Shown here piece after piece: positions 1-64,000 of a stretch of 64,000 nucleotides of DNA. The DNA is from Shinella sp. PSBB067 (lineage in GTDB: Bacteria > Pseudomonadota > Alphaproteobacteria > Rhizobiales > Rhizobiaceae). The notes under the pieces were generated by a model that made no database searches, was not told where the DNA came from, and worked only from the letters and a program-made list of their open reading frames with translations. The number at the start of each line of letters is the position of its first letter. Position 1 is the first letter of the stretch. Where the stretch lies: positions 868,001-932,000 of the forward strand of contig NZ_CP069303.1 in assembly GCF_016839145.1 (NCBI RefSeq), in the 5' to 3' direction. A program made the translations under genes and the position numbers.

Positions 1-518
1 ATGTAAGCCTGGTAGAGGGCGATCTGGGCGGCGTAGACGGGCTTCGATTTCGTCACACCGTCCTTGACGCAGGCACGCCAGTTCTTTGTGTTCATGGTCT
101 TGCATTCCCAGAGCGCGGGAACGGCCAGACCGAAGCCCTCGGGCCCGGTGGCAATGATGCCATCGACATGGCCGCGGATGCGTCCGCCCGCAGCCGAAAA
201 ACCGAACTGGCCACCATCGGGCCGGTGGCCCTTGCGGGTGTAGAGATCGAAGCCGGCAGCCCGCAGCCACTGGATGGCCAGATCTTCGAGTGCATGGCCG
301 ATGGCGAAGATGCGCAGCGCCTGACCGGAAAAGCCTGCACCTTCGTCCTTCGGTGTCGCGGTGAACTCGAACTGAAGGGCGCGCTCGCAGGCGTGCCCGA
401 GGCGCGAGCCGCCAAGGTAATCGCGCTGCGGCGTGGCGGCGTGCTCATCCTCGAGGGCGGCATCGATCAGGGCGGTGATCCGTTCACCAGGTTTTTGCTT
501 GTGGTTGAAGTCCAGCAT
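1..518 (-). CDS. Phage-type PD-(D/E)XK exonuclease, 3' end cut by the window edge
   Basis: The frame is open from an ATG at 518 to the window edge, giving at least 172 residues, so the C-terminus is missing. The visible part has LGGSRLGHACERALQFEF near residue 40 and, further on, a WECKT motif followed by a lysine-rich segment and YAAQIALYQAY. This is the usual layout of a phage RecB/lambda-exonuclease-like nuclease: an acidic residue, then E-x-K, then a QxxxY helix. Family knowledge says such enzymes resect dsDNA ends for single-strand annealing. Its start overlaps the stop of the upstream small gene (TGATG), so it is the distal visible member of the leftward replication cassette. The nuclease call is by motif only; the substrate is inferred from the neighbouring Sak4-like ATPase. 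Confidence 0.7.
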   Translation of the reverse strand, partial: MLDFNHKQKPGERITALIDAALEDEHAATPQRDYLGGSRLGHACERALQFEFTATPKDEGAGFSGQALRIFAIGHALEDLAIQWLRAAGFDLYTRKGHRPDGGQFGFSAAGGRIRGHVDGIIATGPEGFGLAVPALWECKTMNTKNWRACVKDGVTKSKPVYAAQIALYQAY

Positions 519-736
519 CAGAACGGCACCTCGGGATCGGTGTCGCGATTGGCGGCTCGGTATTCACGTAGCGCATCCTGATAGCCGGTGACGGTAACCT
601 CGATCAGGGTGAGCACCTGCTGTTCGGAGAGGTCGGCAAACCGGGTCGGCCAGCCGATCTCCTCCATGATCTCGGCGACAGGTTTCATGGTGCTGCGGAT
701 CGCCGCCTGCTCGGCCAAGGTCGGGTCAACCATCAT
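518..736 (-). CDS. Small conserved prophage protein (72 aa), possibly DUF6511-like
   Basis: A 72-residue acidic protein beginning MMVDPTLAEQAAIRSTMKPV. It is predicted to be mainly helical, without signal peptide, membrane segment or cysteines. It overlaps the helicase gene upstream by 4 bp and the nuclease gene downstream at TGATG, so it is translationally coupled inside the replication cassette. From memory, similar short proteins occur in the same slot in rhizobial prophages and may carry the DUF6511 label; I cannot confirm that here. No function can be assigned beyond likely membership of the phage replication or recombination module. Confidence 0.6.
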   Translation of the reverse strand: MMVDPTLAEQAAIRSTMKPVAEIMEEIGWPTRFADLSEQQVLTLIEVTVTGYQDALREYRAANRDTDPEVPF

Positions 737-2412
737 GCCGCCCTCGCCAGATCATGCTCGTCCGCGCCGAAGACCAGGCTGCGTATGGCGGCACGGTTGA
801 ACTGGAAGGAGAGCAGTGCCGAGGCCTGATAGCGGGTCAGCCCGAAATCGTGTCGGTAGTCGGCCGGGAGGTATGCAAGCTGCCGGTCCGTCGGCGGTTG
901 CGACAACCAGCGTCGGGTCTTGTGGGCGCTTTCGTCGGACTCGTGCTCGTTCAGCCAATCGTCAGCAGCGGCGAGGCCGACCATGCGCTCGCCGATGGCC
1001 AGCAGACGCGGCGCGACCCCTTTTGCGGCGCCTACGCCATACCAGCGGCCGTTGAGGAAGAAGACGCCGGCCCATGCGGAGAACCCGTTGGCCATCAGTG
1101 CGGCATCGTCACCGAACAGGTCGCACCAGCGGAAGCTGGAGCGTTTCAACAGGTCGATTTCCGACATCACGAAATCGCCGAGCGGAATGTCGCCGCCGCC
1201 GTCGATGCTCTCGAAGATGAAGCCGCAAAGCGGGCATTCATGGCAACCGAGCGGAATATCAGCCTCGCATTGCGGGCAGGTCCTGGTCGGTGCATCGCCG
1301 TACGCCTCGTGTCCGGCAAGGTCGACCTCCTGCTCGAGCGAGCCGTGCATCAGGCTGGATGTGCCGAAGTCCAGCACCACGCAGTCGGTCTTGACGATAC
1401 CGGGGTGCTCGTTCGGATCGACGGTGCGCAAGCCCCGCCCGACCATCTGGATCATGGTCGACTTGTAGGAGGACGGGCGCAGCAGCACGACGCAGGAGGT
1501 TGGCGGGTGGTCCCAGCCTTCGGTCAGCACGGCGACATTGACGACGACCTGAATGTCACCGGCGGCATAGGCGGAAAGCGCCGTCTTGCGCTCAGCGTCG
1601 CCCATCTCGCCATGAACGACGGCCGCAGCAATGCCGGCGGCGTTGAACGCGTCGGTCACGCCGCGTGCGTGGTCGACTGTCGAGCAGAACACCACGGTCT
1701 GCCGATCGGCGGCCTTCTCCCGCCAGTTCCGGATGACGGCATCGGTGACCGGCGTGCGGTTCATGATGCGCTCGACTTCGCCCATGTCGAAATCACTGGC
1801 GGTCTTGCGAACTTTGGTGAGCTCGTCCCTGACGCCGACGTCGATGACGAAGGTGCGCGGCGGCACCAGATGCCCGGAGCGGATCAGCTCGCCGATGCGG
1901 ATCTGATCGGCAACATTGGAGAAGACCTCGCGCAGCCCTTTGCGGTCCCCGCGATTGGGCGTGGCGGTGACGCCGAAGACGCGGCAGGAGGGGTTGGCCT
2001 TCAGCGCCTGGTCGATGATACGGCGATAGCTGTCGGCCGTTGCATGATGCGCCTCGTCGATAACCAGCAGGTCGAGCGCCGGCATGGCGTTGAGGTTGGT
2101 GCTGCGCGACAACGTCGGCACCATGGCGAAGGTGACCTGGCCACCCCAGGACTTGCCGCTGGCGTCAACCACCGAGGTGGTGATCGCAGGATTGACCCGG
2201 GCGAACTTCTCGCGGTTCTGAGCGGTCAGTTCGTCCCGGTGAGCAAGGACAGCCGCCCTGGCGTCGCTATCGCCAATCATGCGGCCGGTGACGGCGGACA
2301 GCATCACGGTTTTGCCCGCGCCTGTCGGGGCCACGCCGAGCGTATTGGCGTGAGCGTCGAGCGCAGCGACACTGCGCTCGACAAAGAGCTTCTGGCGAGG
2401 ACGAAGCAGCAT
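733..2412 (-). CDS. DEAD/DEAH superfamily II helicase of prophage type
   Basis: A 559-residue ATP-dependent helicase. Walker A is APTGAGKT (residues 28-35), the DEAH box is VIDEAHH (117-123) and motif III is TATPNRGD (about 150). The C-terminal helicase half ends in a QMVGRGLR arginine-finger motif near residue 340. A four-cysteine zinc knuckle (CPQC...CPLC) follows near 390-410, with a further ~150 residues of unknown fold. This layout matches phage helicases found beside Sak/RecT-type annealases, which unwind DNA during replication or recombination. It starts with ATG at 2412, 15 bp after the upstream gene, and overlaps the next gene by 4 bp. Helicase identity is secure; the exact role in phage replication is inferred. 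Confidence 0.88.
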   Translation of the reverse strand: MLLRPRQKLFVERSVAALDAHANTLGVAPTGAGKTVMLSAVTGRMIGDSDARAAVLAHRDELTAQNREKFARVNPAITTSVVDASGKSWGGQVTFAMVPTLSRSTNLNAMPALDLLVIDEAHHATADSYRRIIDQALKANPSCRVFGVTATPNRGDRKGLREVFSNVADQIRIGELIRSGHLVPPRTFVIDVGVRDELTKVRKTASDFDMGEVERIMNRTPVTDAVIRNWREKAADRQTVVFCSTVDHARGVTDAFNAAGIAAAVVHGEMGDAERKTALSAYAAGDIQVVVNVAVLTEGWDHPPTSCVVLLRPSSYKSTMIQMVGRGLRTVDPNEHPGIVKTDCVVLDFGTSSLMHGSLEQEVDLAGHEAYGDAPTRTCPQCEADIPLGCHECPLCGFIFESIDGGGDIPLGDFVMSEIDLLKRSSFRWCDLFGDDAALMANGFSAWAGVFFLNGRWYGVGAAKGVAPRLLAIGERMVGLAAADDWLNEHESDESAHKTRRWLSQPPTDRQLAYLPADYRHDFGLTRYQASALLSFQFNRAAIRSLVFGADEHDLARAA

Positions 2413-2427
2413 GGCTGGTTCCTCGCT

Positions 2428-3024
2428 CTATTGTGCCCACGAGGGACGCGCCGATGGTGCGGCGCCCGGCTGCCTGACCGCGGCATAGGCATTGCCCTGC
2501 GCAGCGGTGGTCTGCGGCATCGCCGTGACCATCCCCATGATCGCGGCGTAGTCCTTGTGGCTGGCGGTGACGGCGGAACGGACCTCGTTCTTGTCGTCGC
2601 CATTGGTGTCGGTACTGATGTCGATACGGGCGACGAACTCCAGCCCGTCGAGATCGGCAAAGCCGGAGATGCGGCGTGCAGCCTGGGCCGCTTCGCTCTG
2701 ATCCTTGTCGGAAAGGCCGCGGGCCGAATTGAGCATGCCGCGGATCAGGCCGCGCCCCATATTGGCCCATTCCGGACCCTTGGGGCTGTAGAGCCCGATC
2801 AGGGTGAAGATCTTGCGCCGGGCGTACTGACCTTCCAGCACCGTGAACTCGCCATTGAGATAGACCGCGCCGGTCGAGCCGCGCGTGGCGTAGCCGCCGG
2901 TCCAGCCCTGCGAAGGATCATCGAAGCCGCCGGGGCGGATGCTCAGCCGCACTTTGGCGAGCGTGCCCTTGGGGATGAGGTTGGTGTTGGTCTGCGCGTC
3001 GTTGAAATCGTTCCATGCCGACAT
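2428..3024 (-). CDS. Prophage protein of unknown function, possible ssDNA-binding protein
   Basis: A 198-residue soluble protein. The central part (about residues 20-110) is beta-rich with conserved-looking aromatic and glycine positions (GWTGGYATR, GEFTVLEGQYARRKIF, GLYSPKGPEWANMG). The tail is low-complexity, rich in Ala, Pro and Gln and ends SARPSWAQ. A compact beta-rich core followed by a disordered tail is typical of single-strand binding proteins. Its position between a Sak4-like ATPase and a helicase is where phage SSBs are often encoded. I do not recognise a named family, so the SSB idea is inference from layout. It lies 3 bp after the ATPase gene and is probably co-translated with it. 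Confidence 0.6.
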   Translation of the reverse strand: MSAWNDFNDAQTNTNLIPKGTLAKVRLSIRPGGFDDPSQGWTGGYATRGSTGAVYLNGEFTVLEGQYARRKIFTLIGLYSPKGPEWANMGRGLIRGMLNSARGLSDKDQSEAAQAARRISGFADLDGLEFVARIDISTDTNGDDKNEVRSAVTASHKDYAAIMGMVTAMPQTTAAQGNAYAAVRQPGAAPSARPSWAQ

Positions 3025-3027
3025 GGG

Positions 3028-3906
3028 TCAGGCTCCTTGTTCATGGTCTGCGGTGGGGGAGGTTTGCGGAGAGGCGGTCGCCGCCGGCGCTGCGAAAGTC
3101 TGGCGCGCCGCGTTGCGGATCTTGTCCATCAGCCGCCCGAGATCCGGCCGTTCGACCATCTCGAGCCGGCCGGAGCGGTCCTTGGCCGGAAAGCCGAAGG
3201 GATTGAGCGTCTGACAGACGAAGGCGCGATAGGGTGCGCCGTCCTCGTCCTTCAGCTCGACCATGCTGATGACTTCATCGACGATGCCGGGCAGTTCGAG
3301 GCCGGTCTTCGAACCGTCGATCTGCGGGACGAACAGCTTGCGATTGAAGTCGTCGAGTTTCTCGTCGAGGATGCCGACGAACCAGATGTTCTTCGAGCGC
3401 GTGTGCTGCAGGTGGGTCAGCCAGGCGATCATCTCGCGGCCATGCAGGCCGTAGGCGCCACGAATGTCGGGCTTGCCGGTCTTGTCGGAGAACGCCTCCG
3501 GCTGGCCCTTGGCCCACTGGAAGCAGAGCCGGCCGGCCACCGTGATCGAGTCGACGAAGACCGTCCGGTAGCGGTCGAGCTGAGCCGGATCGCCGAGACG
3601 TGCGACGACAGCGTCGAAATGCGCCTGGCTGTAGGGCTGGTCGTCACGCAACGCCGGATTGGCGCCACCGATGAACACCGCAAAGTCGCGGCATTCATCC
3701 CAGGTCCGGGGACGGATCGTGTCGCCGGGCCAACCCTCGATGGCGAGATCGCCCGCTTCAAGGTCCATGAACAGCGTGGTGGCCGGGTCGAGCGTCCACA
3801 GCAGCGAGGTCTTGCCGATGCCGGACTTGCCGAAGATGCAGCCCTTGATGCTGCGCGGAGCCGCCAGACGCTGATCGGCTGAGATGATGGGGAGTGCGGC
3901 CGTCAT
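3028..3906 (-). CDS. Sak4-like RecA-fold ATPase (phage recombination)
   Basis: A 292-residue AAA/RecA-fold NTPase. Walker A is GKSGIGKT at residues 26-33 and a Walker B-like RTVFVDSIT lies near residue 120. LFMDLEAGD follows soon after the P-loop, as in the AAA_24/Sak4 group. Known Sak4 proteins are single-domain RecA-like ATPases that help phage single-strand annealing together with an SSB and an exonuclease. All three putative partners are encoded here within 4 kb. The C-terminal ~30 residues are low-complexity (AAPAATASPQTSPTADHEQ). Its ATG overlaps the stop of the upstream gene (ATGA), indicating coupling. NTP binding is sure; the annealing-factor role is inferred from family and context. 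Confidence 0.78.
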   Translation of the reverse strand: MTAALPIISADQRLAAPRSIKGCIFGKSGIGKTSLLWTLDPATTLFMDLEAGDLAIEGWPGDTIRPRTWDECRDFAVFIGGANPALRDDQPYSQAHFDAVVARLGDPAQLDRYRTVFVDSITVAGRLCFQWAKGQPEAFSDKTGKPDIRGAYGLHGREMIAWLTHLQHTRSKNIWFVGILDEKLDDFNRKLFVPQIDGSKTGLELPGIVDEVISMVELKDEDGAPYRAFVCQTLNPFGFPAKDRSGRLEMVERPDLGRLMDKIRNAARQTFAAPAATASPQTSPTADHEQGA

Positions 3907-4388
3907 TGGGCACCCCCCTTCAGTTCGAGCTTCACCTTGAGTGCGCCGGTCCTGACCGTGCGGGCGGGCTCGAAGGTCTGGCGGATCGACTCGGGCCAGG
4001 CGGCGTATTTGCGTTCCGGTACCTTGAAGCTGACATCGACATATTCGGCAGGATCGTCACCGGCGGCGCTGATGCGCTCCACCAGACCGGCAAGAGCGGC
4101 CTGGTCCCAATCGACGCGCTTTGGCAGGTCGGCGATCACGGTGACCGCGCCGTCGTCGAAGCGGACGGTTCCAGTGTCCTTGCTCGCTTCCATGCGCGCC
4201 ATCACGGCGCGGTCGGTGTATTTGAGAGTGATGGCGCTTTCGAGCCAGTCGCTGATTGCCTTGGCGCTGCGCAGGGCCTCGTTGGCCGCGTCCTGCAAAA
4301 GGGCGAGCTGCTCGGCCGACAGAGCGACGATTTCGCCGATCTGCATGTTGCGCAGATCATCGATGGTGATGTGGTTGGGGATCGTCAT
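3903..4388 (-). CDS. Conserved prophage protein of unknown function (161 aa)
   Basis: A 161-residue protein starting MTIPNHITIDDLRNMQIGE. I chose the ATG at 4388 because a GAGG sits about 8 bases upstream and the upstream HTH gene stops at 4399; the longer open frame to 4523 would run inside that gene and has Ser/Arg-rich, non-coding-like sequence. The N-terminal half is helical (sensor-like ALSAEQLALLQDAANEALRS), the middle has a short beta segment (VRFDDGAVTVIADLPKRVDW) and the tail is lysine-rich. It could be a companion of the Sak4-like ATPase, since the two genes overlap by 4 bp. No family is recognised. Confidence 0.65.
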   Translation of the reverse strand: MTIPNHITIDDLRNMQIGEIVALSAEQLALLQDAANEALRSAKAISDWLESAITLKYTDRAVMARMEASKDTGTVRFDDGAVTVIADLPKRVDWDQAALAGLVERISAAGDDPAEYVDVSFKVPERKYAAWPESIRQTFEPARTVRTGALKVKLELKGGAQ

Positions 4389-4398
4389 CACGGCATCC

Positions 4399-4608
4399 TC
4401 ACGCCGTAGCCTGGTGGCGGTGGCCGGCGGTGCTCTGGCGGATCTGCTCGGCCTCGTAGGCTTCGACGTCCTCGAGGCGATAGACGACGCGGCCGCCGAG
4501 CTTGACGTATTGCGGGCCTTCACCTGTCCAGCGCCAGCGTTCCAGTGTGCGATGCGAAATGTTCCAGCGAGCAGCCAGCTCGATCTGGGAGAGGTGTCTG
4601 GTAGCCAT
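4399..4608 (-). CDS. AlpA/excisionase-like helix-turn-helix DNA-binding protein
   Basis: A 69-residue protein with a winged HTH of the HTH_17/MerR-like class filling residues 5-55. SQIELAARWNISHRTLERW is the HTH proper and GRVVYRLEDVEAYEAEQ the wing and following helix. Proteins of this size and fold serve as excisionases (Xis) or AlpA-type activators of integrase genes in prophages and genomic islands. It is the first gene of the tight cassette running left and is preceded by a 204-bp gap with GGGGATC repeats. Which of the two roles applies cannot be told from sequence; no integrase gene is adjacent. Confidence 0.78.
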   Translation of the reverse strand: MATRHLSQIELAARWNISHRTLERWRWTGEGPQYVKLGGRVVYRLEDVEAYEAEQIRQSTAGHRHQATA

Positions 4609-4652
4609 CCTGTTCTCCGTGGGTCCTTGAGAAAACCTGCGGAGAGGATGGC

Positions 4653-4819
4653 GGAGGATCAGAATGGTGTCGTCGGGATGGAAAGTGGATCGTCAGGGGA
4701 TCAGAATCACCGTTTCTTGCGCATGAAGGGGGATCGACAAGGGGATGAGAGGGGGATGCGCCGGCATGGGCATACGGAAAAGCTCGGCGGAACCGGGCGT
4801 GAGAGAGGGGGATCAGAAG
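4653..4819. repeat. Cluster of GGGGATC-type short repeats in a gene-free gap
   Basis: Three near-identical copies are seen: GGAGGATCAGAAT (4653-4665), GGGGATCAGAATC (4696-4708) and GGGGGATCAGAAG (4807-4819, running into the 3' end of the next gene). Degenerate copies start at 4728 (GGGGGATCGAC), 4741 and 4751. All have the same orientation with irregular spacing. They lie upstream of the HTH-led cassette, where an iteron-like binding site for the HTH protein, or a phage origin, would be plausible. The spacing is not regular enough to call iterons with confidence; a drifted coding remnant is an alternative. Confidence 0.4.
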
Positions 4820-5502
4820 AACCGGATATTGAGCCGATAGCGGCCGCGCCGGTCGGACTGGATCAATCTGCGCCATTCCGGCTGTGTCTTGAACAGATCC
4901 GACAGGCGCGTGCAGGAAGAGCCGGCTTCGGCCAGCACCGCCTTGCCATGTTGCCAGGGAACGCCGCGCATGGCCGCCTCATGAAGGATGCGCACGACAC
5001 GCGCCTGGATCTGGCCGAGCATGAAGGTTCGCTCCCCGAGAACGATCTCGCTGAAATCATGCCGTTGCTCGAAGACGACCCCGGATGTCCGCCGCGTACC
5101 GGCCAGTCCGTGCTTGGCTTCGGCACGGTCGCGCTCCTCTCGTCGGACGACCAGTTCTTCCTTGCGGATCAGGATTCCATCCTCGGGCCGTAGCACGACG
5201 CAGTAACGATCCTTCGGGGCGTCGAAGCGATCGATCCGCAGCGCGCCCTCGTGAAACAGCCGGTAGGCGTCATGGGTACGCAGATCCTGGAGCCCGTGAA
5301 AGGCAGCTCGTTCATCGGGAATGGAGCACCACTGACCCTCGTCGATCTCCTCGTAGCTGCCATGTTCGAGCTGGGCCCCGTAGAGGCGGACGGAGACCTT
5401 CAGCAGGCCGTTTTCGGCGAGATAGGCCAGATCGCGCTGCGGCACCTCCCATCGCTCCTCCAGCTCGTCCAGCGCGAAATAATCCTTCTCGATCGACGCC
5501 AT
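4813..5502 (-). CDS. Conserved prophage protein, N-terminal HTH-like, unknown function
   Basis: About 229 residues starting MASIEKDYFALDELEERW; a GTG nine bases upstream (5511) is an alternative start. The N-terminal 35 residues (ALDELEERWEVPQRDLAYLAENG) look like a MerR/HTH_17-type DNA-binding helix pair. The centre is charged (RKEELVVRREERDRAEAKHG). The C-terminal third (EAAMRGVPWQHGKAVLAEAGSS, TQPEWRRLIQSDRRGRYRLN) looks like a second small DNA-binding domain. It is transcribed leftward from the region shared with the repressor gene, so it is probably an early regulated prophage gene. No named family is recognised. Confidence 0.65.
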   Translation of the reverse strand: MASIEKDYFALDELEERWEVPQRDLAYLAENGLLKVSVRLYGAQLEHGSYEEIDEGQWCSIPDERAAFHGLQDLRTHDAYRLFHEGALRIDRFDAPKDRYCVVLRPEDGILIRKEELVVRREERDRAEAKHGLAGTRRTSGVVFEQRHDFSEIVLGERTFMLGQIQARVVRILHEAAMRGVPWQHGKAVLAEAGSSCTRLSDLFKTQPEWRRLIQSDRRGRYRLNIRFF

Positions 5503-5529
5503 CCCACGCACCCGCTCCGCAGATTTTTT

Positions 5530-5544
5530 GTTCCTGTTATGTTC
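5530..5544. promoter_or_regulatory. Perfect alphaproteobacterial SOS (LexA) box, GTTC-N7-GTTC
   Basis: GTTC at 5530-5533, seven bases, then GTTC at 5541-5544. This is exactly the GTTC-N7-GTTC direct repeat established for LexA in alphaproteobacteria such as Rhodobacter and Sinorhizobium. It sits between the divergent 4813-5502 gene and the repressor gene, just upstream of the repressor's candidate -35. LexA or the prophage's own S24-type repressor could use it; either way it would tie expression of the leftward cassette to DNA damage. Confidence 0.65.
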
Positions 5545-5551
5545 TATTCTC

Positions 5552-5580
5552 TTGACGCGGATGAATCAATCCTCTCTAAT
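5552..5580 (+). promoter_or_regulatory. Candidate sigma-70 promoter for the repressor gene
   Basis: TTGACG (5552-5557) and TCTAAT (5575-5580) are separated by 17 bp. A start site near 5587 would leave a short leader before the ATG at 5609. The SOS box ends 8 bp upstream of the -35, a position suited to modulating both this promoter and one reading left. Confidence 0.5.
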
Positions 5581-5608
5581 CCACAAAATCCACATGCCGG
5601 ACGACACC

Positions 5609-6277
5609 ATGAGCATCACCATCGCCGACAGACTGAGAGCCCGAGCCGAACAGCTGGGGCTGAATGCGCGTGAGGTGGCCGAGCAGGCGCGTGTCAACAG
5701 GTCCTTCGTCTACGACATCATGCGCGGCCGCTCGGAGCGGCCGAACCTGGAAAAGCTCGACAAGGTCGCGGCGATCATCAAGGTCGATCGCAACTGGCTC
5801 CTGCATGGCAAGGGCATGGTCGAGGGGGATGAGCCTGCCCTGGAGGAAGAAGAGGACCCGTTTGTGGCGATCCCGTCGGTCGAGGTGACGGCATCGATGG
5901 GCGGCGGCAAGCTCGTCGCGGACGAGGTGGAGAACGGCGAGCCCTACCACTTTAAAAGCTCGTGGATCACGCATCGCTTGCGTGCCAACCCGGCAAACCT
6001 GCGCATCATGCATGTGGAGGGCGACAGCATGATGCCGACGCTCCACGACGGCGATGTCGTTCTCGTCGACCTTGCCCGCTGCATGCCGACGCCGCCCGGG
6101 ATCTTCGTACTGTTCGACGGCATGGGACTGGTGGCCAAGCGCCTCGAGCACATCCCGAACTCGGAGCCGCCGCAGGTGCGCATCATTTCCGACAACACGT
6201 TCTACAGCCCCTATGAGCGCACCGCCGAAGAGATCAGGATCATCGGCCGCATCCGCTGGTTCGGCCGGGAGATCTGA
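5609..6277 (+). CDS. XRE-family repressor with S24 peptidase domain (CI/LexA-like)
   Basis: A 222-residue prophage-type repressor. The N-terminal XRE HTH (residues ~5-65) contains LNAREVAEQARVNRSFVYDI. After an acidic linker comes an S24/LexA-like domain with the serine motif EGDSMMPTLHDGD and the general-base lysine in MGLVAKRLE. Family members bind operators as dimers and are inactivated by RecA-stimulated self-cleavage. Here the usual Ala-Gly cleavage site is not obvious; the linker reads TASMGGGKL, so cleavage needs testing. ATG 5609 is chosen over ATG 5594 because the candidate promoter ends at 5580. It diverges from the leftward cassette and the next gene starts 2 bp after its stop. Confidence 0.85.
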   Translation: MSITIADRLRARAEQLGLNAREVAEQARVNRSFVYDIMRGRSERPNLEKLDKVAAIIKVDRNWLLHGKGMVEGDEPALEEEEDPFVAIPSVEVTASMGGGKLVADEVENGEPYHFKSSWITHRLRANPANLRIMHVEGDSMMPTLHDGDVVLVDLARCMPTPPGIFVLFDGMGLVAKRLEHIPNSEPPQVRIISDNTFYSPYERTAEEIRIIGRIRWFGREI

Positions 6278-6279
6278 TC

Positions 6280-7002
6280 TTGATCGTGTTCGAGGAAGTG
6301 GTCGATGACGATCCGGCGCTCGTGCACTCGCCAATGGTGCGGGCAATGGAAAAGACCTTCGCCTATATCTACGAGCACGGAGCGATCCCGCTGACGCCAT
6401 CAAAAGCCTTCAAACGCAGCTTCGTCCACTGGGCGGCCGCCGAGTTCGAATGGCCGGGCTATCTGGAGGCCGACCTCTTCGCCCTCAACAAGGTGCTGAA
6501 CGAGATCGACTTCGGTCCGCTGATGGACCTGCACGACCTGATGATTGCCCTGAAGATCGGGCGTCACTCCAAGGGCCAGTTCACGCTGACCAAGGCGGGC
6601 CAGTCCCTGGTTGGTCATCCTGGCCGGCTGTTCGGCATCATCACGCCGTTCTATCTCTTCGAAGTGGACCACCTGCGATTTGCACGGCGGCCGGAACGAT
6701 TGCCGGGCAATTGGAACATCTTCCTCAATGTGCTGAATGTCGAGGTCGAGAATGGCGCGACCGCAACGGAACTGCGCCACACGCTCTATGGGCCAAAGGG
6801 CGAGTCAGAACGCTTCGATATGATCCTCAGCAACCTCTATGTTCAGGTTCTGCGTCCGCTATGCTGGACGGGGCTGTTGCGGGAGGATCGCGTTGAGGGC
6901 GCGCGACGATTCGATGATGGCCTGTTCACCAAGACGTCACTGTGGCGCACGGCGCTGCGCCTGGACACCGACAGGGACGTGCGGCCGGCAACGCACCACT
7001 GA
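6280..7002 (+). CDS. Unknown protein co-transcribed with the repressor (240 aa)
   Basis: A 240-residue soluble protein with a TTG start at 6280, two bases after the repressor stop, and a GGGAG about 10 bases upstream. An internal ATG at residue 19 is an alternative start. Aromatic-rich segments stand out (FVHWAAAEFEWPGYLEADLF, IITPFYLFEVDHLRF, PGNWNIFLNVLNVEVENG). The C-terminal third looks like a winged-helix layer (TELRHTLYGPKGESERFDMI ... LYVQVLRPLCWTGLL). No catalytic motif, signal peptide or membrane helix is visible. Tight linkage to the repressor suggests a lysogeny-associated role, for example an immunity, antirepressor or toxin-like protein; this is inference only. Confidence 0.7.
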   Translation: MIVFEEVVDDDPALVHSPMVRAMEKTFAYIYEHGAIPLTPSKAFKRSFVHWAAAEFEWPGYLEADLFALNKVLNEIDFGPLMDLHDLMIALKIGRHSKGQFTLTKAGQSLVGHPGRLFGIITPFYLFEVDHLRFARRPERLPGNWNIFLNVLNVEVENGATATELRHTLYGPKGESERFDMILSNLYVQVLRPLCWTGLLREDRVEGARRFDDGLFTKTSLWRTALRLDTDRDVRPATHH

Positions 7003-7033
7003 GCAGGCCGTGCCACCGCGTAACGTTATCGCC

Positions 7034-7330
7034 CTACTGCACCTTGTCGACGTTGCGCGTGGTGGCAGGGAGGGACTTCACGGGCGGCGTCTGCGGCCCA
7101 CCATATCCGGAACCGGCATGGTAACAGGCCGTGAGGCAGTCGTTGCCGTTGATGGGGCTTGTTGAATACGAGATGATGCGGTTTCCGTTGTCGCAGATGC
7201 AGGAATAGAGATAGTGCTTACCAAGGGACGGCGAGGATGCCTGCACTTTCTCAATCCGGTAGGCCGATGCCGTAGTGGCGGTGGCAATGAGGGCTGCCAG
7301 CATGGCAGTGACTTGTACGACGCGCTTCAT
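7034..7330 (-). CDS. Small secreted cysteine-containing protein (98 aa)
   Basis: A 98-residue protein. The ATG at 7330 follows a strong ribosome-binding site (GGAGGAAC, 3 bases before the start), which decides against the longer open frame to 7471. Residues 1-23 form a signal peptide (basic MKR, hydrophobic core, ending TASA). The mature part is ~75 residues with four cysteines in two clusters (SCICDNG and DCLTACYH), which could form two disulfides. No family is recognised. It converges on the unknown gene ending at 7002. It may be cargo of the element rather than a phage structural gene. Confidence 0.65.
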   Translation of the reverse strand: MKRVVQVTAMLAALIATATTASAYRIEKVQASSPSLGKHYLYSCICDNGNRIISYSTSPINGNDCLTACYHAGSGYGGPQTPPVKSLPATTRNVDKVQ

Positions 7331-7507
7331 GTGTTCCTCCCGAGCCATAAGATGTGGGCAGCGTAGGTCGGGCAATCTGAACCGCCGCTGAACCAGCGCC
7401 ATCCAGTACTCATGATTACGCACGAACATGATAAGCAATTGATTGTGCTTGTGTTTCCATGATTTGTGCATACCGTTCGCTGGTCAGGATTGATTGCGAA
7501 CGGTCTC

Positions 7508-7732
7508 ATGCACGACATCTCCTCCGCCCCGAACCCCTTGTCGCCCGAGCGCATGACGAGCGATGAGCGGCTTGCCGAACTCGGCCGGATTCTCGCCGCT
7601 GGGCTGAGGCGGGTTCTGCCCGAACAGTCCAGTCATTTATCTGCCGCCGGCAAAGACAGTTCATTCGACATTCTCGCCCTCAAACGCCGTGTTGGTCGTC
7701 GCAAACCGAGCAACCGAGTTGGAGGACAATGA
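7508..7732 (+). CDS. Small protein upstream of the serine-recombinase triad (74 aa)
   Basis: A short reading frame whose stop (TGA, 7730-7732) overlaps the start of the DUF2924 gene. Possible starts are ATG 7508 (MHDISSAPNPLSPERM) and ATG 7553 (MTSDERLAELGRILAAGLRR); neither has a strong ribosome-binding site. The part from the second ATG is helical and basic, ending RRKPSNRVGGQ. Small proteins in this position ahead of DUF2924 and recombinase genes are common in rhizobial prophage-like loci, from memory. Translational coupling supports its reality; function is unknown. Confidence 0.55.
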   Translation: MHDISSAPNPLSPERMTSDERLAELGRILAAGLRRVLPEQSSHLSAAGKDSSFDILALKRRVGRRKPSNRVGGQ

Positions 7733-8241
7733 TGTCGGAAACGACGAAACGGGCTGGATCGAAACAGAACCAGCAGCATGAAAAAATGGCGGCGGACACG
7801 CCGGTGCTGGCCAGGCTGGCGGCGCTGAAGCGCATGTCGGTTAGGGAGCTGAAAGCCGAGTGGGAGGCCTTGTTCGCGGCGCCAGCGCCGAACAACAGCC
7901 GCGGCTATCTCGAAATGCGGCTGGCCTGGCGCATCCAGGAACTGGCCCTTGGCGGGCTTTCCCGTGAGACTCGCAAGATACTGGACCTGCTGGCCGACGA
8001 GATCGACGGCAATTCCGGTCGCAAGGCGATCATTGCCGATCCGCGCAATCCGGTCATCGGCACGCGGCTGGTCCGCGAGTGGGATGGTATCGAACACACT
8101 GTCACCGTAATGAAGGACGGGTTCGATTGGCAGGGCCGCCGGTTCAAGTCGCTGTCAGCGGCAGCGCGCGCGATCACCGGCACGCAATGGAACGGCTACC
8201 GCTTCTTCGGCCTCCGCGAGCCGCGGAGGGATGACCGATGA
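7729..8241 (+). CDS. DUF2924 family protein
   Basis: A 170-residue basic protein. It has the recognisable DUF2924 arrangement: a helical first half (VLARLAALKRMSVRELKAEW ... GYLEMRLAWRIQELALGG) and a beta-rich second half (GTRLVREWDGIEHTVTVMKD, FDWQGRRFKSLSAAARAITG, GTQWNGYRFFGL). The second half looks like a small DNA-interacting fold. It has a good ribosome-binding site (GGAGG at 7721). Both ends overlap neighbours by 4 bp, so it is coupled to the small gene before and the recombinase after. Members of this family are regularly found directly upstream of large serine recombinases, suggesting an accessory or directionality role; the biochemical function is not known. Confidence 0.85.
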   Translation: MMSETTKRAGSKQNQQHEKMAADTPVLARLAALKRMSVRELKAEWEALFAAPAPNNSRGYLEMRLAWRIQELALGGLSRETRKILDLLADEIDGNSGRKAIIADPRNPVIGTRLVREWDGIEHTVTVMKDGFDWQGRRFKSLSAAARAITGTQWNGYRFFGLREPRRDDR

Positions 8242-9572
8242 GCCGTCATCAGGAAATCGCTGCACCCGTTCCGCGCCGTTTGCGCTGCGCCATCTACACC
8301 CGCAAGTCGAGCGAGGAAGGGCTCGACATGGAATTCAACTCGCTCGATGCCCAGCGCGAATCCTGCGAGGCCTATGTCGCCAGCCAGCGTTCGGAGGGGT
8401 TTGCCGCCATCCGCGAACGCTATGACGATGGCGGTCATTCCGGCGGCACCCTGGAGCGACCGGCGCTGCAGCGTCTGCTCGTCGATGTGGAAGCCGGGCT
8501 GATCGACGTGATCGTGGTCTACAAGATCGACAGGCTCAGCCGGTCGCTGATGGATTTCGCCAAGCTGGTGGAAATCTTTGACCGGAATCAGGTGACCTTC
8601 GTGTCGGTCACCCAGTCGTTCAACACCACGACCTCGATGGGGCGGCTGACGCTCAACATCCTGCTGTCCTTCGCCCAGTTCGAGCGCGAGGTGATCGGTG
8701 AGCGCATCCGCGACAAGATTGCCGCCTCGCGCAAGCGCGGCATGTGGATGGGCGGCTTCGTGCCGCTCGGCTACCGTGTCGAAAATCGCAAGCTGCTGAT
8801 CGAAGAGACGGAAGCCGAGACGGTGCGTATGATCTTCGAGCGGTTCGTTGCCATCGGCTCGGCCACGGTGCTGGCGAAGACGCTTGCCGCCGAGGGCGTG
8901 CGCACGCGGCGCGGCAAGCCAATCGACAAGGGCTTTCTCTACAAGCTCCTCAACAACCGCGTCTATATTGGCGAGGCTGTGCATAAGGGCGCGAGCTATC
9001 CCGGTGAGCACGAGCCGATCATCGACCGTGCGCTGTGGGACAAGGTCCACACCATCCTGCAAACCAGCCCGCGCCAGCGTGCCGCCAACACACGTGCGCA
9101 GACACCGGCCCTGCTCAAGGGGCTGATCTTCACCGACACCCGCACGGCGATGACGCCGACGGCGACGAAAAAGGGAGTCAAGCTCTATCGCTACTATACC
9201 TCGATGGACCTGATCCGGAACCGCACGGTCGATGCCGCTGGGCCGCAGCGCCTTCCCGCCGGCATGGTCGAGGATGCCGTCATCGGCGAAATCCGCCGCA
9301 TGATCGCGACGCCCGAGGTCCGGGCGCGGGCGCTTTCCGCCCTGAAGGCGGACATGCCGGACGTCGACGACAAGGCAGTCATCGCCGCTCTTGGCGAGTT
9401 CGATGCTTTGTGGGCGTCGCTGTTTCCGGCCGAACAGGCACGCATCGTCCAGCTTCTGGTGGCCCGCGTCACGGTCGGTACCGCAGGGCTGGCGATCGAT
9501 CTGCGCCATGACGGATTCGGCTCGCTGGCGCGTCAGATGATGGCGTCACAGACCCGAATGGATGCAGCATGA
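8238..9572 (+). CDS. Large serine recombinase
   Basis: A 444-residue site-specific recombinase. The resolvase/invertase catalytic domain spans about residues 15-165: YTRKSS has the nucleophile Ser24, followed by YDDGGHSGGTLERPAL, IDRLSRSL and the SFAQFEREVIGERIRDK helix. The recombinase domain follows (~190-270, LNNRVYIGEAVHKG). The region normally forming a zinc beta-ribbon (~290-330, LLKGLIFTDTRTAMTP) lacks the paired cysteines, as seen in other members of this subgroup. It is the likely integrase or excisionase of an element in this region, or a relic of one. It overlaps the genes on both sides by 4 bp. Confidence 0.9.
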   Translation: MSRHQEIAAPVPRRLRCAIYTRKSSEEGLDMEFNSLDAQRESCEAYVASQRSEGFAAIRERYDDGGHSGGTLERPALQRLLVDVEAGLIDVIVVYKIDRLSRSLMDFAKLVEIFDRNQVTFVSVTQSFNTTTSMGRLTLNILLSFAQFEREVIGERIRDKIAASRKRGMWMGGFVPLGYRVENRKLLIEETEAETVRMIFERFVAIGSATVLAKTLAAEGVRTRRGKPIDKGFLYKLLNNRVYIGEAVHKGASYPGEHEPIIDRALWDKVHTILQTSPRQRAANTRAQTPALLKGLIFTDTRTAMTPTATKKGVKLYRYYTSMDLIRNRTVDAAGPQRLPAGMVEDAVIGEIRRMIATPEVRARALSALKADMPDVDDKAVIAALGEFDALWASLFPAEQARIVQLLVARVTVGTAGLAIDLRHDGFGSLARQMMASQTRMDAA

Positions 9573-9967
9573 CGGACCGGACCATCCGTGTGGTCATTCC
9601 GCTGGCCGTGCGCAAGAAGAATGGTCGTCCGAAGATCCTGCCGCCGGCCGACCACATGCCCGCCGAGACGCGGGCGCAGGATGCGCATGTGCTGCGCGCC
9701 ATCGCTCGTGCATGGAACTGGCGGCGCAGGCTGGAACGCGGTGAGGCCTCGACCATTGCCGACATCGCCACCGCCGACAAGGTCACCGACCGCTTCGTCA
9801 GCCGCATGATGCGATTGGCTTACCTTGCCCCAGACGTGCTGGAGAAGCTGCTGATCCACCGCATTCCGCCGGCGCTATCGCTCAACGATCTGATCGCCGC
9901 AGCAGATCTGCCATGGGCGGAGCAGATGGAGGCAGTGTTCGGTGCAGTTGGTCCTCGAACGGATTAG
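9569..9967 (+). CDS. Small HTH-like protein paired with the serine recombinase
   Basis: A 132-residue basic protein whose ATG overlaps the recombinase stop (ATGA). The middle (AWNWRRRLERGEASTIADIA, then TDRFVSRMMRLAYLAPDVLE) looks like a ParB/Spo0J-type or sigma-like helix-turn-helix. IHRIPPALSLNDLIAAADLP follows. From memory, the same segment is found as the C-terminus of longer recombinases in related genomes, so this may be a split-off accessory DNA-binding domain working with the recombinase. It converges with the thermonuclease gene; their stop codons overlap (TTAG at 9964-9967). Confidence 0.72.
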   Translation: MTDRTIRVVIPLAVRKKNGRPKILPPADHMPAETRAQDAHVLRAIARAWNWRRRLERGEASTIADIATADKVTDRFVSRMMRLAYLAPDVLEKLLIHRIPPALSLNDLIAAADLPWAEQMEAVFGAVGPRTD

Positions 9968-10704
9968 TTCCGAGCCCGACGCCACCCAGCTGCCTGCGCT
10001 TCATCCTCGGTGCAGAACCAGCGCTCGCCTTTGCTCTCCGAGATCCTGGTCTTGTCGTAGTCCTGCTGGCCCGGCACATGGTAGATTCGCGTGCCGTTGC
10101 GGCTGATGTTGCCCTTGATCTGGCATCCGGTTGTCGGAATCGCAGATGCCATGGGTTGCGGCAGGAGATGCTGCTGCGCGTTCATCGGTACCGACAAGGC
10201 ACCAAGAATCTCGGTCTGTGGGCCACGATGGCGCCAATCCCAGGGCGCGATGAACGCACCAGACCACAGGCCTGCCTGCTGGGCGCGTGCAAGCTGCTCC
10301 TCACCAACATAGATATCCGAGTAGCGCCGGAACGCGAGCGCCCAGCCTCCGGTCACCATCGCTGCGTTGATGTCCGTCTCGCCAGCAACGCAGGACATGA
10401 TGCGTCGGCCATAGCGGTCTATGTCATTGCCCGTGCAGGTGACCGAGCGTCCCTGAACCAGGCGAGCCAGCGCATCGCGGGCGGCGATCCCGCAAGTGTA
10501 GTTTTTTTCGGCTTTGTTGATACAGACTTGGTCAGTCTCCGGCGCATCGATGCCGTTCAACCGGATCCTCGTGCCCTTTATTGTAATGGTGTCGCCGTCG
10601 GAAATTCTCGCGGTGCCTGTTATTGTCGCTGCCGTTGCTGCGGCAATCGGATCTGCAAGCAGTAAAGTAGCGATCAGAAGAATCAGGGCGGGGCGATGAA
10701 TCAT
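9964..10704 (-). CDS. Secreted thermonuclease (SNase-like) with C-terminal Cys/Trp domain
   Basis: A 246-residue protein with an N-terminal signal peptide (residues 1-~25, ending AATA). The staphylococcal-nuclease domain (~28-140) has DGDTITIKGTRIRLNGIDAP, the catalytic arginine in IRLNGIDAPE and the second conserved stretch DRYGRRIMSC. After a proline/glutamine-rich linker, residues ~195-243 carry a separate small module: CQIKGNISRNGTRIYHVPG ... GERWFCTEDEAQAAGW. This tail is found on other secreted nucleases in alphaproteobacteria. Predicted role: calcium-dependent cleavage of extracellular or periplasmic DNA/RNA. It begins at ATG 10704, back to back with the next gene. Confidence 0.85.
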   Translation of the reverse strand: MIHRPALILLIATLLLADPIAAATAATITGTARISDGDTITIKGTRIRLNGIDAPETDQVCINKAEKNYTCGIAARDALARLVQGRSVTCTGNDIDRYGRRIMSCVAGETDINAAMVTGGWALAFRRYSDIYVGEEQLARAQQAGLWSGAFIAPWDWRHRGPQTEILGALSVPMNAQQHLLPQPMASAIPTTGCQIKGNISRNGTRIYHVPGQQDYDKTRISESKGERWFCTEDEAQAAGWRRARN

Positions 10705-10984
10705 GGGGGTATTGTCTGACGTAACAGCATGGATTGAAAGGCGGCGACAAATGAGACGGCTGTTCCAGGATGACGCCCGCCAGCTGGTCGAACGGGATCC
10801 CGTAACAGCCTACTATGATGCGCAACGGGCTGCAGCTCGGGCCCGATTTGCCGGTGACGGCCGCTCCTTCCTGCACTGGGCGAAAGTGGCGGCAGAGGTC
10901 GCGCGGATCAGCAATGCGTCGATGGACTACGAGATCGTTAAAAGGATAGTCGACGAAGAGGAAAAACGGGCAAGGCCATCGTAA
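10703..10984 (+). CDS. Small hypothetical protein (93 aa)
   Basis: An open frame of 93 codons from ATG 10703, which overlaps the oppositely oriented ATG of the thermonuclease gene, so one of the two starts may be annotated too long. A second ATG at residue 17 (10751, MRRLFQDDARQLVERDPV) is a realistic alternative. The protein is helical, charged and ends VDEEEKRARPS. No family is recognised and there is no signal peptide or membrane helix. It lies 116 bp before the helicase gene in the same direction. Confidence 0.5.
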   Translation: MGVLSDVTAWIERRRQMRRLFQDDARQLVERDPVTAYYDAQRAAARARFAGDGRSFLHWAKVAAEVARISNASMDYEIVKRIVDEEEKRARPS

Positions 10985-11100
10985 TGAAACTGATCTAAGC
11001 GGCAAAGAGGGCGGCCATAGATTAGTCTAGTGATTCGAGTTGGAGGAAAACTAGGCAAAGCGAATTGCCGATGTAGATCGCCAAGCGCGAAGGGGGGGCA

Positions 11101-14100
11101 ATGCCGGGGGTGATACACGAAGAAGAGTTGGCTGGGTGGAACCCGGAAACGAGCGGGACGCGCGTTCGGCTTCGCGACAATCCTGGCAGGCAGGGAACGA
11201 CGACCGGAAGGGTTAAGAAGGCAGGCACTTTCCTGATGGTCGAAGTGGATTTCGGCCCCAACGAAAAGCAATACAAGCGCTACGAGCTGCTGGAGCCCAT
11301 CGCGGAGGAGGTGCAGATTTTTGATCTGCTTGAGGGCGGTTCATTCGGCGGCCCCAGCGACCTCCGGCGGGTTTTGACCTTTGAGAAGATCAAAGGCGAA
11401 TTGACCAACGTCTTCTATTCGATGGAAGCCAGCAACACAGACTTCTATCCGCACCAGTTCAAGCCGGTCATGCGATTTATCGAATCCCCGATCGGCCGGA
11501 TGCTGATCGCCGACGAAGTCGGTCTCGGGAAAACGATCGAAGCAACGTATATCTGGAAAGAAATTCAGGCCCGTCATCAAGCTAGGCGGCTGCTGATCAT
11601 CTGTCCCGCCATGCTGCGCGAGAAGTGGCGTGAGGATCTGCGCAAGCGTTTCAACATAACCGGCGAAATCGTTTCCGCGAGCACCCTTTATGAGCGGGTC
11701 AAGGACATCGCCAGCTCCAGAAGCGCGGAGTCGTTCGTCTGCATCACCAGCCTGGAGGGGCTGCGTCCTCCCGCGAATTACGCGGATGAGAACATCGGCG
11801 GCGTCAGGGCGGAATTTGCCCGCATTCTCTACCAAAACACGGCCAGCGACGAGTTCGCCCTCTTCGACCATGTCGTTATCGACGAGGCCCACTATCTCAG
11901 GAATCCTTCGACCGCCAACAATAGGCTTGCCCAGCTTCTAAGAGAGGCATCGCATCACCTTGTGCTGCTGACCGCAACGCCGATCCAGATCGGCAGCGAC
12001 AATCTTTATCAGCTTCTGCGCCTGATCGATCCCGATCAGTTCTACGATTCATACCTGTTTGGGGAAATGCTTTCGGCGAACTCCTGCATCGTGCGCGCGC
12101 AAAGGGCGTTATGGCAGCAGCCCGCCGATATTCCGGCGGCGCTGAAGGCGATTTCGGAGGCGGAGAAGTCCGACTATTTCAAGAATGACGCCGTCCTTGC
12201 GCGCATCAAGGAACATCTTCGCGATGACGCCACCGATGCCGAACGGCGCGTGGAGATTCTCCGGCTTCTGGAATCGCGCTCGCTTCTTTCCCAATACATG
12301 ACCCGAAGCAGGAAGCGCGAAGTTCTGGAACGGCGCGTCGAGCGGGCGCCCCAGGTACTTAGCGTCAGGTTCAGCGCGGACGAAAAGCAGCTCTACGACC
12401 ATGTGACCAGTCGCCTGCGCGATGAAGCGACGGGCAAAACCGGCGTGTCGCTATTCTCGCTTATCGCGCGGCAGAGGCAGATGGCCAGTTCGATCGTCGG
12501 CGCGCTCGAAAGCTGGGGCGACAAGGGCCTCATCGAAGAGCTTTTGTGGGAAGACTTCGGTATTTCGCCGCAGCTCCGTTCGGAGCCGCACGGCAACAAA
12601 GATGGCGACGATGCGGTTGATGTCGCACCGCCCGACATCGGCCTCAAGCACGAGCTGGGCGCGCTGGAAAAGGGCGATGAAAAATATCGGGCGCTCCAGC
12701 AGTTTCTTGCGAATGAGCTGAAACGGAATCCGCGCGAGAAGTTCGTCATCTTCGCCTTCTATCGCGGCACCCTCAAATACCTCGCCCGCCGTCTGAAGGC
12801 TGACGGGATCAATGCGGCGCTGATCATGGGGGACATGGGCAAAGAGAAAGACGATCTGATCCGCGCCTTCGCCCGACCCGACGGGCCGTCAGTCCTGCTC
12901 TCTTCCGAAGTCGGAAGCGAGGGTATCGACCTTCAATTCTGCCGCTTTATCGTGAACTACGATCTTCCCTGGAACCCCATGCGGGTGGAACAACGGATCG
13001 GCCGTCTTGACCGATTGGGGCAGAAAGCGGAACGCATCTCGATCATCAACATGGTGGTCGAGAACACGATCGAAGACCGCATCCTGATGAGGCTGTATGA
13101 TCGCATCAACGTGTTCCGCGAGAGCATCGGCGATCTCGAAGACATTCTCGGGGAAGTGACGGAGCAGTTGCTCGTCAACCTGCTCGATCCGACCCTGACG
13201 GACGAGGAGCGCGAGCGAAAATCCGTCGAGGCGGAACTTGCAATCTGCAACACGCAGAGGGAGCAGCAGCGCCTGGAGGAAGAGGCGGTCAACCTTGTCG
13301 GGTTTTCCGACTACATCCTCGACCATATCAGCGACAGCCGTGAAAAGGGCCGGTGGCTGAGCGCAAGCGAGCTCCAGTCTCTCGTGGAGGACTTCTTCGC
13401 GCGCAATTTTCCCGGCACCAAGTTCGACGCTGTCGCGGGCGCGGAATATGCCCTGCGCATTACTCTCTCGGAGGAAGCGCGGCGCTCGCTAGGTTACTTC
13501 ATATCGGAGGCACGGCCATCGACGAGAACGCAGCTTCATCGAAGCGGCAGGCCGATCCTTTGCATTTTCGACCCGCGCCGCGCCGACGAGGTTTCCGCCG
13601 AAGCAGAGTTCATCGAGCCAAGCCATCCCCTCATACAATGGATACGCTTCAGCTACGAGGACGACCAAAGTCAGCTCCATCGCGTCACCGCGATAAAAGT
13701 CCCGGCGCAGGATGCCGGTGTCCCTCCAGGCGACTATGTATTCAGCGCCCACCGCTGGTCGTTTAACGGCCTGAAATCCGATCAGTCGCTTGCCTTCAGG
13801 GTGAAGCCGCTCGGAAGCGACCGCACGCTGGGGGCCTCGGAGGCCGAAGCGCTGATTACCGTTGCCTCGCGCGCGGGCGAGAAGCTGCCGAACGCGGTCA
13901 ACGTGCTCCCGAACATCGAGATCATCTGCGAGGCTGCCGTAGGATGCGAAGAAGCGCTGGGGGACGCATTTTCGGAGCGCCTTTCCGATTTTGAGGCGGA
14001 GAACACGGTGCGCTGCGATCAGCAGCGAACTAGCGCCGAAAAGCTCGCGAGCCGCCGCATCGAAGGCCTGAAGGCCCGCGTCGCCCGGTTTCGCGCGGAA

Positions 14101-14247
14101 GGGAATCTGCGCCCCGTTGCGATGACGGAAGGCCTCATAAGGAAAGAGGAGGAGCAGTTGAAGATCAAGCTCGATCGCGTTTCACGGCGCCAACAGGTCG
14201 ATCCGACCATGATCCCGCTTGCGGCGGGCGTTGTGAGGGTTGTCTGA
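11101..14247 (+). CDS. RapA-like SNF2-family helicase/translocase (1048 aa), partner of the Hsp70-like ATPase
   Basis: A large SWI2/SNF2 ATPase. Residues ~18-65 (GTRVRLRDNPGRQGTTTGRV) look like a small SH3/Tudor-type barrel as in RapA. The SNF2 core follows: motif I ADEVGLGKT (137-145), motif II DEAH (261-264), motif III LLTATP (~289-294), motif V SSEVGSEGIDL (~601-611) and motif VI QRIGRLDRLGQ (~631-641). The last ~400 residues hold charged coiled-coil-like stretches (~700-725 and ~975-1030) and no domain I recognise. Such enzymes translocate on dsDNA and remodel protein-DNA complexes. It is translated from ATG 11101 behind a G-rich ribosome-binding site and ends 1 bp before the Hsp70-like gene. 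Codon use is less GC-biased than the core genes, suggesting acquisition. DpdE- or DISARM-type helicases are relatives, but their partner genes are absent here. Confidence 0.88.
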   Translation: MPGVIHEEELAGWNPETSGTRVRLRDNPGRQGTTTGRVKKAGTFLMVEVDFGPNEKQYKRYELLEPIAEEVQIFDLLEGGSFGGPSDLRRVLTFEKIKGELTNVFYSMEASNTDFYPHQFKPVMRFIESPIGRMLIADEVGLGKTIEATYIWKEIQARHQARRLLIICPAMLREKWREDLRKRFNITGEIVSASTLYERVKDIASSRSAESFVCITSLEGLRPPANYADENIGGVRAEFARILYQNTASDEFALFDHVVIDEAHYLRNPSTANNRLAQLLREASHHLVLLTATPIQIGSDNLYQLLRLIDPDQFYDSYLFGEMLSANSCIVRAQRALWQQPADIPAALKAISEAEKSDYFKNDAVLARIKEHLRDDATDAERRVEILRLLESRSLLSQYMTRSRKREVLERRVERAPQVLSVRFSADEKQLYDHVTSRLRDEATGKTGVSLFSLIARQRQMASSIVGALESWGDKGLIEELLWEDFGISPQLRSEPHGNKDGDDAVDVAPPDIGLKHELGALEKGDEKYRALQQFLANELKRNPREKFVIFAFYRGTLKYLARRLKADGINAALIMGDMGKEKDDLIRAFARPDGPSVLLSSEVGSEGIDLQFCRFIVNYDLPWNPMRVEQRIGRLDRLGQKAERISIINMVVENTIEDRILMRLYDRINVFRESIGDLEDILGEVTEQLLVNLLDPTLTDEERERKSVEAELAICNTQREQQRLEEEAVNLVGFSDYILDHISDSREKGRWLSASELQSLVEDFFARNFPGTKFDAVAGAEYALRITLSEEARRSLGYFISEARPSTRTQLHRSGRPILCIFDPRRADEVSAEAEFIEPSHPLIQWIRFSYEDDQSQLHRVTAIKVPAQDAGVPPGDYVFSAHRWSFNGLKSDQSLAFRVKPLGSDRTLGASEAEALITVASRAGEKLPNAVNVLPNIEIICEAAVGCEEALGDAFSERLSDFEAENTVRCDQQRTSAEKLASRRIEGLKARVARFRAEGNLRPVAMTEGLIRKEEEQLKIKLDRVSRRQQVDPTMIPLAAGVVRVV

Positions 14248-14248
14248 C

Positions 14249-15853
14249 ATGGCAAGCTGGCGTGACAGGCTTAGATCGCTTCACGTGCGTGTGTTTGGCA
14301 GGGCGGAAGTTCCGCCATCCTCTTCCGAATCAGACGACGAACGGCCCAGCATTACGGAGTCTCCCGATCTTGCGCAGGCCGCGCCTGTCGTTGCGGAGAA
14401 GGCGCCTGCAAGCCGGGCAAGAGCCCCTACGGGCAAAGCGCCGGCAACCGTCAAGACACAAGGCAAGCGGGCGGCGGTCGCATCGAATGACGCTCCGCCA
14501 CGGAGCACGCCCAAGGCAAGACCGCTAGCCATCAATCTCGGCATCGATTTTGGCACGAGCTTCACGAAAGTCTGCTTTCGCGACCTCGGCAGTGAGGTAT
14601 CGGGAACTGTCGCGGCCGGCAAGGGCGGCAAGGAAGCGCTTGTGCCCTCGATTGTTGCAATCGGTTCCGATGGGCGGCTGTTTCTTGGCGACAGCGTTTC
14701 CAGCAAGCAAGCCGCCGTTATCGTTCCTTACCTGAAGATGCGCCTTGCGGGCGGGCCAATCGGCGAACGCCTGCCCACGTTCGAGGGCATCGACCTGAAC
14801 AAAGCCGAATCCGTCGGGGCGCTTGCCGCGTGGTTTCTTGCGGCGGTGATCCACCGCAGCCAGCAATGGCTTGCCGTCCACGAAGCAGACAGGCTTAAGA
14901 ATCGCGTTGCGGACTGGTCCGCGAATGTGGGCGTGCCTGTTGAGCACTACGATTCACAAGCACTTGCGACATTTGAAGAAGTGCTTGGCGTCGCCTGGCT
15001 GTGGGTCAAGGACGATCAGGTGCCGAAAACGCTCCAGCAGGCGTTGTCGTCGTATGGGGCTACTCAACAGCGCCTTGTGGCCGAGGTTACGGACTTTCAT
15101 GCAGTGCCGGAAATTGCTGCGGCGGTGCAATCGTTCGTCATGTCCCGTGAAGCCGTCCCGGGCATCTATGTTTATTTCGACGTTGGCGGCGGCACAGTCG
15201 ATGGCGTCGCGTTTAATTATCTGAATTTCCGGGGAGAGCGACGGATCAACTTCTATTCCGGCAAGATCGAGCCTTTGGGCGTCTCCGCGATTGGAACGGC
15301 CGTATCGAAAGGCGTTACAGATGAAATCGACGCTGTGGCACTGGAGAAGATCCTGAAGAGCTGCGCGCCATCGACACTGACCGAGTTCGTTCAGAGAATT
15401 CGCAGGCTCGTCGGTTACGTCGTCATGACCGCGCGACAAAAGGACGGCCGGAACTGGCAGGAAGACGCCTTCCAGAGCGCCGAGTACGAGAGAAAGTTCA
15501 TCGGCAAGCTATCGAGTTCTCGCATGCGCCCACTAATCGTTTTCATGGGCGGCGGCGGTTCGAACTCCGCTTGGTATAGGCAATCGATAGAGTCTACCTA
15601 CAAGGCCTTCCAGCACTACAACGCGGGCGTTCCACCATATAAGCTGGTGGAGGTTCCCCGCCCCAAGGACTTCATCGTGCCGAAAGGCGGCGCCGATGAG
15701 TTTGTTCGCTACGCCATCGCCTACGGCCTGTCGTTCCCCTTCGGGGAGGGGCCTGACATAGGGCTGCCGAGCCAGTTCGGCGAAGCCGAAAAGCCTCGCC
15801 AGTGGACGCCTCCCGGTGCGTTCGATTACGCGAACAGCAAGGATTACTGCTGA
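14249..15853 (+). CDS. Hsp70/actin-fold ATPase lacking a canonical substrate-binding domain (534 aa)
   Basis: A 534-residue protein. Residues 1-92 are a disordered Ala/Pro/Lys/Ser-rich leader. The Hsp70-type nucleotide-binding domain follows: phosphate-1 LGIDFGTSFTKVCF (97-110), phosphate-2 YFDVGGGTVDGVAF (309-322) and an adenosine motif FMGGGGSNSAWY (432-443). RYAIAYGLSFPF (488-499) resembles the closing helix of the fold. It stops ~35 residues later at a C-terminal cysteine, so the peptide-binding domain and lid of DnaK are missing. ATG 14249 is preferred to an upstream TTG because GAGGG lies ~10 bases before it and the helicase stop (TGA 14245-14247) is adjacent. The two genes form one operon. 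Role inferred: an ATP-driven sensor or switch for the helicase. Confidence 0.85.
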   Translation: MASWRDRLRSLHVRVFGRAEVPPSSSESDDERPSITESPDLAQAAPVVAEKAPASRARAPTGKAPATVKTQGKRAAVASNDAPPRSTPKARPLAINLGIDFGTSFTKVCFRDLGSEVSGTVAAGKGGKEALVPSIVAIGSDGRLFLGDSVSSKQAAVIVPYLKMRLAGGPIGERLPTFEGIDLNKAESVGALAAWFLAAVIHRSQQWLAVHEADRLKNRVADWSANVGVPVEHYDSQALATFEEVLGVAWLWVKDDQVPKTLQQALSSYGATQQRLVAEVTDFHAVPEIAAAVQSFVMSREAVPGIYVYFDVGGGTVDGVAFNYLNFRGERRINFYSGKIEPLGVSAIGTAVSKGVTDEIDAVALEKILKSCAPSTLTEFVQRIRRLVGYVVMTARQKDGRNWQEDAFQSAEYERKFIGKLSSSRMRPLIVFMGGGGSNSAWYRQSIESTYKAFQHYNAGVPPYKLVEVPRPKDFIVPKGGADEFVRYAIAYGLSFPFGEGPDIGLPSQFGEAEKPRQWTPPGAFDYANSKDYC

Positions 15854-16214
15854 CCGGCAACTAGTTGTGCTATTACACAGTCTCGCATCGTATCGTAGGT
15901 CTCACCTTTTCGATAAGATGCGCGCCGTTCCGCCCGGTAACGCCCACCTCGGGTGTCTCTGCTCGGGCTGTTTGGCAGCGGTACCCGCTACAATTCGGGC
16001 GTAGTGCCGGAACGGCAGTGCATTGAAATATCGTCATCTTTTCCGACCGAACCAAGTTGATAGAGGTTCGCATGGTTTGAGACAAAGGCCATTCAGAGAC
16101 TGAAAATCGGCCTACCGGTAGTCTCAAAGGTTCGGGCGCCTCTGTTAAATCCCTTTGAAACCAAAAAGAATTTCGGCGCTCAAATCGGGCTGTTGGGAGT
16201 TTGCAATTTGATAG
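15854..16214. other. Gene-free stretch between the Hsp70-like gene and tRNA-Ser; likely right boundary of the accessory region
   Basis: No convincing gene is seen in these ~360 bp. It contains an inverted repeat, TTTGAGAC (16076-16083) and GTCTCAAA (16121-16128), around a 37-bp spacer. It runs directly into the CCA end of the tRNA-Ser gene. Since integrative elements typically target tRNA 3' ends, an attachment-site junction would be expected near 16200-16250. The other copy would lie beyond the left window edge and cannot be checked here. Confidence 0.45.
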
Positions 16215-16304
16215 TGGCGGAGAAGAAGGGATTCGAACCCTCGATACCGTTTCCGGTATACTCCCTTAGCAGGGGAGCGCCTTCGACCACTCGGCCACCT
16301 CTCC
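16215..16304 (-). tRNA. tRNA-Ser (anticodon GCT)
   Basis: Read on the minus strand, the acceptor strand GGAGAGG (16304-16298) pairs with CTTCTCC, followed by G73 and an encoded CCA (16217-16215). The D arm contains GGCCGAGTGGTCGAAGGC. The anticodon stem CTCCC/GGGAG encloses the loop CTGCTAA, giving anticodon GCT for AGC/AGU codons. A long variable arm (ATACCGGAAACGGTAT) marks a class II serine tRNA, and the T arm has the GGTTCGAATCC signature. Its 3' end faces the accessory region on the left, making it the probable integration target. Confidence 0.96.
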
Positions 16305-16738
16305 GCTCGCGGTTTCACTATGCGGCATGGACTGGGATTGCAAGGCTTTTTTCGGTTTTGAAAACAATATTCTGATTTCTCTTGCCGCGGTTCGAGACAC
16401 GAACAGACGCTCGCATCCCTGCCATTTCCACAAGCTTGTCGAGAGGTCTACTCCCGAACCGCCCCGGTGGGAAAATTGAAAGCCAGCCTACGCGCCAATC
16501 GCCAGATGGACGGAGTGGCCAGCTTTATATATTGCCGCCATTCGTCCGATTCCGACCTGCCGTCAGCCTGGCCACCTCGTGAACCGGCTATGGAACCATA
16601 TCGCCCACGCGTTGCCCGCGGGATGCACCGGATGCCGCTCGAAAGCGGCATCCGTCCGCCCGCAGACCGGAGGCTCGAAGGGCGTTCAAGGTCGATTCCT
16701 GTGTCGACACCGGCGCCGCAAGAGCGGCCGCCGCCCCG
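16305..16738. other. Gene-free stretch between tRNA-Ser and the integrase gene
   Basis: About 430 bp with no convincing reading frame. The tRNA-Ser promoter must lie in its left part (tRNA is read leftward). A strong stem-loop sits at 16630-16653. AT-rich sequence around 16530 (CTTTATATATTG) is the only other notable feature. No tRNA fragment or second att-like copy of the tRNA 3' end could be found in it. Confidence 0.4.
16630..16653. other. Perfect 10-bp stem-loop (tetraloop CGAA) downstream of the integrase gene
   Basis: GGATGCCGCT (16630-16639), loop CGAA, AGCGGCATCC (16644-16653). The stem is perfect and GC-rich. No T-run follows on either strand, so it is not a classical intrinsic terminator, but it lies ~85 bp after the integrase stop and could end or stabilise that transcript. 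It could equally be a protein-binding palindrome. Confidence 0.4.
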
Positions 16739-17653
16739 CTATGCCGCCCCGTTGCGGGCGGCGCGTTCAAGGATCGCCACGCAGATATCGAGATCTCCGG
16801 ATGCCAGGTGCGCGTAGCGCATTGTCATCTGGAGCGTCTGGTGGCCGAGCCATGTCTGGACGCGGCGGATGTCGATCCCGCCCTGGACGAGGCGGGAGGC
16901 GCAGGTGTGGCGAAGGATGTGCGGAACGACGTCCGGCTCCGATCCGAGCCCCACCTCCTGCTTCGCCTCGTTCCACGCCGCCCGGAACTTGGCCTGCACG
17001 ATGCCCGTGAACGGTCCGCGCCGCGTCCTTTCGGATGCCTGGATCGCTGCCACCGCCCGCTCGGTGAGCGGGACGGAGCGGCTCTTGCCGCTTTTCGTCA
17101 GCCAGAACGTCGCGCGGTCGCGGTGGATGTCCTGCCATTGCAGGCCGATTCCCTCGCCGAGGCGCGCACCGGTATCGATCAGGAAGGTGCAGAAACGGCC
17201 GTAAAGCTCCGACTTGCCGGAAATGGCCTCGAAGAGCCGCGTTTCCTCATCCGGCTCGAGAAACCGGATACGCCCCGCCCTTTCCTTGAGCCGCTTGAAT
17301 TCCGGCACGCCCTGGATGTCGTCCATCTTGTGGGCTTTGCGCAGAAGCTTGCTGAGCGCTGCCATCTTCCGGTTGATCGTGGCGTTGCTGTTGCCCCGCT
17401 TGCGCAGCGCGGCGACAAGCGTATCGAGCATTTCGTCGGTAAACTCTGAAAATTCGGCGCCGAACAGAATCTCGTCGAGTTCCCCCACGAACGACGAGAC
17501 ATTGTACTTATGGGAGCCAGGCTCCCACAGCACGTCGACATAGCGACTGAGCAGCGCCCGAAGGCTGGATGGTAAGGGTCGCGACCCACTGGATGCTCCC
17601 CAGAATTGATAGTCCAGACGGTACGAGCCGCCGATATTTGAATGTTGTTGCAT
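16739..17653 (-). CDS. Tyrosine recombinase / phage-type integrase
   Basis: A 304-residue integrase. The N-terminal SAM-like core-binding domain covers ~30-125 (VSSFVGELDEILFGAEFSEF, NSNATINRKMAALSKLLRKA). The catalytic domain (~130-295) has all expected residues: R in DTGARLGEGIGL, K in TKSGKSRSVPL, the H-x-x-R box PHILRHTCASR, the second H in WLGHQ and the nucleophile Y in MRYAHL. It therefore looks intact. It is encoded on the 5' side of the tRNA-Ser gene, while the accessory block lies on the 3' side. It may belong to a different or decayed element, or act in trans. It runs opposite to no neighbour and is followed by a gene-free stretch. Confidence 0.88.
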   Translation of the reverse strand: MQQHSNIGGSYRLDYQFWGASSGSRPLPSSLRALLSRYVDVLWEPGSHKYNVSSFVGELDEILFGAEFSEFTDEMLDTLVAALRKRGNSNATINRKMAALSKLLRKAHKMDDIQGVPEFKRLKERAGRIRFLEPDEETRLFEAISGKSELYGRFCTFLIDTGARLGEGIGLQWQDIHRDRATFWLTKSGKSRSVPLTERAVAAIQASERTRRGPFTGIVQAKFRAAWNEAKQEVGLGSEPDVVPHILRHTCASRLVQGGIDIRRVQTWLGHQTLQMTMRYAHLASGDLDICVAILERAARNGAA

Positions 17654-17752
17654 GCTAAACCCCTGCTACGCCTCCCATGCGGCGCATTGGTTGCACAAGA
17701 ATGATGACAGTTTTGTTGTGGGCCCTCAAAAAAAACGGAATCAGGAAAACCC

Positions 17753-17772
17753 GGCCCGAAGGCCGGGTTCCC
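17753..17772 (-). terminator. Intrinsic terminator of the leftward porin gene
   Basis: Read on the minus strand, the stem AACCCGGCC/GGCCGGGTT around a TTCG loop lies about 25 bp after the porin stop. It is followed by a T-rich tract, with the long T-run further on where the plus strand shows AAAAAA (17729-17735). Confidence 0.75.
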
Positions 17773-17797
17773 CTCTGTCGGAAAAAATCGAAGCGAC

Positions 17798-18808
17798 TTA
17801 GAACGAACGCTGCAGGCGAAGGAAGCCTTCGACCGAGTCGTCTTGCTTGTCGACGTCGATGTAGTTGACGGTTGCCTTGAGCTTGAGGTTCTCGACGATC
17901 GTGTAGTCGACCGTCAGGCCGGCCTTCCACGCGTCGATGCCCTTCACGAGTTCGTAGTCACCGAAGTACTGGGCGCCGGGGGTGATCGTCAGCTTGTCGG
18001 TCGCCTTGAACGAGTAGTCGGCAGCAACGCTCCACTTGGCGGCGTTGAAGTAGACGTTGTCGCCGCTTGCGTAGTAGCCCATCAGTTCGAACGTGCCGGG
18101 ACCGACGTCAGCCGAGAGCCAGGCGCGAAGCGCACCTTCTTCGGTATAGGTGTCGTATGCGCCGAGCAGTTCGAAGTTCACGCCGCCGAGCGTCGTGCCG
18201 ATCATGCCCGAGACGCCGACTTCGTTACCCGAGCTGGGGAGCGCGACAAGGTAGTCGTCCGTGTTGATTTCGTCGACACTGATACCGGCGCGGAACGTGC
18301 CGCCGTCATAGACGTAGCGAGCCGAGGTGAAACGGGTGACGTTGGAAGACACGTCGGTTTCGCCGATCAGATCGTCATCCCACCAGTTCAGGAAGGTACC
18401 GACGCGGAAGCCGCCGAGTTCGATATAGGCTTCATCGACCTTGAAGCCGCTCGTGCCGCCGCCGCTTTCTTTCTTGCTGGCCTCGCCGTGAATGGCGATG
18501 AAGCTCGTCAGCGTGCCAAGTTCCGTGTCGGACTTCGCATCGAAGGTTACGCGCGCGCGGGTCCAGGAATCCCAGTCGGACGTGCCGAGCTGGTCACGAC
18601 CGAAGTCGGTCTGGAAACGGACATAGCCGCCGATCTTGAGGCAGGTTTCGGTGCCGGGGATATAGAAGAAGCCGGTGCCGAAGGCGTCGCAGACGCGAAC
18701 GTATTCCATGGGTTCCGGTTCGGCAGCGACGATGGCGTCGGCGGCCTGTGCGCCGGAAACTGCTGCGAGAGCCGCAGCGGAGCCGATGAGAAGGCTCTTG
18801 ATGTTCAT
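17798..18808 (-). CDS. ropA: RopA/Omp2b-type outer-membrane porin (336 aa)
   Basis: A porin of the Porin_2 family for passive diffusion across the outer membrane. A signal peptide covers residues 1-~22 (cut after GAQA). The mature N-terminus has the family hallmark ADAIVAAEPEPMEYVRVCDA followed by GTGFFYIPGTETCLKIGGYV, with its conserved cysteine pair. Alternating beta-strand pattern continues to the terminal strand VEGFLRLQRSF, ending in phenylalanine as expected for an outer-membrane barrel. ATG 18808 is chosen because GGAGG precedes it and the signal peptide starts there. It is divergent from a paralogue at 19475 and shares a near-identical first 205 bp with it. Omp2b-like porins are often duplicated in Rhizobiales. 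Substrate preference cannot be told. Confidence 0.93.
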   Translation of the reverse strand: MNIKSLLIGSAAALAAVSGAQAADAIVAAEPEPMEYVRVCDAFGTGFFYIPGTETCLKIGGYVRFQTDFGRDQLGTSDWDSWTRARVTFDAKSDTELGTLTSFIAIHGEASKKESGGGTSGFKVDEAYIELGGFRVGTFLNWWDDDLIGETDVSSNVTRFTSARYVYDGGTFRAGISVDEINTDDYLVALPSSGNEVGVSGMIGTTLGGVNFELLGAYDTYTEEGALRAWLSADVGPGTFELMGYYASGDNVYFNAAKWSVAADYSFKATDKLTITPGAQYFGDYELVKGIDAWKAGLTVDYTIVENLKLKATVNYIDVDKQDDSVEGFLRLQRSF

Positions 18809-18829
18809 TTCTGACCTCCAGTCAAAAAG
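18625..18829. repeat. Left arm of a 205-bp inverted repeat (porin 5' end)
   Basis: The reverse complement of this segment equals 19454-19658 at 204 of 205 positions; the one difference is T/C at codon 3 of a tyrosine in the FFYIPG motif. It covers the ribosome-binding site, signal peptide and first conserved segment of the porin. Confidence 0.9.
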
Positions 18830-19453
18830 GCCGCGACGTGCGTCCCGTCGGCAGAGATCAACTTCTGGAAGGCCGTGCATATAGAATAGAGAGCGTCAGG
18901 AGGGCGCAGTTCCGTTGCCAAGCGCGCCGCTTTGCGAGCGCTACCAATGCTCGGTGCTTTCGAGAGCGGGGAAGGACCATGGTAGGCGCCGCTCAGCCGG
19001 TCTCGAATCGTCGGCAGGATTCCGCGACGAATCGAACCGGCAAAACAGGCAAACGATTCTCGTTCTCCGCCGCGCCTGGGGCAGCCCTGAAACTGAACTC
19101 CTGCGCGAAAAATGCTCGATCGCCACCTTGAGGCGCCGGATTTGCCTTGTTCCTGCCGGGAATATGGCAGACCCGCCGACCGTGTGGGAATGGCTAAGTA
19201 CCCGCTTCATAAGGCGTTTTGTTAAGAATCCATAAACTTTTAGCGTTCTGCTCCGCCATTTTGTGTCCTTTGCGCAACAGCGCGGGGCGAAGGCTGACAC
19301 AAACCCCGCCCTGTTTCAGTTTGGTGATTGCTTACGGAAGCGCGTCTTGTATTTTCAGCGTCGGAAGCAGGGGCGGTTGATCGTCCGCTTCCTGAACTTG
19401 GGGATGGGGCAGGGAACGCTGTCCTTCAGCAAAAAACCCAGACCCGTTTGAAA
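18830..19453. promoter_or_regulatory. Shared 624-bp upstream region between divergent porin genes
   Basis: No gene is supported here; short reading frames have no ribosome-binding sites and atypical composition. Both porin promoters must lie in it. AT-rich sequence around 19200-19260 (TTTTGTTAAGAATCC and following) is the likeliest promoter area for the rightward gene, with a long leader. No clear -35/-10 pair stands out. Being flanked by the 205-bp inverted repeats, it could in principle invert by homologous recombination. Confidence 0.5.
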
Positions 19454-19658
19454 CTTTTTGACTGGAGGTCAGAAATGAACATCAAGAGCCTTCTCATCGG
19501 CTCCGCTGCGGCTCTCGCAGCAGTTTCCGGCGCACAGGCCGCCGACGCCATCGTCGCTGCCGAACCGGAACCCATGGAATACGTTCGCGTCTGCGACGCC
19601 TTCGGCACCGGCTTCTTCTACATCCCCGGCACCGAAACCTGCCTCAAGATCGGCGGCT
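19454..19658. repeat. Right arm of the 205-bp inverted repeat (porin 5' end)
   Basis: Partner of 18625-18829; near-identity starts at CTTTTTGACTGGAGGTCAG and stops two bases after the last shared codon (GGC-GGC-T), beyond which the two porins diverge. Such a sharp edge suggests gene conversion or a recent partial duplication. Confidence 0.9.
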
Positions 19659-20581
19659 TCGTTCGCTTCCAGACCTCGTTCGGTCGTTCGGAATTCGATT
19701 TCCAGGGCAAGGATGGCGACCATTCGGACTGGGATGCGCACACGCTCGTCGACGTCAACTTCGACGCCCGCACGGACACCGAGCTCGGCACGCTGCGCAG
19801 CTACATCAACATCGAAGCTGCTTCGGGTAGCAAGAATCGTTCGTTCCTCCTCGATCCGACGGATCCGGACTCGGATGTTATCCAGCTTGGCCGTGAAGGT
19901 CAGAGCTTCTACATCGATGAAGCCTTCATCGAGCTCGGCGGTTTCAAGGTCGGTCGTTTCTACAGCTGGTGGGATAGCGGCATCAACGGCGAAAACGACA
20001 CGCTCGGCAACGTCACCAACTTCGACTCGATCGCCTACACCTTCGATGGTGGCACGTGGCGGGCTGGTATCTCGCTCGATGAGCTTGATGGCCTTGTCGA
20101 TGTCGACGAAGTCCTCGCGACCGGTGAATATGGCACCCATCATGACATCGGCGTTGCTGCTACGGTCGGCTTCTCCCTCGGTGGCGTAAACCTCGACATC
20201 CTCGGCGGTTACGACAACTGGGCCGAAGAAGGCGCAATCCGCGCAATCCTGTCGGCCGACCTCGGCCCGGGCACGTTCCAGCTCGCTGGCATCTGGGCTT
20301 CTGACCCGAGCGTATACTGGAATGCTTCCGAATGGACCGTCGCAGCTTCCTACGCCTTCAAGGCAACGGAAAAGCTGACGATCACCCCCGGTGCTCAGTA
20401 CTTCGGCGATCTTGGCTTTGACAGCGATGTCGACCAGTGGCGCGTTGGCCTGACGGTCGGTTACGAGATCGTCAACGGTCTGAACCTCCTCGCAACGGCT
20501 GACTACAACAAGGTCAACGTTTCGGGCGGTGACGACACCGACTTCACCCGCGGCTTCCTCCGCCTGCAGCGCAACTTCTAA
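19475..20581 (+). CDS. ropA: RopA/Omp2b-type outer-membrane porin, second copy (368 aa)
   Basis: A 368-residue Porin_2 protein. The signal peptide and first ~60 residues are identical to the divergent copy. From residue ~62 on the barrels differ, with different extracellular loops (FRSEFDFQGKD-like and DPTDPDSDVIQLGREGQ regions here are longer). It ends in the strand FTRGFLRLQRNF, with the terminal aromatic expected for outer-membrane insertion. ATG 19475 follows GGAGG at 19464-19468; an in-frame upstream extension to 19328 is non-coding in character. A strong intrinsic terminator follows. Differing loops with a shared export signal suggest that the pair offers two pore or antigenic variants. 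Confidence 0.93.
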   Translation: MNIKSLLIGSAAALAAVSGAQAADAIVAAEPEPMEYVRVCDAFGTGFFYIPGTETCLKIGGFVRFQTSFGRSEFDFQGKDGDHSDWDAHTLVDVNFDARTDTELGTLRSYINIEAASGSKNRSFLLDPTDPDSDVIQLGREGQSFYIDEAFIELGGFKVGRFYSWWDSGINGENDTLGNVTNFDSIAYTFDGGTWRAGISLDELDGLVDVDEVLATGEYGTHHDIGVAATVGFSLGGVNLDILGGYDNWAEEGAIRAILSADLGPGTFQLAGIWASDPSVYWNASEWTVAASYAFKATEKLTITPGAQYFGDLGFDSDVDQWRVGLTVGYEIVNGLNLLATADYNKVNVSGGDDTDFTRGFLRLQRNF

Positions 20582-20604
20582 TCTGAAGTTGAGCTAAAGA
20601 TTGA

Positions 20605-20640
20605 CCCGCAGCCTCTTCGAGGCTGCGGGTTTTTCGTTTT
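20605..20640 (+). terminator. Intrinsic terminator after the rightward porin gene
   Basis: Perfect 11-bp stem CCCGCAGCCTC/GAGGCTGCGGG with a TTC loop, followed by TTTTTCGTTTT. It lies 24 bp after the porin stop. Confidence 0.92.
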
Positions 20641-20717
20641 GCGGCCTGGTCGAAGAATATGCCGTGACCGGTATTGGACGCGTCGATGACCGGAACCGAT
20701 TCTGGAACGACGGAAAC

Positions 20718-21590
20718 TTACTGACGGTCCAGGAAAGCCTTCACCTGCGGGAAGAGGCTGGCGTGGTGCGGCAGCGGGGCGTGGCCCTGGCCTTCGGCGG
20801 TCGCGGTCTCGATGCCGGGAGCGTGCATTTTCATCCGCCCAAGCGCTTCTGCCGAAAACAGCCGTGAATGGTCTCCCCGCACGACGAGCAGGGGCTTTTG
20901 CGCCAGAAGGTCGAACTGCGGCCAGAGGGTCGGCAGCGGCTTGCTGAAATCGATCGCCTGCAGTTGATCGGCGAGCGCCGGGTCATGGTCGGGGATGAGG
21001 TGGCCGTCGCCCGTCTTCGTGTAGATGGCGTCGGCCATATCCAGCCAGTCGGTCCTGCCCAAGGCGGGGAATGACGGTCCGTGGACGCGTTCGAGCGCGT
21101 CGGCGGCCGCCTCGATCGTTGCCGGGAAGGCGCGGTTGGAAAGATAGTCGCGGATTTCCTTGAGGCCTTCCGCCTCGATTTCGGGGCCGATGTCGTTGAG
21201 GACGGCGGCGGCGATCAGCTCAGGCTGGACCGCCGCCATCATATGCAGGATGAGCCCGCCGCGGGACGTGCCGACGAAGACGGCGCGGGAAATGCCGAGC
21301 GCTGCGCAGACGGCGATCACATCGCGGCATTCGGTGGCGACATTGTAGTTCGCGGGGTTCTCGTCACGTGCAGAAAGCCCGCGTCCGCGGTAGTCGAGGG
21401 CGATGACCCGCCGGGGCGATACGGCATCCTGCGAGAGGAGCAGGGCGAACGGGTGGAAGTCCCGTGCATTGCGACTGAGGCCGGGCAGGCAGACGATGGG
21501 AAGGCGCGCTCCTGCGCCGGGTGCGTAGTCCCGTGCATGCAGCCGCAATCCATCGGGTGCGGGAAGGAATCGGCTGGTGAAGTTCGTCAT
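20718..21590 (-). CDS. Alpha/beta-hydrolase fold protein
   Basis: A 290-residue serine hydrolase. The oxyanion region is CLPGLSRNARDF (~34-45), the nucleophile elbow GTSRGG (~108-113), the acid lies in VVRGDHSRLF (~240-249) and the histidine in EGQGHAPLP (~266-274). All three catalytic residues are present. The acyl substrate is not predictable: the family covers esterases, epoxide hydrolases and C-C hydrolases. No signal peptide, so cytoplasmic. It is a single gene converging on the porin terminator; its 5' side faces a 229-bp gap before the transglycosylase gene, which reads in the same direction. Confidence 0.88.
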   Translation of the reverse strand: MTNFTSRFLPAPDGLRLHARDYAPGAGARLPIVCLPGLSRNARDFHPFALLLSQDAVSPRRVIALDYRGRGLSARDENPANYNVATECRDVIAVCAALGISRAVFVGTSRGGLILHMMAAVQPELIAAAVLNDIGPEIEAEGLKEIRDYLSNRAFPATIEAAADALERVHGPSFPALGRTDWLDMADAIYTKTGDGHLIPDHDPALADQLQAIDFSKPLPTLWPQFDLLAQKPLLVVRGDHSRLFSAEALGRMKMHAPGIETATAEGQGHAPLPHHASLFPQVKAFLDRQ

Positions 21591-21819
21591 GCCCTGGCGC
21601 CTGCATTCATGTCCGCCGCAGCCTAAAGCATGTTGCGCAAAAGTGTGCAGCGATTTCGCGATAACGACATGTGAAGAATCAGGACGCCGAAGCGCAGGTC
21701 TCGAATCTGAACGATCGCGTTACGCCCGAAACAGTCAGGCCCACGGCTCAAGGAGAGGCTGCCGGCCTCAAAAGGCTGGCCGCGTAGGCTGGCGCCCTCT
21801 GTCCGATGAGAGAGTCTCG

Positions 21820-23889
21820 TTATCGCCCTGCGATCAGGTCGTGCACGATGTCGGCCTTCTGGCCGAGGCGGGTCTTGTAGACCTGGTAGTTCTCCATGAC
21901 GCGCTGCACGTAGCCGCGGGTCTCGGAGAAGGGGATGCGCTCGATCCAGTCCACCACGTCGTCGATCGGCTTGCCGCGCGGGTCGCCATAGCGGGCGATC
22001 CATTGCGGCACGCGGCGCGGGCCGGCATTGTAGGCGATGAAGGTGAGGACGTAGGAGCCGCCGAATTCGCTGATCTGCTCGCCGAGATAGTGCGCGCCGA
22101 GCGTGGCGTTGTAGGCGGCGTCGCGCGTCAGGCGTTCCTTGGAGTATGCAAGGCCGTAGCGCCTGGCGACGCCCTCGGCGGTGCCCGGCATCAGTTGCAG
22201 AAGCCCCTGGGCATTGGCGGCGGAGACGGCGGCCGGGTTGAAGGCGCTTTCCTGCCGGGCGATGGCATAGGCGAGCGCCTTGCCGGAGCCGGAAATGTTG
22301 GCTCCGTCAGGGATCACGCCGATGGGAAAGGCGAGGGCGGCCACGTCGATGCCGCGGCCGAAGGCGATCTTGCCGATCTGCAGGGAAAGCTGGTGATTGC
22401 CGCCCTTTTCCGCATCGGCGGCAAGCAGGGCGAGTTCGCCCGGGCTCATCAATTCCCCGGCAAGCGCCCGGTAGAGACTGTCGGCCCGCCAGCCATGGCC
22501 GGCGGCCTGCAGGCGGGCGATGGCCTGCACGGCCTCGCGCTCGCGGAAGCGCGCGCGCTCCTCGGCGGAGGGCTTGGGATAGGCGACGTTCAGCGCCGTC
22601 TGGCCGAGCCGCGCACCGGCGAGCTGGCCGTAGAAGGTGCCGGGGAAGTTCGCCGCCTTGGCGAAATAGTCCTTCGCCGCGCCGGGCCCGCCCTTTTCCG
22701 CGGCGCGCCCGAGCCAGTACCAGGCTCTCGAGACGGAGAGGGGGCGGTCCGAGACCTGAAGGATGCGCTGGAAGTGCTTTGCCGCGGTCTTCGGCTCGCC
22801 GAGGTCGCGCAGCGCATACCAGCCGGCGTGGAATTCCGCTTCCACGATGTCCGTCGGATCGTCCGCGCCATGGCGTGCGGCGACACGATAGGCGTCGCGA
22901 TAATCGCCGAGATCGGCAAGGCCGCGGCTGACGATGCGCTGCTCGTTCCACCATGCCCCTGGATTGACGAGCCTTGCCGGCTCCTCCGGCATGGCGGCGA
23001 AAAGCGTTGCGGCCGCGCGGTAGTCCTCCTTATTCCGCAGGTGGCGGATGCGCAGATACGTATAGGCCGGCTCCTTCTGCCAGCGCGCGTCCACGGCCTT
23101 GATCAGAGCGTCCGCAGTCCGGCTCTTGGCGATAACGGCGGCCCAGGCGCGGAAAAGGGATTGCGCCTTGCCGAGATCGCCGAACCGCTGCGCCTGGTCC
23201 GCGCGGTCGCGGTAGAGCAGCATTTCCATGCGCGCCTTGTGGTCCGCAACGGAAAGGAGCGGGCCGAACTCCTCGAGGATCCGGCTTTCGATATCCTTCG
23301 AGAGCGCCTCCTTCCGCCAGAAGGATCGCAGGATCTCCGTCGCGCGCGCCGTGTCGCCGGAGGCGATGAGGGCGCGGCTGAGCACGATGGCCCCTTCCGC
23401 CGTTTCTGGCCGCGTCGTGCCGAAGGCGGCAAGCACGTCTGCTGTCGTCGGGTTCTCGCGGGCCAGCGCCCGTTCGGAATGGGCGCGCAGCGCCTTGAGG
23501 CCCGGCCAGCCCTTGAGTTCGCGCTGTGCGCCGGCGATTTCCCAGGAGGGGACGCCCTGCTGGCCGGAAACGGCGATCGCCCAGGTCAGGATATGACGGT
23601 CGAGGCTGCCCGCGGGAAGGCGGTCGCGCGCGGTTATCGCGGATATCGGATCACGGTTTGAAAGCGCATCGAGGCCGGCGCGCAGGTCCGCGCTCGCAGG
23701 CTGTGCAGGCTCGGCGCGTGGAATGGCATTGGTGATCACGTCGCGGGAGGGCATGTCGGCGGCAAAGCCGAGCGGCTTGATCGCCGGCGCAGCGCCGTTC
23801 TCCGCCTCGACGGGCGAGGAGAGGAGCGCAAGGCCGGCCACGCCGGCAAGCAGCAAGGTGCAAAGGGCAAAACCGTTCTTCGAGATCAT
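21820..23889 (-). CDS. Soluble lytic murein transglycosylase (Slt70-like)
   Basis: A 689-residue periplasmic enzyme that cleaves peptidoglycan glycan strands with 1,6-anhydro ring formation. A signal peptide covers ~1-30 (LLLAGVAGLALL core). A long alpha-helical superhelix of TPR-like repeats (~60-500) matches the Slt70 doughnut. The C-terminal SLT domain (~520-670) has the catalytic glutamate in RQESAFNP, then NAQGLLQLMPGTA and the FIAYNAGPRRV motif. Length and layout fit the family. It is divergent from dapA, as in several Rhizobiaceae. No lipobox is seen, so it is predicted soluble. Confidence 0.93.
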   Translation of the reverse strand: MISKNGFALCTLLLAGVAGLALLSSPVEAENGAAPAIKPLGFAADMPSRDVITNAIPRAEPAQPASADLRAGLDALSNRDPISAITARDRLPAGSLDRHILTWAIAVSGQQGVPSWEIAGAQRELKGWPGLKALRAHSERALARENPTTADVLAAFGTTRPETAEGAIVLSRALIASGDTARATEILRSFWRKEALSKDIESRILEEFGPLLSVADHKARMEMLLYRDRADQAQRFGDLGKAQSLFRAWAAVIAKSRTADALIKAVDARWQKEPAYTYLRIRHLRNKEDYRAAATLFAAMPEEPARLVNPGAWWNEQRIVSRGLADLGDYRDAYRVAARHGADDPTDIVEAEFHAGWYALRDLGEPKTAAKHFQRILQVSDRPLSVSRAWYWLGRAAEKGGPGAAKDYFAKAANFPGTFYGQLAGARLGQTALNVAYPKPSAEERARFREREAVQAIARLQAAGHGWRADSLYRALAGELMSPGELALLAADAEKGGNHQLSLQIGKIAFGRGIDVAALAFPIGVIPDGANISGSGKALAYAIARQESAFNPAAVSAANAQGLLQLMPGTAEGVARRYGLAYSKERLTRDAAYNATLGAHYLGEQISEFGGSYVLTFIAYNAGPRRVPQWIARYGDPRGKPIDDVVDWIERIPFSETRGYVQRVMENYQVYKTRLGQKADIVHDLIAGR

Positions 23890-24212
23890 GCTACGTCCCG
23901 GATGCCTGGCAGGCGGTGCTTGTGACCCTCATCTGCCGCCTGCTCTTCGACAATCATTAACCCTTCGCTGCCTTAACGAAACCTTAACCGCGCTTCTCAC
24001 TAAGCCGTGAAGGTCGCCACCTTTCACACGACGGGTCACGATGCTCCGCTATTCGCGCGCGCATGCGGATTTCCGCCTTGATCGTGCACGAAAAACGCCT
24101 GCCTCGCCGCTTGCCGCATGACAGTCACATGATTATTGTGCGGCAGCTTTTAACCACGGAATACGGCCAAAGCATGTAAGCCTGCGGGCGGCTCTGGTCT
24201 CAGGAGTTCTCG
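23890..24212. other. Divergent upstream region between the transglycosylase gene and dapA
   Basis: 323 bp with no gene. It must contain both promoters. dapA has a good ribosome-binding site (CAGGAGTT, ending 7 bases before its ATG). No riboswitch (for example a lysine element) or clear operator palindrome is visible. Confidence 0.45.
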
Positions 24213-25097
24213 ATGTTCAAGGGATCCATTCCCGCTCTCGTCACACCCTTCACGGCGGCCGGCGCCGTCGATGAGGATGCCTTTGCCAAGCATGTGGAAT
24301 GGCAGATCGGCGAAGGCAGCCACGGCCTCGTGCCGGTCGGCACCACGGGCGAATCGCCGACGCTGTCGCATGACGAGCACAAACGGGTGGTGGAACTCTG
24401 CATCAAGGTGGCCGCAGGCCGCGTTCCGGTGATCGCCGGCGCGGGCTCCAACAACACCAGGGAAGCGATCGATCTCGCCCAGCACGCCGAGAAGGCGGGG
24501 GCGGATGCGATCCTCGTCGTCACGCCCTATTACAACAAGCCGACGCAGAAGGGCCTCTTCGCGCATTTCTCGGCCATCGCCGAAGCCGTGAATCTGCCGA
24601 TCGTCATCTACAACATTCCGGGCCGCTCGGTGGTCGACATGACGCCGGAGACGATGGGCGCGCTGCACAAGGCGCATCCTTCGATCGTCGGCGTCAAGGA
24701 TGCGACGGGCAAGATCGAGCGCGTCTCCGAGCAGCGCATCGCTTGCGGCAGGGATTTCGTCCAGCTCTCGGGCGAGGATGCCACGGCGCTCGGCTTCAAC
24801 GCCCATGGCGGTGTCGGCTGCATCTCGGTCACGGCCAATGTCGCCCCGCGGCTGTGCGCCGAGTTCCAGAAGGCGACGCTTGCCGGCGATTATGCCAAGG
24901 CGCTGGAATACCAGGACAGGCTGATGCCGCTGCACAAGGCGATCTTCCTGGAGCCGGGCGTGTGCGGCGCGAAGTACGGTCTTTCCCGCGTGCGCGGGAT
25001 GAGCCGCGCGGTTCGCTCCCCGCTCATGTCCGCGCTGGAGCCGGCGACGGAGGCGGCCATCGACGCGGCGCTCCGCCACGCCGGCCTGCTGAACTGA
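24213..25097 (+). CDS. dapA: 4-hydroxy-tetrahydrodipicolinate synthase
   Basis: A 294-residue TIM-barrel aldolase condensing pyruvate with aspartate semialdehyde, the first step of the lysine/diaminopimelate branch. Signatures: [14 protein letters not shown] (~43-56), the catalytic tyrosine in [10 protein letters not shown] (~107), and the Schiff-base lysine in [10 protein letters not shown] (~161). Length is typical. The gene starts behind a good ribosome-binding site and is followed after 1 bp by smpB, so both are probably co-transcribed, a common arrangement in alphaproteobacteria. Confidence 0.97.
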
Positions 25098-25098
25098 C

Positions 25099-25578
25099 AT
25101 GGTGACGAAAGCGCGTCCGACAACGGTCAAGAAGATTGTCGCGGAGAACCGGAAGGCCCGCTACAACTACGAGATCCTGGATACCTACGAGGCCGGTCTG
25201 GTGCTGACCGGCACGGAGGTCAAGTCGCTGCGCGAGGGCAAGGCGAATATCGCCGAATCCTATGCCTCCGACGAGGACGGCGAACTCTGGCTGATCAATT
25301 CCTACCTGCCGGAATACCTGCAGGCGAACCGCTTCAACCACGAGACGCGCCGGCGGCGCAAGCTCCTGCTGTCGCGCCGCGAGATCCATCGCCTGCGCGT
25401 CGCGATCAACCGCGAAGGCATGACCCTCGTGCCGTTGAAGATCTATTTCAACGATAGAGGCCGGGCCAAGCTCGAACTCGCCCTTGCCAAGGGCAAGAAG
25501 CTGCACGACAAGCGCGAGACGGAGAAGGAACGCGACTGGAACCGCCAGAAGGGCCGCCTGCTGCGCGAGCGCGGCTAG
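25099..25578 (+). CDS. smpB: SsrA-binding protein SmpB
   Basis: A 159-residue RNA-binding protein that brings tmRNA to stalled ribosomes in trans-translation. It has the hallmark N-terminus [17 protein letters not shown], the [15 protein letters not shown] segment of the OB-fold, and a basic C-terminal tail ([15 protein letters not shown]) that occupies the decoding site. Length is normal. It directly follows dapA. No ssrA gene is recognisable in this window. Confidence 0.97.
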
Positions 25579-25648
25579 GCGATTCTGCAAGGGAAGGCGA
25601 GGGCGTTTCCGCCAGGGGAACGCTTCCTGCCGGCCTTCGGCTTCTTCC

Positions 25649-26125
25649 TCAGAACTGGTTGTAGAGCTGGGCGATCACCGACTGGCGGGCGATGCGCGAA
25701 AGCTGTTCGTTTCCGGCTTCCGCCGGCACGTCCGGCGAGGGCGCTGGGTTGGCGCTCGGCGTGCGCGCGGTCAGGAACGACGACATCAGCATATTGAGGT
25801 CCGTGCTCTCGATGGCGAGCCGGGCGGTCGGGTTGCGCTCGGCGGCGACGCGCGCATCGGTCGTCGCCTGCGAGGGCGGCACGGCATGGGCGGGCAGGGC
25901 GGCAACGCCCGGCTGCCCGGTCGGCGCATAGAGGAAACCGAGGTCGCCGATTTCCTCGGCCGCGTCGGACGGCGCGGAAACCCGGGTGACCGGCTGCGGC
26001 TGGGCAAGCGCGGCGAGCGCCAGCGCCGCTGGACGGCTCTCGCCAGACGGGACCGCCGGGCGCAATTCGAGCGCGCTCGATGCTGCCCGGTAGCTGTTGC
26101 CCGAAAGCGAGACTGCGTCGACCAT
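25649..26125 (-). CDS. Hypothetical protein, low complexity (158 aa)
   Basis: An Ala/Pro/Ser-rich protein; ATG 26125 is taken as start, with a GTG two codons upstream. The sequence is mostly predicted disordered. Only the C-terminal 25 residues (NEQLSRIARQSVIAQLYNQF) look like an ordered amphipathic helix, and SLSGNSYRAASSALELRPAV opens the chain. There is no signal peptide, membrane helix or catalytic motif. Proteins like this are known downstream of smpB in Rhizobiaceae only as hypotheticals, as far as I recall. It converges on smpB with a 70-bp gap. Confidence 0.6.
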   Translation of the reverse strand: MVDAVSLSGNSYRAASSALELRPAVPSGESRPAALALAALAQPQPVTRVSAPSDAAEEIGDLGFLYAPTGQPGVAALPAHAVPPSQATTDARVAAERNPTARLAIESTDLNMLMSSFLTARTPSANPAPSPDVPAEAGNEQLSRIARQSVIAQLYNQF

Positions 26126-26333
26126 GTTCACGGATGTCCTGATGCGAAGTGACTGTAGGCTTCCGGGAATATCAGCAAAAACTTGCAGAAGGTTAATGGG
26201 CCGCCGATCGATTTGATGCGATGTTTAACGAAACGTTGAAACAGCTGGATTTCCGCGCTTTACGAGCTGATGAGCGGCCCATGGACCGCCCGGAGCAAGG
26301 CGAAGCGCACACCGCCGCGCCATACTGCCCGCC

Positions 26334-26909
26334 TCACTCGGCGACGGTTTCCACCGGCTCCGCCGTGCGCTGCGGGCGCTCGGACGGGTCGCGGCCGATC
26401 TCGGCCCTCAGCGAGGCGAGGTCGATGAAATAATCGGCCTGGCGGCGCAGGTCGTCGGCGATCATCGGCGGCTGCGTCTGCATGGTGGAGACGACGGAAA
26501 CCTTGCGGCCCCGGCGCTGCAGGGCCTCGACGAGCGTCGTGAAATCGCCGTCGCCGGAGAAGATGACGAGGTGGTCGACCGTCTCGGACTGCTCCATCGC
26601 GTCGATGGCGAGCTCGATGTCCATGTTGCCCTTGATCTTGCGGCGGCCGAGCGAGTCGGTGAACTCCTTGGCGGGCTTGGTGACGACCTTGTAGCCGTTG
26701 TAATCGAGCCAGTCGATCAGCGGGCGGATGGAGGAATATTCCTGGTCCTCGATGAGTGCCGTGTAATAGTAGGCGCGCAGCAGATAGCCGCGCTTCTGGA
26801 AGGCTTTCAGAAGCTTCCTGTAATCGATGTCGAAGCCGAGTGTCCTTGATGCCGCATAGAGATTTGCACCGTCGATGAAGAGGGCGATTTTCTCGCGGGG
26901 GTCGAACAT
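26334..26909 (-). CDS. NYN-domain (LabA/DUF88) putative ribonuclease
   Basis: A 191-residue NYN (PIN-like) domain protein. The four acidic positions expected for metal binding are visible: D in LFIDGANLY, D in KGNMDIELAIDAME (twice) and D in FSGDGDFTTLVEALQRRG. The fold covers residues ~5-165. The C-terminal ~25 residues (RDPSERPQRTAEPVETVAE) are disordered. LabA-type proteins are presumed RNases acting in RNA turnover; the target is unknown. ATG 26909 with AGGA ten bases upstream is preferred to a TTG at 26918. It is divergent from rpoZ. Confidence 0.88.
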   Translation of the reverse strand: MFDPREKIALFIDGANLYAASRTLGFDIDYRKLLKAFQKRGYLLRAYYYTALIEDQEYSSIRPLIDWLDYNGYKVVTKPAKEFTDSLGRRKIKGNMDIELAIDAMEQSETVDHLVIFSGDGDFTTLVEALQRRGRKVSVVSTMQTQPPMIADDLRRQADYFIDLASLRAEIGRDPSERPQRTAEPVETVAE

Positions 26910-27317
26910 GTCGTGCAATCCTTTAAATAGAAGTTGAGGAAAAAGGTTGGGTTTCAGCCAATCGTCATGTCACCGGATGCACTATCCGGTTGAATTAACT
27001 CTCTTTCATATAGCATTCATTTAGGGCAGCGCTCCGCGCTTTCCAAGCAAATCTAGGTTGCGGAGGCGATTTTTTCGGCGGCGACGTTTCAGCAAATTCA
27101 AAGGCTTCGGAATTGGAGAATAGTTCCCGCGCCTTATCCCATTTGTCCGACCTTTCGCCGCCGCGCTTTCCGTAACGGGAGGCCTCAATCGGGGGTTACA
27201 TGGGCTGCCGTACCGCCCCGCCCACCGGGGCGAAAGCAAGGAAAAACTTGAATTTGCCTTCCTTTGCCTGTATCGGGCATGCAAACTCCTGAAATTCTCG
27301 ATCACAAAGGACAGGCA
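26910..27317. other. Upstream region between the NYN gene and rpoZ
   Basis: About 400 bp without a gene. AT-rich sequence near 26985-27025 could hold the leftward promoter. A GC-rich stem (CGCCCCGCCCACCGGGGCG, 27214-27232) precedes rpoZ by ~85 bp. I looked for tmRNA and tRNA signatures here and found none. Confidence 0.4.
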
Positions 27318-27719
27318 ATGGCCCGTGTCACCGTTGAAGATTGCATTGACAAGGTAGACAACCGCTTCGAGCTGGTTCTCCTGGCAAGCCATCGCGCCCG
27401 CCTCATCTCGCAGGGCGCCGCCATCACCATCGACCGCGACAACGACAAGAACCCGGTCGTCGCGCTGCGCGAGATCGCCGACGAGACGCTTTCGCCCGAT
27501 GACCTCAAGGAAGACCTGATCCACTCGCTGCAGAAGCATGTGGAAGTGGACGAGCCCGAGCCCGATCCGGCAAGCCTGCTGGCCGAAGACGCCGTCACCG
27601 CCACCGTCGAAGAGGACGAGGACCAGCCGGAAACGATCGCCTTCGACCGCATGTCGGAAGAAGAACTGCTCGCCGGCATCGAAGGTCTCGTTCCGCCGGA
27701 AAAGAGCGACGATTACTGA
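27318..27719 (+). CDS. rpoZ: RNA polymerase omega subunit
   Basis: A 133-residue omega subunit that helps assemble beta-prime and mediates ppGpp response in many bacteria. The conserved core is [20 protein letters not shown] ... [13 protein letters not shown] and [12 protein letters not shown]. The long acidic tail ([20 protein letters not shown]) is typical of rhizobial omega proteins. ATG 27318 is chosen because AGGACAG precedes it by ~6 bases and the family starts at MARVTVEDC; the in-frame extension upstream is not conserved. It is followed by a terminator and then rsh, the standard alphaproteobacterial order. Confidence 0.97.
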
Positions 27720-27759
27720 TTTCGGTTGCTTTACCGAAACCTTGATATTGCGAATGTCG

Positions 27760-27791
27760 GTGCGCCCCTGCATGGTCGGGGCGCACTTTTT
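27760..27791 (+). terminator. Intrinsic terminator between rpoZ and rsh
   Basis: Stem GTGCGCCCC/GGGGCGCAC (27760-27768 and 27778-27786) with a 9-base loop, followed by TTTTT. It separates rpoZ from rsh, so rsh needs readthrough or its own promoter. Confidence 0.88.
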
Positions 27792-27826
27792 CTTTGCCCC
27801 GCAAGGCGGGGAGGAGCCGACCGAGG

Positions 27827-30055
27827 ATGATGCGTCAATATGAACTCGTCGAGCGGGTTCAGAAATACAAGCCCGATGCCAACGAAGCCCTGCTGAACAA
27901 GGCCTATGTCTATGCCATGCAGAAGCATGGGCAGCAGAAGCGGGCGAGCGGCGATCCCTACATCTCGCATCCCCTCGAAGTCGCCGCCATCCTGACGGAC
28001 ATGCGCCTCGACGAATCGACCATTGCCGTCGCCCTCCTGCACGATACGATCGAGGACACCAGCGCCACGCGCGCCGAGATCGACGAACTGTTCGGCGAGG
28101 ACATCGGCGCCCTGGTCGAGGGCCTCACCAAGATCAAGAAGCTCGACCTCGTCTCCAAGAAGGCCAAGCAGGCGGAAAACCTGCGCAAGCTGCTGCTCGC
28201 CATTTCCGACGACGTGCGCGTTCTGCTGGTCAAGCTCGCCGACCGGCTGCACAACATGCGCACGCTCGACCACATGTCGCCGGAAAAGCGCGCCCGCATC
28301 TCCGAGGAGACGATGGACATCTATGCGCCGCTCGCCGGCCGCATGGGCATGCAGGACATGCGCGAGGAGCTGGAGGACCTGTCCTTCCGCTACATCAACC
28401 CCGAAGCCTACGAGACCGTCAGCCGCAAGCTGGAGGAGCTTTCCCAGCGCAACGAGGGCCTTATCCGCAAGATCGAGGAGGAACTGCGCGAACTGCTGGT
28501 GGTCAACGGCCTGCCCGATGCCCTCGTCAAGGGACGGCAGAAGAAGCCCTATTCGGTCTTCCGCAAGATGCAGTCGAAGTCGCTGTCCTTCGAACAGCTC
28601 TCCGATGTCTACGCCTTCCGCATCCTCGTCGGCGACATTCCCGGCTGCTATGCCGCGCTCGGCATCGTGCACACGCGCTGGCGCGTCGTGCCGGGCCGCT
28701 TCAAGGACTATATCTCGACGCCGAAGCAGAACGACTACCAGTCGATCCACACGACCATCGTCGGCCCGTCGCGCCAGCGCATCGAGCTGCAGATCCGCAC
28801 CCGGCGCATGCACGAGATCGCCGAATACGGCATCGCCGCCCATTCGCTCTACAAGGACAAGGAGGCGGTGAACGGCGAGGCCGTGCAGTCGCCGCGCTCC
28901 AACGCCTATGCCATGCTGCGCCGGACCATCGAGTCGCTGGCCGAAGGCGACAACCCCGAGGAGTTCCTGGAGCATACCAAGCTCGAACTCTTCCAGGACC
29001 AGGTCTTCACCTTCACGCCGAAGGGTCAGCTCATCACGCTGCCGCGCGGTGCCACCCCCATCGATTTTGCCTATGCGGTGCACACGAATATCGGCGATAC
29101 CTGCGTCGGCGCCAAGATCAACGGCCGCATCATGCCGCTCGTCACCCGCCTCAACAACGGCGACGAGGTGGAGATCATCCGCTCCGGCATCCAGGTGCCG
29201 CCGCCGGCCTGGGAGGAGATCGTCGTCACCGGCAAGGCGCGCGCCGCCATCCGCCGCGCGACGCGCGCGGCGGTGCGCAAGCAGTATTCCGGCCTCGGCT
29301 ACCGCATTCTGGAGCGCACCTTCGACCGCGCCGGCAAGGCGTTCTCGCGCGACGGACTGAAGCCCGTCCTGCACCGCCTCGGCCAGAAGGAGGTGGAGGA
29401 CGCCATCGCGGCGGTCGGCCGCGGCGAGCTCTCCTCGCTCGACGTCCTGCGCGCCGTCTTCCCGGATTATCAGGACGAGCGCGTCACGGTGAAGCCGAGC
29501 TCGGACGATGGCTGGTTCAACATGCGCAGCGCCGCCGGCATGGTCTTCAAGCTGCCGGGCAAGACCAAGGCGGCGCTGGAGCGCGGCGAAGGGGAGGCGG
29601 GCCCCGAGGCGCTGCCGATTCGCGGGCTTTCCGGCAATGCCGAGGTGCATTTCTCCGCCGGCGGCGCCGTGCCCGGCGACCGCATCGTCGGCATCATGGA
29701 GAAGGACAAGGGCATCACCATCTACCCGATCCAGTCGCCGGCTTTGCAGAAGTTCGACGACGAGCCGGAACGCTGGATCGACGTGCGCTGGGATCTCGAC
29801 GAGGCGAACAACACCCGCTTCATGGCCCGCATCGTCGTCAATGCGCTGAACGAGCCGGGCACGCTCGCCGAAGTCACCCAGACCATCGCCACCAGCGACG
29901 TCAACATCCGCTCGATGTCGATGACGCGCGTGGCGGCCGATTTCACCGAAGTGCATATCGACCTGGAGGTCTGGGACCTGCGCCAGCTCAACCAGCTCAT
30001 CGGCCAGTTGAAGGAGCTGCAGTGCGTTTCGACCATCAACCGTGTCTTCGCCTGA
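27827..30055 (+). CDS. rsh: Bifunctional (p)ppGpp synthetase/hydrolase Rsh (RelA/SpoT)
   Basis: A 742-residue stringent-response enzyme. The N-terminal HD hydrolase domain (~25-175) has SHPLEVAAI and LLHDTIEDT, with the intact HD pair. The synthetase domain (~230-350) has NDYQSIHTTIVGP and ELQIRTRRMHEIAEYG. A TGS domain (~385-445) has VFTFTPKGQLITLPRGATPI, and a C-terminal ACT domain (~665-740) ends SMTRVAADFTEVHIDLEV. Both catalytic centres look complete, as expected for the single Rsh of Rhizobiales. ATG 27827 (next codon is also ATG) follows GGAGGAG by ~11 bases. Known roles include starvation response and symbiosis or virulence control. Confidence 0.97.
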   Translation: MMRQYELVERVQKYKPDANEALLNKAYVYAMQKHGQQKRASGDPYISHPLEVAAILTDMRLDESTIAVALLHDTIEDTSATRAEIDELFGEDIGALVEGLTKIKKLDLVSKKAKQAENLRKLLLAISDDVRVLLVKLADRLHNMRTLDHMSPEKRARISEETMDIYAPLAGRMGMQDMREELEDLSFRYINPEAYETVSRKLEELSQRNEGLIRKIEEELRELLVVNGLPDALVKGRQKKPYSVFRKMQSKSLSFEQLSDVYAFRILVGDIPGCYAALGIVHTRWRVVPGRFKDYISTPKQNDYQSIHTTIVGPSRQRIELQIRTRRMHEIAEYGIAAHSLYKDKEAVNGEAVQSPRSNAYAMLRRTIESLAEGDNPEEFLEHTKLELFQDQVFTFTPKGQLITLPRGATPIDFAYAVHTNIGDTCVGAKINGRIMPLVTRLNNGDEVEIIRSGIQVPPPAWEEIVVTGKARAAIRRATRAAVRKQYSGLGYRILERTFDRAGKAFSRDGLKPVLHRLGQKEVEDAIAAVGRGELSSLDVLRAVFPDYQDERVTVKPSSDDGWFNMRSAAGMVFKLPGKTKAALERGEGEAGPEALPIRGLSGNAEVHFSAGGAVPGDRIVGIMEKDKGITIYPIQSPALQKFDDEPERWIDVRWDLDEANNTRFMARIVVNALNEPGTLAEVTQTIATSDVNIRSMSMTRVAADFTEVHIDLEVWDLRQLNQLIGQLKELQCVSTINRVFA

Positions 30056-30223
30056 GGCTTCTATGCAAATTTGCGGCAACGTGCCTCGATTGAGGCACGT
30101 TTGCCCATGATTTAACCAGCCGTTATGCGCGTTTCGCATGGCTGTATTGGGATAGTGTCGCTGGTGTGAAACCGCGGCCGGACCTATCTTCTGCATCGGG
30201 AGGTAACCGAACGAGGTTTACCA

Positions 30224-30376
30224 ATGTTGAAGCAGATCAGGAATTTCACCCGCGCCCTGCGCATCCCGACCGCCGCCGACCGCGAGCTCGCCTACCTGAA
30301 CGGCGCCGTCGACCGCATCGACCTGGAATACCGCCAGCGTCAGATCGACCGCGGCCTCTTCCGCAAGTCCTACTAA
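30224..30376 (+). CDS. Small DUF3563-type protein (50 aa)
   Basis: A 50-codon gene, MLKQIRNFTRALRIPTAADR at its start and ending RQRQIDRGLFRKSY. The pattern RALRIPT..DRELAYLNGA.DR.DLEYRQR.IDRGLF matches DUF3563 family proteins as I know them. A GAGG lies 7 bases upstream of the ATG. It is basic, helical and soluble; the function is unknown. It occupies the gap between rsh and the DUF2062 gene, in a different frame from the longer open frame that overlaps it, and shows the codon bias of neighbouring genes. Confidence 0.82.
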   Translation: MLKQIRNFTRALRIPTAADRELAYLNGAVDRIDLEYRQRQIDRGLFRKSY

Positions 30377-30483
30377 GACGACCGGTTCCGTGTGGCGCAC
30401 GCCGTTGCGCCACGGCGACCGCCGCGCATGGCGCCGTCAGGGCGCCATTGAAATGCCACCAACGGATCGGCTATGTCTGGGCC

Positions 30484-31071
30484 ATGTTGTTCAGACGTCG
30501 AAAGAAGGCCTCCTGGCCCGACCGGTTGCGCGAATTCTTCTGGCCGCGCAAGGGGTTCACGCGTCCGGCGCGTTACCTTGCCAAGCGAATCCTGCGCCTT
30601 TCCGCCTCTCCTCATGCGATTGCGGCGGGCGTCGCGGCCGGCATCTTCTCCGCCTTCACGCCGCTTCTCGGCTTTCACGTCATCCTGGCGCTCGCGCTCG
30701 CCTACCTGACGGCCGGCAACCTTCTGGCCGCGGCCCTGGCGACGACCGTTGCAAACCCGCTCACCATCCCGCTCATCGCGGTCGCGACCTTCCGGATCGG
30801 CGAGGTCGTTCTCGGCATCCACTCCGCCGAAGCGGTGACCGCGGGCGAGCTTTTCCACATGCTGGAGCACCTTGAACTGTCAGAACTCTGGCATCCCGTG
30901 CTCAAGCCGATGCTGTTCGGCGCGTCGATCCTCGGCGCCGCGGCGGCCTTTCTTGCCTATGGCGCGACCCTTCTGGCCCTGCGCTCCTTCAAGGCGCGGC
31001 GCCATGCCCGCCTCATGCAGCGCGCCGGCCTGGCGCCGGCCGTCCTTTCCCGCGGAGACAACACCCCATGA
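30484..31071 (+). CDS. DUF2062 family membrane protein
   Basis: A 195-residue inner-membrane protein. After a basic N-terminus ([20 protein letters not shown]) the DUF2062 core has two hydrophobic hairpins: [20 protein letters not shown] plus a following helix (~50-85), and [19 protein letters not shown] (~90-108), with a last helix near 150-175 ([18 protein letters not shown]). ATG 30484 is chosen because the protein family starts in this basic region; the longer frame overlaps the DUF3563 gene. It overlaps acpS by 4 bp (ATGA) and often neighbours acpS in rhizobia. Function unknown. Confidence 0.88.
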
Positions 31072-31478
31072 TCATCGGCATCGGCAGCGACCTCATCGAC
31101 ATCCGCCGGGTGGAGAAGTCGCTGGAGCGTTTCGGCGAGCGCTTCACGGAGCGCTGCTTCACCGAGATCGAGCGGGCGAAATCCGACGGGCGCAGGAACC
31201 GCGCGGCCTCCTATGCCAAGCGCTTCGCCGCCAAGGAGGCCTGTTCCAAGGCGCTCGGCACGGGCCTGGCGCAGGGCGTGTTCTGGAAGGACATGGGCGT
31301 CGTCAACCTGCCGGGCGGCAAGCCGACCATGCAGCTCACCGGCGGGGCGCTCGAAAAGCTCAGGCAGCTTTTGCCGGAAGGGCACGAGGCGCGCATCCAC
31401 ATCACCATCACGGACGATTTTCCGCTCGCGCAGGCTTTCGTGATCATCGAGGCGCTTCCGGCCGGAATGCCCGGATAA
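31068..31478 (+). CDS. acpS: Holo-[acyl-carrier-protein] synthase
   Basis: A 136-residue phosphopantetheinyl transferase that moves 4'-phosphopantetheine from CoA to apo-ACP. The two family motifs are present: [15 protein letters not shown] (metal-binding Asp8) and [15 protein letters not shown] (Glu near 59 plus lysine). Length is normal for AcpS. It overlaps the DUF2062 gene upstream and heads the acpS-lepB-rnc-era run. Confidence 0.97.
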
Positions 31479-31547
31479 CCGGCGCCCCCCGTGTCTTTTT
31501 GACCGACATGATTTCCAACGGTCAACCTTTCCTCTATAGAGGGCCCC

Positions 31548-32318
31548 ATGTTCGCAAATAAGGAAAAGTCCGGCGTGGCAGAGAAGACTGAGAAGGCCCA
31601 GAGCGGCCTGTGGGAAAACGTCAAGGTCATCATCCAGGCGCTGCTGCTCGCCGTCGTGATCCGCACCGTGCTGTTCCAGCCCTTCACGATTCCCTCGGGC
31701 TCGATGATGCCGACGCTGCTGGTGGGCGATTACCTCTTCGTCAACAAGTTCTCCTACGGCTATTCGAAATATTCGCTGCCGTTCTCGCCGAACCTGTTTT
31801 CCGGCCGCATCTTCGCCAGCGAGCCCAAGCGCGGCGACATCGTCGTCTTCCGCTTCCCACCCAATCCCGACATCGACTACATCAAGCGCCTCGTCGGCCT
31901 GCCGGGCGACCGGGTGCAGGTCAGGGACAGCGTGCTCTACATCAACGGCGTGGCCGTTCCGCGCGAGCATGACGGCTTCTTCCGCGCCGACGACCAGTAC
32001 GACACCGGCGAGAACGTGCCGGTCTTCCGCGAAACGTTCGACAACGGCGTCTCCTTCGACACGCTCGACACCCGTCCGGGCACGGTGGGCGACAACACGC
32101 GCGAGTTCATCGTCCCGGAAGGCCATTATTTCATGATGGGCGACAACCGCGACAACTCGGCCGACAGCCGCTTCGACGTCGGTTTCGTCCCCGCTGAAAA
32201 CCTCATCGGCCGCGCCAGCCTGATCTTCTTCTCGCTCGGCCACGATACGTCCTTCAGCGAGGTCTGGAAGTGGCCGGCGAACCTTCGCTGGGACCGTCTC
32301 TTCAAGGTCGTTGAATGA
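31548..32318 (+). CDS. lepB: Signal peptidase I
   Basis: A 256-residue inner-membrane protease that removes Sec and Tat signal peptides. One membrane anchor (~28-48, VIIQALLLAVVIRTVLFQPF) precedes box B with the catalytic serine (IPSGSMMPTLLVGD). The general-base lysine is in DYIKRLVGLPGDRV (box D), and box E is FMMGDNRDNSADSRF. It is a single-anchor type, typical of alphaproteobacteria. It overlaps rnc by 4 bp. Essential in most bacteria. Confidence 0.97.
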   Translation: MFANKEKSGVAEKTEKAQSGLWENVKVIIQALLLAVVIRTVLFQPFTIPSGSMMPTLLVGDYLFVNKFSYGYSKYSLPFSPNLFSGRIFASEPKRGDIVVFRFPPNPDIDYIKRLVGLPGDRVQVRDSVLYINGVAVPREHDGFFRADDQYDTGENVPVFRETFDNGVSFDTLDTRPGTVGDNTREFIVPEGHYFMMGDNRDNSADSRFDVGFVPAENLIGRASLIFFSLGHDTSFSEVWKWPANLRWDRLFKVVE

Positions 32319-33028
32319 AGGGCGCGATACCGCTGAACGACGCGAACCGCAAGGCCCTCGAAGAGCTGATCGGCTACGTCTTCACCGACAAGGACCGCCT
32401 CGACCGGGCGATCACCCATGCCAGCGCCCGGCCCGGCAAGGGCAGCAATTACGAGCGGCTGGAGTTCCTCGGCGACCGGGTCCTCGGGCTCTGCGTCGCC
32501 GAGATGCTGTTCCGCACCTTCCGCGAGGCGAAGGAGGGCGAGCTTTCCGTCCGCCTCAACCAGCTCGTCAGCGCCGAAAGCTGCGCGGCGGTCTCCGATG
32601 ACCTCGGCCTTCACCGCTTCATCCGCACCGGCGCGGACGTCAAGAAGCTCACCGGAAAAGCCATGCTGAACGTGCGCGCCGATGTGATAGAGTCGCTGAT
32701 CGCCGCGATCTATCTCGACGGCGGTCTGGAGGCGGCGCGCGGCTTCATCCTCGCCAACTGGCAGGGCAGGGCCGCCCGGGCCGAAGGCGCGCGGCGCGAT
32801 GCCAAGACCGAATTGCAGGAATGGGCGCATGCCCGGTTCGGCGTGACGCCGAACTATAAGGTGGACGAGCGCTCGGGACCGGACCACGACCCGCGCTTCA
32901 CCGTGACGGTGGAGATCAGGGGCGTGAAACCGGAGACCGGCATCGACCGCTCCAAGAGGGCCGCCGAGCAGGCGGCCGCGACGAAGATTCTGGAACGCGA
33001 AGGCGTCTGGCCGAAGGGCGGCGCCTGA
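32315..33028 (+). CDS. rnc: Ribonuclease III
   Basis: A 237-residue dsRNA endonuclease processing rRNA precursors and structured mRNAs. The signature ERLEFLGDRVLGL lies at ~45-57 and the second metal site in DVIESLIAAIYLDGG (~125-139). A C-terminal dsRNA-binding domain (~165-232) begins DAKTELQEWAHARFG and ends KRAAEQAAATKIL. The start overlaps lepB. Rhizobial RNase III usually also processes the fragmented 23S rRNA. Confidence 0.97.
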   Translation: MKGAIPLNDANRKALEELIGYVFTDKDRLDRAITHASARPGKGSNYERLEFLGDRVLGLCVAEMLFRTFREAKEGELSVRLNQLVSAESCAAVSDDLGLHRFIRTGADVKKLTGKAMLNVRADVIESLIAAIYLDGGLEAARGFILANWQGRAARAEGARRDAKTELQEWAHARFGVTPNYKVDERSGPDHDPRFTVTVEIRGVKPETGIDRSKRAAEQAAATKILEREGVWPKGGA

Positions 33029-33081
33029 GGCAATCCCGGCGAAGCCCCGGATTGCCTGAACACACGAGATTGACGGACACC

Positions 33082-34026
33082 ATGACCGAAGAAAACCAGA
33101 CCCCCGCCGAGACCGGCACGACCGGCGAGCGCGCGACCCACTCGGGTTTCGTCGCGCTGATCGGCGCGACCAATGCCGGCAAGTCGACCCTCGTCAACCG
33201 CCTCGTCGGCGCCAAGGTGTCGATCGTCAGCCACAAGGTGCAGACGACGCGCGCCATCGTGCGCGGCATCGCGATCCACGACAACGCCCAGATCGTCTTC
33301 ATGGACACGCCCGGCATCTTCAAGCCGCGCCGCCGGCTCGACCGCGCCATGGTCACGACCGCCTGGGGCGGGGCGAAGGATGCCGATGTCATCATGTTCC
33401 TGATCGACAGCGAACGCGGCCTCAAGGGCGATGCCGAGACGATCCTGGAGGGCCTGAAGGAGGTCCGCCAGCCGAAGATCCTCGTCCTCAACAAGGTCGA
33501 CCGGGTGAAGCCGGAGGATCTCCTCAAGCTTGCCGCCGCCGCCAACGAGGTCGTCACGTTCGAGCGCACCTTCATGATCTCGGCCCTCAACGGCTCGGGC
33601 TGCGAGGACGTCATGAACTATCTCGCCGCCGCGCTGCCCGAGGGCCCCTGGTACTATCCGGAAGACCAGATCTCCGACCTGCCCATGCGCCAGCTCGCCG
33701 CCGAGATCACGCGCGAAAAACTGTTCCTGCGTCTGCACCAGGAGCTTCCCTATTCCTCGCATGTCGAGACGGAGAAGTGGGAGGAGCGCAAGGACGGCTC
33801 CGTGCGCATCGAGCAGGTCATCTATGTCGAGCGCGACAGCCAGAAGAAGATCGCCCTCGGCAAGAACGGCGATGCGATCAAGGCCATCTCCATGGCCTCG
33901 CGCAAGGAACTGTCCGAGATCCTCGAACAGCCCGTGCACCTTTTCCTCTTCGTGAAGGTGCGCGAGAACTGGGGCGACGATCCCGCCCGCTTCCGCGAGA
34001 TGGGACTCGACTTCCCGACGTCATAA
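33082..34026 (+). CDS. era: GTPase Era
   Basis: A 314-residue GTPase that binds the 3' end of 16S rRNA during 30S maturation. G1 is GATNAGKST, G3 MDTPGIF and G4 LNKVD; the KH domain (~240-295) has VYVE-like VIYVERDSQKKIALGKNGDA. ATG 33082 (MTEENQTP) is chosen; a short in-frame extension to 33052 is possible but has no ribosome-binding site. The gene ends at a palindromic repeat element. recO, which I would expect next, is found 10.4 kb away. Confidence 0.96.
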   Translation: MTEENQTPAETGTTGERATHSGFVALIGATNAGKSTLVNRLVGAKVSIVSHKVQTTRAIVRGIAIHDNAQIVFMDTPGIFKPRRRLDRAMVTTAWGGAKDADVIMFLIDSERGLKGDAETILEGLKEVRQPKILVLNKVDRVKPEDLLKLAAAANEVVTFERTFMISALNGSGCEDVMNYLAAALPEGPWYYPEDQISDLPMRQLAAEITREKLFLRLHQELPYSSHVETEKWEERKDGSVRIEQVIYVERDSQKKIALGKNGDAIKAISMASRKELSEILEQPVHLFLFVKVRENWGDDPARFREMGLDFPTS

Positions 34027-34049
34027 TCGCAGCGCATATCGCGGGTTTG

Positions 34050-34110
34050 CCCCTCACCCCAACCTTCTCCCCGCTTGCGGGAAGAAGGTCCCGGCAGGGG
34101 CATGAGAGGC
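34050..34110. repeat. REP-like palindromic intergenic element
   Basis: Between the convergent era and GGDEF-EAL genes. The inner hairpin CCTTCTCCCCGC-TT-GCGGGAAGAAGG has one mismatch, and outer arms GCCCCTCA/TGAGAGGC flank it. The core CCCCGCTTGCGGGAAGA recurs at 53586-53602. This fits the families of short palindromic repeats common between genes in Rhizobiaceae. Confidence 0.72.
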
Positions 34111-34145
34111 AGCCTGGCCCCACACGCGTCATTTTCCAGGAGACT

Positions 34146-36509
34146 TCAAGCCCGCACCCGCCGCTCCGGCTTCTGCGCATCATCTCGGGCCTTTTCCAGC
34201 AGCCGCTGCATCGCCCATACGCCAAGCTCTTCGAGAGCGAGCGGGCGGCTGATGAGATAGCCCTGGTAGAGGTCGCAGCCGGCGGCGGCGAGCAGCGCCA
34301 TCTTCTCCGTGGTGTCGACCCCTTCCGCGATCACCGACATGTCCTGCGCATGACAGAGCGCGACGAGGGCGCGCAGCGTCGGCAGCGCGGCCGAGCGGGT
34401 GAGGCTTTCGACGAGCTCGCGGTCGAGCTTGATGGTCTCGGCGGGGTATTCGATGATCTGCTGCACGGAGGTGTAGCCGGCGCCGAAATCGTCGATCGAG
34501 ATGCGGAAGCCGCGGCTGCGCAGGATCTCGATGTTGCGGCGCGACTGTTCGCCGAGCTTGACGGCGAAGGTTTCCGTCAGCTCGATCTCGATCATGCGCG
34601 GCTCGACCGCGTGGCGTTCGGCGCAGTCGCAGAAATGGTCGCTGATCGACTTGGTGTAGAGTTCCGCCGACGAGATGTTGATGCAGAGGATCGTTTCCGC
34701 ACCGAAGAGCTTGCGGATCTGGCCATATTCCGCCATCGCCCGGTCGATCACCCACCAGTCGATCTTGCTGAAGAGGCCCGTCGTCTCGGCGATGGGGATG
34801 AATTCATCCGGCGTCACGCGGCCGAGGACCGGGGAATTCCAGCGCAGCAGCGCCTCGCAGCCCGTGACGCGGCCGTGGCCGTCGACGATGGGCATGTAGA
34901 CGAGGTGGAATTCGTCGTCGGGCTCCAGGACGCGCAGCTCCTCCTCGATGCGGCGCTGGCGGTTGCGCTTCTCGTGCAGCGAGCGCGAATAGCGGGCCGA
35001 ACCGTTCTTGCCCTGGGACTTCGCCTGGTACATGGCGGCGTCCGCGTTCGCGATCAGCTCCGGCAGCGTGCCGGCGTCTTCCGGGTAGACGGCGATGCCG
35101 ATGCTGGCGGTGACCGGATAGGCCTTGTCCAGCACCTCGAAGCCCTCCGCGAAGAGCGACAGGATCTCGCTGGACATTTCCGTGATCGCGCCGCCGCCGG
35201 GCTGGCAGCGCAGCATGATGGCGAATTCGTCGCCGGAAAGCCGGGCGAAGAGACCGTCCGGCAGGCCGCGCTCGCCGACGACGCGGCCGACGATGGCCGA
35301 GATGCGGTCGGCGAGGGTCTTGAGCAACTCGTCGCCGATCTTGTGCCCGTGCTTGTCGTTGACGAACTTGAAGTTGTCGACGTCGATGAAGAGCAGGGTG
35401 CAGCCGATGTCCTCGGCCTCCGCCTCGGCGAGGATCTGCGTGGAGCGGATGTTGAAATATTCGCGGTTGGAGATGCCGGTCAGCGTGTCCGTCCAGGAGG
35501 CGTTCTGCACGAGGTCGAAGGACTGCTTGGAATGGTCGTGCAGCCGCTTGACGTTCGCCGAAAGGCGGCCGATCTCGCCGGCCTCGTTCATTTCGGGCAG
35601 TACGCTGCGGCTGCCGGTCATCACGTCGGTGAGCTGCCGGTCGAGGCGGGCGATGGGATTGGTGATGTAGCGGCGCACGAGCAGCAGCACGAGGGCGATG
35701 GTGCACAGGCTGAGCGCGATGGCGCCGAACGCCAGCAGGCTCTTCAGCGCCCACAGCCGGTTTTCCAGGAAGGTCGTGTCGGGCGTCAGCCGGGCGAAGA
35801 GCGAGGGGCCGAGCGTTGCGGTTGCCGAAAGCGCGCCCTGCGCCAGGAACTGGTGCTGCCCGATCTCGATCGTTCGGCCATATTCCTTCTCCAGCGTCCG
35901 CTTCATGTCGAGGAAGGCTTTCGGCCGCACGGCGGTCTGCACGAGGATCGCGTTACGCTTGGCGCTGGCGACCGGGCGGTTGAAGGTCAGCGGGTCGATG
36001 AATTCCGAATGCACGATCAGCGGCTCCATGCCGGCCGTGTCGAGATAGGCCCAGGTGGAAAGGCGCGGGCTGTCGATCACCTGGCGGGCATGGGCGAGCT
36101 GCTGGGGCGTGATCTCCGCGAACGGGTCTTCGCTGTCCTCGTAGTAGTAGTCGACCGTCAGCGGCGGGCGGATGATCGCGACCGAGATGAACTTCTTGCG
36201 GTCGTCGGAGAGCGAGGTGATGCTCTGCTGCAGCCGCACGCCGAGCGCGGTGCTGCGGTAGCCGGCATCGGGCTCGTCGACGAACAGGCGAACGGTGTCG
36301 CCGGCGACGAGCGAATAGATGAGGCTGCGGTTCTGCGTCACCTCGTTCTGGAAGAGGGCGGTGAGCAGGCCCATCTGCTGCCAGAGGCGCGCGCGCTCCA
36401 GCCCGAGGATCGAGGAGCCCTGCACGAAATAGATGAGGGAGGCTGCGAGCACGTAGCCAGCCAGCACGACGGGGAAGATGAGGGAAAGGGCGCGTTTACC
36501 GAGCGTCAC
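34146..36509 (-). CDS. Membrane-bound GGDEF-EAL cyclic-di-GMP protein
   Basis: A 787-residue protein. Membrane helices near 8-28 and 268-290 enclose a ~240-residue periplasmic sensor domain (CHASE4-like in layout). A HAMP-like linker follows (RYITNPIARLDRQLTDVMTG). The GGDEF domain (~345-510) has FIDVDNFKFVND and active-site variant RLSGDEF, which is compatible with activity. The EAL domain (~530-775) keeps the catalytic residues: CEALLRW, IEIELTET, DDFGAGYTS, KLDRELV and AEGVDTTE. So it probably hydrolyses c-di-GMP, and may also make it. It overlaps the upstream binding-protein gene by 14 bp, suggesting that the solute-binding protein feeds its periplasmic domain. Confidence 0.92.
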   Translation of the reverse strand: MTLGKRALSLIFPVVLAGYVLAASLIYFVQGSSILGLERARLWQQMGLLTALFQNEVTQNRSLIYSLVAGDTVRLFVDEPDAGYRSTALGVRLQQSITSLSDDRKKFISVAIIRPPLTVDYYYEDSEDPFAEITPQQLAHARQVIDSPRLSTWAYLDTAGMEPLIVHSEFIDPLTFNRPVASAKRNAILVQTAVRPKAFLDMKRTLEKEYGRTIEIGQHQFLAQGALSATATLGPSLFARLTPDTTFLENRLWALKSLLAFGAIALSLCTIALVLLLVRRYITNPIARLDRQLTDVMTGSRSVLPEMNEAGEIGRLSANVKRLHDHSKQSFDLVQNASWTDTLTGISNREYFNIRSTQILAEAEAEDIGCTLLFIDVDNFKFVNDKHGHKIGDELLKTLADRISAIVGRVVGERGLPDGLFARLSGDEFAIMLRCQPGGGAITEMSSEILSLFAEGFEVLDKAYPVTASIGIAVYPEDAGTLPELIANADAAMYQAKSQGKNGSARYSRSLHEKRNRQRRIEEELRVLEPDDEFHLVYMPIVDGHGRVTGCEALLRWNSPVLGRVTPDEFIPIAETTGLFSKIDWWVIDRAMAEYGQIRKLFGAETILCINISSAELYTKSISDHFCDCAERHAVEPRMIEIELTETFAVKLGEQSRRNIEILRSRGFRISIDDFGAGYTSVQQIIEYPAETIKLDRELVESLTRSAALPTLRALVALCHAQDMSVIAEGVDTTEKMALLAAAGCDLYQGYLISRPLALEELGVWAMQRLLEKARDDAQKPERRVRA

Positions 36510-37545
36510 TGAGCTGAGCCAGACTGCTGATGATGCGGCGTCGGGCCTGGACCGATTGGACGGTCAGTTCCTCCTGAAGCTGGCTCTTGGCCAGGATTTC
36601 CGGTGCGGCATAGATTTCGGGGTCGGATCGCACGTCTTCCGGAAGCAGCGCCAGCGCGGCGGTGCTTGCGGTCGGCATGTTGAGCTTGGTGGCGTTGCGC
36701 GCGCCGTTCCTGGCGTTGCTGATGTAGTCGACGAGCTTCAGCGCGAGGTCCCTGTTCTGCGAGCGCTCGCTGACGGTGATGCAATCGAGCCAGGAGAGCG
36801 TGCCCTCCCTGGGCACGACGTAGCGCCAGAGGCCCGGCGCGCCGACCTTGCCGTTCAGCGTGTACTGGTCGCCGCTGTAGCCGAGCGCCATGTAGATCTT
36901 CGGCCCCTTGTCCGCGCTCTGGATCGAGGTGACGACATAGTCGTAGGTGAGAACGTAGGGCCGCTGCGCCTTCATAAGCTCGAAGGCGGCCTTCAGCGTC
37001 TCGTTGTCGTTGGCGTTCACCGACTTGCCGAGAAGGACGAGCGGCGCGACGAAGGCCTCGGCATGGTCGTCATACATGGCGATGTGGCCGCGCAGGCTTT
37101 CCGCCGGCTTCATGATGTCCGCCCAGGAGGACGGGGGCGTCGTGATCGCGTCGGAACGGTAGAGGATGCCCATCGTGCCCCAGAGATAGGGCACGCCATA
37201 GCCGCCGCAGCGCTTCGTCCAGCTTTCCGCATAGTCCGCCAGCGCCGGCACGTTCTTTCGGTCGAGCGCCATGATGATGCCGCGGTTGCCGTAGAGCTTC
37301 GCGCCGTTCTCGTTGGTCACGACCACGTCGACATTGCTGTTGGGGTCGGAGAGGATTTCGTCGCGCGCATCGCCGCTGTCGTAGAATGTCTGGCGCACCT
37401 CGATCCCGGTCTCGCCCGTGAAATCGGCGAGGATCTCTTCGTTAATATAGGCTTCCCAGATGAGAAGGTTCAACGTCGCCGCGCTCGCGGGAGCGGCCGC
37501 GGCGAGGGCCGTCAGAGAGACTGCTGCAAGAATCGCGCCGCGCAT
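36496..37545 (-). CDS. Periplasmic solute-binding protein (PotD/spermidine-putrescine type)
   Basis: A 349-residue type 2 periplasmic binding protein. The signal peptide is residues 1-~22 (ends APASA). The mature N-terminus (LNLLIWEAYINEEILADFTG) and NVDVVVTNENGAKLYG, YGVPYLWGTMGILYRSDAI match PotD/PotF proteins. No permease or ATPase genes are nearby, so a transport role is doubtful. Its 3' end overlaps the GGDEF-EAL gene by 14 bp. I infer that it senses a ligand, possibly a polyamine, for that c-di-GMP protein, as in the known NspS-MbaA pair of Vibrio. Confidence 0.87.
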   Translation of the reverse strand: MRGAILAAVSLTALAAAAPASAATLNLLIWEAYINEEILADFTGETGIEVRQTFYDSGDARDEILSDPNSNVDVVVTNENGAKLYGNRGIIMALDRKNVPALADYAESWTKRCGGYGVPYLWGTMGILYRSDAITTPPSSWADIMKPAESLRGHIAMYDDHAEAFVAPLVLLGKSVNANDNETLKAAFELMKAQRPYVLTYDYVVTSIQSADKGPKIYMALGYSGDQYTLNGKVGAPGLWRYVVPREGTLSWLDCITVSERSQNRDLALKLVDYISNARNGARNATKLNMPTASTAALALLPEDVRSDPEIYAAPEILAKSQLQEELTVQSVQARRRIISSLAQLSDAR

Positions 37546-37794
37546 GCCGATGCCCCGTTGCCTTTACGCCGGCAGGATAGTCGGCAAGACATTTATGAAG
37601 GGTTACAACCGTCAAGCATGGATTGGCCTGCGTTCAACCTTGGCACGGCGCTCCGCCTGCCGTCCGACGATATATTGTGGACGTGAACGACGCTATCGCC
37701 GCGCGCAATTGGCTTGCGGCCGGGCGCTGACTATGAGCAGTTCAGCCGGTGCGCCGCTCCTTCGCCGCCGCCGCGCCATACAAAGGAGTTCGAC

Positions 37795-40107
37795 ATGGCC
37801 CCGACACCGCTCAAGATCGCGAACCTGATCGCCGCCGAGATCAAGGCGACCGCCGCGCAGGTTTCCGCTGCCGTCGGGCTGATCGACGAAGGGGCGACGG
37901 TGCCCTTCATCGCCCGCTATCGCAAGGAGGTGACGGGCGGCCTCGACGATACGCAGCTCCGCATGCTTTCCGAGCGGCTGACTTACCTGCGCGAGCTGGA
38001 AGCCCGCCGTGCCTCCATCCTCGACTCCATCGCCGGGCAGGGCAAGCTGACGGACGAACTGGCCGGCAGGATCGCCGCCGTCACGACCAAGGCCGAGCTG
38101 GAGGACATCTATCTTCCCTACAAGCCGAAGCGCCGCACCAAGGCGGAGATCGCCCGCGAACGCGGCCTCGGCCCGCTGGCCGAGCAAATCCTTGCCGACC
38201 GCGCGCTGGTGCCGGCCGAGCTTGCCGCAAACTTCCTCTCGGCCGAGGTTCCGGACGTGAAGGCCGCGCTGGAAGGCGCGCGCGACATCGTCGCCGAGCA
38301 ACTGACGGAAAACGCCGATCTTCTCAAGCGCCTGCGCGATTACATGAAGGACAACGCCTTCCTGCGCTCGCGCGTCGTGGAGGGCAAGCAGGAGGCCGGC
38401 GCCAAGTTCTCCGACTATTTCGACCACACCGAGCGCTGGGCGACCGTGCCGGGCCACCGGGCGCTCGCCATGCTGCGTGGCTGGAACGAGGAATTCCTTT
38501 CGGTCGACATCGTCGTTGACCAGGACAATACCGAGCCGGTGAAGCCCGTCGAGCGCATCATCGCTTCGTTTTACGCGGTCGGCACGAAGCCGGGCGACAA
38601 GTGGCTTGCCGAAGTGATCGGCTGGACCTGGCGCGTGAAGCTCTCCATATCGCTCTCGCTCGACCTGATGCGCGAGATGCGCGAGCGCTCGGAAGAGGAG
38701 GCGATCCGCGTCTTCGCCCGCAATCTCAAGGACCTGCTGCTCGCCGCGCCCGCCGGCACGCGCGCCACGATGGGCCTCGATCCGGGCATCCGCACGGGCG
38801 TCAAGGTCGCCGTCGTCGACAATACCGGCAAGGTGGTCGAGACGACGACGGTCTATCCCTTCCCGCCCAGGAACGACCTGCGCGGCACACAGGCCGAACT
38901 CGCCGCGCTCGTGCGCAAGCACAAGGTGGAGCTCATCGCCATCGGCAACGGCACGGGCAGCCGCGAGACGGAAAAGCTCGTCGCCGACATGCTGGAGCAG
39001 CTTCCAGCGCCAAGGCCCACCAAGGTCGTCGTCTCGGAGGCGGGTGCCTCGGTCTATTCCGCCTCGGAAACGGCCGCCGCCGAATTCCCCGACCTCGACG
39101 TGTCGCTGCGCGGCGCCGTCTCCATCGCCCGCCGCCTGCAGGACCCGCTGGCCGAGCTGGTGAAGATCGAGCCGAAGTCGATCGGCGTCGGCCAGTACCA
39201 GCACGACGTCGACCAGGGCAAGCTGTCCCGCTCGCTGGATGCCGTGGTGGAGGATGCGGTGAACGCCGTCGGCGTCGACCTCAACACGGCCTCCGCGCCG
39301 CTGCTCGCCCGCGTCTCCGGCCTCGGCAAGTCGTCGGCGGAGGCCATCGTCGCGCATCGCGATGCCAACGGCCCCTTCGAAAGCCGCAAGGAGCTGATGA
39401 AGGTCGCCCGCCTCGGCGCGCGCACCTTTGAGCAATGCGCCGGCTTCCTGCGTATCCCGAACGGCAGGGAGCCGCTCGACGCCTCGTCGGTCCACCCGGA
39501 AGCCTATGGCGTCGCCAAGAAGATCGTCGCCGCCTGCGGCCGCGACGTGCGCACCCTGATGGGCGACAGCGTGGCACTGAAGAGGCTGGACCCGCAGATT
39601 TTTGTCGACGAGCGCTTCGGCCTGCCGACCGTCAGGGACATCCTCGCGGAGCTCGAAAAGCCCGGCCGCGACCCGCGCCCGGAATTCAGGACGGCGACCT
39701 TCGCCGAGGGCGTCGACGACATCAAGGACCTCAAGGTCGGCATGATGCTGGAAGGTACGGTGACCAACGTCGCCGCCTTCGGTGCCTTCGTCGACATCGG
39801 CGTGCACCAGGATGGTCTCGTCCACGTTTCCCAGCTTGCCGACCGCTTCGTCAAGGATCCGCACGAGGTGGTGAAGGCCGGCGACGTGGTGAAGGTGCGC
39901 GTGACGGAGGTGGACGTGCCGCGCAAGCGCATTGGCCTCACCATGCGCAAGGACGGCGGCGCGCCGGCCGCGCGCGACAACGCCGCCCCGCGGGGCGAGC
40001 GCAATACCGGCATGAAGCCGAAGTTCAGCCAGGCCGCGCCGAAGCAGCAGGCGCCTTCGCAAGGGGCGCTGGGCGCGGCGCTCGCCGAGGCGATGAAGCG
40101 GAAATAG
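37795..40107 (+). CDS. tex: Tex family S1 RNA-binding transcription accessory protein
   Basis: A 770-residue nucleic-acid-binding protein. The N-terminal helical domain ([38 protein letters not shown]) precedes a YqgF RNase H-like domain (~320-450, [17 protein letters not shown]). A helix-hairpin-helix region ([20 protein letters not shown]) and a C-terminal S1 domain (~640-715, [20 protein letters not shown]) follow. The last ~50 residues are basic and disordered. ATG 37795 matches the usual Tex start; the extension upstream is not family-like. Tex affects transcription fidelity and stress survival; the precise mechanism is unsettled. Confidence 0.95.
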
Positions 40108-40116
40108 CCGGAAGGC

Positions 40117-40611
40117 TCAATCGAGCCCGAAGACGATGGCCAGCAGGCGGTTCTCGTCGACGCCGCTCGCCTGTGCGAGTTCGCCGATGGACTGGCCTTC
40201 CCTTGCCGCAATCCCCTGCGCGGCAAGGCGCTGCACCACATCCCCCGCCGGTGTGCGGGCGACGCCGGCGAGGGCGGAAAGCGGGGCATCGACGAGCGCC
40301 TGTTCGATCGGGCGCTTGATCTGCGGGCCGGTGATCATGCCCCAGGAAAAGACGGAGGCCGCGAGGAGAGCGGCGAAAACGGCGACACTGGCCTTGCCCC
40401 ACCGCGACCTCAGATGGGATTTGAACGGCCGCAGGTTGACGGCGATATGGCCGGCCGCGCCGATCACCAGAAACCAGGAGAGCCATTGATGCGCGACGGT
40501 CATCAATCCGCGTTCCCATTCGAAGAACATCAGGATTCCCGTCACCGAGATCAGCAGAAACGAGCCGATGGTGAGCGGCGTCGCCCAACTGCGCATCGTT
40601 ATCCCGGCCAT
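40117..40611 (-). CDS. DUF4405 membrane protein
   Basis: A 164-residue inner-membrane protein. Three to four helices lie in the first 110 residues (PLTIGSFLLISVTGILMFFE; HQWLSWFLVIGAAGHIAVNL; KASVAVFAALLAASVFSW). The histidines in helix 2 (HQW, GHIAVN) are those expected in the cytochrome b-like DUF4405 family. The soluble C-terminus (~115-164) has an HhH-like pattern (GDVVQRLAAQGIAAREGQSI). ATG 40611 has GGAAG upstream; ATG 40596 is an alternative. It is divergent from a MarR gene whose candidate operators overlap the shared promoter region, so it is the likely target of that regulator. Confidence 0.82.
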   Translation of the reverse strand: MAGITMRSWATPLTIGSFLLISVTGILMFFEWERGLMTVAHQWLSWFLVIGAAGHIAVNLRPFKSHLRSRWGKASVAVFAALLAASVFSWGMITGPQIKRPIEQALVDAPLSALAGVARTPAGDVVQRLAAQGIAAREGQSIGELAQASGVDENRLLAIVFGLD

Positions 40612-40637
40612 GCCGTTCTTCCTTCTTCTGATTTTGC

Positions 40638-40700
40638 GTGTATTATGCACATAAATGGAGTTGTCGATGACGTCAACGAAAAGCGTGCATAATGCACACA
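40638..40700. promoter_or_regulatory. Two candidate MarR operators in and beside the divergent promoter
   Basis: GTGTATTATGCACAT (40638-40652) and GTGCATAATGCACACA (40685-40700) share the palindromic core TGCA-TWAT-GCACA; TGCATAATGCA differs from its own reverse complement only at the centre. The first lies between the two divergent starts (40611 and 40667), the second a few codons into the MarR gene. The paired sites fit a dimeric regulator controlling itself and the DUF4405 gene. Confidence 0.6.
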
Positions 40701-41152
40701 TATCGCAGAAGCTGCGGCTGCTGCACGGCGCGCTGCTGGACATCCTCAGCACGATGAACCGTCCGGAGCGCGACGAGGACATGATCCGCGCCGCCGGCAT
40801 TCAGCTCGACCGGGCGCTTTTCCCCTTGCTGGTCGGCATCGAGCGCTTCGGCCCGATCGGCGTCGTCGACCTTGCGGACCGTGCCGGCCGCGACCACACG
40901 ACGGTCAGCCGGCAGGTGGCCAAGCTCGCCGCCCTCGGCCTCGTGGAGCGGCGGGAAGGCGCGGGGGACCGCCGGGTCCGCGAAGCGGTGGTCACGCAGA
41001 AGGGCAGGGCGATGACCGGCATGATCGATGCCGCGCGTGAGAAGATGGGCCGCGCCATATTCGAAAGCTGGGAGGAGCGGGATATCGATGACCTGGTCCG
41101 CCTGCTGTGCAGGTTTGCAGCCGCGGTGAGGGACGCGCCGCCCCGGGAATAG
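40667..41152 (+). CDS. MarR-family transcriptional regulator
   Basis: A 161-residue winged-helix regulator. The wHTH spans ~60-125: GPIGVVDLADRAGRDHTTVS, then RQVAKLAALGLVERREGAGD with the wing RRVREAVVTQKG. Flanking helices form the dimer interface. ATG 40667 is chosen; another ATG four codons upstream is possible. The gene is divergent from the DUF4405 gene and flanked by two palindromes that are good operator candidates. The inducing ligand is unknown. Confidence 0.88.
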   Translation: MTSTKSVHNAHISQKLRLLHGALLDILSTMNRPERDEDMIRAAGIQLDRALFPLLVGIERFGPIGVVDLADRAGRDHTTVSRQVAKLAALGLVERREGAGDRRVREAVVTQKGRAMTGMIDAAREKMGRAIFESWEERDIDDLVRLLCRFAAAVRDAPPRE

Positions 41153-41310
41153 GCCGGCCGGTGCGCCATGCCCAAGTTTTTCTAATGGCTCTTCCCGGAA
41201 ATCGTCGTTTGCCCTGATCCGGCGCGCCCATGCATAGTCGCGTCGTGGGCGGGCTCAAACGGCCCGGCGGCGCGGGGCGCCCCGGTGTCCGACAGACAGG
41301 AAAATGCACC

Positions 41311-42204
41311 ATGACGATGACGATTTCACGCCGGCAGGCGATGGCCGGCGCCTTTCTCGCCGTTCCAGCGGTTTCCGCGCTCACCGGCACGGCCATGGCC
41401 GCCGGACGCGAGGTGCTGGAAGGGCGGCTTGCCGAGCTGGAGGGGCGCCAAAAGGGGCGCATCGGTGTTGCCATACATAATCTCGCAACGGGGGCGCGGC
41501 TCGGCCATCGCGCCGACGAGCGCTTCCTGATGTGCAGCACCTTCAAGGCGCTGCTCGCCGGCCATGTCCTCGCGCGCGTCGACCGCAAGGAGGAGGCGCT
41601 CGACCGGCGCATCGTGGTGAAGAAGGCCGACCTGCTCGACTGGTCGCCCGTGGTGGAAAAGCATGTCGGCAAGGCGGGCATCTCCGTCGCTCGGCTCTGC
41701 GAGGCGACGATCACGCTCAGCGACAATGCCGCCGCCAACCTGCTGCTCGCCGGCTCCGGCGGGCCGGAGGCGGTCACCCGGTTCCTGCGCGGCCTCGGCG
41801 ACGCGGTGACGCGTCTCGACCGCACCGAGCCGGCGCTCAACTATCGCGAGACGGCGGATGACGAGCGTGATACCACCACGCCGATCGCCATTGCCGAGAC
41901 GCTGCGCCGGCTGGTCTTCTCAGACGTGCTTTCGCCGTCCTCCAGGGCGCAGCTCGCCGCCTGGCTGGTGATGAACAAGACTGGCGACACGCGGCTGCGC
42001 GCCGGCTTCCCGGCCGGCTGGATGACCGGCGACAAGACCGGCACGAACGGCGACAAGCACGGCAACGCCAATGACGTGGCCGTCGCCTGGTCGCCGGACC
42101 GCGGCGCGATCGTCGTCACCGCCTTCTGCGAAATCCCCGGCATTTCAGGCGACGCGCGCAATGCCGTCATCGCCGAGATCGGCCGCATCGCCGCCGAGGT
42201 CTGA
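41311..42204 (+). CDS. bla: Class A beta-lactamase (Tat-exported)
   Basis: A 297-residue serine beta-lactamase. The N-terminus has a twin-arginine motif (ISRRQAMAG) followed by a hydrophobic stretch ending AMAAG, so Tat export is predicted. All class A active-site motifs are present: STFK (S70xxK), SDN (S130DN), EPALN (E166xxLN) and DKTGTNG (K234TG). Typical substrates are penicillins and early cephalosporins; the exact spectrum cannot be read from sequence. ATG 41311 fits the twin-arginine start. It is preceded by a 158-bp gap with no ampR-like divergent regulator; the MarR gene upstream reads in the same direction. Confidence 0.95.
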   Translation: MTMTISRRQAMAGAFLAVPAVSALTGTAMAAGREVLEGRLAELEGRQKGRIGVAIHNLATGARLGHRADERFLMCSTFKALLAGHVLARVDRKEEALDRRIVVKKADLLDWSPVVEKHVGKAGISVARLCEATITLSDNAAANLLLAGSGGPEAVTRFLRGLGDAVTRLDRTEPALNYRETADDERDTTTPIAIAETLRRLVFSDVLSPSSRAQLAAWLVMNKTGDTRLRAGFPAGWMTGDKTGTNGDKHGNANDVAVAWSPDRGAIVVTAFCEIPGISGDARNAVIAEIGRIAAEV

Positions 42205-42235
42205 TCGTGCGGGGCGCTGCCCGGCAGGCGGCGCC

Positions 42236-42559
42236 TCAGCCTTCGAGCTCGCCCTTGAGCGCCGAGAGCACGCTGACGGCGTGGCCGGCATACCGGCTGA
42301 TCCAGCGATCGTGGATCGCCTGGATCGGCAGGGCGTTGAGATGGTTCCAGCGCTCGCGGCCCTCCCGGCGGGGAATGACCAGCTCCGCCTCTTCCAGCAC
42401 CTTGAGGTGCTGCATCACGGTGCAGCGGTCCATCTCCGCGAACCTTTCGCACAGCGCGCCGGTCGTCAGCGGCGCGTCCCTGATGGCGTCCAGCATCTGC
42501 CGCCGTTTGCCGTTGGCGAGCGCCTTGAAGATGGCGTCCTCTTTCGATTCGCTTGACAT
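42236..42559 (-). CDS. ArsR-family regulator
   Basis: A 107-residue winged-helix protein. The HTH is in ~20-70: KRRQMLDAIRDAPLTTGALC and DRCTVMQHLKVLEEAELVIP, with wing RREGRERWNHLN. No cysteine pair for metal sensing is present near the DNA-recognition helix, so it belongs to the non-metal group often paired with SRPBCC/AHSA1 genes. It is divergent from such a gene, and a 7-6-7 palindrome overlaps its own start codon, implying autoregulation. Confidence 0.88.
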   Translation of the reverse strand: MSSESKEDAIFKALANGKRRQMLDAIRDAPLTTGALCERFAEMDRCTVMQHLKVLEEAELVIPRREGRERWNHLNALPIQAIHDRWISRYAGHAVSVLSALKGELEG

Positions 42560-42577
42560 GTTATGTTTTTATAACAT
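42558..42577. promoter_or_regulatory. Perfect palindromic operator for the ArsR-type regulator
   Basis: ATGTTAT (42558-42564), six T-rich bases, ATAACAT (42571-42577). It overlaps the regulator's start and lies 54 bp before the SRPBCC gene, ideally placed to control both directions. Confidence 0.75.
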
Positions 42578-42630
42578 ATTCTCGCCGGGTACAAGCGAAC
42601 GCGGGCGGGTTTCGCCCGAAGGAGGACGGC

Positions 42631-43119
42631 ATGACGCTGGAATTTCGCGTGAACGGGCGGATCGGCAGGCCGGTCGCCGAGGTCTTCGATGCGGTGGTCA
42701 ATCCGCAGAAGCTGAGCGGCTATTTCACGACCATCGGCGGCGCGAGCGCGCCGCTCGTCGAGGGCACGACGGTGACGTGGTGGGGCATGGCCCCGGTCAT
42801 CGTCGACAAGGTGGAGAAGGACGCGCTCATCGTCTTCCGCTGGGATGCGATGGTCGAGGAAGGGGAGGAGCCCTACAAGACGCGCGTCGAGATGCGCTTC
42901 AAGCCGCTCGATGATGGCGGCACGATGGTGACCATCGCCGAGACCGGCTGGCGCGACAACGCCCGCGGCCAGAAATCCTCCTACATGAACTGCGAGGGCT
43001 GGTCGCAGATGCTCGCCTGCATGAAGGCCTATGTCGAATACGGCATCAACCTGCGCGAGGGCTATTACCCGAGCGAGATGAAGGGCGTCGTCACCGCCGA
43101 GCAGCAGGACTTCACATGA
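42631..43119 (+). CDS. SRPBCC/AHSA1-domain protein
   Basis: A 162-residue START-like fold (AHSA1) protein. Family features are the N-terminal strand FRVNGRIGRPVAEVFDAVVN, a central TVTWWGMAPVIVDKVEKDA and the closing helix GWSQMLACMKAYVEYG. Such proteins bind small hydrophobic ligands. ATG 42631 has GGAGGA 7 bases upstream. It is divergent from the ArsR gene and 10 bp ahead of a VOC-family gene, forming a three-gene module seen in many rhizobia and actinobacteria. Physiological function unknown. Confidence 0.87.
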   Translation: MTLEFRVNGRIGRPVAEVFDAVVNPQKLSGYFTTIGGASAPLVEGTTVTWWGMAPVIVDKVEKDALIVFRWDAMVEEGEEPYKTRVEMRFKPLDDGGTMVTIAETGWRDNARGQKSSYMNCEGWSQMLACMKAYVEYGINLREGYYPSEMKGVVTAEQQDFT

Positions 43120-43129
43120 GGAGGACGCC

Positions 43130-43492
43130 ATGACCGCAAGGTTTGAGGGCGGCATCAACATCGCCATGAAAGTGCCGACCCATCAATATGCGGCGACCGT
43201 CTCCTTCTACCGCGATGTCCTCGGCCTTCCGCCGTTCGAGGACAAGGCCCCGGCCACGGGCTTCATGCTCGGCCCGAACCGGCTGTGGATCGACGAAGCG
43301 CCGAACTACAGCCAGGCGGAGGTCTGGCTCGAACTCTTCACGCCGGACCACCGGATCGCGCTCGGCCACCTGGAGACGAACGGCGTCGTGCGCTGCGACG
43401 CCGTGGAGGATCTCGGCGAGGGGTTTCGCGGCGGCTGGGTCATGAACCCCGCCAACATCGTGCACATGGTGCGCGAGCCGGACGCCTGGTAG
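43130..43492 (+). CDS. VOC-superfamily (glyoxalase-like) protein
   Basis: A 120-residue vicinal-oxygen-chelate protein. It has the paired beta-alpha-beta-beta-beta layout: INIAMKVPTHQYAATVSFYR then VLGLPPFEDKAPATGFMLGP in the first half, and VWLELFTPDHRIALGHLETN in the second. A metal-binding pattern is only partly visible, so it may be a binding rather than catalytic member. It has a GGAGGA ribosome-binding site and follows the SRPBCC gene by 10 bp in one transcript. Confidence 0.82.
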   Translation: MTARFEGGINIAMKVPTHQYAATVSFYRDVLGLPPFEDKAPATGFMLGPNRLWIDEAPNYSQAEVWLELFTPDHRIALGHLETNGVVRCDAVEDLGEGFRGGWVMNPANIVHMVREPDAW

Positions 43493-43495
43493 CGA

Positions 43496-44227
43496 TCAGA
43501 TCGCGGCCGGCGGCACGAGCCCGTCGGCCGCCGCCATCGGCATCGCCTCCTCGGCCGGCGCCTGGTGCTGCAGCACCACGACGCGGGTTCCGCTCGGCAC
43601 GCGGCCGTAAAGGTCGATGATGTCCTGGTTGAACAGGCGGATGCAGCCGCTCGACACGGCCTTGCCGATCGACCACGGCTCCGACGTGCCGTGGATGCGG
43701 AAGAGCGTGTCCCTGCCGTCCTTGTAGAGATAGAGCGCGCGCGGGCCGAGCGGATTGGTAAGGCCCGGCTCCATGCCGCCGGCCCATTGCAGGTTCCGCT
43801 CCGGTTCGCGCTTGATCATGCTCGGCGTCGGCGTCCAGCGCGGCCATTCCGCCTTGCGGCCGATGCGCGCCCCACCCTCGAATTCCAGCCCCGCCTTGCC
43901 GACGCCGATGCCGTAGCGCATCGCCATGCCCTCGCCCTGCACGAGGTAGAGGAAGCGGTTCTGCGTGTCGATGACGATCGTGCCGACCGGCTCCATCGTC
44001 TGGTAGGCCACCTGCTGGCGGAAATATTTCGGGTCCACCCGGCTGATATCCATCCCCGGCAGCGGGAAGCGCTCCTCCGGATGCGGTCCGTACATGGCGA
44101 CATGCATCGGGTCCGGCCCCTTCCTCACCGGCTTTGCGGTGGTGACGCAGCCTGCAAGCGTCGCGGCGAGGGCAAGGAGGGCGAGGGAGCGAAGGACCGC
44201 AGAGGCGCGGGCGCGGGACACACACAT
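43496..44227 (-). CDS. L,D-transpeptidase (YkuD), lipoprotein
   Basis: A 243-residue peptidoglycan cross-linking or lipoprotein-attaching enzyme. A lipobox (LAGC, near residue 27) follows a hydrophobic signal, so it is predicted to be a lipoprotein. The YkuD domain (~70-210) has the HGTSEPWSIGKAVSSGCIRL active site with catalytic His, Ser-Gly-Cys and Arg. The C-terminal ~25 residues are Ala/Pro-rich. ATG 44227 gives a normal signal peptide; ATG 44245 is an alternative start. It converges on the VOC gene with 3 bp between stops. Confidence 0.92.
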   Translation of the reverse strand: MCVSRARASAVLRSLALLALAATLAGCVTTAKPVRKGPDPMHVAMYGPHPEERFPLPGMDISRVDPKYFRQQVAYQTMEPVGTIVIDTQNRFLYLVQGEGMAMRYGIGVGKAGLEFEGGARIGRKAEWPRWTPTPSMIKREPERNLQWAGGMEPGLTNPLGPRALYLYKDGRDTLFRIHGTSEPWSIGKAVSSGCIRLFNQDIIDLYGRVPSGTRVVVLQHQAPAEEAMPMAAADGLVPPAAI

Positions 44228-44414
44228 GGAAGAGGCACCTGTCATTGCAATTCAAAAATCCGGCTGGAAGCCTTGCGTCGGTTCATTGAGGGCGAACGGG
44301 GCGCGGGCAGGGCGAGAAGAAAGCGAAACTGTGGCAGGCGGCCGGGTGTGGCCGACAGGCCACGCTCCCGCCCGGTGGCTTGCGGCGCGCCCGGCGAGAG
44401 CGTAAGGCTTTGCC

Positions 44415-45176
44415 ATGCAATGGAGTGACGAAGCCATCGTTCTGGGCGTGCGGCGCCACGGCGAGACGTCGGTGATCGCCGAGGTGATGACGCGCGGGCG
44501 GGGGCGCCATCTCGGCATGGTGCGCGGCGGCCGCTCGCGCAGCATGCAGCCGGTGCTCCAGCCGGGCAATTCCGTCGACGTGACCTGGCGCGCCCGGCTT
44601 GACGAGCATCTCGGCGAGTTCCGTGTCGAGCCGCTGGAGCTTCGCGCCGGGCGCCTCATGGAAACGGCGACCGCCGTCTATGGCGTGCAGGCCATGGCCG
44701 CGCTGCTGCGCTTCCTGCCGGAGCGCGATCCGCACCCTCATCTCTACGAGGCGCTCTCCGTCATCCTCGACAACCTGCACGAACCGGCCGATGCCGGCGA
44801 ACTCTTCATCCGTTTCGAACTCGCCGTGCTGAACGACCTCGGCTTCGGCCTCGATCTCCTCGAATGCGCCGCCACGGGCACGCGCGAGGATCTGTGCTAC
44901 GTCTCGCCGAAATCCGGCCGCGCCGTCTCGCGGCAGGCCGGCGGGCCGTGGGCGGACAAGATGCTGGCGCTGCCCGGCTTCCTCGGCGACGAGAGCCGGC
45001 ATGCGGCCGATGCCGCCGCCCTTGCCGACGGCTTCCGCCTGACCGCCTTCTTCCTCAACCGCCATGTCTGCGAACCGCGCGGCCTGGAACTCGCCAGCGC
45101 CCGCGACGGCTTCGTGCAGGCCGCGCTGAAGGCGCTTGCCGGGCAGGGCGGGCCGGCGAGAGAGGCACGCGCGTAA
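44415..45176 (+). CDS. recO: DNA repair protein RecO
   Basis: A 253-residue RecFOR-pathway mediator that loads RecA on SSB-coated gaps. The N-terminal OB-fold starts [20 protein letters not shown] and includes [15 protein letters not shown]. The C-terminal helical part has [20 protein letters not shown], where the alphaproteobacterial type keeps only single cysteines rather than a full zinc site, and ends with [20 protein letters not shown]. In many Rhizobiaceae it directly follows era, whereas here ~10 kb intervenes. Confidence 0.93.
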
Positions 45177-45295
45177 CGGCGGCCGTCTTCCCTTGAAATC
45201 CGGCGTAGCGCGCGGCGAGGAGAAACCTGGCCGCGTTTGGCGTTTGGCAAAAACCGGGTAGTGTTGCGCCCGGACAATGCCCTTCTGGAGTCGCA

Positions 45296-48070
45296 ATGCT
45301 CGATATTCTTTCCCTGGTCGCCCTTGGCCTGGCGCTCTACACCCTCAATGCCTCGCGCAACAATGCGCAGAAACTCGGCGAGGAGGTGATGCGCCTCAGG
45401 CAGGACGTCGAGGCCCTGAAGGCCGGGCATGCCGCAGCGCCGGCGGAGGCCGTCTCGGCCGGATCGGCGGAGGAGGCCTTGCCCGAGCCGCCGGAGCCGG
45501 AAAGCTTCGCCGGCCCCTGGGCGGCACCGGTCGGCGTGTCCGAAAAGGACGATGCGATCGTCGGGGGCGAGATGCCCGTGGCTGCCGCCGCGAGCGAAGC
45601 CGCCGCGCCGGAAGCGATCGCCGCTCCCGCCGCCGCGCCGGCACGGCCGAGGGAAAGCTTCGAAAGCCGCATCGGTGCGCGCTGGGCCGTCTGGGTCGGC
45701 GGTATCGCGCTCGCGCTCGGCGGTATCTTCATGGTGAAATACTCCATCGAGGCGGGTCTTCTGAGCCCCGCCGTCCGCCTCTCGCTCGCGGCGGCCTTCG
45801 GCCTCGTGCTGATGGTCGCCGGCGAGTTCGTGCGCCGCGGCACCCAGCCGCTCATCGCCAATGCCTTCCGCAACGCCATGATCCCCGGCGTGCTGACGGC
45901 CGCCGGCGCCATCACGCTCTTCGCCGTCACCTTTGTCGCCTACGAGTTCTATGGCTATCTCGGCGCGCCGGCCGCCTTCGCGCTGCTTGCCGCGGTGTCC
46001 TTCGTGACCATCGGCCTCTCCCTGCTGCACGGGCAGGCGCTCGCCGGCCTCGGCCTTCTCGCCTCCATGATGACGCCCGTGCTGGTCTCCACCAGCGAGC
46101 CGAGCCCCTGGAGCCTCTTCGGCTTCCTCGCCATCGCCTGGCTTGCCACCTTCGCCGCATCCCGCATCCGCCGCTGGCAGGCCGTTCCGGCGCTCGCCAA
46201 TGCCGGCATGGCGCTGTGGGCGCTGCTCTATCTTTCGCAGGCCGGCAACGTCGAAGTGCTGCCGTTGCTCCTCGCCATGCTGGTGCTGGCGCTCGGCCAC
46301 GGCCTCATCTGGCCGGGCGGCATCGGGGCGCAGGATGGTCCCGCGCGGGAGGCCTCCGCCGGGCCGCTCGACCGCCTCTTCGCCCCGCCCGCGGTCGCGG
46401 TGTCGCTGTCGGGCGCGCTGGCCATGCTCTTTGCCGCGCTGGTGCTGGCAGGCAGCGTCCCCTCCGTCTCCGCCGCCGCCACCGGTTTCGCCGTCATCGT
46501 CATCGCGCTGGCGCTGCTCGGCGCGCTGCGCGGCTGGGCGGTCTATCCGGCCGTCTTCTCCGCCATCGGCGCGGTTGCTGGGACGGTCGCGATGGCGGCC
46601 CTGCCGGCCGGCGTTTTCGCCGATACGTTCACCGCGCCCGCTGCGCCGATGCCGGCGGGGGCCGCGCCGGTCAATCTTCTGCTGCTGCTCGCCACCGCCT
46701 ATGCCGCCGTCGGCCTAGCGGCGGTGCGCCTGCGCCAGGCCACGTCCGGCGCCTTCGCCGCGCTCTGGAGCCTGCTGGCGACGGCCGTGCCCTTCGCGAT
46801 CCTCTCCGTCAGCTTCCTCAGCTTCGCAAACCTCTCCTTCGACCCCAAGCACGGCCTCCTCGCCATCGTCTTCGGTCTCGTCTTCCTTGCGGCGGCGGAG
46901 GTTTTTTCCCGCGGGCGGGCGGAGGAGGAGGGGATATTCATCCCGCAATGGGCATTTGCCGCCGGCGGTTTCGCCTTCCTCGTGCTGGCGCTGCACGCGC
47001 TGACGGACGGCCTTGCCACCACGCTCGGCATCGCGCTTTGCGGCACCGCCGCCGTCTTCGCGACGCGCCTTCGCCGCTGGCCGGTGCTGCCCTGGCTGAT
47101 GGCTGGCGCGGCCGCCGTCGTCGCCGGCCGCATCGCCTTCGAGCCGACCATCGTCGGCGCTGCGAACCTGTCGAAGACCCCGGTCTTCAACCAGCTTCTC
47201 GCCGGCTACGGCATCCCGGCCGCGCTGCTCGCCCTTTCGGCCTTCGAACTGCGCCGCTGGCCGGACGTACGCATCCGCAGCCTCCTTCAGGCGCTCGCCA
47301 GCCTGTTCCTGCTTCTGACCGCCGCGATCCTCGTGCGCCACGGCATGAACGGCGGCGTGCTCGACAGCTCCGTCCCGACGCTCGGCGAGCAGGCGATCTA
47401 CACGCTGCTGGTCATCGGCGCCTCGGCGACCATGATGTCGCTCGACCTCAAGTCGCCGAGCCCCGTCTTCCGCTACGGTTCCATGGCGGTCGGCGGGCTT
47501 TCCGTCCTCTCGGTGCTGAGCGCCCATTTCGTCGCGCTCAATCCCTATGTCACCGGCGAATTGCTCGGCCGTTGGCCGGTCCTCGACCTGCTGCTGGTCG
47601 GCTACCTCATTCCCGGCATCGCCTATGGCGGGCTTGCCTGGTATGCGCGCGGCCGCCGGCCGATGCCCTATGTGATCATGCTGGCGCTGACCGGCGTCGC
47701 GCTGGTCTTCGCCTGGGTCACGCTGTCCGTGCGCCGCTACTGGCACGGCGAAGGCATCGCCGGCTGGAAGGGCTTCCTCCAGCCGGAGACCTATACCTAT
47801 TCCGTCGTCTGGCTGCTGCTCGGCGTCCTGCTGCTCGCCGTCGGCTCGAAGGCCGATTCGAAGAGCATCCGCCTTGCCTCCGCCGGCCTCGTGCTGATCG
47901 CCGTCGTCAAGGTCTTCCTCATCGACATGTCGAACCTCGAAGGCATCCTGCGCGCACTCTCCTTCATCGGCCTCGGCGCGGTGCTGATCGGCATCGGGCT
48001 CTTCTACCAGAAGATCCTGTCGGGAAAGTCCGGGACGGGCGAAAAGGCGGAATTGAACGCGCCGTCGTGA
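45296..48070 (+). CDS. DUF2339 polytopic membrane protein
   Basis: A 924-residue inner-membrane protein. A short N-terminal helix (LDILSLVALGLALYTLN) and a coiled coil (NNAQKLGEEVMRLRQDVEAL) are followed by a ~90-residue Ala/Pro/Glu-rich linker. Then RIGARWAVWVGGIALALGGI begins a run of more than 20 hydrophobic helices to the C-terminus. This is the DUF2339 layout. No transport signature is recognisable. ATG 45296 is supported by the hydrophobic start. The other-frame open reading frame over the same span is a high-GC artefact. Function unknown. Confidence 0.9.
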   Translation: MLDILSLVALGLALYTLNASRNNAQKLGEEVMRLRQDVEALKAGHAAAPAEAVSAGSAEEALPEPPEPESFAGPWAAPVGVSEKDDAIVGGEMPVAAAASEAAAPEAIAAPAAAPARPRESFESRIGARWAVWVGGIALALGGIFMVKYSIEAGLLSPAVRLSLAAAFGLVLMVAGEFVRRGTQPLIANAFRNAMIPGVLTAAGAITLFAVTFVAYEFYGYLGAPAAFALLAAVSFVTIGLSLLHGQALAGLGLLASMMTPVLVSTSEPSPWSLFGFLAIAWLATFAASRIRRWQAVPALANAGMALWALLYLSQAGNVEVLPLLLAMLVLALGHGLIWPGGIGAQDGPAREASAGPLDRLFAPPAVAVSLSGALAMLFAALVLAGSVPSVSAAATGFAVIVIALALLGALRGWAVYPAVFSAIGAVAGTVAMAALPAGVFADTFTAPAAPMPAGAAPVNLLLLLATAYAAVGLAAVRLRQATSGAFAALWSLLATAVPFAILSVSFLSFANLSFDPKHGLLAIVFGLVFLAAAEVFSRGRAEEEGIFIPQWAFAAGGFAFLVLALHALTDGLATTLGIALCGTAAVFATRLRRWPVLPWLMAGAAAVVAGRIAFEPTIVGAANLSKTPVFNQLLAGYGIPAALLALSAFELRRWPDVRIRSLLQALASLFLLLTAAILVRHGMNGGVLDSSVPTLGEQAIYTLLVIGASATMMSLDLKSPSPVFRYGSMAVGGLSVLSVLSAHFVALNPYVTGELLGRWPVLDLLLVGYLIPGIAYGGLAWYARGRRPMPYVIMLALTGVALVFAWVTLSVRRYWHGEGIAGWKGFLQPETYTYSVVWLLLGVLLLAVGSKADSKSIRLASAGLVLIAVVKVFLIDMSNLEGILRALSFIGLGAVLIGIGLFYQKILSGKSGTGEKAELNAPS

Positions 48071-48106
48071 CGGGATAGGTCTCGCGCAGTCTTTTTCGGG
48101 TAGTCC

Positions 48107-48760
48107 ATGTCCTTCACCTGCCTCGCCGCCGCCTTTTCACCCCTCGGGGACCTTGCAGGCCGCCTGCTGCCGCAGGCCTTTGCCGCCGACGACGGCTCGC
48201 ACGACGCCGCCCATCTCATCCGCGTGTGGAAGAGCGCCCGGCGCATCCGGGCGGAGGAGGGCGGCGACCTGCGCCTCCTCGCCGCCGCCGTGCTGCTGCA
48301 CGATTGCGTGGCGGTGGAGAAGAACTCCCCGCTGCGCAAGGAAGCCTCCCGCCTTGCCGCCGAAAAGGCCGCAAGCCTCCTTTCCGCCCAAGGCTGGAGC
48401 AAGGCCGATGTGGCGGCCGTCGCAGACGCCATCCTCACGCACAGCTTCTCGGCGAACCTGCCGCCGCAGACGCTGGAGGCGAGGATCCTGCAGGATGCCG
48501 ACCGGCTGGACGCCATCGGCATGGTCGGCGCGGCGCGCTGCTTCTATATTGCCGGACGCATGGGCAGCGGCCTCTACGATCCGCTGGACCCGCTCGCCGA
48601 ACGACGCCCGCTTGACGACAAGGCCTTCGCCATCGACCATTTCGAGGTGAAGCTCTTCCGGCTGGCCGATGGTTTCCAGACGGCGGCCGGCGCGCGGATG
48701 GCGAAGGAGCGCACGGAGCGCCTGCGCGCGATCCGCGACATGCTGCTGGATGAAATCTGA
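48107..48760 (+). CDS. HD-domain phosphohydrolase (YedJ-like)
   Basis: A 217-residue HD-superfamily protein. Metal ligands are visible in order: H in GSHDAAHLIRVW, HD in LLHDCVAVEKN, and D in ILQDADRLDAIG. This is the arrangement of the YedJ/COG1418-like family of small metal-dependent phosphohydrolases. Length is typical and there is no signal peptide. The substrate is probably a nucleotide but cannot be specified. It follows the DUF2339 gene by 36 bp in the same direction. Confidence 0.87.
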   Translation: MSFTCLAAAFSPLGDLAGRLLPQAFAADDGSHDAAHLIRVWKSARRIRAEEGGDLRLLAAAVLLHDCVAVEKNSPLRKEASRLAAEKAASLLSAQGWSKADVAAVADAILTHSFSANLPPQTLEARILQDADRLDAIGMVGAARCFYIAGRMGSGLYDPLDPLAERRPLDDKAFAIDHFEVKLFRLADGFQTAAGARMAKERTERLRAIRDMLLDEI

Positions 48761-48839
48761 GCGAAAACATGCTTTTGTGCCGCCGGCATGAATCGATCCG
48801 GCAAGGCGTTGAATCGAAGTTTCAGGAAAGGTCGCCCGC

Positions 48840-49685
48840 ATGAAGGTCGAGGCTCTCAACATCTACCCGCTGAAGAGCGGCCGGGCCGTTCCCGTCGACA
48901 CCGCGACGGTCCGCCTCGACGGCCTTTCCGGCGACCGGCGCTTCATGATCGTCGAGCCGGACGGCCGCTTCATCACCCAGCGCGAATTGCAGGCGCTCGC
49001 CCGCATCGAGGCGACGGCGGTCGGCGAGAGCCTGCATCTCGAGATGGAAGGCCGCCAGCTCTTCGCCAGCTTCGAGCCGGAAGACCGCCTCGACGTCACG
49101 ATCTGGGACTGCCCCGTCAACGCCGCGGTGGCCGACGAGGCGGTGAACGACGTGCTCTCGGACTGGCTCGCCCGCCCGGTGAAGCTGGTGCACATGGATG
49201 CCGCGGCCTACCGTGCCGAGGGCGAGGAATGGGCCGGCAGCCCGGCGCCCGTCGGCTTTGCGGACGGTTTTCCGGTTCTTGTCACGACGACCGGCTCGCT
49301 GGCGGACCTCAACCGCACGCTCGTCGCCAAGGGGCAGGAGCCCGTCGGCATGGACCGCTTCCGCACCAATATCCTCGTTTCCTGCGAGGAGCCCTGGGAG
49401 GAGGACTTCTGGCAGGCGATCGAGGTGGGCGGCATCGTCTTCGATCTCGTCAAGCCCTGCGCGCGCTGCATCATGACCACGCAGGACCAGGCGACCGGCG
49501 AGCGCATTGGCGGCAACCCCATCCAGGGCCTCGCCGAAAAGCGCATGTCCGCCGACCGCCGCGTGCCCGGCGTGCTCTTCGGCTGGAACGCCGTGCCCCG
49601 CGGCGAGGGCGAAATCCGCCTCGGCGACGCGGTGCGCGTGACGGGCACGCGCACCGAGCGCTGGCCGATGAAGGTGCGGGCTTGA
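48840..49685 (+). CDS. MOSC-domain protein (molybdenum cofactor sulfurase-like)
   Basis: A 281-residue protein. The N-terminal MOSC_N beta-barrel (~1-115, KVEALNIYPLKSGRAVPVDT) precedes the MOSC domain (~125-275) with DRFRTNILVS, the conserved cysteine in VKPCARCIMTTQDQATGERI and DAVRVTGTRTERWPM near the end. Family members bind sulfur or molybdopterin and relate to YcbX and mARC. YcbX-type partners detoxify N-hydroxylated bases, but the iron-sulfur ferredoxin domain of YcbX is not present. Cytoplasmic. Confidence 0.9.
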   Translation: MKVEALNIYPLKSGRAVPVDTATVRLDGLSGDRRFMIVEPDGRFITQRELQALARIEATAVGESLHLEMEGRQLFASFEPEDRLDVTIWDCPVNAAVADEAVNDVLSDWLARPVKLVHMDAAAYRAEGEEWAGSPAPVGFADGFPVLVTTTGSLADLNRTLVAKGQEPVGMDRFRTNILVSCEEPWEEDFWQAIEVGGIVFDLVKPCARCIMTTQDQATGERIGGNPIQGLAEKRMSADRRVPGVLFGWNAVPRGEGEIRLGDAVRVTGTRTERWPMKVRA

Positions 49686-49704
49686 AGACGCCCTCAAGGG
49701 CGGC

Positions 49705-50697
49705 TCACACCCAGCCGCGCCGCCGGAAATAGAGGAACGGCACGAGGGCGGACAGGACCATCAGGGCGACGGCCCAGGGGTAGCCGAGGTGCCATTGCAG
49801 CTCGGGCATCAGTTCGAAGTTCATGCCGTAGACCGAGGCGACGAGGGTCGGCGGCAGGAAGACTACCGAGGCGACCGTGAAGATCTTGATGATCTGGTTC
49901 TGCTCCAGATTGATGAGGCCGAGCGTCGCGTCGAGCAGGAAGTTGATCTTGCCCGACAGGAACGCGGCGTGGTCGCCGAGCGAGGAGGCGTCCCGCTGCA
50001 CGAGCTTGACGAGCTGGCGGATTTCCTTGGAGGGCCGGCGGGTGTGGTTTTCCACCGCCGCGTGATAGGCGACGAGGCGCGAGATGCTGACGAGGCTTTC
50101 GCGCACGCCGCTGAGGAAATCTCCCTTGCGGCCGAGATGCTCGATCAGCCCTTCGAGGTTGCGCGTGTGCTTGCCGGACGCGGCCGACTTGCTGCGGAAG
50201 ATTTCGCGCGAGATCACGTCGATCTCGTTGCCGAGCCGTTCCAGCACGTCCGCCATGCGGTCGATGATCGCCTCGATGAGGCCGATCATGACATCCTCGC
50301 CGGTCTCGTAGGAATGCCCGTTGCCGCGCAGCGCCCGGTTGCAGAAGGTCACGAAGGGCCTGGCATCGGCGTGGCGCACGGTCACCAGCGTCGTCCCGCG
50401 CAGGATGAAGGTGATCGGCATCTTGGTCGGCTCGTCGCTGTCGAGATTGGCGAGCGCCGTCATGGTCATGAAGGCCGCGCCGCCCTCCTGGTAGAGGCGG
50501 GCGGAGAGCTCGATGTCCTCCATCTCCTCCCGGCTCGGGATGGAAACGTGCAGCGCGGCTTCCACCTCGCTCACTTCCTCCGGCGTCGGGCCGAGAAGGT
50601 CGTACCAGAGGGCAGGGGTAATGGCCTGCTCGATGGCCGGGTTGGAAATTTCGCGCAGGCAAAAGCGGTCAGCCTTGCGGGCATAGATCTGCAGCAT
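49705..50697 (-). CDS. corA: CorA-type magnesium/divalent-cation transporter
   Basis: A 330-residue channel protein. The N-terminal cytosolic alpha/beta domain (~1-265) includes the long stalk helix with EGLIEHLGRKGDFLSGVRES. Two C-terminal membrane helices flank the diagnostic YGMNFELMP pore loop, and the second helix ends FLYFRRRGWV. This is the CorA topology with homopentamer expected. ATG 50697 gives the typical start. It stands alone, divergent from an MFS gene with a 301-bp gap. No Mg-sensing leader is recognisable. Confidence 0.93.
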   Translation of the reverse strand: MLQIYARKADRFCLREISNPAIEQAITPALWYDLLGPTPEEVSEVEAALHVSIPSREEMEDIELSARLYQEGGAAFMTMTALANLDSDEPTKMPITFILRGTTLVTVRHADARPFVTFCNRALRGNGHSYETGEDVMIGLIEAIIDRMADVLERLGNEIDVISREIFRSKSAASGKHTRNLEGLIEHLGRKGDFLSGVRESLVSISRLVAYHAAVENHTRRPSKEIRQLVKLVQRDASSLGDHAAFLSGKINFLLDATLGLINLEQNQIIKIFTVASVVFLPPTLVASVYGMNFELMPELQWHLGYPWAVALMVLSALVPFLYFRRRGWV

Positions 50698-50998
50698 GCT
50701 TCACTCCTCTGAGGGCGTTCTCGCCGTCCGGAGCGAAGCCAGGGGCCTCTTACCGGACAGGTCGCTCGATTGCTCTCGATGATCGACTGTCGGGGTCCAT
50801 TGATCTTATCCGGGTTAAAGGCGCCGCCATGTGACGCCTGAGGGGGAGATGCGCCCAAAATCGTTCCGCGTCAAGCACATCCGCAGTCCCGTTGAATCGG
50901 ATTGTCCCATCAGCGTGGTTGATCGCTCGCTCAATTAAATTCGCTTTTGTTAATCGATGGCCGGGCGTAGGTTCCGGGGCCATATTCGGGAGACGCCT
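50698..50998. other. Divergent upstream region of corA and the MFS gene
   Basis: 301 bp without a gene. AT-rich sequence at 50930-50955 (CTCAATTAAATTCGCTTTTG) is the likeliest promoter area for the MFS gene. No operator palindrome or riboswitch could be recognised. Confidence 0.35.
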
Positions 50999-52231
50999 AT
51001 GTCCGCCACCACCTATGCGGCCCCCGCCGCGCGCCGGTCCATGCCCTGGCCCGTCATCGTCGCCGGCTCGCTGATCGCCGTGCTCACCTTCGGCCCGCGC
51101 TCGGCGATGGGCTTCTTCCAGCTTCCGATGCTGCAGGATACCGGCTGGGACCGCACGACCTTCGGCCTCGCCATGGCCTTGCAGAATCTCGCCTGGGGCG
51201 TTAGCCAGCCCTTCTTCGGCGCCATCGCCGACAAGTTCGGCACCTGGCGCGTGCTGCTCGTCTCGGGTCTCGTCTATGCGCTCGGCCTCTTCCTGATGTC
51301 GCTCGGCACCTCGCCGCTCTGGCTGCATGTCGGCGGCGGCGTGCTGGTCGGGCTCGGCGTCGGGGCCGGTTCCTTCGGCATCCTCCTGTCCGCCTTCGCG
51401 CGCAACGTGACGCCCGAGCAGCGCTCGATGGCCTTCGGCATCTGCACGGCGGCGGGATCGGCCGGCATGTTCCTCTTCGCGCCGCTCTCGCAGGGCCTGA
51501 TCAGCGCCTTCGGCTGGTCGGACAGCCTCGTCTATCTCGGCGTCCTCATGCTCCTCGTGCCGCTTCTCGGCATTCCGCTGCGCGGCAATTCCTCCTCCGG
51601 CATCACCGCCGCCAGCGAATACAAGCAGACGATCGGCGAGGCGCTACGCGAGGCGCTCGGCCATCGCAGCTACCTGCTGCTCGTCGCCGGCTTCTTCGTC
51701 TGCGGCTACCAGGTCGCCTTCATCACCGCGCATTTCCCCGCCTATCTCGGCGACATCGGCATCGACGCGCGCTACGCGGTGATCGCCCTGGCGCTGATCG
51801 GCTTCTTCAACATCATCGGCTCGCTTGCCGCCGGCGTCATCGGCCAGCGTTACTCGAAGCCCTATTTCCTCGCCTACATCTACCTTGCCCGCTCGGTTGC
51901 GGTCTCGGCCTTCATCCTCCTGCCGAAGTCGCCTGCCTCCGTCATCATTTTTGCTGTGGTGATGGGCCTGCTCTGGCTCTCCACCGTGCCGCCGACCAAC
52001 GGCCTCGTCGCCATCATGTTCGGCACCAAGCATCTCGGCCTGCTCGGCGGCATCGTCTTCCTGTCGCACCAGGTCGGCTCGTTCCTCGGCGTGTGGATGG
52101 GCGGTTACCTCTACGACCATTTCGGCACCTACGATCCGGTCTGGTGGCTCGGCGTGGCGCTCGGCGTCTTCGCGGCGGTCGTGCACTGGCCGATCGAGGA
52201 AAAAGGCGTCGCCCGCCCGGTCGCCGCCTGA
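50999..52231 (+). CDS. Major facilitator superfamily transporter
   Basis: A 410-residue polytopic protein with twelve predicted helices in two halves. The first half contains the cytoplasmic loop GAIADKFGTWRVLLVSGLVY (the G-x-x-D-K/R-F-G motif A between helices 2 and 3). The second half has AAGVIGQRYSKPYFLAYIYL. The sequence style (PWPVIVAGSLIAVLTFGPRS) resembles the oxalate:formate/monocarboxylate MFS group. The substrate cannot be assigned. ATG 50999 precedes the first helix by ~30 residues. Next gene is nadA after a promoter region. Confidence 0.88.
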   Translation: MSATTYAAPAARRSMPWPVIVAGSLIAVLTFGPRSAMGFFQLPMLQDTGWDRTTFGLAMALQNLAWGVSQPFFGAIADKFGTWRVLLVSGLVYALGLFLMSLGTSPLWLHVGGGVLVGLGVGAGSFGILLSAFARNVTPEQRSMAFGICTAAGSAGMFLFAPLSQGLISAFGWSDSLVYLGVLMLLVPLLGIPLRGNSSSGITAASEYKQTIGEALREALGHRSYLLLVAGFFVCGYQVAFITAHFPAYLGDIGIDARYAVIALALIGFFNIIGSLAAGVIGQRYSKPYFLAYIYLARSVAVSAFILLPKSPASVIIFAVVMGLLWLSTVPPTNGLVAIMFGTKHLGLLGGIVFLSHQVGSFLGVWMGGYLYDHFGTYDPVWWLGVALGVFAAVVHWPIEEKGVARPVAA

Positions 52232-52345
52232 CCGCGCCAAAGCTTGCGCCGCGCGAAGGAATTCGGGCGGCGCTTCTTGCAAACCGTCGCAAAAGTTTCT
52301 AAATCTGAACCACCGGCCAATGCCGGTTTTGTTTTACGGCTATTA

Positions 52346-52360
52346 TGCTCAATTTGAGCA
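52346..52360. promoter_or_regulatory. Perfect palindrome in the nadA promoter (likely NadQ operator)
   Basis: TGCTCAA-T-TTGAGCA is a 15-bp perfect palindrome, 43 bp before the nadA ATG. It abuts TATTAT (52341-52346), a good -10 hexamer. A NAD-biosynthesis regulator gene of the NadQ type is encoded 3 kb downstream. Binding of that regulator here would switch off nadABC when NAD is ample. Assignment to NadQ is inference from position and context. Confidence 0.65.
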
Positions 52361-52402
52361 AAATGGCGAGGCCGCCCGAAACCGGCGGCAGAGGAGGGTT
52401 CC

Positions 52403-53482
52403 ATGACCGTTCTGGCCCAGCATGCGGCAGGAGCCGAGGCCGCACGTCCGCTCACCGCGGCGGAGCGCTTCGGCGTCGTCGAGAAACCGGACCTCACCTT
52501 CACGCCCGAGATCGCCCGCGAGACCGAGCATCTCTACGAGCGGGTCAAACAGTTCATCCCCGCCTTCGAATGGCCGGTCTACGCGCCCTATGTCGCCGCG
52601 ATCAACCGGCTGAAGAAGGAGCGCAGCGCCGTCATCCTCGCGCACAATTACCAGACGCCGGAAATCTTCCACTGCGTCGCCGACATCGTCGGCGATTCGC
52701 TGCAGCTCGCCCGCGACGCCACCAAGGTCGATGCCGAGATCATCATCCAGTGCGGCGTGCACTTCATGGCCGAGACCTCCAAGCTGCTGAACCCGGAAAA
52801 GACCGTCCTGATCCCCGATGCGAAGGCCGGTTGCTCGCTGTCCGATTCGATCACCGGCGCCGACGTGCGCCTGCTCAAGCAGCGCTATCCCGGCGTGCCT
52901 GTTGTCACCTATGTCAACACGTCCGCGGACGTGAAGGCGGAGACGGACATCTGCTGCACGTCCTCCAACGTGCTCGCCGTCATCGAGAGCCTGGAGAGCG
53001 ACACGGTGCTCTGCATCCCGGACGAGTATCTGGCGATGAACGTCGCCAAGCAGACCAACAAGAAGATCCTCACCTGGAAGGGCCATTGCGAGGTGCATGA
53101 GCGCTTCACCCCGCAGGAACTGCTCTCCTACAAGGAGGCCCATCCCGGCATCGAGATCATCGGCCACCCGGAATGCCACCCGGATGTCATCGCCGTCTGC
53201 GATTTTGCCGGTTCGACCTCGGGCATGATAAACTATGTGAAGGATCATCGCCCCTCGCGCGTGCTGCTCGTCACCGAATGCTCCATGGCCTCCAACATCC
53301 AGGCCGAACTGCCGGGCGTCGATTTCGTGAAGCCCTGCAACCTCTGTCCGCATATGAAGCGCATCACGCTGCCGAAGATCCTCGACAGCCTGGTGAACAT
53401 GACGGAGGAGGTCGTGGTCGACCCGGCGATCGCCGATCGCGCCCGCCTCGCCGTCGAGCGGATGGTGAATTTGAAGCAGTAA
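52403..53482 (+). CDS. nadA: Quinolinate synthase
   Basis: A 359-residue iron-sulfur enzyme that condenses iminoaspartate with dihydroxyacetone phosphate to quinolinate. The three cluster cysteines are visible in [13 protein letters not shown], the ICCTSSN region and NLCPHMKR. Other signatures are [20 protein letters not shown] and SGMINYV near the end. Length fits the alphaproteobacterial type. It heads nadA-nadB-nadC, behind a promoter with a palindromic operator. Confidence 0.97.
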
Positions 53483-53505
53483 TCGGGACGTATGGCCCGC
53501 GCCAT

Positions 53506-53618
53506 GCCGCCCCTCATGCCCTTGCCGGGACCTTTCCCTTGGCTTCGGAGAGAAGCAGGAAAACGGTGAGCCCGGCGCTCCTCGCCCCGCTTGCGGGAAG
53601 AGGATGCCGGCAGGCAGG
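53506..53618. repeat. REP-like palindromic element between nadA and nadB
   Basis: GCCGCCCCTCATGCCCTTGC (53506-53525) and the following GGGACCTT are the inverted version of the end of the 34.1-kb element, and CCCCGCTTGCGGGAAGA (53586-53602) is its core. So the same repeat family is present in rearranged order. It lies inside the nad operon, so it may modulate nadB expression. Confidence 0.65.
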
Positions 53619-53659
53619 CGGGGGGCGGACGGCAGGCCGCATCGTCGGAGGAAAGACAA

Positions 53660-55258
53660 ATGCCCATGGAAAGTTTCCGCCCGCAATCGTGGAACGGCAT
53701 CGATGACATCGTCATCGTCGGCGGCGGCCTTGCCGGCCTGTTCTGCGCGCTGAAGCTCGCGCCGCGCCCCGTCACGATCCTTGCCGCCGCGCCTATCGGG
53801 CAGGGCGCGTCCTCGGCCTGGGCGCAGGGCGGCATCGCCGCGGCCATGAGCCCGGGCGACACGTTCGACAAGCACGTCGCCGACACGCTGGAGGCGGGCG
53901 CCGGCATCGTCGACGAGAAGATGGCGCGCTTCATGGTCTCCGAAGGCCCGGCGCGCATCCACGACCTCCTCGAATACGGCGTGCCCTTCGACCGCGACCT
54001 CGAAGGCCAGCTTCTGCTTTCCCGCGAGGCCGCCCATTCCGAGCGCCGCATCGTGCGCGTGAAGGGCGACATGGCCGGCAAGGCCATCATGGAGGCGCTA
54101 ATCGCGGCCGTGCGCAACACGCCGTCGATCCGCGTGCTGGAAGGCTACGTCGTCGAGGAACTGGTGCGCGAAGGCCGCTTCATCTCCGGCGTCGTCGCCC
54201 GGCCGGATGCCGGCCAGTCGAAGAACCGCGTGCATTTCCCCGCCCGTGCCGTCGTGCTCTGCTCGGGCGGCGTCGGCCATCTCTTCGCCGTCACCACCAA
54301 TCCGTGGGAGGCCTGCGGCCAGGGCGTCGGCATGGCGGCCCGCGCAGGCGCCATCATCGCCGACCCGGAATTCGTGCAGTTCCACCCGACCGCCATCAAT
54401 ATCGGCCGCGATCCCGCGCCACTCGCCACCGAGGCGCTGCGCGGCGACGGGGCGCATCTTATCAATGCCGCCGGCCACCGCTTCATGCTTGATATCCACG
54501 AGGACGGCGAGCTCGCCCCGCGCGACATCGTCTCGCGCGGCGTCTTCGCCGAGGTGCAGGCCGGCCGCGGCGCCTTCCTCGATTGCACCAAGGCCGTCGG
54601 CGCGCATTTCCCGGACATGTTCCCGACCGTCTACGCCTCCTGCATCGCCGCCGGCATCGATCCGGTGACCCAGCCGATCCCCGTCGTGCCGGCCGTGCAC
54701 TACCACATGGGCGGCGTGCTCACGGATGCCGAGGGCCGCACCTCCATCGACGGCCTGTGGGCCGCCGGCGAGGTCACGTCCACCGGCGTGCATGGCGCCA
54801 ACCGCCTTGCCTCCAACTCGCTGCTCGAAGCCGTCGTCTTCGCCGCCCGCATCGCGGAGAACATCAAGGGCATCCTGCCCGAGCCGAAGATCAACGACTG
54901 GGGCAAGAATGCCGGCGAGAGCGACGACCTCGTCACCATCGAGGACAGCCCGGCGCTCACCCGCCTGCGCCGCATCATGAGCGACAAGGCCGGCGTCATC
55001 CGCAGCCGGGAGGGCCTTGCGGCCGCCATCCGCGAGATCGCCGTGCTGGAGCGCGAGAACAGCCGCATGCGCTTCCACAACATCGTCACCACCGCCAAGC
55101 TCATCACCGTCGGCGCGTGGCTGCGCGAGGAAAGCCGCGGCGGCCATTTCCGCTCCGATTTCCCCGAGCAGAAGGCCGCCTGGAAGCACCGCACCTTCCT
55201 CACGCTGGCCGACGCCGAGGCGGTCGTCGCCGAACTTTCGCAGACGGCGGCGGCCTGA
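53660..55258 (+). CDS. nadB: L-aspartate oxidase
   Basis: A 532-residue flavoenzyme oxidising L-aspartate to iminoaspartate for NadA. The FAD-binding dinucleotide fold is [18 protein letters not shown] (~14-31). The succinate dehydrogenase/fumarate reductase signature is present: [13 protein letters not shown], the active-site [12 protein letters not shown] and [20 protein letters not shown], then [21 protein letters not shown] short C-terminal helical domain closes it. Start is ATG 53660 or 53666. A repeat element separates it from nadA, and nadC follows. Confidence 0.95.
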
Positions 55259-55297
55259 CGCCGCCGCTCCAGTCGTAACCAACCGGGACGAGCAGCC

Positions 55298-56203
55298 ATG
55301 ACCACTCCCTTTCTCCCCGTCCTCTCGCCGCTGATGGTGGAGGAGCAGGTGCGCGCGGCGCTTGGCGAGGACCTCGGCCGGGCCGGCGACATCACCAGCC
55401 AGGCGACCATCGCGCCCGACATGACGGCGACCGCCGGGTTGAACAGCCGCGAGGACGGCGTCGTCGCCGGCCTCGATCTCGCCCGCGCCGCCTTCCGCCT
55501 GATGGACCCGGCCATCCGCTTCGAAGCCTTCGTGAAGGACGGCGACACGCTTTCGCCGGGCACGGTGATCGCGACGGTGTCCGGGCCGGCCCGTGCAGTG
55601 CTATCGGCCGAGCGCGTGGCGCTCAACTTCCTCATGCATCTGAGCGGCGTCGCCTCCTACACGGCGCGCTTTTCCCGCGAGATCGCCCATACGCACGCCA
55701 GGGTCTGCTGCACGCGCAAGACCATTCCCGGCCTGCGCGCGCTGGAGAAATACGCCGTGCGCATGGGCGGCGGCTCCTCGCACCGCTACGGGCTGGATGA
55801 CGCGATCCTCATCAAGGACAACCATATCGCGGTTGCCGGCGGCGTTGCCGGCGCCATCCGCGCCGCCCGCGCCTTCGCGGGCCATCTCGTCAAGGTCGAG
55901 GTCGAGGTGACGACGCTGGAGGAGATGGAAGAGGCGCTGGAAGCGCAGCCGGATGTCGTGCTGCTCGACAATATGGGGCCGGAACTCCTGCGCCGCGCCG
56001 TCGAGATCAACCGCGACTGTGCCGGCCTTGCCGACGCGGCCTATGCTGCGGACCCGCGCCGGGTGAAGCTCGAAGCCTCCGGCAACGTGAACCTTTCGAC
56101 GATCCGCGCCATCGCCGAGACCGGTGTCGACTACATCTCGACGTCGAAGATTACCATGGCCGCGCCGACGCTCGACATCGGCCTCGACGTCGTCGTGGGC
56201 TGA
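55298..56203 (+). CDS. nadC: Nicotinate-nucleotide pyrophosphorylase (carboxylating), QPRTase
   Basis: A 301-residue enzyme converting quinolinate and PRPP to nicotinate mononucleotide. Key segments: EDLGRAGDITSQATI, the RKTIPGLRALEKYAVRMGGG active-site loop with HRYGLDDAILIKDNHI, and KVEVEVTTLEEM. The barrel ends YISTSKITMAAPTLDIGLD. Length is normal. It ends the nadABC operon, 39 bp after nadB. Confidence 0.97.
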   Translation: MTTPFLPVLSPLMVEEQVRAALGEDLGRAGDITSQATIAPDMTATAGLNSREDGVVAGLDLARAAFRLMDPAIRFEAFVKDGDTLSPGTVIATVSGPARAVLSAERVALNFLMHLSGVASYTARFSREIAHTHARVCCTRKTIPGLRALEKYAVRMGGGSSHRYGLDDAILIKDNHIAVAGGVAGAIRAARAFAGHLVKVEVEVTTLEEMEEALEAQPDVVLLDNMGPELLRRAVEINRDCAGLADAAYAADPRRVKLEASGNVNLSTIRAIAETGVDYISTSKITMAAPTLDIGLDVVVG

Positions 56204-56269
56204 CGGCGGGGAACACCCGGCGAGAGGATGCGTTGCGCTTCCATGGGAAACCAACCGGAAGGACGCATC

Positions 56270-56791
56270 ATGACGAAGATCGTTGCGCTCGCCATCGCGG
56301 CGGGCACCCTTGCGGCGCTCGGCTCTCCAGCCCTCGCGCAGCAGACAAAGAACACGGCGGAGGCCAATTTCGTCGACCGTTCCGGCACGGAAAACGGCCG
56401 CGCGCACCTGACCGCCGCAAACGACGGCGTGCTTTTCGAGGTGGAGGTCTCGGGCCTGACGCCGCGCAAGTGGGTGGCGCTGCACATCCACGAAACCGGC
56501 ACCTGCGATCCCGGCGGCGGCCACGAATCGGCCGGCGGCCACTTCAATCCCGACGAGAAGAAGCATGGCTTCGTCGCCGCCGACGGGCCCCATGCCGGCG
56601 ACCTGCCGAACCAGTATGTCGCCGAGGACGGCATCCTGCGCGCGCAGATCTATTCGACCATGGTGCGCCTCGACGATGCGGAGCGCGGCATCCGCGGCCG
56701 CGCGCTCATCGTCCATGCCGGCTCGGACGACTACCGCACCGATCCGGCCGGCGGCGCGGGCGACCGGCTTGCCTGCGCGGTGATCAAGTAG
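56270..56791 (+). CDS. sodC: Periplasmic Cu/Zn superoxide dismutase
   Basis: A 173-residue secreted enzyme. The signal peptide is ~1-23 (ends ALA). Metal ligands are visible: ALHIHETGTCD (copper His pair and disulfide Cys), GGHFNPDEKKHG (bridging and zinc His), PHAGDLPN, and the final copper His in LIVHAGSDDY. The second disulfide cysteine is in RLACAVI. All catalytic positions appear intact. ATG 56270 has GGAAGGA upstream. It detoxifies superoxide in the periplasm. It follows nadC by 66 bp in the same direction. Confidence 0.95.
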   Translation: MTKIVALAIAAGTLAALGSPALAQQTKNTAEANFVDRSGTENGRAHLTAANDGVLFEVEVSGLTPRKWVALHIHETGTCDPGGGHESAGGHFNPDEKKHGFVAADGPHAGDLPNQYVAEDGILRAQIYSTMVRLDDAERGIRGRALIVHAGSDDYRTDPAGGAGDRLACAVIK

Positions 56792-56807
56792 GCCCCGGAC
56801 GGGCCTA
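56789..56807. terminator. Small stem-loop between the convergent sodC and nadQ-like genes
   Basis: TAGGCCC (56789-56795), loop CGGAC, GGGCCTA (56801-56807); both stop codons are part of it. No T-run follows, so bidirectional termination is only suggested. Confidence 0.4.
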
Positions 56808-57782
56808 TCGCATCCCCACCTTGAGGCCCGGCGCCGGGCGCTCCTCGAAGATGCGGCGACGGAAGCGGAAGAGTGCGGCGGGCCGCCCCCCGGTGGCCGA
56901 GGTGGAGATGCCGGTCGGTTCCACCAGTTCGGCGCCTTCGACGAGCCGGCGGAAATTCTGCTTGTGCAGGTGGCGGCCGGAAATCGCCTCGACGGTCGCC
57001 TGCAATTCGGTGAGCGTGAATTCCGGCGCCATCAGCTCGAAGATGACAGGGCGGTATTTGAGCTTGCCGCGCAGCCGCGCCATGGCGGTCGCCAGGATGC
57101 GGCGATGGTCATGGCGCATCGCCGTGCCTGCCGAAGGCTGGCCGGGCCGTGCGCGCCCGTCGGTCACGGCCTCTTCGGCGATGCCGGCTTCATAGAGCAG
57201 TTCGTACCGCTCCAGCACGCGCTCTTCGTCCCACGGGAAGTCGTCGAGGCCGAAGGCGAGGCGCATGCGGGTGCGCGGGGCGGGCATGGCGCTCGCGCGC
57301 CCCTGGCCGACGACCTCCGCGGCCCAGGATTTCAGCGCCGGGAGGATCACCTGGTCGATCACCTGGGGACGCCCTTGCCGCCAGTCTTCCCACGGAAGGT
57401 AGCTGTACCAGTCGCGCCACGCCGCTCCCGCCTCCGCCAGCCGTTCGTTCGCCTCGGCGTCGGTGCGCGTCAGCGCGAGATAGCCGACCGAGACCATGTG
57501 CGTGCCGGCCTCGTCGGGCGCCTTCTGCCGGCCGCGGTCGCCGAAGGTGTAGAGCTGCTCGATATAGCCGAGCTTCAGCGCGGTCTGCGCCTCCACGCTG
57601 GCGCGCAGGCTCGTCTCGAAGGTGCGGTGCTGGTGCGGGTCGAAGGGGCCGAAGGGCAGGGCGTCGCGCGCGTTGGCGCCGTCGCCGCCGATTGCGAGAA
57701 TGCAAGGGGTGCGGCCGGAAATCGCGACGACCGCCGCGTTGAGGCCGATTTCGACCGGGGGGCGGGCGCCGGTTTGCGTCAT
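56805..57782 (-). CDS. nadQ: NadQ-type regulator of NAD biosynthesis (COG4111-like)
   Basis: A 325-residue protein with an N-terminal Nudix-like fold (~1-170: NAAVVAISGRTPCILAIGGD, then LKLGYIEQLYTFGDRGR) lacking a proper Nudix box, and a C-terminal winged-helix domain (~245-315, FTLTELQATVEAISGRHLHK). Such Nudix-wHTH proteins repress NAD genes in alphaproteobacteria and were named NadQ; they sense an NAD metabolite. Its closeness to nadABC and the palindrome before nadA fits. The start overlaps the stop of the phosphatase gene (ATGA), so it is the last gene of a four-gene leftward operon. Confidence 0.72.
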   Translation of the reverse strand: MTQTGARPPVEIGLNAAVVAISGRTPCILAIGGDGANARDALPFGPFDPHQHRTFETSLRASVEAQTALKLGYIEQLYTFGDRGRQKAPDEAGTHMVSVGYLALTRTDAEANERLAEAGAAWRDWYSYLPWEDWRQGRPQVIDQVILPALKSWAAEVVGQGRASAMPAPRTRMRLAFGLDDFPWDEERVLERYELLYEAGIAEEAVTDGRARPGQPSAGTAMRHDHRRILATAMARLRGKLKYRPVIFELMAPEFTLTELQATVEAISGRHLHKQNFRRLVEGAELVEPTGISTSATGGRPAALFRFRRRIFEERPAPGLKVGMR

Positions 57783-58312
57783 GGCTGCGCAGCCTCGGGA
57801 ACGGCGGAGAAGGCGAAGGGACTGTCGCCGACATAATCCGCCCCGCGCCCGATGGCCTTGACGGCGGCGGCGAGCCGGCCGCCCCGCCCGAGCACATGGT
57901 CGCCGATCTCGACCAGCCGCGCATTGGGGGTCGCCTGCACCGAGGCACGGCGCAGGCGCTGCGCGAGAGCGTGGTCGTCCTGGTCCGGCTCCACCGCGAG
58001 CGCGGCGATGAGCGCGGCGGCCGGCGAGCGGGAAACGCCCATCATGCAATGGACGAGCAGCGGCGCCTGCCGGTCCCAGCCGCGGGCAAAGCCGATGATC
58101 GCCGCCACGTGCTCCTCGCCGGGCGCGACGAGGTTGCCGGTGCCGGCGAAGGCGATGTCGTTGACCCCGACGATCATGTGCCGCCCGGCGGAAATCACCG
58201 CGGGCCGGTGAAAATCCTGCTTCGGGGCGACGAGGCTCAGCATCTCGCGGCAGCGGTGGCGCACGGCGAGCTCCGCGATCCTGCCGAGCGGGGCGACGAC
58301 GATCGTGCCCAT
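57779..58312 (-). CDS. Tyrosine-phosphatase-like protein (CX5R)
   Basis: A 177-residue protein with the P-loop HCMMGVSRSP (~90-99), i.e. H-C-x5-R, of protein tyrosine and dual-specificity phosphatases. An upstream general-acid candidate lies in VGVNDIAFAG. It resembles small rhizobial proteins annotated as tyrosine phosphatase family proteins. The substrate, protein or small molecule, is unknown. ATG 58312 lies 2 bp after the upstream HD gene, and its stop overlaps nadQ, so the two are coupled. No signal peptide. Confidence 0.82.
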   Translation of the reverse strand: MGTIVVAPLGRIAELAVRHRCREMLSLVAPKQDFHRPAVISAGRHMIVGVNDIAFAGTGNLVAPGEEHVAAIIGFARGWDRQAPLLVHCMMGVSRSPAAALIAALAVEPDQDDHALAQRLRRASVQATPNARLVEIGDHVLGRGGRLAAAVKAIGRGADYVGDSPFAFSAVPEAAQP

Positions 58313-58314
58313 GC

Positions 58315-58944
58315 TCACACCGCCGCGGCGAGGGGACCGCGCTCGCGCTCCAGCGCCTCGAAGCGTTCGGCAAAGCGCTTCTGCGCCTCGACGGCCGGCA
58401 GCGGCGCGATGTCCAGCATGGCGAGCGTGATGCCGCGCGGCGCGCCGAAGAACTTCGTGGCCTCCGCATGGGAGAAGCCGGCAAGCTCGGTCGCCTCGAA
58501 GAAGGCGGCGACCTGGTCGGCCTTCTTGATCCTGGCCTTCAGCGCGGCAGGCGTGGAGGAGGGCAGGCCGAAGCGCAGGTGCACGGCCGCCTCCAGCCGC
58601 TTTTCCACCACCTTGTAGCCGCCGCCGACCACCGCCTTGAAGGGCGAGATCATGTCGCCGATCACATATTCCGGCGCGTCGTGCAGCAGCGCCATCAGGC
58701 AGTCGTCCGCGTCGCAGCGGTTCTGGTGGCGGAAGATCGTCTCGACGACCAGCGAATGCTGCGCCACCGAAAAGGCATGGTCGCCGCCCGTCTGGCCGTT
58801 CCAGCGCGCGACGCGGGCAAGGCCGTGGGCGATGTCGGAAAGCTCGATGTCGAGCGGGGACGGGTTCAGGAGATCGAGGCGGCGGCCGGACAGCATGCGC
58901 TGCCAGGCGCGGGGCTGCGTCTTCGCTCTTGCGGCACCGTTCAT
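58315..58944 (-). CDS. HD-domain 5'-nucleotidase-like hydrolase (YfbR type)
   Basis: A 209-residue metal-dependent phosphohydrolase. The ligands of the YfbR family are visible: H in GDHAFSVAQHSLVVE, HD in ALLHDAPEYVIGDM, and D in KKADQVAAFFEA. Known members dephosphorylate deoxynucleoside monophosphates. The C-terminus (~165-209) is a family-variable extension. The start overlaps the stop of ygfZ by 4 bp (ATGA) and its stop is 2 bp before the phosphatase gene, all within one operon. Confidence 0.87.
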   Translation of the reverse strand: MNGAARAKTQPRAWQRMLSGRRLDLLNPSPLDIELSDIAHGLARVARWNGQTGGDHAFSVAQHSLVVETIFRHQNRCDADDCLMALLHDAPEYVIGDMISPFKAVVGGGYKVVEKRLEAAVHLRFGLPSSTPAALKARIKKADQVAAFFEATELAGFSHAEATKFFGAPRGITLAMLDIAPLPAVEAQKRFAERFEALERERGPLAAAV

Positions 58945-59786
58945 TGCGCCGGCACCTCGGACGCGTCATCCGGGAAGGCAAGGCCGGTCCACCCCGGAAG
59001 CTCGACGGTGACGGGCGCGCCGTCCGCGGTGATCGGCGTGCCGCTGCAGATCGCATCGCCGGCGCGGTCGATGCGCACGATGGCAAGGCCGAGCGCGCCG
59101 GAGACGCTGCCGAGCGTCCCGATCGGCTTGCCGCCGGCCAGAAGCTCGGTGCCCGTCGCGGGCAACGCGACCTCGCCCTTGACGACGACCGGGCGGCGGC
59201 GGGCGGTGCCGCGATGATGCATGCGGGAAACGACCTCCTGCCCGACATAGCATCCCGTGCGGAAGGAAACACCGCCGCTGAGGTCGAGCAGCACGTCGTG
59301 CGGGAAGGCGTCGGAAAGGGCATAGTCGCGGCCGGCTTCGGGAAGGCCGGCGGTGATGCGCAATACGTCGTAGAGCGTCGCATCGTCCGCGCCGCCGCCG
59401 CCCGCGCGGCGGGAGACGTCGAGGCCCGCCTTGGCAAAGCGTATGTCGCGCGGCGCCCCGTCCTCCGCCCCGTCCCAGGCGACCGTCACCTCGCTGCCCT
59501 CGACGACCGCAAGATCGACCGCGGCGCGCAGCTTGTACATGGTCAGCCGCTTGAGGAGCGCGTCGCGCTGGTCCTGCGCCGTCTCCAGCAGGAAGGCCTG
59601 CGCGCCGTCGCGGCCGATCAGGAAATCGAAGAGGATCTTGCCCTGCGGCGTCAAAAGCGCGCCGGGGCGGATTTCGTCCGCCTGCAGGTCGGGCAGGTTG
59701 GTCGTGATGAGCGATTGCAGGAATGTTTCGGCGTCCTTGCCGGAAATGCGGAGAAAGGCGCGGCCGGAAAGCGTGACGGAAGGCAT
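58941..59786 (-). CDS. ygfZ: YgfZ/GcvT folate-dependent iron-sulfur assembly factor
   Basis: A 281-residue protein of the YgfZ/IBA57 group, which uses folate to help maturation of iron-sulfur enzymes. It has the diagnostic motif RTGCYVGQEVVSRMHHRG (K/R-G-C-Y-x-G-Q-E) at ~195-212. The N-terminal GcvT-like domain starts MPSVTLSGRAFLRISGKDAE. ATG 59786 is chosen because it starts at this conserved region; the extension to 59846 has no conservation. It is the first gene of the leftward operon with the HD, phosphatase and nadQ genes, which supplies a link to the iron-sulfur enzyme NadA. Confidence 0.92.
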   Translation of the reverse strand: MPSVTLSGRAFLRISGKDAETFLQSLITTNLPDLQADEIRPGALLTPQGKILFDFLIGRDGAQAFLLETAQDQRDALLKRLTMYKLRAAVDLAVVEGSEVTVAWDGAEDGAPRDIRFAKAGLDVSRRAGGGGADDATLYDVLRITAGLPEAGRDYALSDAFPHDVLLDLSGGVSFRTGCYVGQEVVSRMHHRGTARRRPVVVKGEVALPATGTELLAGGKPIGTLGSVSGALGLAIVRIDRAGDAICSGTPITADGAPVTVELPGWTGLAFPDDASEVPAQ

Positions 59787-59956
59787 GTTTCGATCCAGGT
59801 TTCTTGCGCGCCGGCAAGGCCCGGCGCAGGCGGTGCACCATCGCACCCGTTGAAACAGAAGTAGAACGGCCGGGCCGCTTTCGCAAGGTCATGCGCTCTT
59901 GCCCGATGGCGCCGGGCCGCTATGAAGGGCCTCCACCGAGACGAGGCTGAAAGACC

Positions 59957-60577
59957 ATGGATACTCCCCCGCCGCTTCCCCATGACGCATGGTCCGCCTG
60001 GCATCCGCGCGAACTTGCGCGCCGGCTCGCGGGCGTCCCGCAGCCATGGTGCGTCGTCGGCGGCTGGGCGCTCGATCTCTGGCACGGCGTCGAGACAAGG
60101 CCGCACGAGGACCTCGAATTCACCATCCTGCGCGCGGATTTCCCGGCGTTCCGCGCGGTGCTTCCCGACCTGCGCCTCCACGCGGCCGATGACGGCAAGG
60201 TGTGGCCGCTTGGGGAAAACGAGACGCCGCCGGCCGGCGTGGCGCAGGTCTGGTGCGCGGATGTGGCGGCGCGCTGCTGGCGTGTGGACATGATGCTGGA
60301 GGACGGAACGCCCGAAACCTGGGTCTACAAGCGCGACCCGTCGATCCGCCGCCCGCGCGGCGAGATGGTCCGTCTGACGGAGGAGGGCATTGCCTATCTC
60401 GCGCCGGAGGCGATCCTGCTTTTCAAGGCGAAGTACCGGCGCGACAAGGACGAGGCCGATTTCGCCCGCGCGCTGCCGAAGCTGAATGAAGCGGAACGGG
60501 ACTGGCTGCGGGCAGGCATCGCCAGGGCCTGTCCCGACCATGCCTGGCTGGACGTGCTTGCGGTCACTCGCCGGTGA
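59957..60577 (+). CDS. Nucleotidyltransferase-fold protein (aminoglycoside adenylyltransferase-like)
   Basis: A 206-residue protein with the minimal nucleotidyltransferase signature: WCVVGGWALDLWHGVETRPH then EDLEFTILRADF (~30-60) and a later acidic residue in WRVDMMLEDG (~110). This arrangement is found in LinA/AadB-like and related adenylyltransferases, but similar genes occur widely with no proven resistance role. It lies alone between ygfZ (divergent) and a convergent hypothetical gene whose stop it overlaps by 14 bp. Antibiotic modification is possible but not supported by context. Confidence 0.78.
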   Translation: MDTPPPLPHDAWSAWHPRELARRLAGVPQPWCVVGGWALDLWHGVETRPHEDLEFTILRADFPAFRAVLPDLRLHAADDGKVWPLGENETPPAGVAQVWCADVAARCWRVDMMLEDGTPETWVYKRDPSIRRPRGEMVRLTEEGIAYLAPEAILLFKAKYRRDKDEADFARALPKLNEAERDWLRAGIARACPDHAWLDVLAVTRR

Positions 60578-61331
60578 CGAAGAACTTCCACTGGCCGTCG
60601 GGCGTGATGCCGACGCGGTAGAAATTGTAGCTGCCGAATTCCTGCATTTCGGAATAGTCGCCGGCGGTGACGATGCGCAGCAGTTCCACCTTCTCCGGCG
60701 GCGTCAGCTTCGCCAGCGGCTTTTCGGCGAAATAGGGCCAGACATACATGTCGTCCGCCGTGCCCTGGCCGACATGGGCAAAGCCGGTCGCCAGCACGTC
60801 GAGAAGGATGGCAAGGACCTCGATCCCGTCGGGATCGCCGGACTGGCCCTTGAGCGTCTCGACCGGGCCTTCCTCGCTTTCGACCATGGAGACCTGCGTC
60901 TCGGTCATGCCCTTGCCGAGAAGGGGCCGCAGCCGCTCGATGTCGCCGGAGGCGGCCGCCTCGACGATGAGTTCGCGCATGCGGCGCACCGGTTCAGGCG
61001 CCTTGGCGATGTCGTGGATGACCTCGACCGGCGGCTGGTCGGCGGAGCTGTCGTCGGCAGGCCCGGTCACCGCGCCGTCGTTGCGAATCAACGGGTCGGG
61101 CAAAGGCAACTGGAGGGGGCCGGTCTCTTCTTCCGTCTCGACCGGCGCGGGCTTTTCGTCCTTCGCGGGCTCTTGGCCCTCCGCCGGCTTTTCCTGCACC
61201 TGTTCGTGCTTCAACTCGCTGAGGGCGAAGGCCGGGCGCAGGGGGGTAACGAGCATTGTCGCCGCCAGAAGCACCGACAATGCGATGACGCTGCCGCAAG
61301 GCAGCTTTTTGCCGTCAGCCGACGTCTGCAT
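60564..61331 (-). CDS. Exported or membrane-anchored hypothetical protein (255 aa)
   Basis: A signal-anchor or signal peptide is seen at ~14-36 (GSVIALSVLLAATMLVTPLR, ending AFA). A ~60-residue Pro/Glu/Lys-rich disordered region follows, and then an ordered C-terminal domain (~100-255) with AASGDIERLRPLLGKGMTET, TADDMYVWPYFAEKPLAKLT and GITPDGQWKFFVTGE. Similar proteins are conserved in Rhizobiaceae as hypotheticals to my recollection. The aromatic-rich tail looks like a small ligand-binding or cell-wall-associated fold. It overlaps the nucleotidyltransferase 3' end by 14 bp. Confidence 0.7.
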   Translation of the reverse strand: MQTSADGKKLPCGSVIALSVLLAATMLVTPLRPAFALSELKHEQVQEKPAEGQEPAKDEKPAPVETEEETGPLQLPLPDPLIRNDGAVTGPADDSSADQPPVEVIHDIAKAPEPVRRMRELIVEAAASGDIERLRPLLGKGMTETQVSMVESEEGPVETLKGQSGDPDGIEVLAILLDVLATGFAHVGQGTADDMYVWPYFAEKPLAKLTPPEKVELLRIVTAGDYSEMQEFGSYNFYRVGITPDGQWKFFVTGE

Positions 61332-61347
61332 GACCTGTCTTTCCAGC

Positions 61348-61626
61348 CTATTGCAGGATGCGATCGGGGGAGAATTCTCCAGCCATCATGCGCTCGCGCA
61401 GCGAATCGAGCAACGCTTCCGCGCCCTTTTCGCCATGGACGCGGATCGTCTCGCGCAGGGCGAGCGCGATGGCCGCATCGGCGATGATCTCGGCTTCGAT
61501 GCCATCAGCCATCCCGTCGGCCCAGGCCTCGTTCTGGTATTCCAGAGCGGCCTGCATCTTCTCGTGCACGATCATCTCGTCGATATCGTTGAGAGTAGGT
61601 TCCATTGATCGGTCCATGCCAGGCAT
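61348..61626 (-). CDS. Small acidic hypothetical protein (92 aa)
   Basis: A 92-residue, helical, acidic protein: DIDEMIVHEKMQAALEYQNE, EAEIIADAAIALALRETIRV and EGAEALLDSLRERMM-like segments. Several in-frame ATGs (61626, 61617, 61605) exist; the longest is given. No signal peptide or motif is present. It lies 16 bp upstream of the exported hypothetical gene in the same direction, so they may be co-transcribed. Confidence 0.7.
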   Translation of the reverse strand: MPGMDRSMEPTLNDIDEMIVHEKMQAALEYQNEAWADGMADGIEAEIIADAAIALALRETIRVHGEKGAEALLDSLRERMMAGEFSPDRILQ

Positions 61627-61709
61627 TCAGTTCTTACTGCACTGTTAACGACCTTAGCAGCCTTTTCCCAAAACGGCACTGGCTGCTGCGAAAACAGGTT
61701 AATTAATCC

Positions 61710-62135
61710 CTAATTTCCGAACCTTGCGGTAATTTCCGTGGCAAGTGTTGCACCTTCGTTACGGTATCTCTCTTCTGCGACAACCGCCGAGTCGGTGCAA
61801 GCGGTATAGATGGCCGCAAAGGAGCGGTATCCACGGTTGAATGCGGCGGTCAGCTTTTCCTGCCGCTTCGGCTCTTTGGCCGCTTCCAGCTCGATGATGC
61901 GCTGCATGGCGGCGCGCCAGTTGTCCTCCGCCTTGCCCGCACAGAGATTGCGCAGGTAATGCACCGCGCCGAGGATTTCAGAAAGCCGCTCCAGCCGCTC
62001 GTCATAGGGCGCCGGTTTTTCCTCGACGGGGGCCGCGGCGGGCGTTTCCGTGCCGGCGGCCGGCTTCGCCTTCTGGGCGAGGGCGGGGACGGCAAGGGCA
62101 AGGCTTGCGATCAGCGCGAGGCGAATCAGCTTCAT
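61710..62135 (-). CDS. TIGR02301 family exported protein
   Basis: A 141-residue protein with a signal peptide (~1-20, MKLIRLALIASLALAVPALA). The mature part has the family pattern YDERLERLSEILGAVHYLRN, LCAGKAEDNWRAAMQRIIEL, then FNRGYRSFAAIYTACTDSAV. The two cysteines are suited to a disulfide. TIGR02301 proteins are periplasmic and restricted to alphaproteobacteria; function unknown. ATG 62135 overlaps the Nudix gene stop (ATGA), so the two are coupled. Confidence 0.85.
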   Translation of the reverse strand: MKLIRLALIASLALAVPALAQKAKPAAGTETPAAAPVEEKPAPYDERLERLSEILGAVHYLRNLCAGKAEDNWRAAMQRIIELEAAKEPKRQEKLTAAFNRGYRSFAAIYTACTDSAVVAEERYRNEGATLATEITARFGN

Positions 62136-62566
62136 GCGGCAGGCCCCAGCCGTTCGGCCTCCAGCCGGGCGATGCATTCGCGCACGCTGTCGGGCGCGGG
62201 AAGGCCCGCGATCTCCTCGGCGGTATACCAGCCCACCCCCGCCGCATCGTCCGAGGCGACGGCGACCGCATTCCGGTCGGCCTTTACCTTGAAGACGGAG
62301 AGGAAGAAGGAGGGGCTGCCGGGACCGTCCTCGCGGCCGGGCAGGTCGTAGGTCGCGAAAAGCACGGGCTTTTCGGCGCGGATGCCGGTTTCCTCGAAGA
62401 GTTCGCGCAGCGCCGTCTCGGCCGGCGTCTCGCCGTCCTCGCCGCGCCCGCCGGGAAAGGCATACATGGCGTCAGACGGCGGCTTGCTGCGCAGCACCAG
62501 CAGGTAGCGCCCGTCGCGCTCGATGACGGCGGAGGAGGCGGGCTGGGGTCTTCTGGATGTCTTCAT
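62132..62566 (-). CDS. Nudix hydrolase
   Basis: A 144-residue pyrophosphohydrolase with a complete Nudix box, starting G in GRGEDGETPAETALRELFEE and continuing TGI (G-x5-E-x7-REL-x-EE-x-G-I), at ~40-62. The first strand is SSAVIERDGRYLLVLRSKPP. The substrate class (nucleotide sugar, NDP-X or oxidised nucleotide) is not evident. It is coupled to the TIGR02301 gene and divergent from the SRAP gene. Confidence 0.9.
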   Translation of the reverse strand: MKTSRRPQPASSAVIERDGRYLLVLRSKPPSDAMYAFPGGRGEDGETPAETALRELFEETGIRAEKPVLFATYDLPGREDGPGSPSFFLSVFKVKADRNAVAVASDDAAGVGWYTAEEIAGLPAPDSVRECIARLEAERLGPAA

Positions 62567-62626
62567 CGCTGTCCGGCTCGGTTGCGCTTCATTGACCCCT
62601 TATAGGCAAAGTGCGATGACGACGCC

Positions 62627-63400
62627 ATGTGTGGACGATATGCATTGCTGGCCAAGGCGGATCTCGCCGAAGCGTATTTCGATCTTGCGGAACTGGACGA
62701 CCTGCCGGAGCGCTACAACATCGCGCCGACGCAGCCGATCCTCGTCGTCGTCGCCGGCGAAAGGCAGGCGCCCGGCAGCAACCTGCCGGAGCGCAGGGCG
62801 ATGCTGCTGCGCTGGGGCTTCATGCCCGGCTGGGTGAAGGACCCCCGCGAATTCCCGCTTTTGATCAACGCGCGCGCCGAAACGGCGATCGGCAAGGCCT
62901 CTTTCAAGGCCGCCATGCGCCACCGGCGCATCCTCGTGCCGGCCTCCGGCTTCTTCGAGTGGCGGCGGCCGGCGGAGAAGGGCGCGAAGGCGCAGGCCTA
63001 CTTCATCCGCCCGCGCAAGGGCGAGATCGTCGCCTTCGCCGGCCTGATGGAGACCTGGTCTTCGGCGGACGGTTCGGAGGTCGATACCGGGGCGATCCTG
63101 ACGACCGCGGCGAACAGCGACATTTCCCGCATCCACGACCGCATGCCGGTCGTCATCCGCCCGGAGGATTTTTCCCGCTGGCTCGACTGCAGGACGCAGG
63201 AGCCGCGCGACGTCGCGGACCTCATGAAGCCCATCGACGACGGCTTCTTCGAGGCGATCCCGGTTTCCGACAAGGTGAACAAGGTCGCCAATATGGGACC
63301 CGACATCCTCGATCCCGTCGAGGAGCGTGCCGAGGAGGCGCCGGAAAAGAACAAGGGCACAGAAGCGCCCCCATCGTCGGATCAGCTTTCGCTTTTCTGA
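62627..63400 (+). CDS. SRAP-domain protein (YedK/HMCES-like DNA crosslink sensor)
   Basis: A 257-residue SOS-response-associated peptidase. It starts MCGRYALL, with the catalytic Cys2 exposed after Met removal, which decides the start at 62627. The other conserved residues are Asn in LINARAET (~75-82), Glu in VPASGFFEWRRP (~105) and His in SRIHDRMPVVI (~160). Such proteins form a thiazolidine link to abasic sites in ssDNA and protect them. The C-terminal ~30 residues are charged and disordered. No SOS box was found in the short upstream gap. Confidence 0.94.
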   Translation: MCGRYALLAKADLAEAYFDLAELDDLPERYNIAPTQPILVVVAGERQAPGSNLPERRAMLLRWGFMPGWVKDPREFPLLINARAETAIGKASFKAAMRHRRILVPASGFFEWRRPAEKGAKAQAYFIRPRKGEIVAFAGLMETWSSADGSEVDTGAILTTAANSDISRIHDRMPVVIRPEDFSRWLDCRTQEPRDVADLMKPIDDGFFEAIPVSDKVNKVANMGPDILDPVEERAEEAPEKNKGTEAPPSSDQLSLF

Positions 63401-63404
63401 TCGC

Positions 63405-63587
63405 CTATTCGTAAAGCGACTGCAGGACCGGCGGCAGGTCGCGTTCGCGGCGCGGGTCCGTGCACTTCACCTCGGGCTTGCACTGCGTGGCGGCCACGAC
63501 GGCGCGCAGGCCGAGCGGCTTGTAGCGCGCCTGCAAGGTCTCGGCGGCGGCGCCGGTTTGTGCGGGTTGTTTCTTTGCGGTTGGCAT
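63405..63587 (-). CDS. Small hypothetical protein (60 aa)
   Basis: A short gene starting MPTAKKQPAQTGAAAETLQA behind a good AGGAGAG ribosome-binding site; a GTG two codons upstream is an alternative. Two cysteines occur in TQCKPEVKCTDP, and the chain ends RERDLPPVLQSLYE. No known domain. It converges with the SRAP gene at a 4-bp gap. The ribosome-binding site and the organised composition favour a real gene; homologues, if any, are probably limited to Rhizobiaceae. Confidence 0.6.
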   Translation of the reverse strand: MPTAKKQPAQTGAAAETLQARYKPLGLRAVVAATQCKPEVKCTDPRRERDLPPVLQSLYE

Positions 63588-64000
63588 TCTCACTCTCCTG
63601 ACGTGTCGTTCTCAGGCGGCCCCGTATGATTCCCCCGGTTTGCCCCTGACGACCTATGCATTTACCGGACCCTTTCGGCCAAATTCTGCTCAAATTTTGA
63701 TCGCTCTGCGGCGAAGGCGCCGAATGACGGGGTTTGACGATCAACAATTATGACCGGCGGACATATCGCGCACCGGGCGTGAGGCTGCCTCGCATGGCCG
63801 TAACGGGCCGAAAGGACAGGATTTTCGTCGCCTGGCCTTCGCGCCCGCTTGACCGCAGGCCCGCGCGGCGCGATAAAGCAGGCCATGAAAACGGTACTCT
63901 GCATTCGCCGGAGCATTATTCGCTAGCGCACGCGCTGGCCCGGCCGTTTTCGTCCCTCAAAATCCCCGGATGACAACGACCCGGCCAGCCGGGTGCATGC
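63588..64000. other. Gene-free right edge of the window
   Basis: No convincing gene is seen here. A 79-codon open frame at 63734-63973 has no ribosome-binding site and reads as arginine-rich high-GC noise. A short hairpin ACCCGGC-CA-GCCGGGT at 63979-63994 could belong to a terminator of a gene beyond the edge, but no T-run is visible. Confidence 0.4.

Follow-up and report, generated by a model that had tools for sequence, protein, structure and literature searches.

SNF2 motors are found in several kinds of bacterial defence system, among them DISARM, Dpd and systems of the BREX and Hma types. In eukaryotes, the SWI/SNF and INO80 remodellers pair a SNF2 motor with actin and Arp subunits, which are ATPases of the actin/Hsp70 fold. 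E. coli RapA is a housekeeping RNA-polymerase recycler and is not known to have a dedicated Hsp70-type partner gene. Two groups of described systems come close to the locus considered here. First, the Hma and other DUF499-centred, BREX-related systems include a SNF2 helicase with a RapA-like plan (PMC8565338; PMC12839542); by term count, the available portions of both papers lack the terms Hsp70 and chaperone, and those of PMC12839542 also lack Hsp90 and sacsin. Second, Hsp70-like proteins occur in the CoCoNuT and GAP1-N2 GTPase conflict systems, where one class has an Hsp70 domain without a peptide-binding domain (PMC11090510; PMC7159879). As described in the portions available, these systems are centred on McrB-type or TRAFAC GTPases rather than on a SNF2 motor, and those portions hold no description of a SNF2 gene paired with an Hsp70-like gene.

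Such a pair is present in Shinella sp. PSBB067, in a stretch of 64,000 nucleotides (contig NZ_CP069303.1, positions 868,001 to 932,000; hereafter the window). The first gene (11101..14247, + strand) encodes a SNF2-family ATPase of 1048 residues with RapA architecture. An earlier note on this DNA had described it in these terms and as having intact motifs, and the ORF list and motif positions agree (DEVGLGKT starts at residue 138, DEAH at 261, TATP at 291 and QRIGRLDR at 631). The predicted model has a RapA-like fold over its full length, and a structure search returned E. coli RapA as the best full-length match (residues 69-1048). This architecture is compatible with a role in transcription too, which counts against a defence reading. 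SNF2 dominates the Foldseek and VIA lists for the motor, as Hsp70 does for its partner, and the absence of other folds from these lists is uninformative. On one point the earlier reading was not quite right, since the SNF2 protein does not fall outside known defence families: the PADLOC DrmD profile PDLC02623 covers the whole protein at 978 bits. Its scores against the NCBIfam equivalogs all lie below the cut-offs (DrmD, 438.8 bits against 610; DpdE, 207.3 against 500; RapA, 195.2 against 576), and those against other helicase profiles, such as DrmA in PADLOC, are weak. The protein resembles DISARM DrmD in being a RapA-like SNF2 motor with a full-length PDLC02623 match, and differs in falling short of the NCBIfam DrmD cut-off, in having an Hsp70-like partner and in being placed apart, in the SNF2 tree, from an annotated DISARM DrmD (locus L037). 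Its locus differs as well: DrmA, DrmB (DUF1998), DrmC and a methylase were all absent as partner genes among the 10 window proteins scanned with Pfam and the 6 scanned with PADLOC. McrB and McrC families were likewise missing among the 10 Pfam-scanned proteins, and DUF499, on which the Hma-like systems are centred, has no match anywhere in the genome. DISARM or Hma in situ was rejected on the absence of these partner genes from the locus and of DUF499 from the genome.

The second gene begins immediately downstream. The ORF list opens its frame at a TTG (14240-15853, + strand, 537 residues); taken from the ATG at 14249, the product has 534 residues and the gap between the genes is 1 bp, as claimed earlier (14249..15853, + strand). 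Its predicted fold is that of an Hsp70-type ATPase comprising a nucleotide-binding domain only. The Hsp70/actin ATP-binding motifs attributed to it were all located (GIDFGTSFTK at residue 98, PEIAAAV at 287, FDVGGGTVD at 310 and FMGGGGS at 432), and D100, G102, K163, E288, D311 and T316 are among the invariant columns in an alignment of 75 sequences. In structure comparison, residues 93-510 align to Hsp70 nucleotide-binding domains; the model, this alignment and the invariant columns together place the domain at residues 91-510 (14519..15778, + strand). The model leaves only about 24 residues after it, not enough to form a substrate-binding domain of the DnaK type, which agrees with the absence of that domain asserted before. 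In short, prediction makes the partner a nucleotide-binding domain of Hsp70 type that retains its motif residues and lacks a substrate-binding domain. Ahead of the domain, a helix (residues 4-16, consensus WRxxLxxLRxR) and a linker to residue 90 (14249..14518, + strand), mostly modelled with low confidence, could possibly serve as a docking tether. Within the domain, alignment entropy is highest at residues 346-375 (15284..15373, + strand), with a mean of 2.9-3.2 bits; the next highest domain blocks reach 2.4-2.6 and the motif blocks 0.7-1.3. The predicted likeness to DnaK is in the fold of the nucleotide-binding domain. In sequence the two differ, with about 15% identity, no match of the partner to Pfam HSP70 (PF00012), no Pfam family at E 0.1 and no match in a PDB sequence search. 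DnaK is a separate gene in this genome, and its profile alignment to the partner spans only residues 90-176, with K163 offset one place from the DnaK lysine; residue equivalences were accordingly drawn from motifs and fold. PADLOC gives the partner a marginal match to PDC-M61B (E 0.014, 12.1 bits), and the homologue at locus L023 matches the same profile weakly (E 0.00036, 17.4 bits).

The two genes lie on mobile DNA, between a prophage integrase and a tRNA-Ser. Sequence comparison assigns 1..9967 to a prophage, of which it forms the right-hand part, with genes for a phage helicase, a Sak4-like protein, a CI-type repressor and the integrase; copies related to this prophage occur at other sites of the genome and in one congener. 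The large serine integrase is at 8238..9572 (+ strand). The tRNA-Ser (GCT) occupies 16215..16304 on the - strand, and similarity to five congeners starts at its 3' end, 16215. Of the flanks named in the earlier note, the tRNA stands, what was called a serine-recombinase module turns out to be the prophage's integrase end, and a tyrosine recombinase beyond the tRNA, on the side away from the pair (16739-17653), had gone unmentioned. No second copy of the tRNA 3' end, which would mark the other boundary of the element, was found, and the left attachment site is therefore not located. In a sister prophage of the same genome, Mza genes occupy the slot that the pair fills here. GC content over the pair is 58-61% in 2-kb windows against mostly 64-71% elsewhere, which bears out the lower GC reported before, but the dip is not confined to the pair (stretches at about 4-9 kb, at 15-21 kb and, further on, near 26-29 kb have 59-62%). 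A SNase gene (9964-10704) was rejected as a third component: it lies on the strand opposite to the pair and has, by eye, a signal-peptide-like start. A 93-residue ORF 5' of the SNF2 gene (10703..10984, + strand) is optional; among the loci compared it is again upstream in L004 (79.6% identity), and the one further occurrence is within the genome that contains the window.

The pairing itself is widely conserved. All or part of a SNF2 gene lies beside the Hsp70-like gene in 19 of 19 genome loci (the SNF2 gene is incomplete in three), ranging from Alphaproteobacteria to Cyanobacteria and in either gene order; the linkage extends across phyla. In the 22 pairs measured, gaps run from -8 to 160 bp and 8 pairs have the opposite gene order; on this reversal and the complete linkage, chance neighbours were rejected as an explanation. 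On plasmids, the Hsp70-like gene is paired with a SNF2 gene in 5/5 records. In a single draw of 398 genomes from the host's phylum, five matches to the Hsp70-like protein are strong; they coincide with the five best SNF2 matches as adjacent pairs, one of them in the window's genome, and the next three SNF2 matches adjoin a sacsin/Hsp90-type ATPase. Scoring covered no more than two or three candidates per genome, which may have left out weaker copies. In the SNF2 tree, 20 Hsp70-partnered rows form one group (97/96) adjoining four sacsin-partnered rows (97/94), and the gene neighbourhoods show the sacsin/Hsp90-type ATPase of this branch in the partner's position. Distance matrices for the two genes correlate with r 0.97 (none of 2000 permutations as high), showing at the sequence level that their divergences run in parallel, much of which shared ancestry alone would explain. 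Both genes evolve under purifying selection (dN/dS 0.07-0.22).

Neighbours of the homologous pairs include McrBC, Hma-type methylase and ATPase, PLD nucleases and Hachiman. In L005 the pair lies downstream of HmaB- and HmaC-type genes, with a DUF499 ATPase and a DUF1156-type methylase present, and AAA_5 and McrC genes flank distant pairs in L023, L085 and L086; some scanned neighbours are non-defence or have no match at all (L004, L008). Accessory genes vary from clade to clade, so there is no fixed third component. The partner genes said to be missing, methylase and PLD, are indeed absent here, yet methylase, DUF499 ATPase, PLD and McrBC genes do adjoin homologous pairs elsewhere. What was surmised about a defence-island position is sustained in this form: a conserved pair, on mobile DNA here and often near defence genes in relatives. 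This genomic context supports a candidate anti-phage role, and the two genes resemble a bacterial defence module not previously described.

For the licensing or sensor mechanism proposed earlier, allele comparison gives an indirect hint. Identity to L001 is 97-100% from 11301 to about 14700 and then 77-92% to 15700, dS is 0.036 for the SNF2 gene versus 0.312 for the Hsp70-like gene, and the coding part at 15301-15500 shows low DNA identity to L001 as well as to L003. A recombination break inside the Hsp70-like gene, at approximately 14701..14900 in the L001 comparison, is likely. The variable patch and this likely break favour a role of the Hsp70-like protein in recognition, and a role as sensor or switch is plausible.

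Our preferred reading, on which we are evenly balanced between acceptance and doubt, is that the locus would be a mobile, prophage-borne defence module made of a dsDNA motor and a nucleotide-controlled partner. The partner would dock on the SNF2 protein, with its N-terminal helix and its C-terminal tail as the possible contacts, and whether it carries ATP or ADP would hold the motor off or let it run. An invader product touching the variable patch of the nucleotide-binding domain might flip that state, and the freed motor would then travel along the invading DNA. In the minimal two-gene form, as here, it may strip off bound proteins such as RNA polymerase; in larger forms it may feed DNA to nuclease modules (McrBC/RecB-like, PLD, or HEPN-DUF499 plus methylase). 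Points against this reading are that Pfam gives no nuclease domain in the pair, that the accessory genes change between clades, and that the searches of viral contigs and phage records yielded no Hsp70-like gene.

In a rather unlikely alternative, the SNF2 protein would be a harmful effector that clears RNA polymerase off host DNA; the Hsp70-like protein, by folding or holding it, would keep it silent until ATP or the Hsp70-like protein itself runs low during infection. The close linkage and parallel divergence, the chaperone-type fold, the Hsp90-type ATPase of the sister branch and the lack of a nuclease domain in the pair by Pfam (the SNF2 C-terminal part could still hold a degenerate or active nuclease fold) all fit it; the missing substrate-binding domain does not. 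Keeper genes also often precede their toxin partner, whereas the SNF2 gene leads in 14 of the 22 pairs. Quite improbable is a non-defence pair for transcription maintenance, with a RapA-like polymerase recycler and an ATPase cofactor. Full-length structure comparison puts RapA closest, but the Hsp70-like gene is patchy and rare (carried by two of the 151 genomes searched around the host, one of them the host's; 5 strong matches in the 398), and defence genes adjoin the pair in several relatives; housekeeping RapA was rejected as the main reading on the sub-cut-off NCBIfam RapA score (195 against 576) and this rarity near the host. We assign a similarly low probability to a pair that serves the phage, in superinfection control or prophage replication, with host defence as a by-product: the location between integrase and tRNA would suit it, but relatives sit on plasmids and near defence genes, a scan of viral contigs with the Hsp70-like alignment gave 36 stretches fitting a pattern, of which none encodes a relative, and tblastn with the Hsp70-like protein matched no phage record. 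Finally, it is scarcely credible that the SNF2 protein, the only strong DrmD-type match genome-wide (next, 53 bits), acts as DrmD in trans with genes some 45-50 kb leftward (a DrmA-like ORF at 829686-832880 and the sole DUF1998 match of the genome, which is at 834310 and so some 45 kb away), because these lie far outside the operon, the constant neighbour of homologous pairs is the Hsp70-like gene, and the DrmD annotated as part of DISARM in L037 lacks an annotated Hsp70-like partner and falls outside the SNF2 tree group.

Returning to the defence module, a broader generalisation is possible, although we think it somewhat unlikely: chaperone-type ATPases may be dedicated regulators of bacterial SNF2 motors, with an Hsp70-type partner on one RapA/DrmD-like branch and a sacsin/Hsp90-type partner on its sister. 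The Hsp70-type partner would then be a bacterial counterpart of the actin/Arp subunits that tune SWI/SNF and INO80, in this case a diversifying sensor of invaders, gating a motor that attacks foreign DNA. The likeness, an ATPase of the actin/Hsp70 fold beside a SNF2 motor, is one of fold and pairing and need not extend to binding site or descent, and the structural matches listed for the partner are Hsp70-type. A SNF2 branch whose ATPase partner is one protein throughout, and which can exist as just two genes, would make the restraint of SNF2 motors from host DNA directly testable. With such a branch, an Hsp70-type domain without a substrate-binding domain would join the known immune regulators, and Hsp70-type and Hsp90-type ATPases would share one place beside one kind of motor.

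The SNF2 gene (11101-14247, + strand) and the Hsp70-like gene behind it (14249-15853, + strand) are a real, conserved pair, carried in the window on mobile DNA. The earlier note had called for a check of conserved co-occurrence next to other defence genes; the pairing was kept throughout: with the Hsp70-like protein as query against genome contigs, 19 loci were recovered (11 in cyanobacteria, seven in rhizobia and their relatives, one in an Arenicellales MAG), and a SNF2 relative adjoins the Hsp70-like gene in all 19, at identities down to 33% for the Hsp70-like protein and 51% for SNF2. At two of these loci (L009, L018) the contig stops within the SNF2 gene; at L017 the SNF2 gene is reduced to about 231 residues, and at L019 the Hsp70-like gene is broken across two frames. 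Plasmid records with the Hsp70-like gene likewise have the SNF2 gene adjacent in 5/5 (in one record judged from match coordinates alone), with lowest identities of 24% and 33%, respectively. Among 22 pairs measured (a set with mechanical ORF starts that omits the near-copy, cut or broken loci L002, L009 and L017-L019), 14 are SNF2-first and eight Hsp70-first, with intergenic gaps of -8 to 160 bp. The distance matrices of the two proteins correlate at r 0.97, a value that 0 of 2000 permutations reach, part of the correlation being due to shared descent. The protein searches give a crude indication of this linkage too: 42 longest-contig sizes were common to the 120 listed Hsp70-like and the 120 listed SNF2 clusters. 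In cyanobacterial L010-L016 and L021 an N-terminal extension lengthens the Hsp70-like ORF, to about 700-1070 aa when starts are set mechanically; the L021 ORF also matches the LmuB, JetC and PbeC profiles weakly.

An even draw of 398 Pseudomonadota genomes (the host's phylum, the window's genome included) gave the same pairing. With a limit of E <= 0.001, the Hsp70-like profile matched eight genomes: five matches were strong (E <= 4e-26), and the other three covered short stretches at 2e-4 to 1e-3; the SNF2 profile matched eight at E <= 1e-60, five at >= 744 bits and three at 330-422 bits. The five strong Hsp70-like genomes are the five top SNF2 genomes, and the two genes adjoin in each. The remaining three SNF2 genes (L088, L089, L090) have a sacsin/Hsp90-type ATPase immediately downstream: in L088 and L090 it matches Pfam SACS, and in L089 two short ORFs at the contig end match sacsin proteins of the L088/L090 type. 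SNF2 matches occurred in 712 plasmid records, eight of them with at least 80% query coverage; the partner there is Hsp70-like in five and of the sacsin type, by Pfam, in three (L034, L035, L036). A ninth record, L079 (72% coverage), has a sacsin-type partner 84% identical to that of L036. All three sacsin-type proteins scanned with PADLOC (L034, L035, L088) were TmtA-like, and the Hsp70-like family profile matches none of the sacsin-type proteins. No such partner is annotated beside five weaker SNF2 matches examined as contrast (L037, L080-L083), where some neighbours are "hypothetical". A second pairing is seen, of a sister-branch SNF2 followed by a SACS, TmtA-like ATPase (L034, L035, L036, L079, L088-L090), for which a literature search showed no obvious description. 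In a tree of 29 SNF2 proteins (20 Hsp70-partnered, four sacsin-partnered, five contrast; L085-L090 absent), each group forms its own branch (97/96, 97/94 and 100/100, respectively), and the partner labels need two changes, against a mean of 8.5 when shuffled. Given that the rows were chosen from search matches, several branches are long and the root is a midpoint, the tree can be read for grouping, not for direction of change.

The pair looks like the occupant of a cargo slot between an integrase (8238-9572) and the attachment side, a reading based on comparisons of the prophage, its sister elements and congeners. The prophage (1-9967) comprises a phage helicase, a Sak4-like protein, a CI-type repressor and a large serine integrase, the last sharing 50% identity with the integrase of Acidithiobacillus phage AcaML1. 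One related element is in the host's own genome, at G000:C2:797376-807610; MzaB, MzaC and MzaD matches fill the slot behind its integrase, and farther beyond come a DrmA-like ORF and then a DUF1998 protein. A second, at G001:C1:3452547-3463693 in another genome, has another tRNA-Ser 1.6 kb beyond the integrase. The first of these belongs to a longer string of defence genes (G000:C2:797376-836414; L075, L092, L093), some 45-80 kb to the left of the pair, in which the prophage-type element, Mza-type genes, DrmA-like ORF and DUF1998 protein are accompanied by a Vsr-like ORF (by eye). In the five of 20 congeners that were compared, over about 17 kb each and mostly on the left side of the same tRNA-Ser (16215-16304, - strand), similarity begins exactly at 16215, the 3' end of the tRNA, and 1-16214 has no match at that site in any of the five. 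The left attachment site, sought as a second copy of the tRNA 3' end, was not located. Near the host the pair is rare: the Hsp70-like gene occurs in 2/151 genomes, its own and G067, whose match has contig coordinates equal to those of the L001 match. Roughly half of the congeners have DNA that matches a tyrosine recombinase next to the tRNA-Ser (16739-17653); this recombinase is not an obvious component of the element. Farther right lie two related, oppositely oriented genes with near-identical N-terminal parts, porin-like by eye (17798-20581), and a stretch (41344-42306) whose DNA is about 83% identical to blaBKC-1, a carbapenemase gene of plasmids, an indication that a chromosomal relative of this class A beta-lactamase lies here.

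The neighbours of homologous pairs, surveyed as raw occurrences at selected loci (few of them cyanobacterial) with system matches from PADLOC 2.0.0, bear on the proposed association with defence genes. It held at several relatives (e.g. L005, L023, L085, L086) and not among the scanned neighbours of L004 (one tRNA synthetase, one without any match) and L008 (two neighbours, no PADLOC match). In L005 the order is HmaB-type methylase (1107 bits), HmaC-type HEPN-DUF499 ATPase (954 bits), SNF2, Hsp70-like and PDC-S68 RecD-like helicase; L006 and L007 resemble it by layout alone, in ORF order and approximate sizes. L001, and L002 as a near copy with identical ORF layout, has a DpdF-like and UvrD-like double helicase, the pair, PDC-S68, an HKD-SNF2 protein and DUF4391. 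McrC recurs: L023 has a RecB-like nuclease, AAA_5 ATPase, McrC and the pair, then Hachiman and AbiEii genes on the opposite strand; L085 has RNase_H_2/helicase, a 165-aa ORF, the pair, AAA_5 and McrC; and L086 has the pair, then Cas4-like/DUF2779, AAA_5 and McrC. In L024 and L087 the pair precedes a single ORF and a ZacB-like protein with a PLD domain (under the Pfam cut-off in L087). Elsewhere, SbcD-like and SbcC-like genes precede the pair (L003), type I-D cas genes lie about 7 kb upstream (L021), integrase and toxin-antitoxin genes lie nearby with HsdR at 11 kb (L022), or a PADLOC HEAT-ARM_XIII match lies 2.6 kb downstream (L012).

Both genes are maintained, given their low dN/dS (0.07-0.22 overall): 0.15-0.22 for the Hsp70-like gene (against L001, L003, L004 and L005, the L007 comparison being left out for saturated dS) and 0.07-0.18 for the SNF2 gene (against these and L007). 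Against L001, dS is 0.036 for the SNF2 gene and 0.312 for the Hsp70-like gene; the two loci are 97-100% identical between 11301 and about 14700 but 77-92% identical onward to 15700, which places the shift within the Hsp70-like gene. The simplest reading of the sequences is that, in one lineage, recombination swapped the greater part of the nucleotide-binding domain. Variability within that domain is highest at residues 346-375. This and the identity break are compatible with a recognition surface that is changing; relaxed constraint in that region would be compatible as well.

No description of the pair was found in the available portions of the literature searched, mostly open-access (PMC11090510, PMC12458937, PMC3710099, PMC12839542, PMC8565338, PMC7159879). 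Hsp70-like domains occur in GTPase-centred systems (PMC11090510, PMC7159879) and SNF2 helicases in Hma/BREX-related systems (PMC8565338, PMC12839542); the two together are absent from the portions of those accounts that were consulted. A further paper is announced on McrBC with a DISARM-like system (PMC11090510), a cassette that includes a YprA-like helicase (PMC12458937) and that, as far as described, differs from the SNF2/Hsp70-like pair. The pair likely serves defence, and a putative switch mechanism for the Hsp70-like protein is a reasoned guess; the protein itself is a new partner for an already known motor, SNF2.
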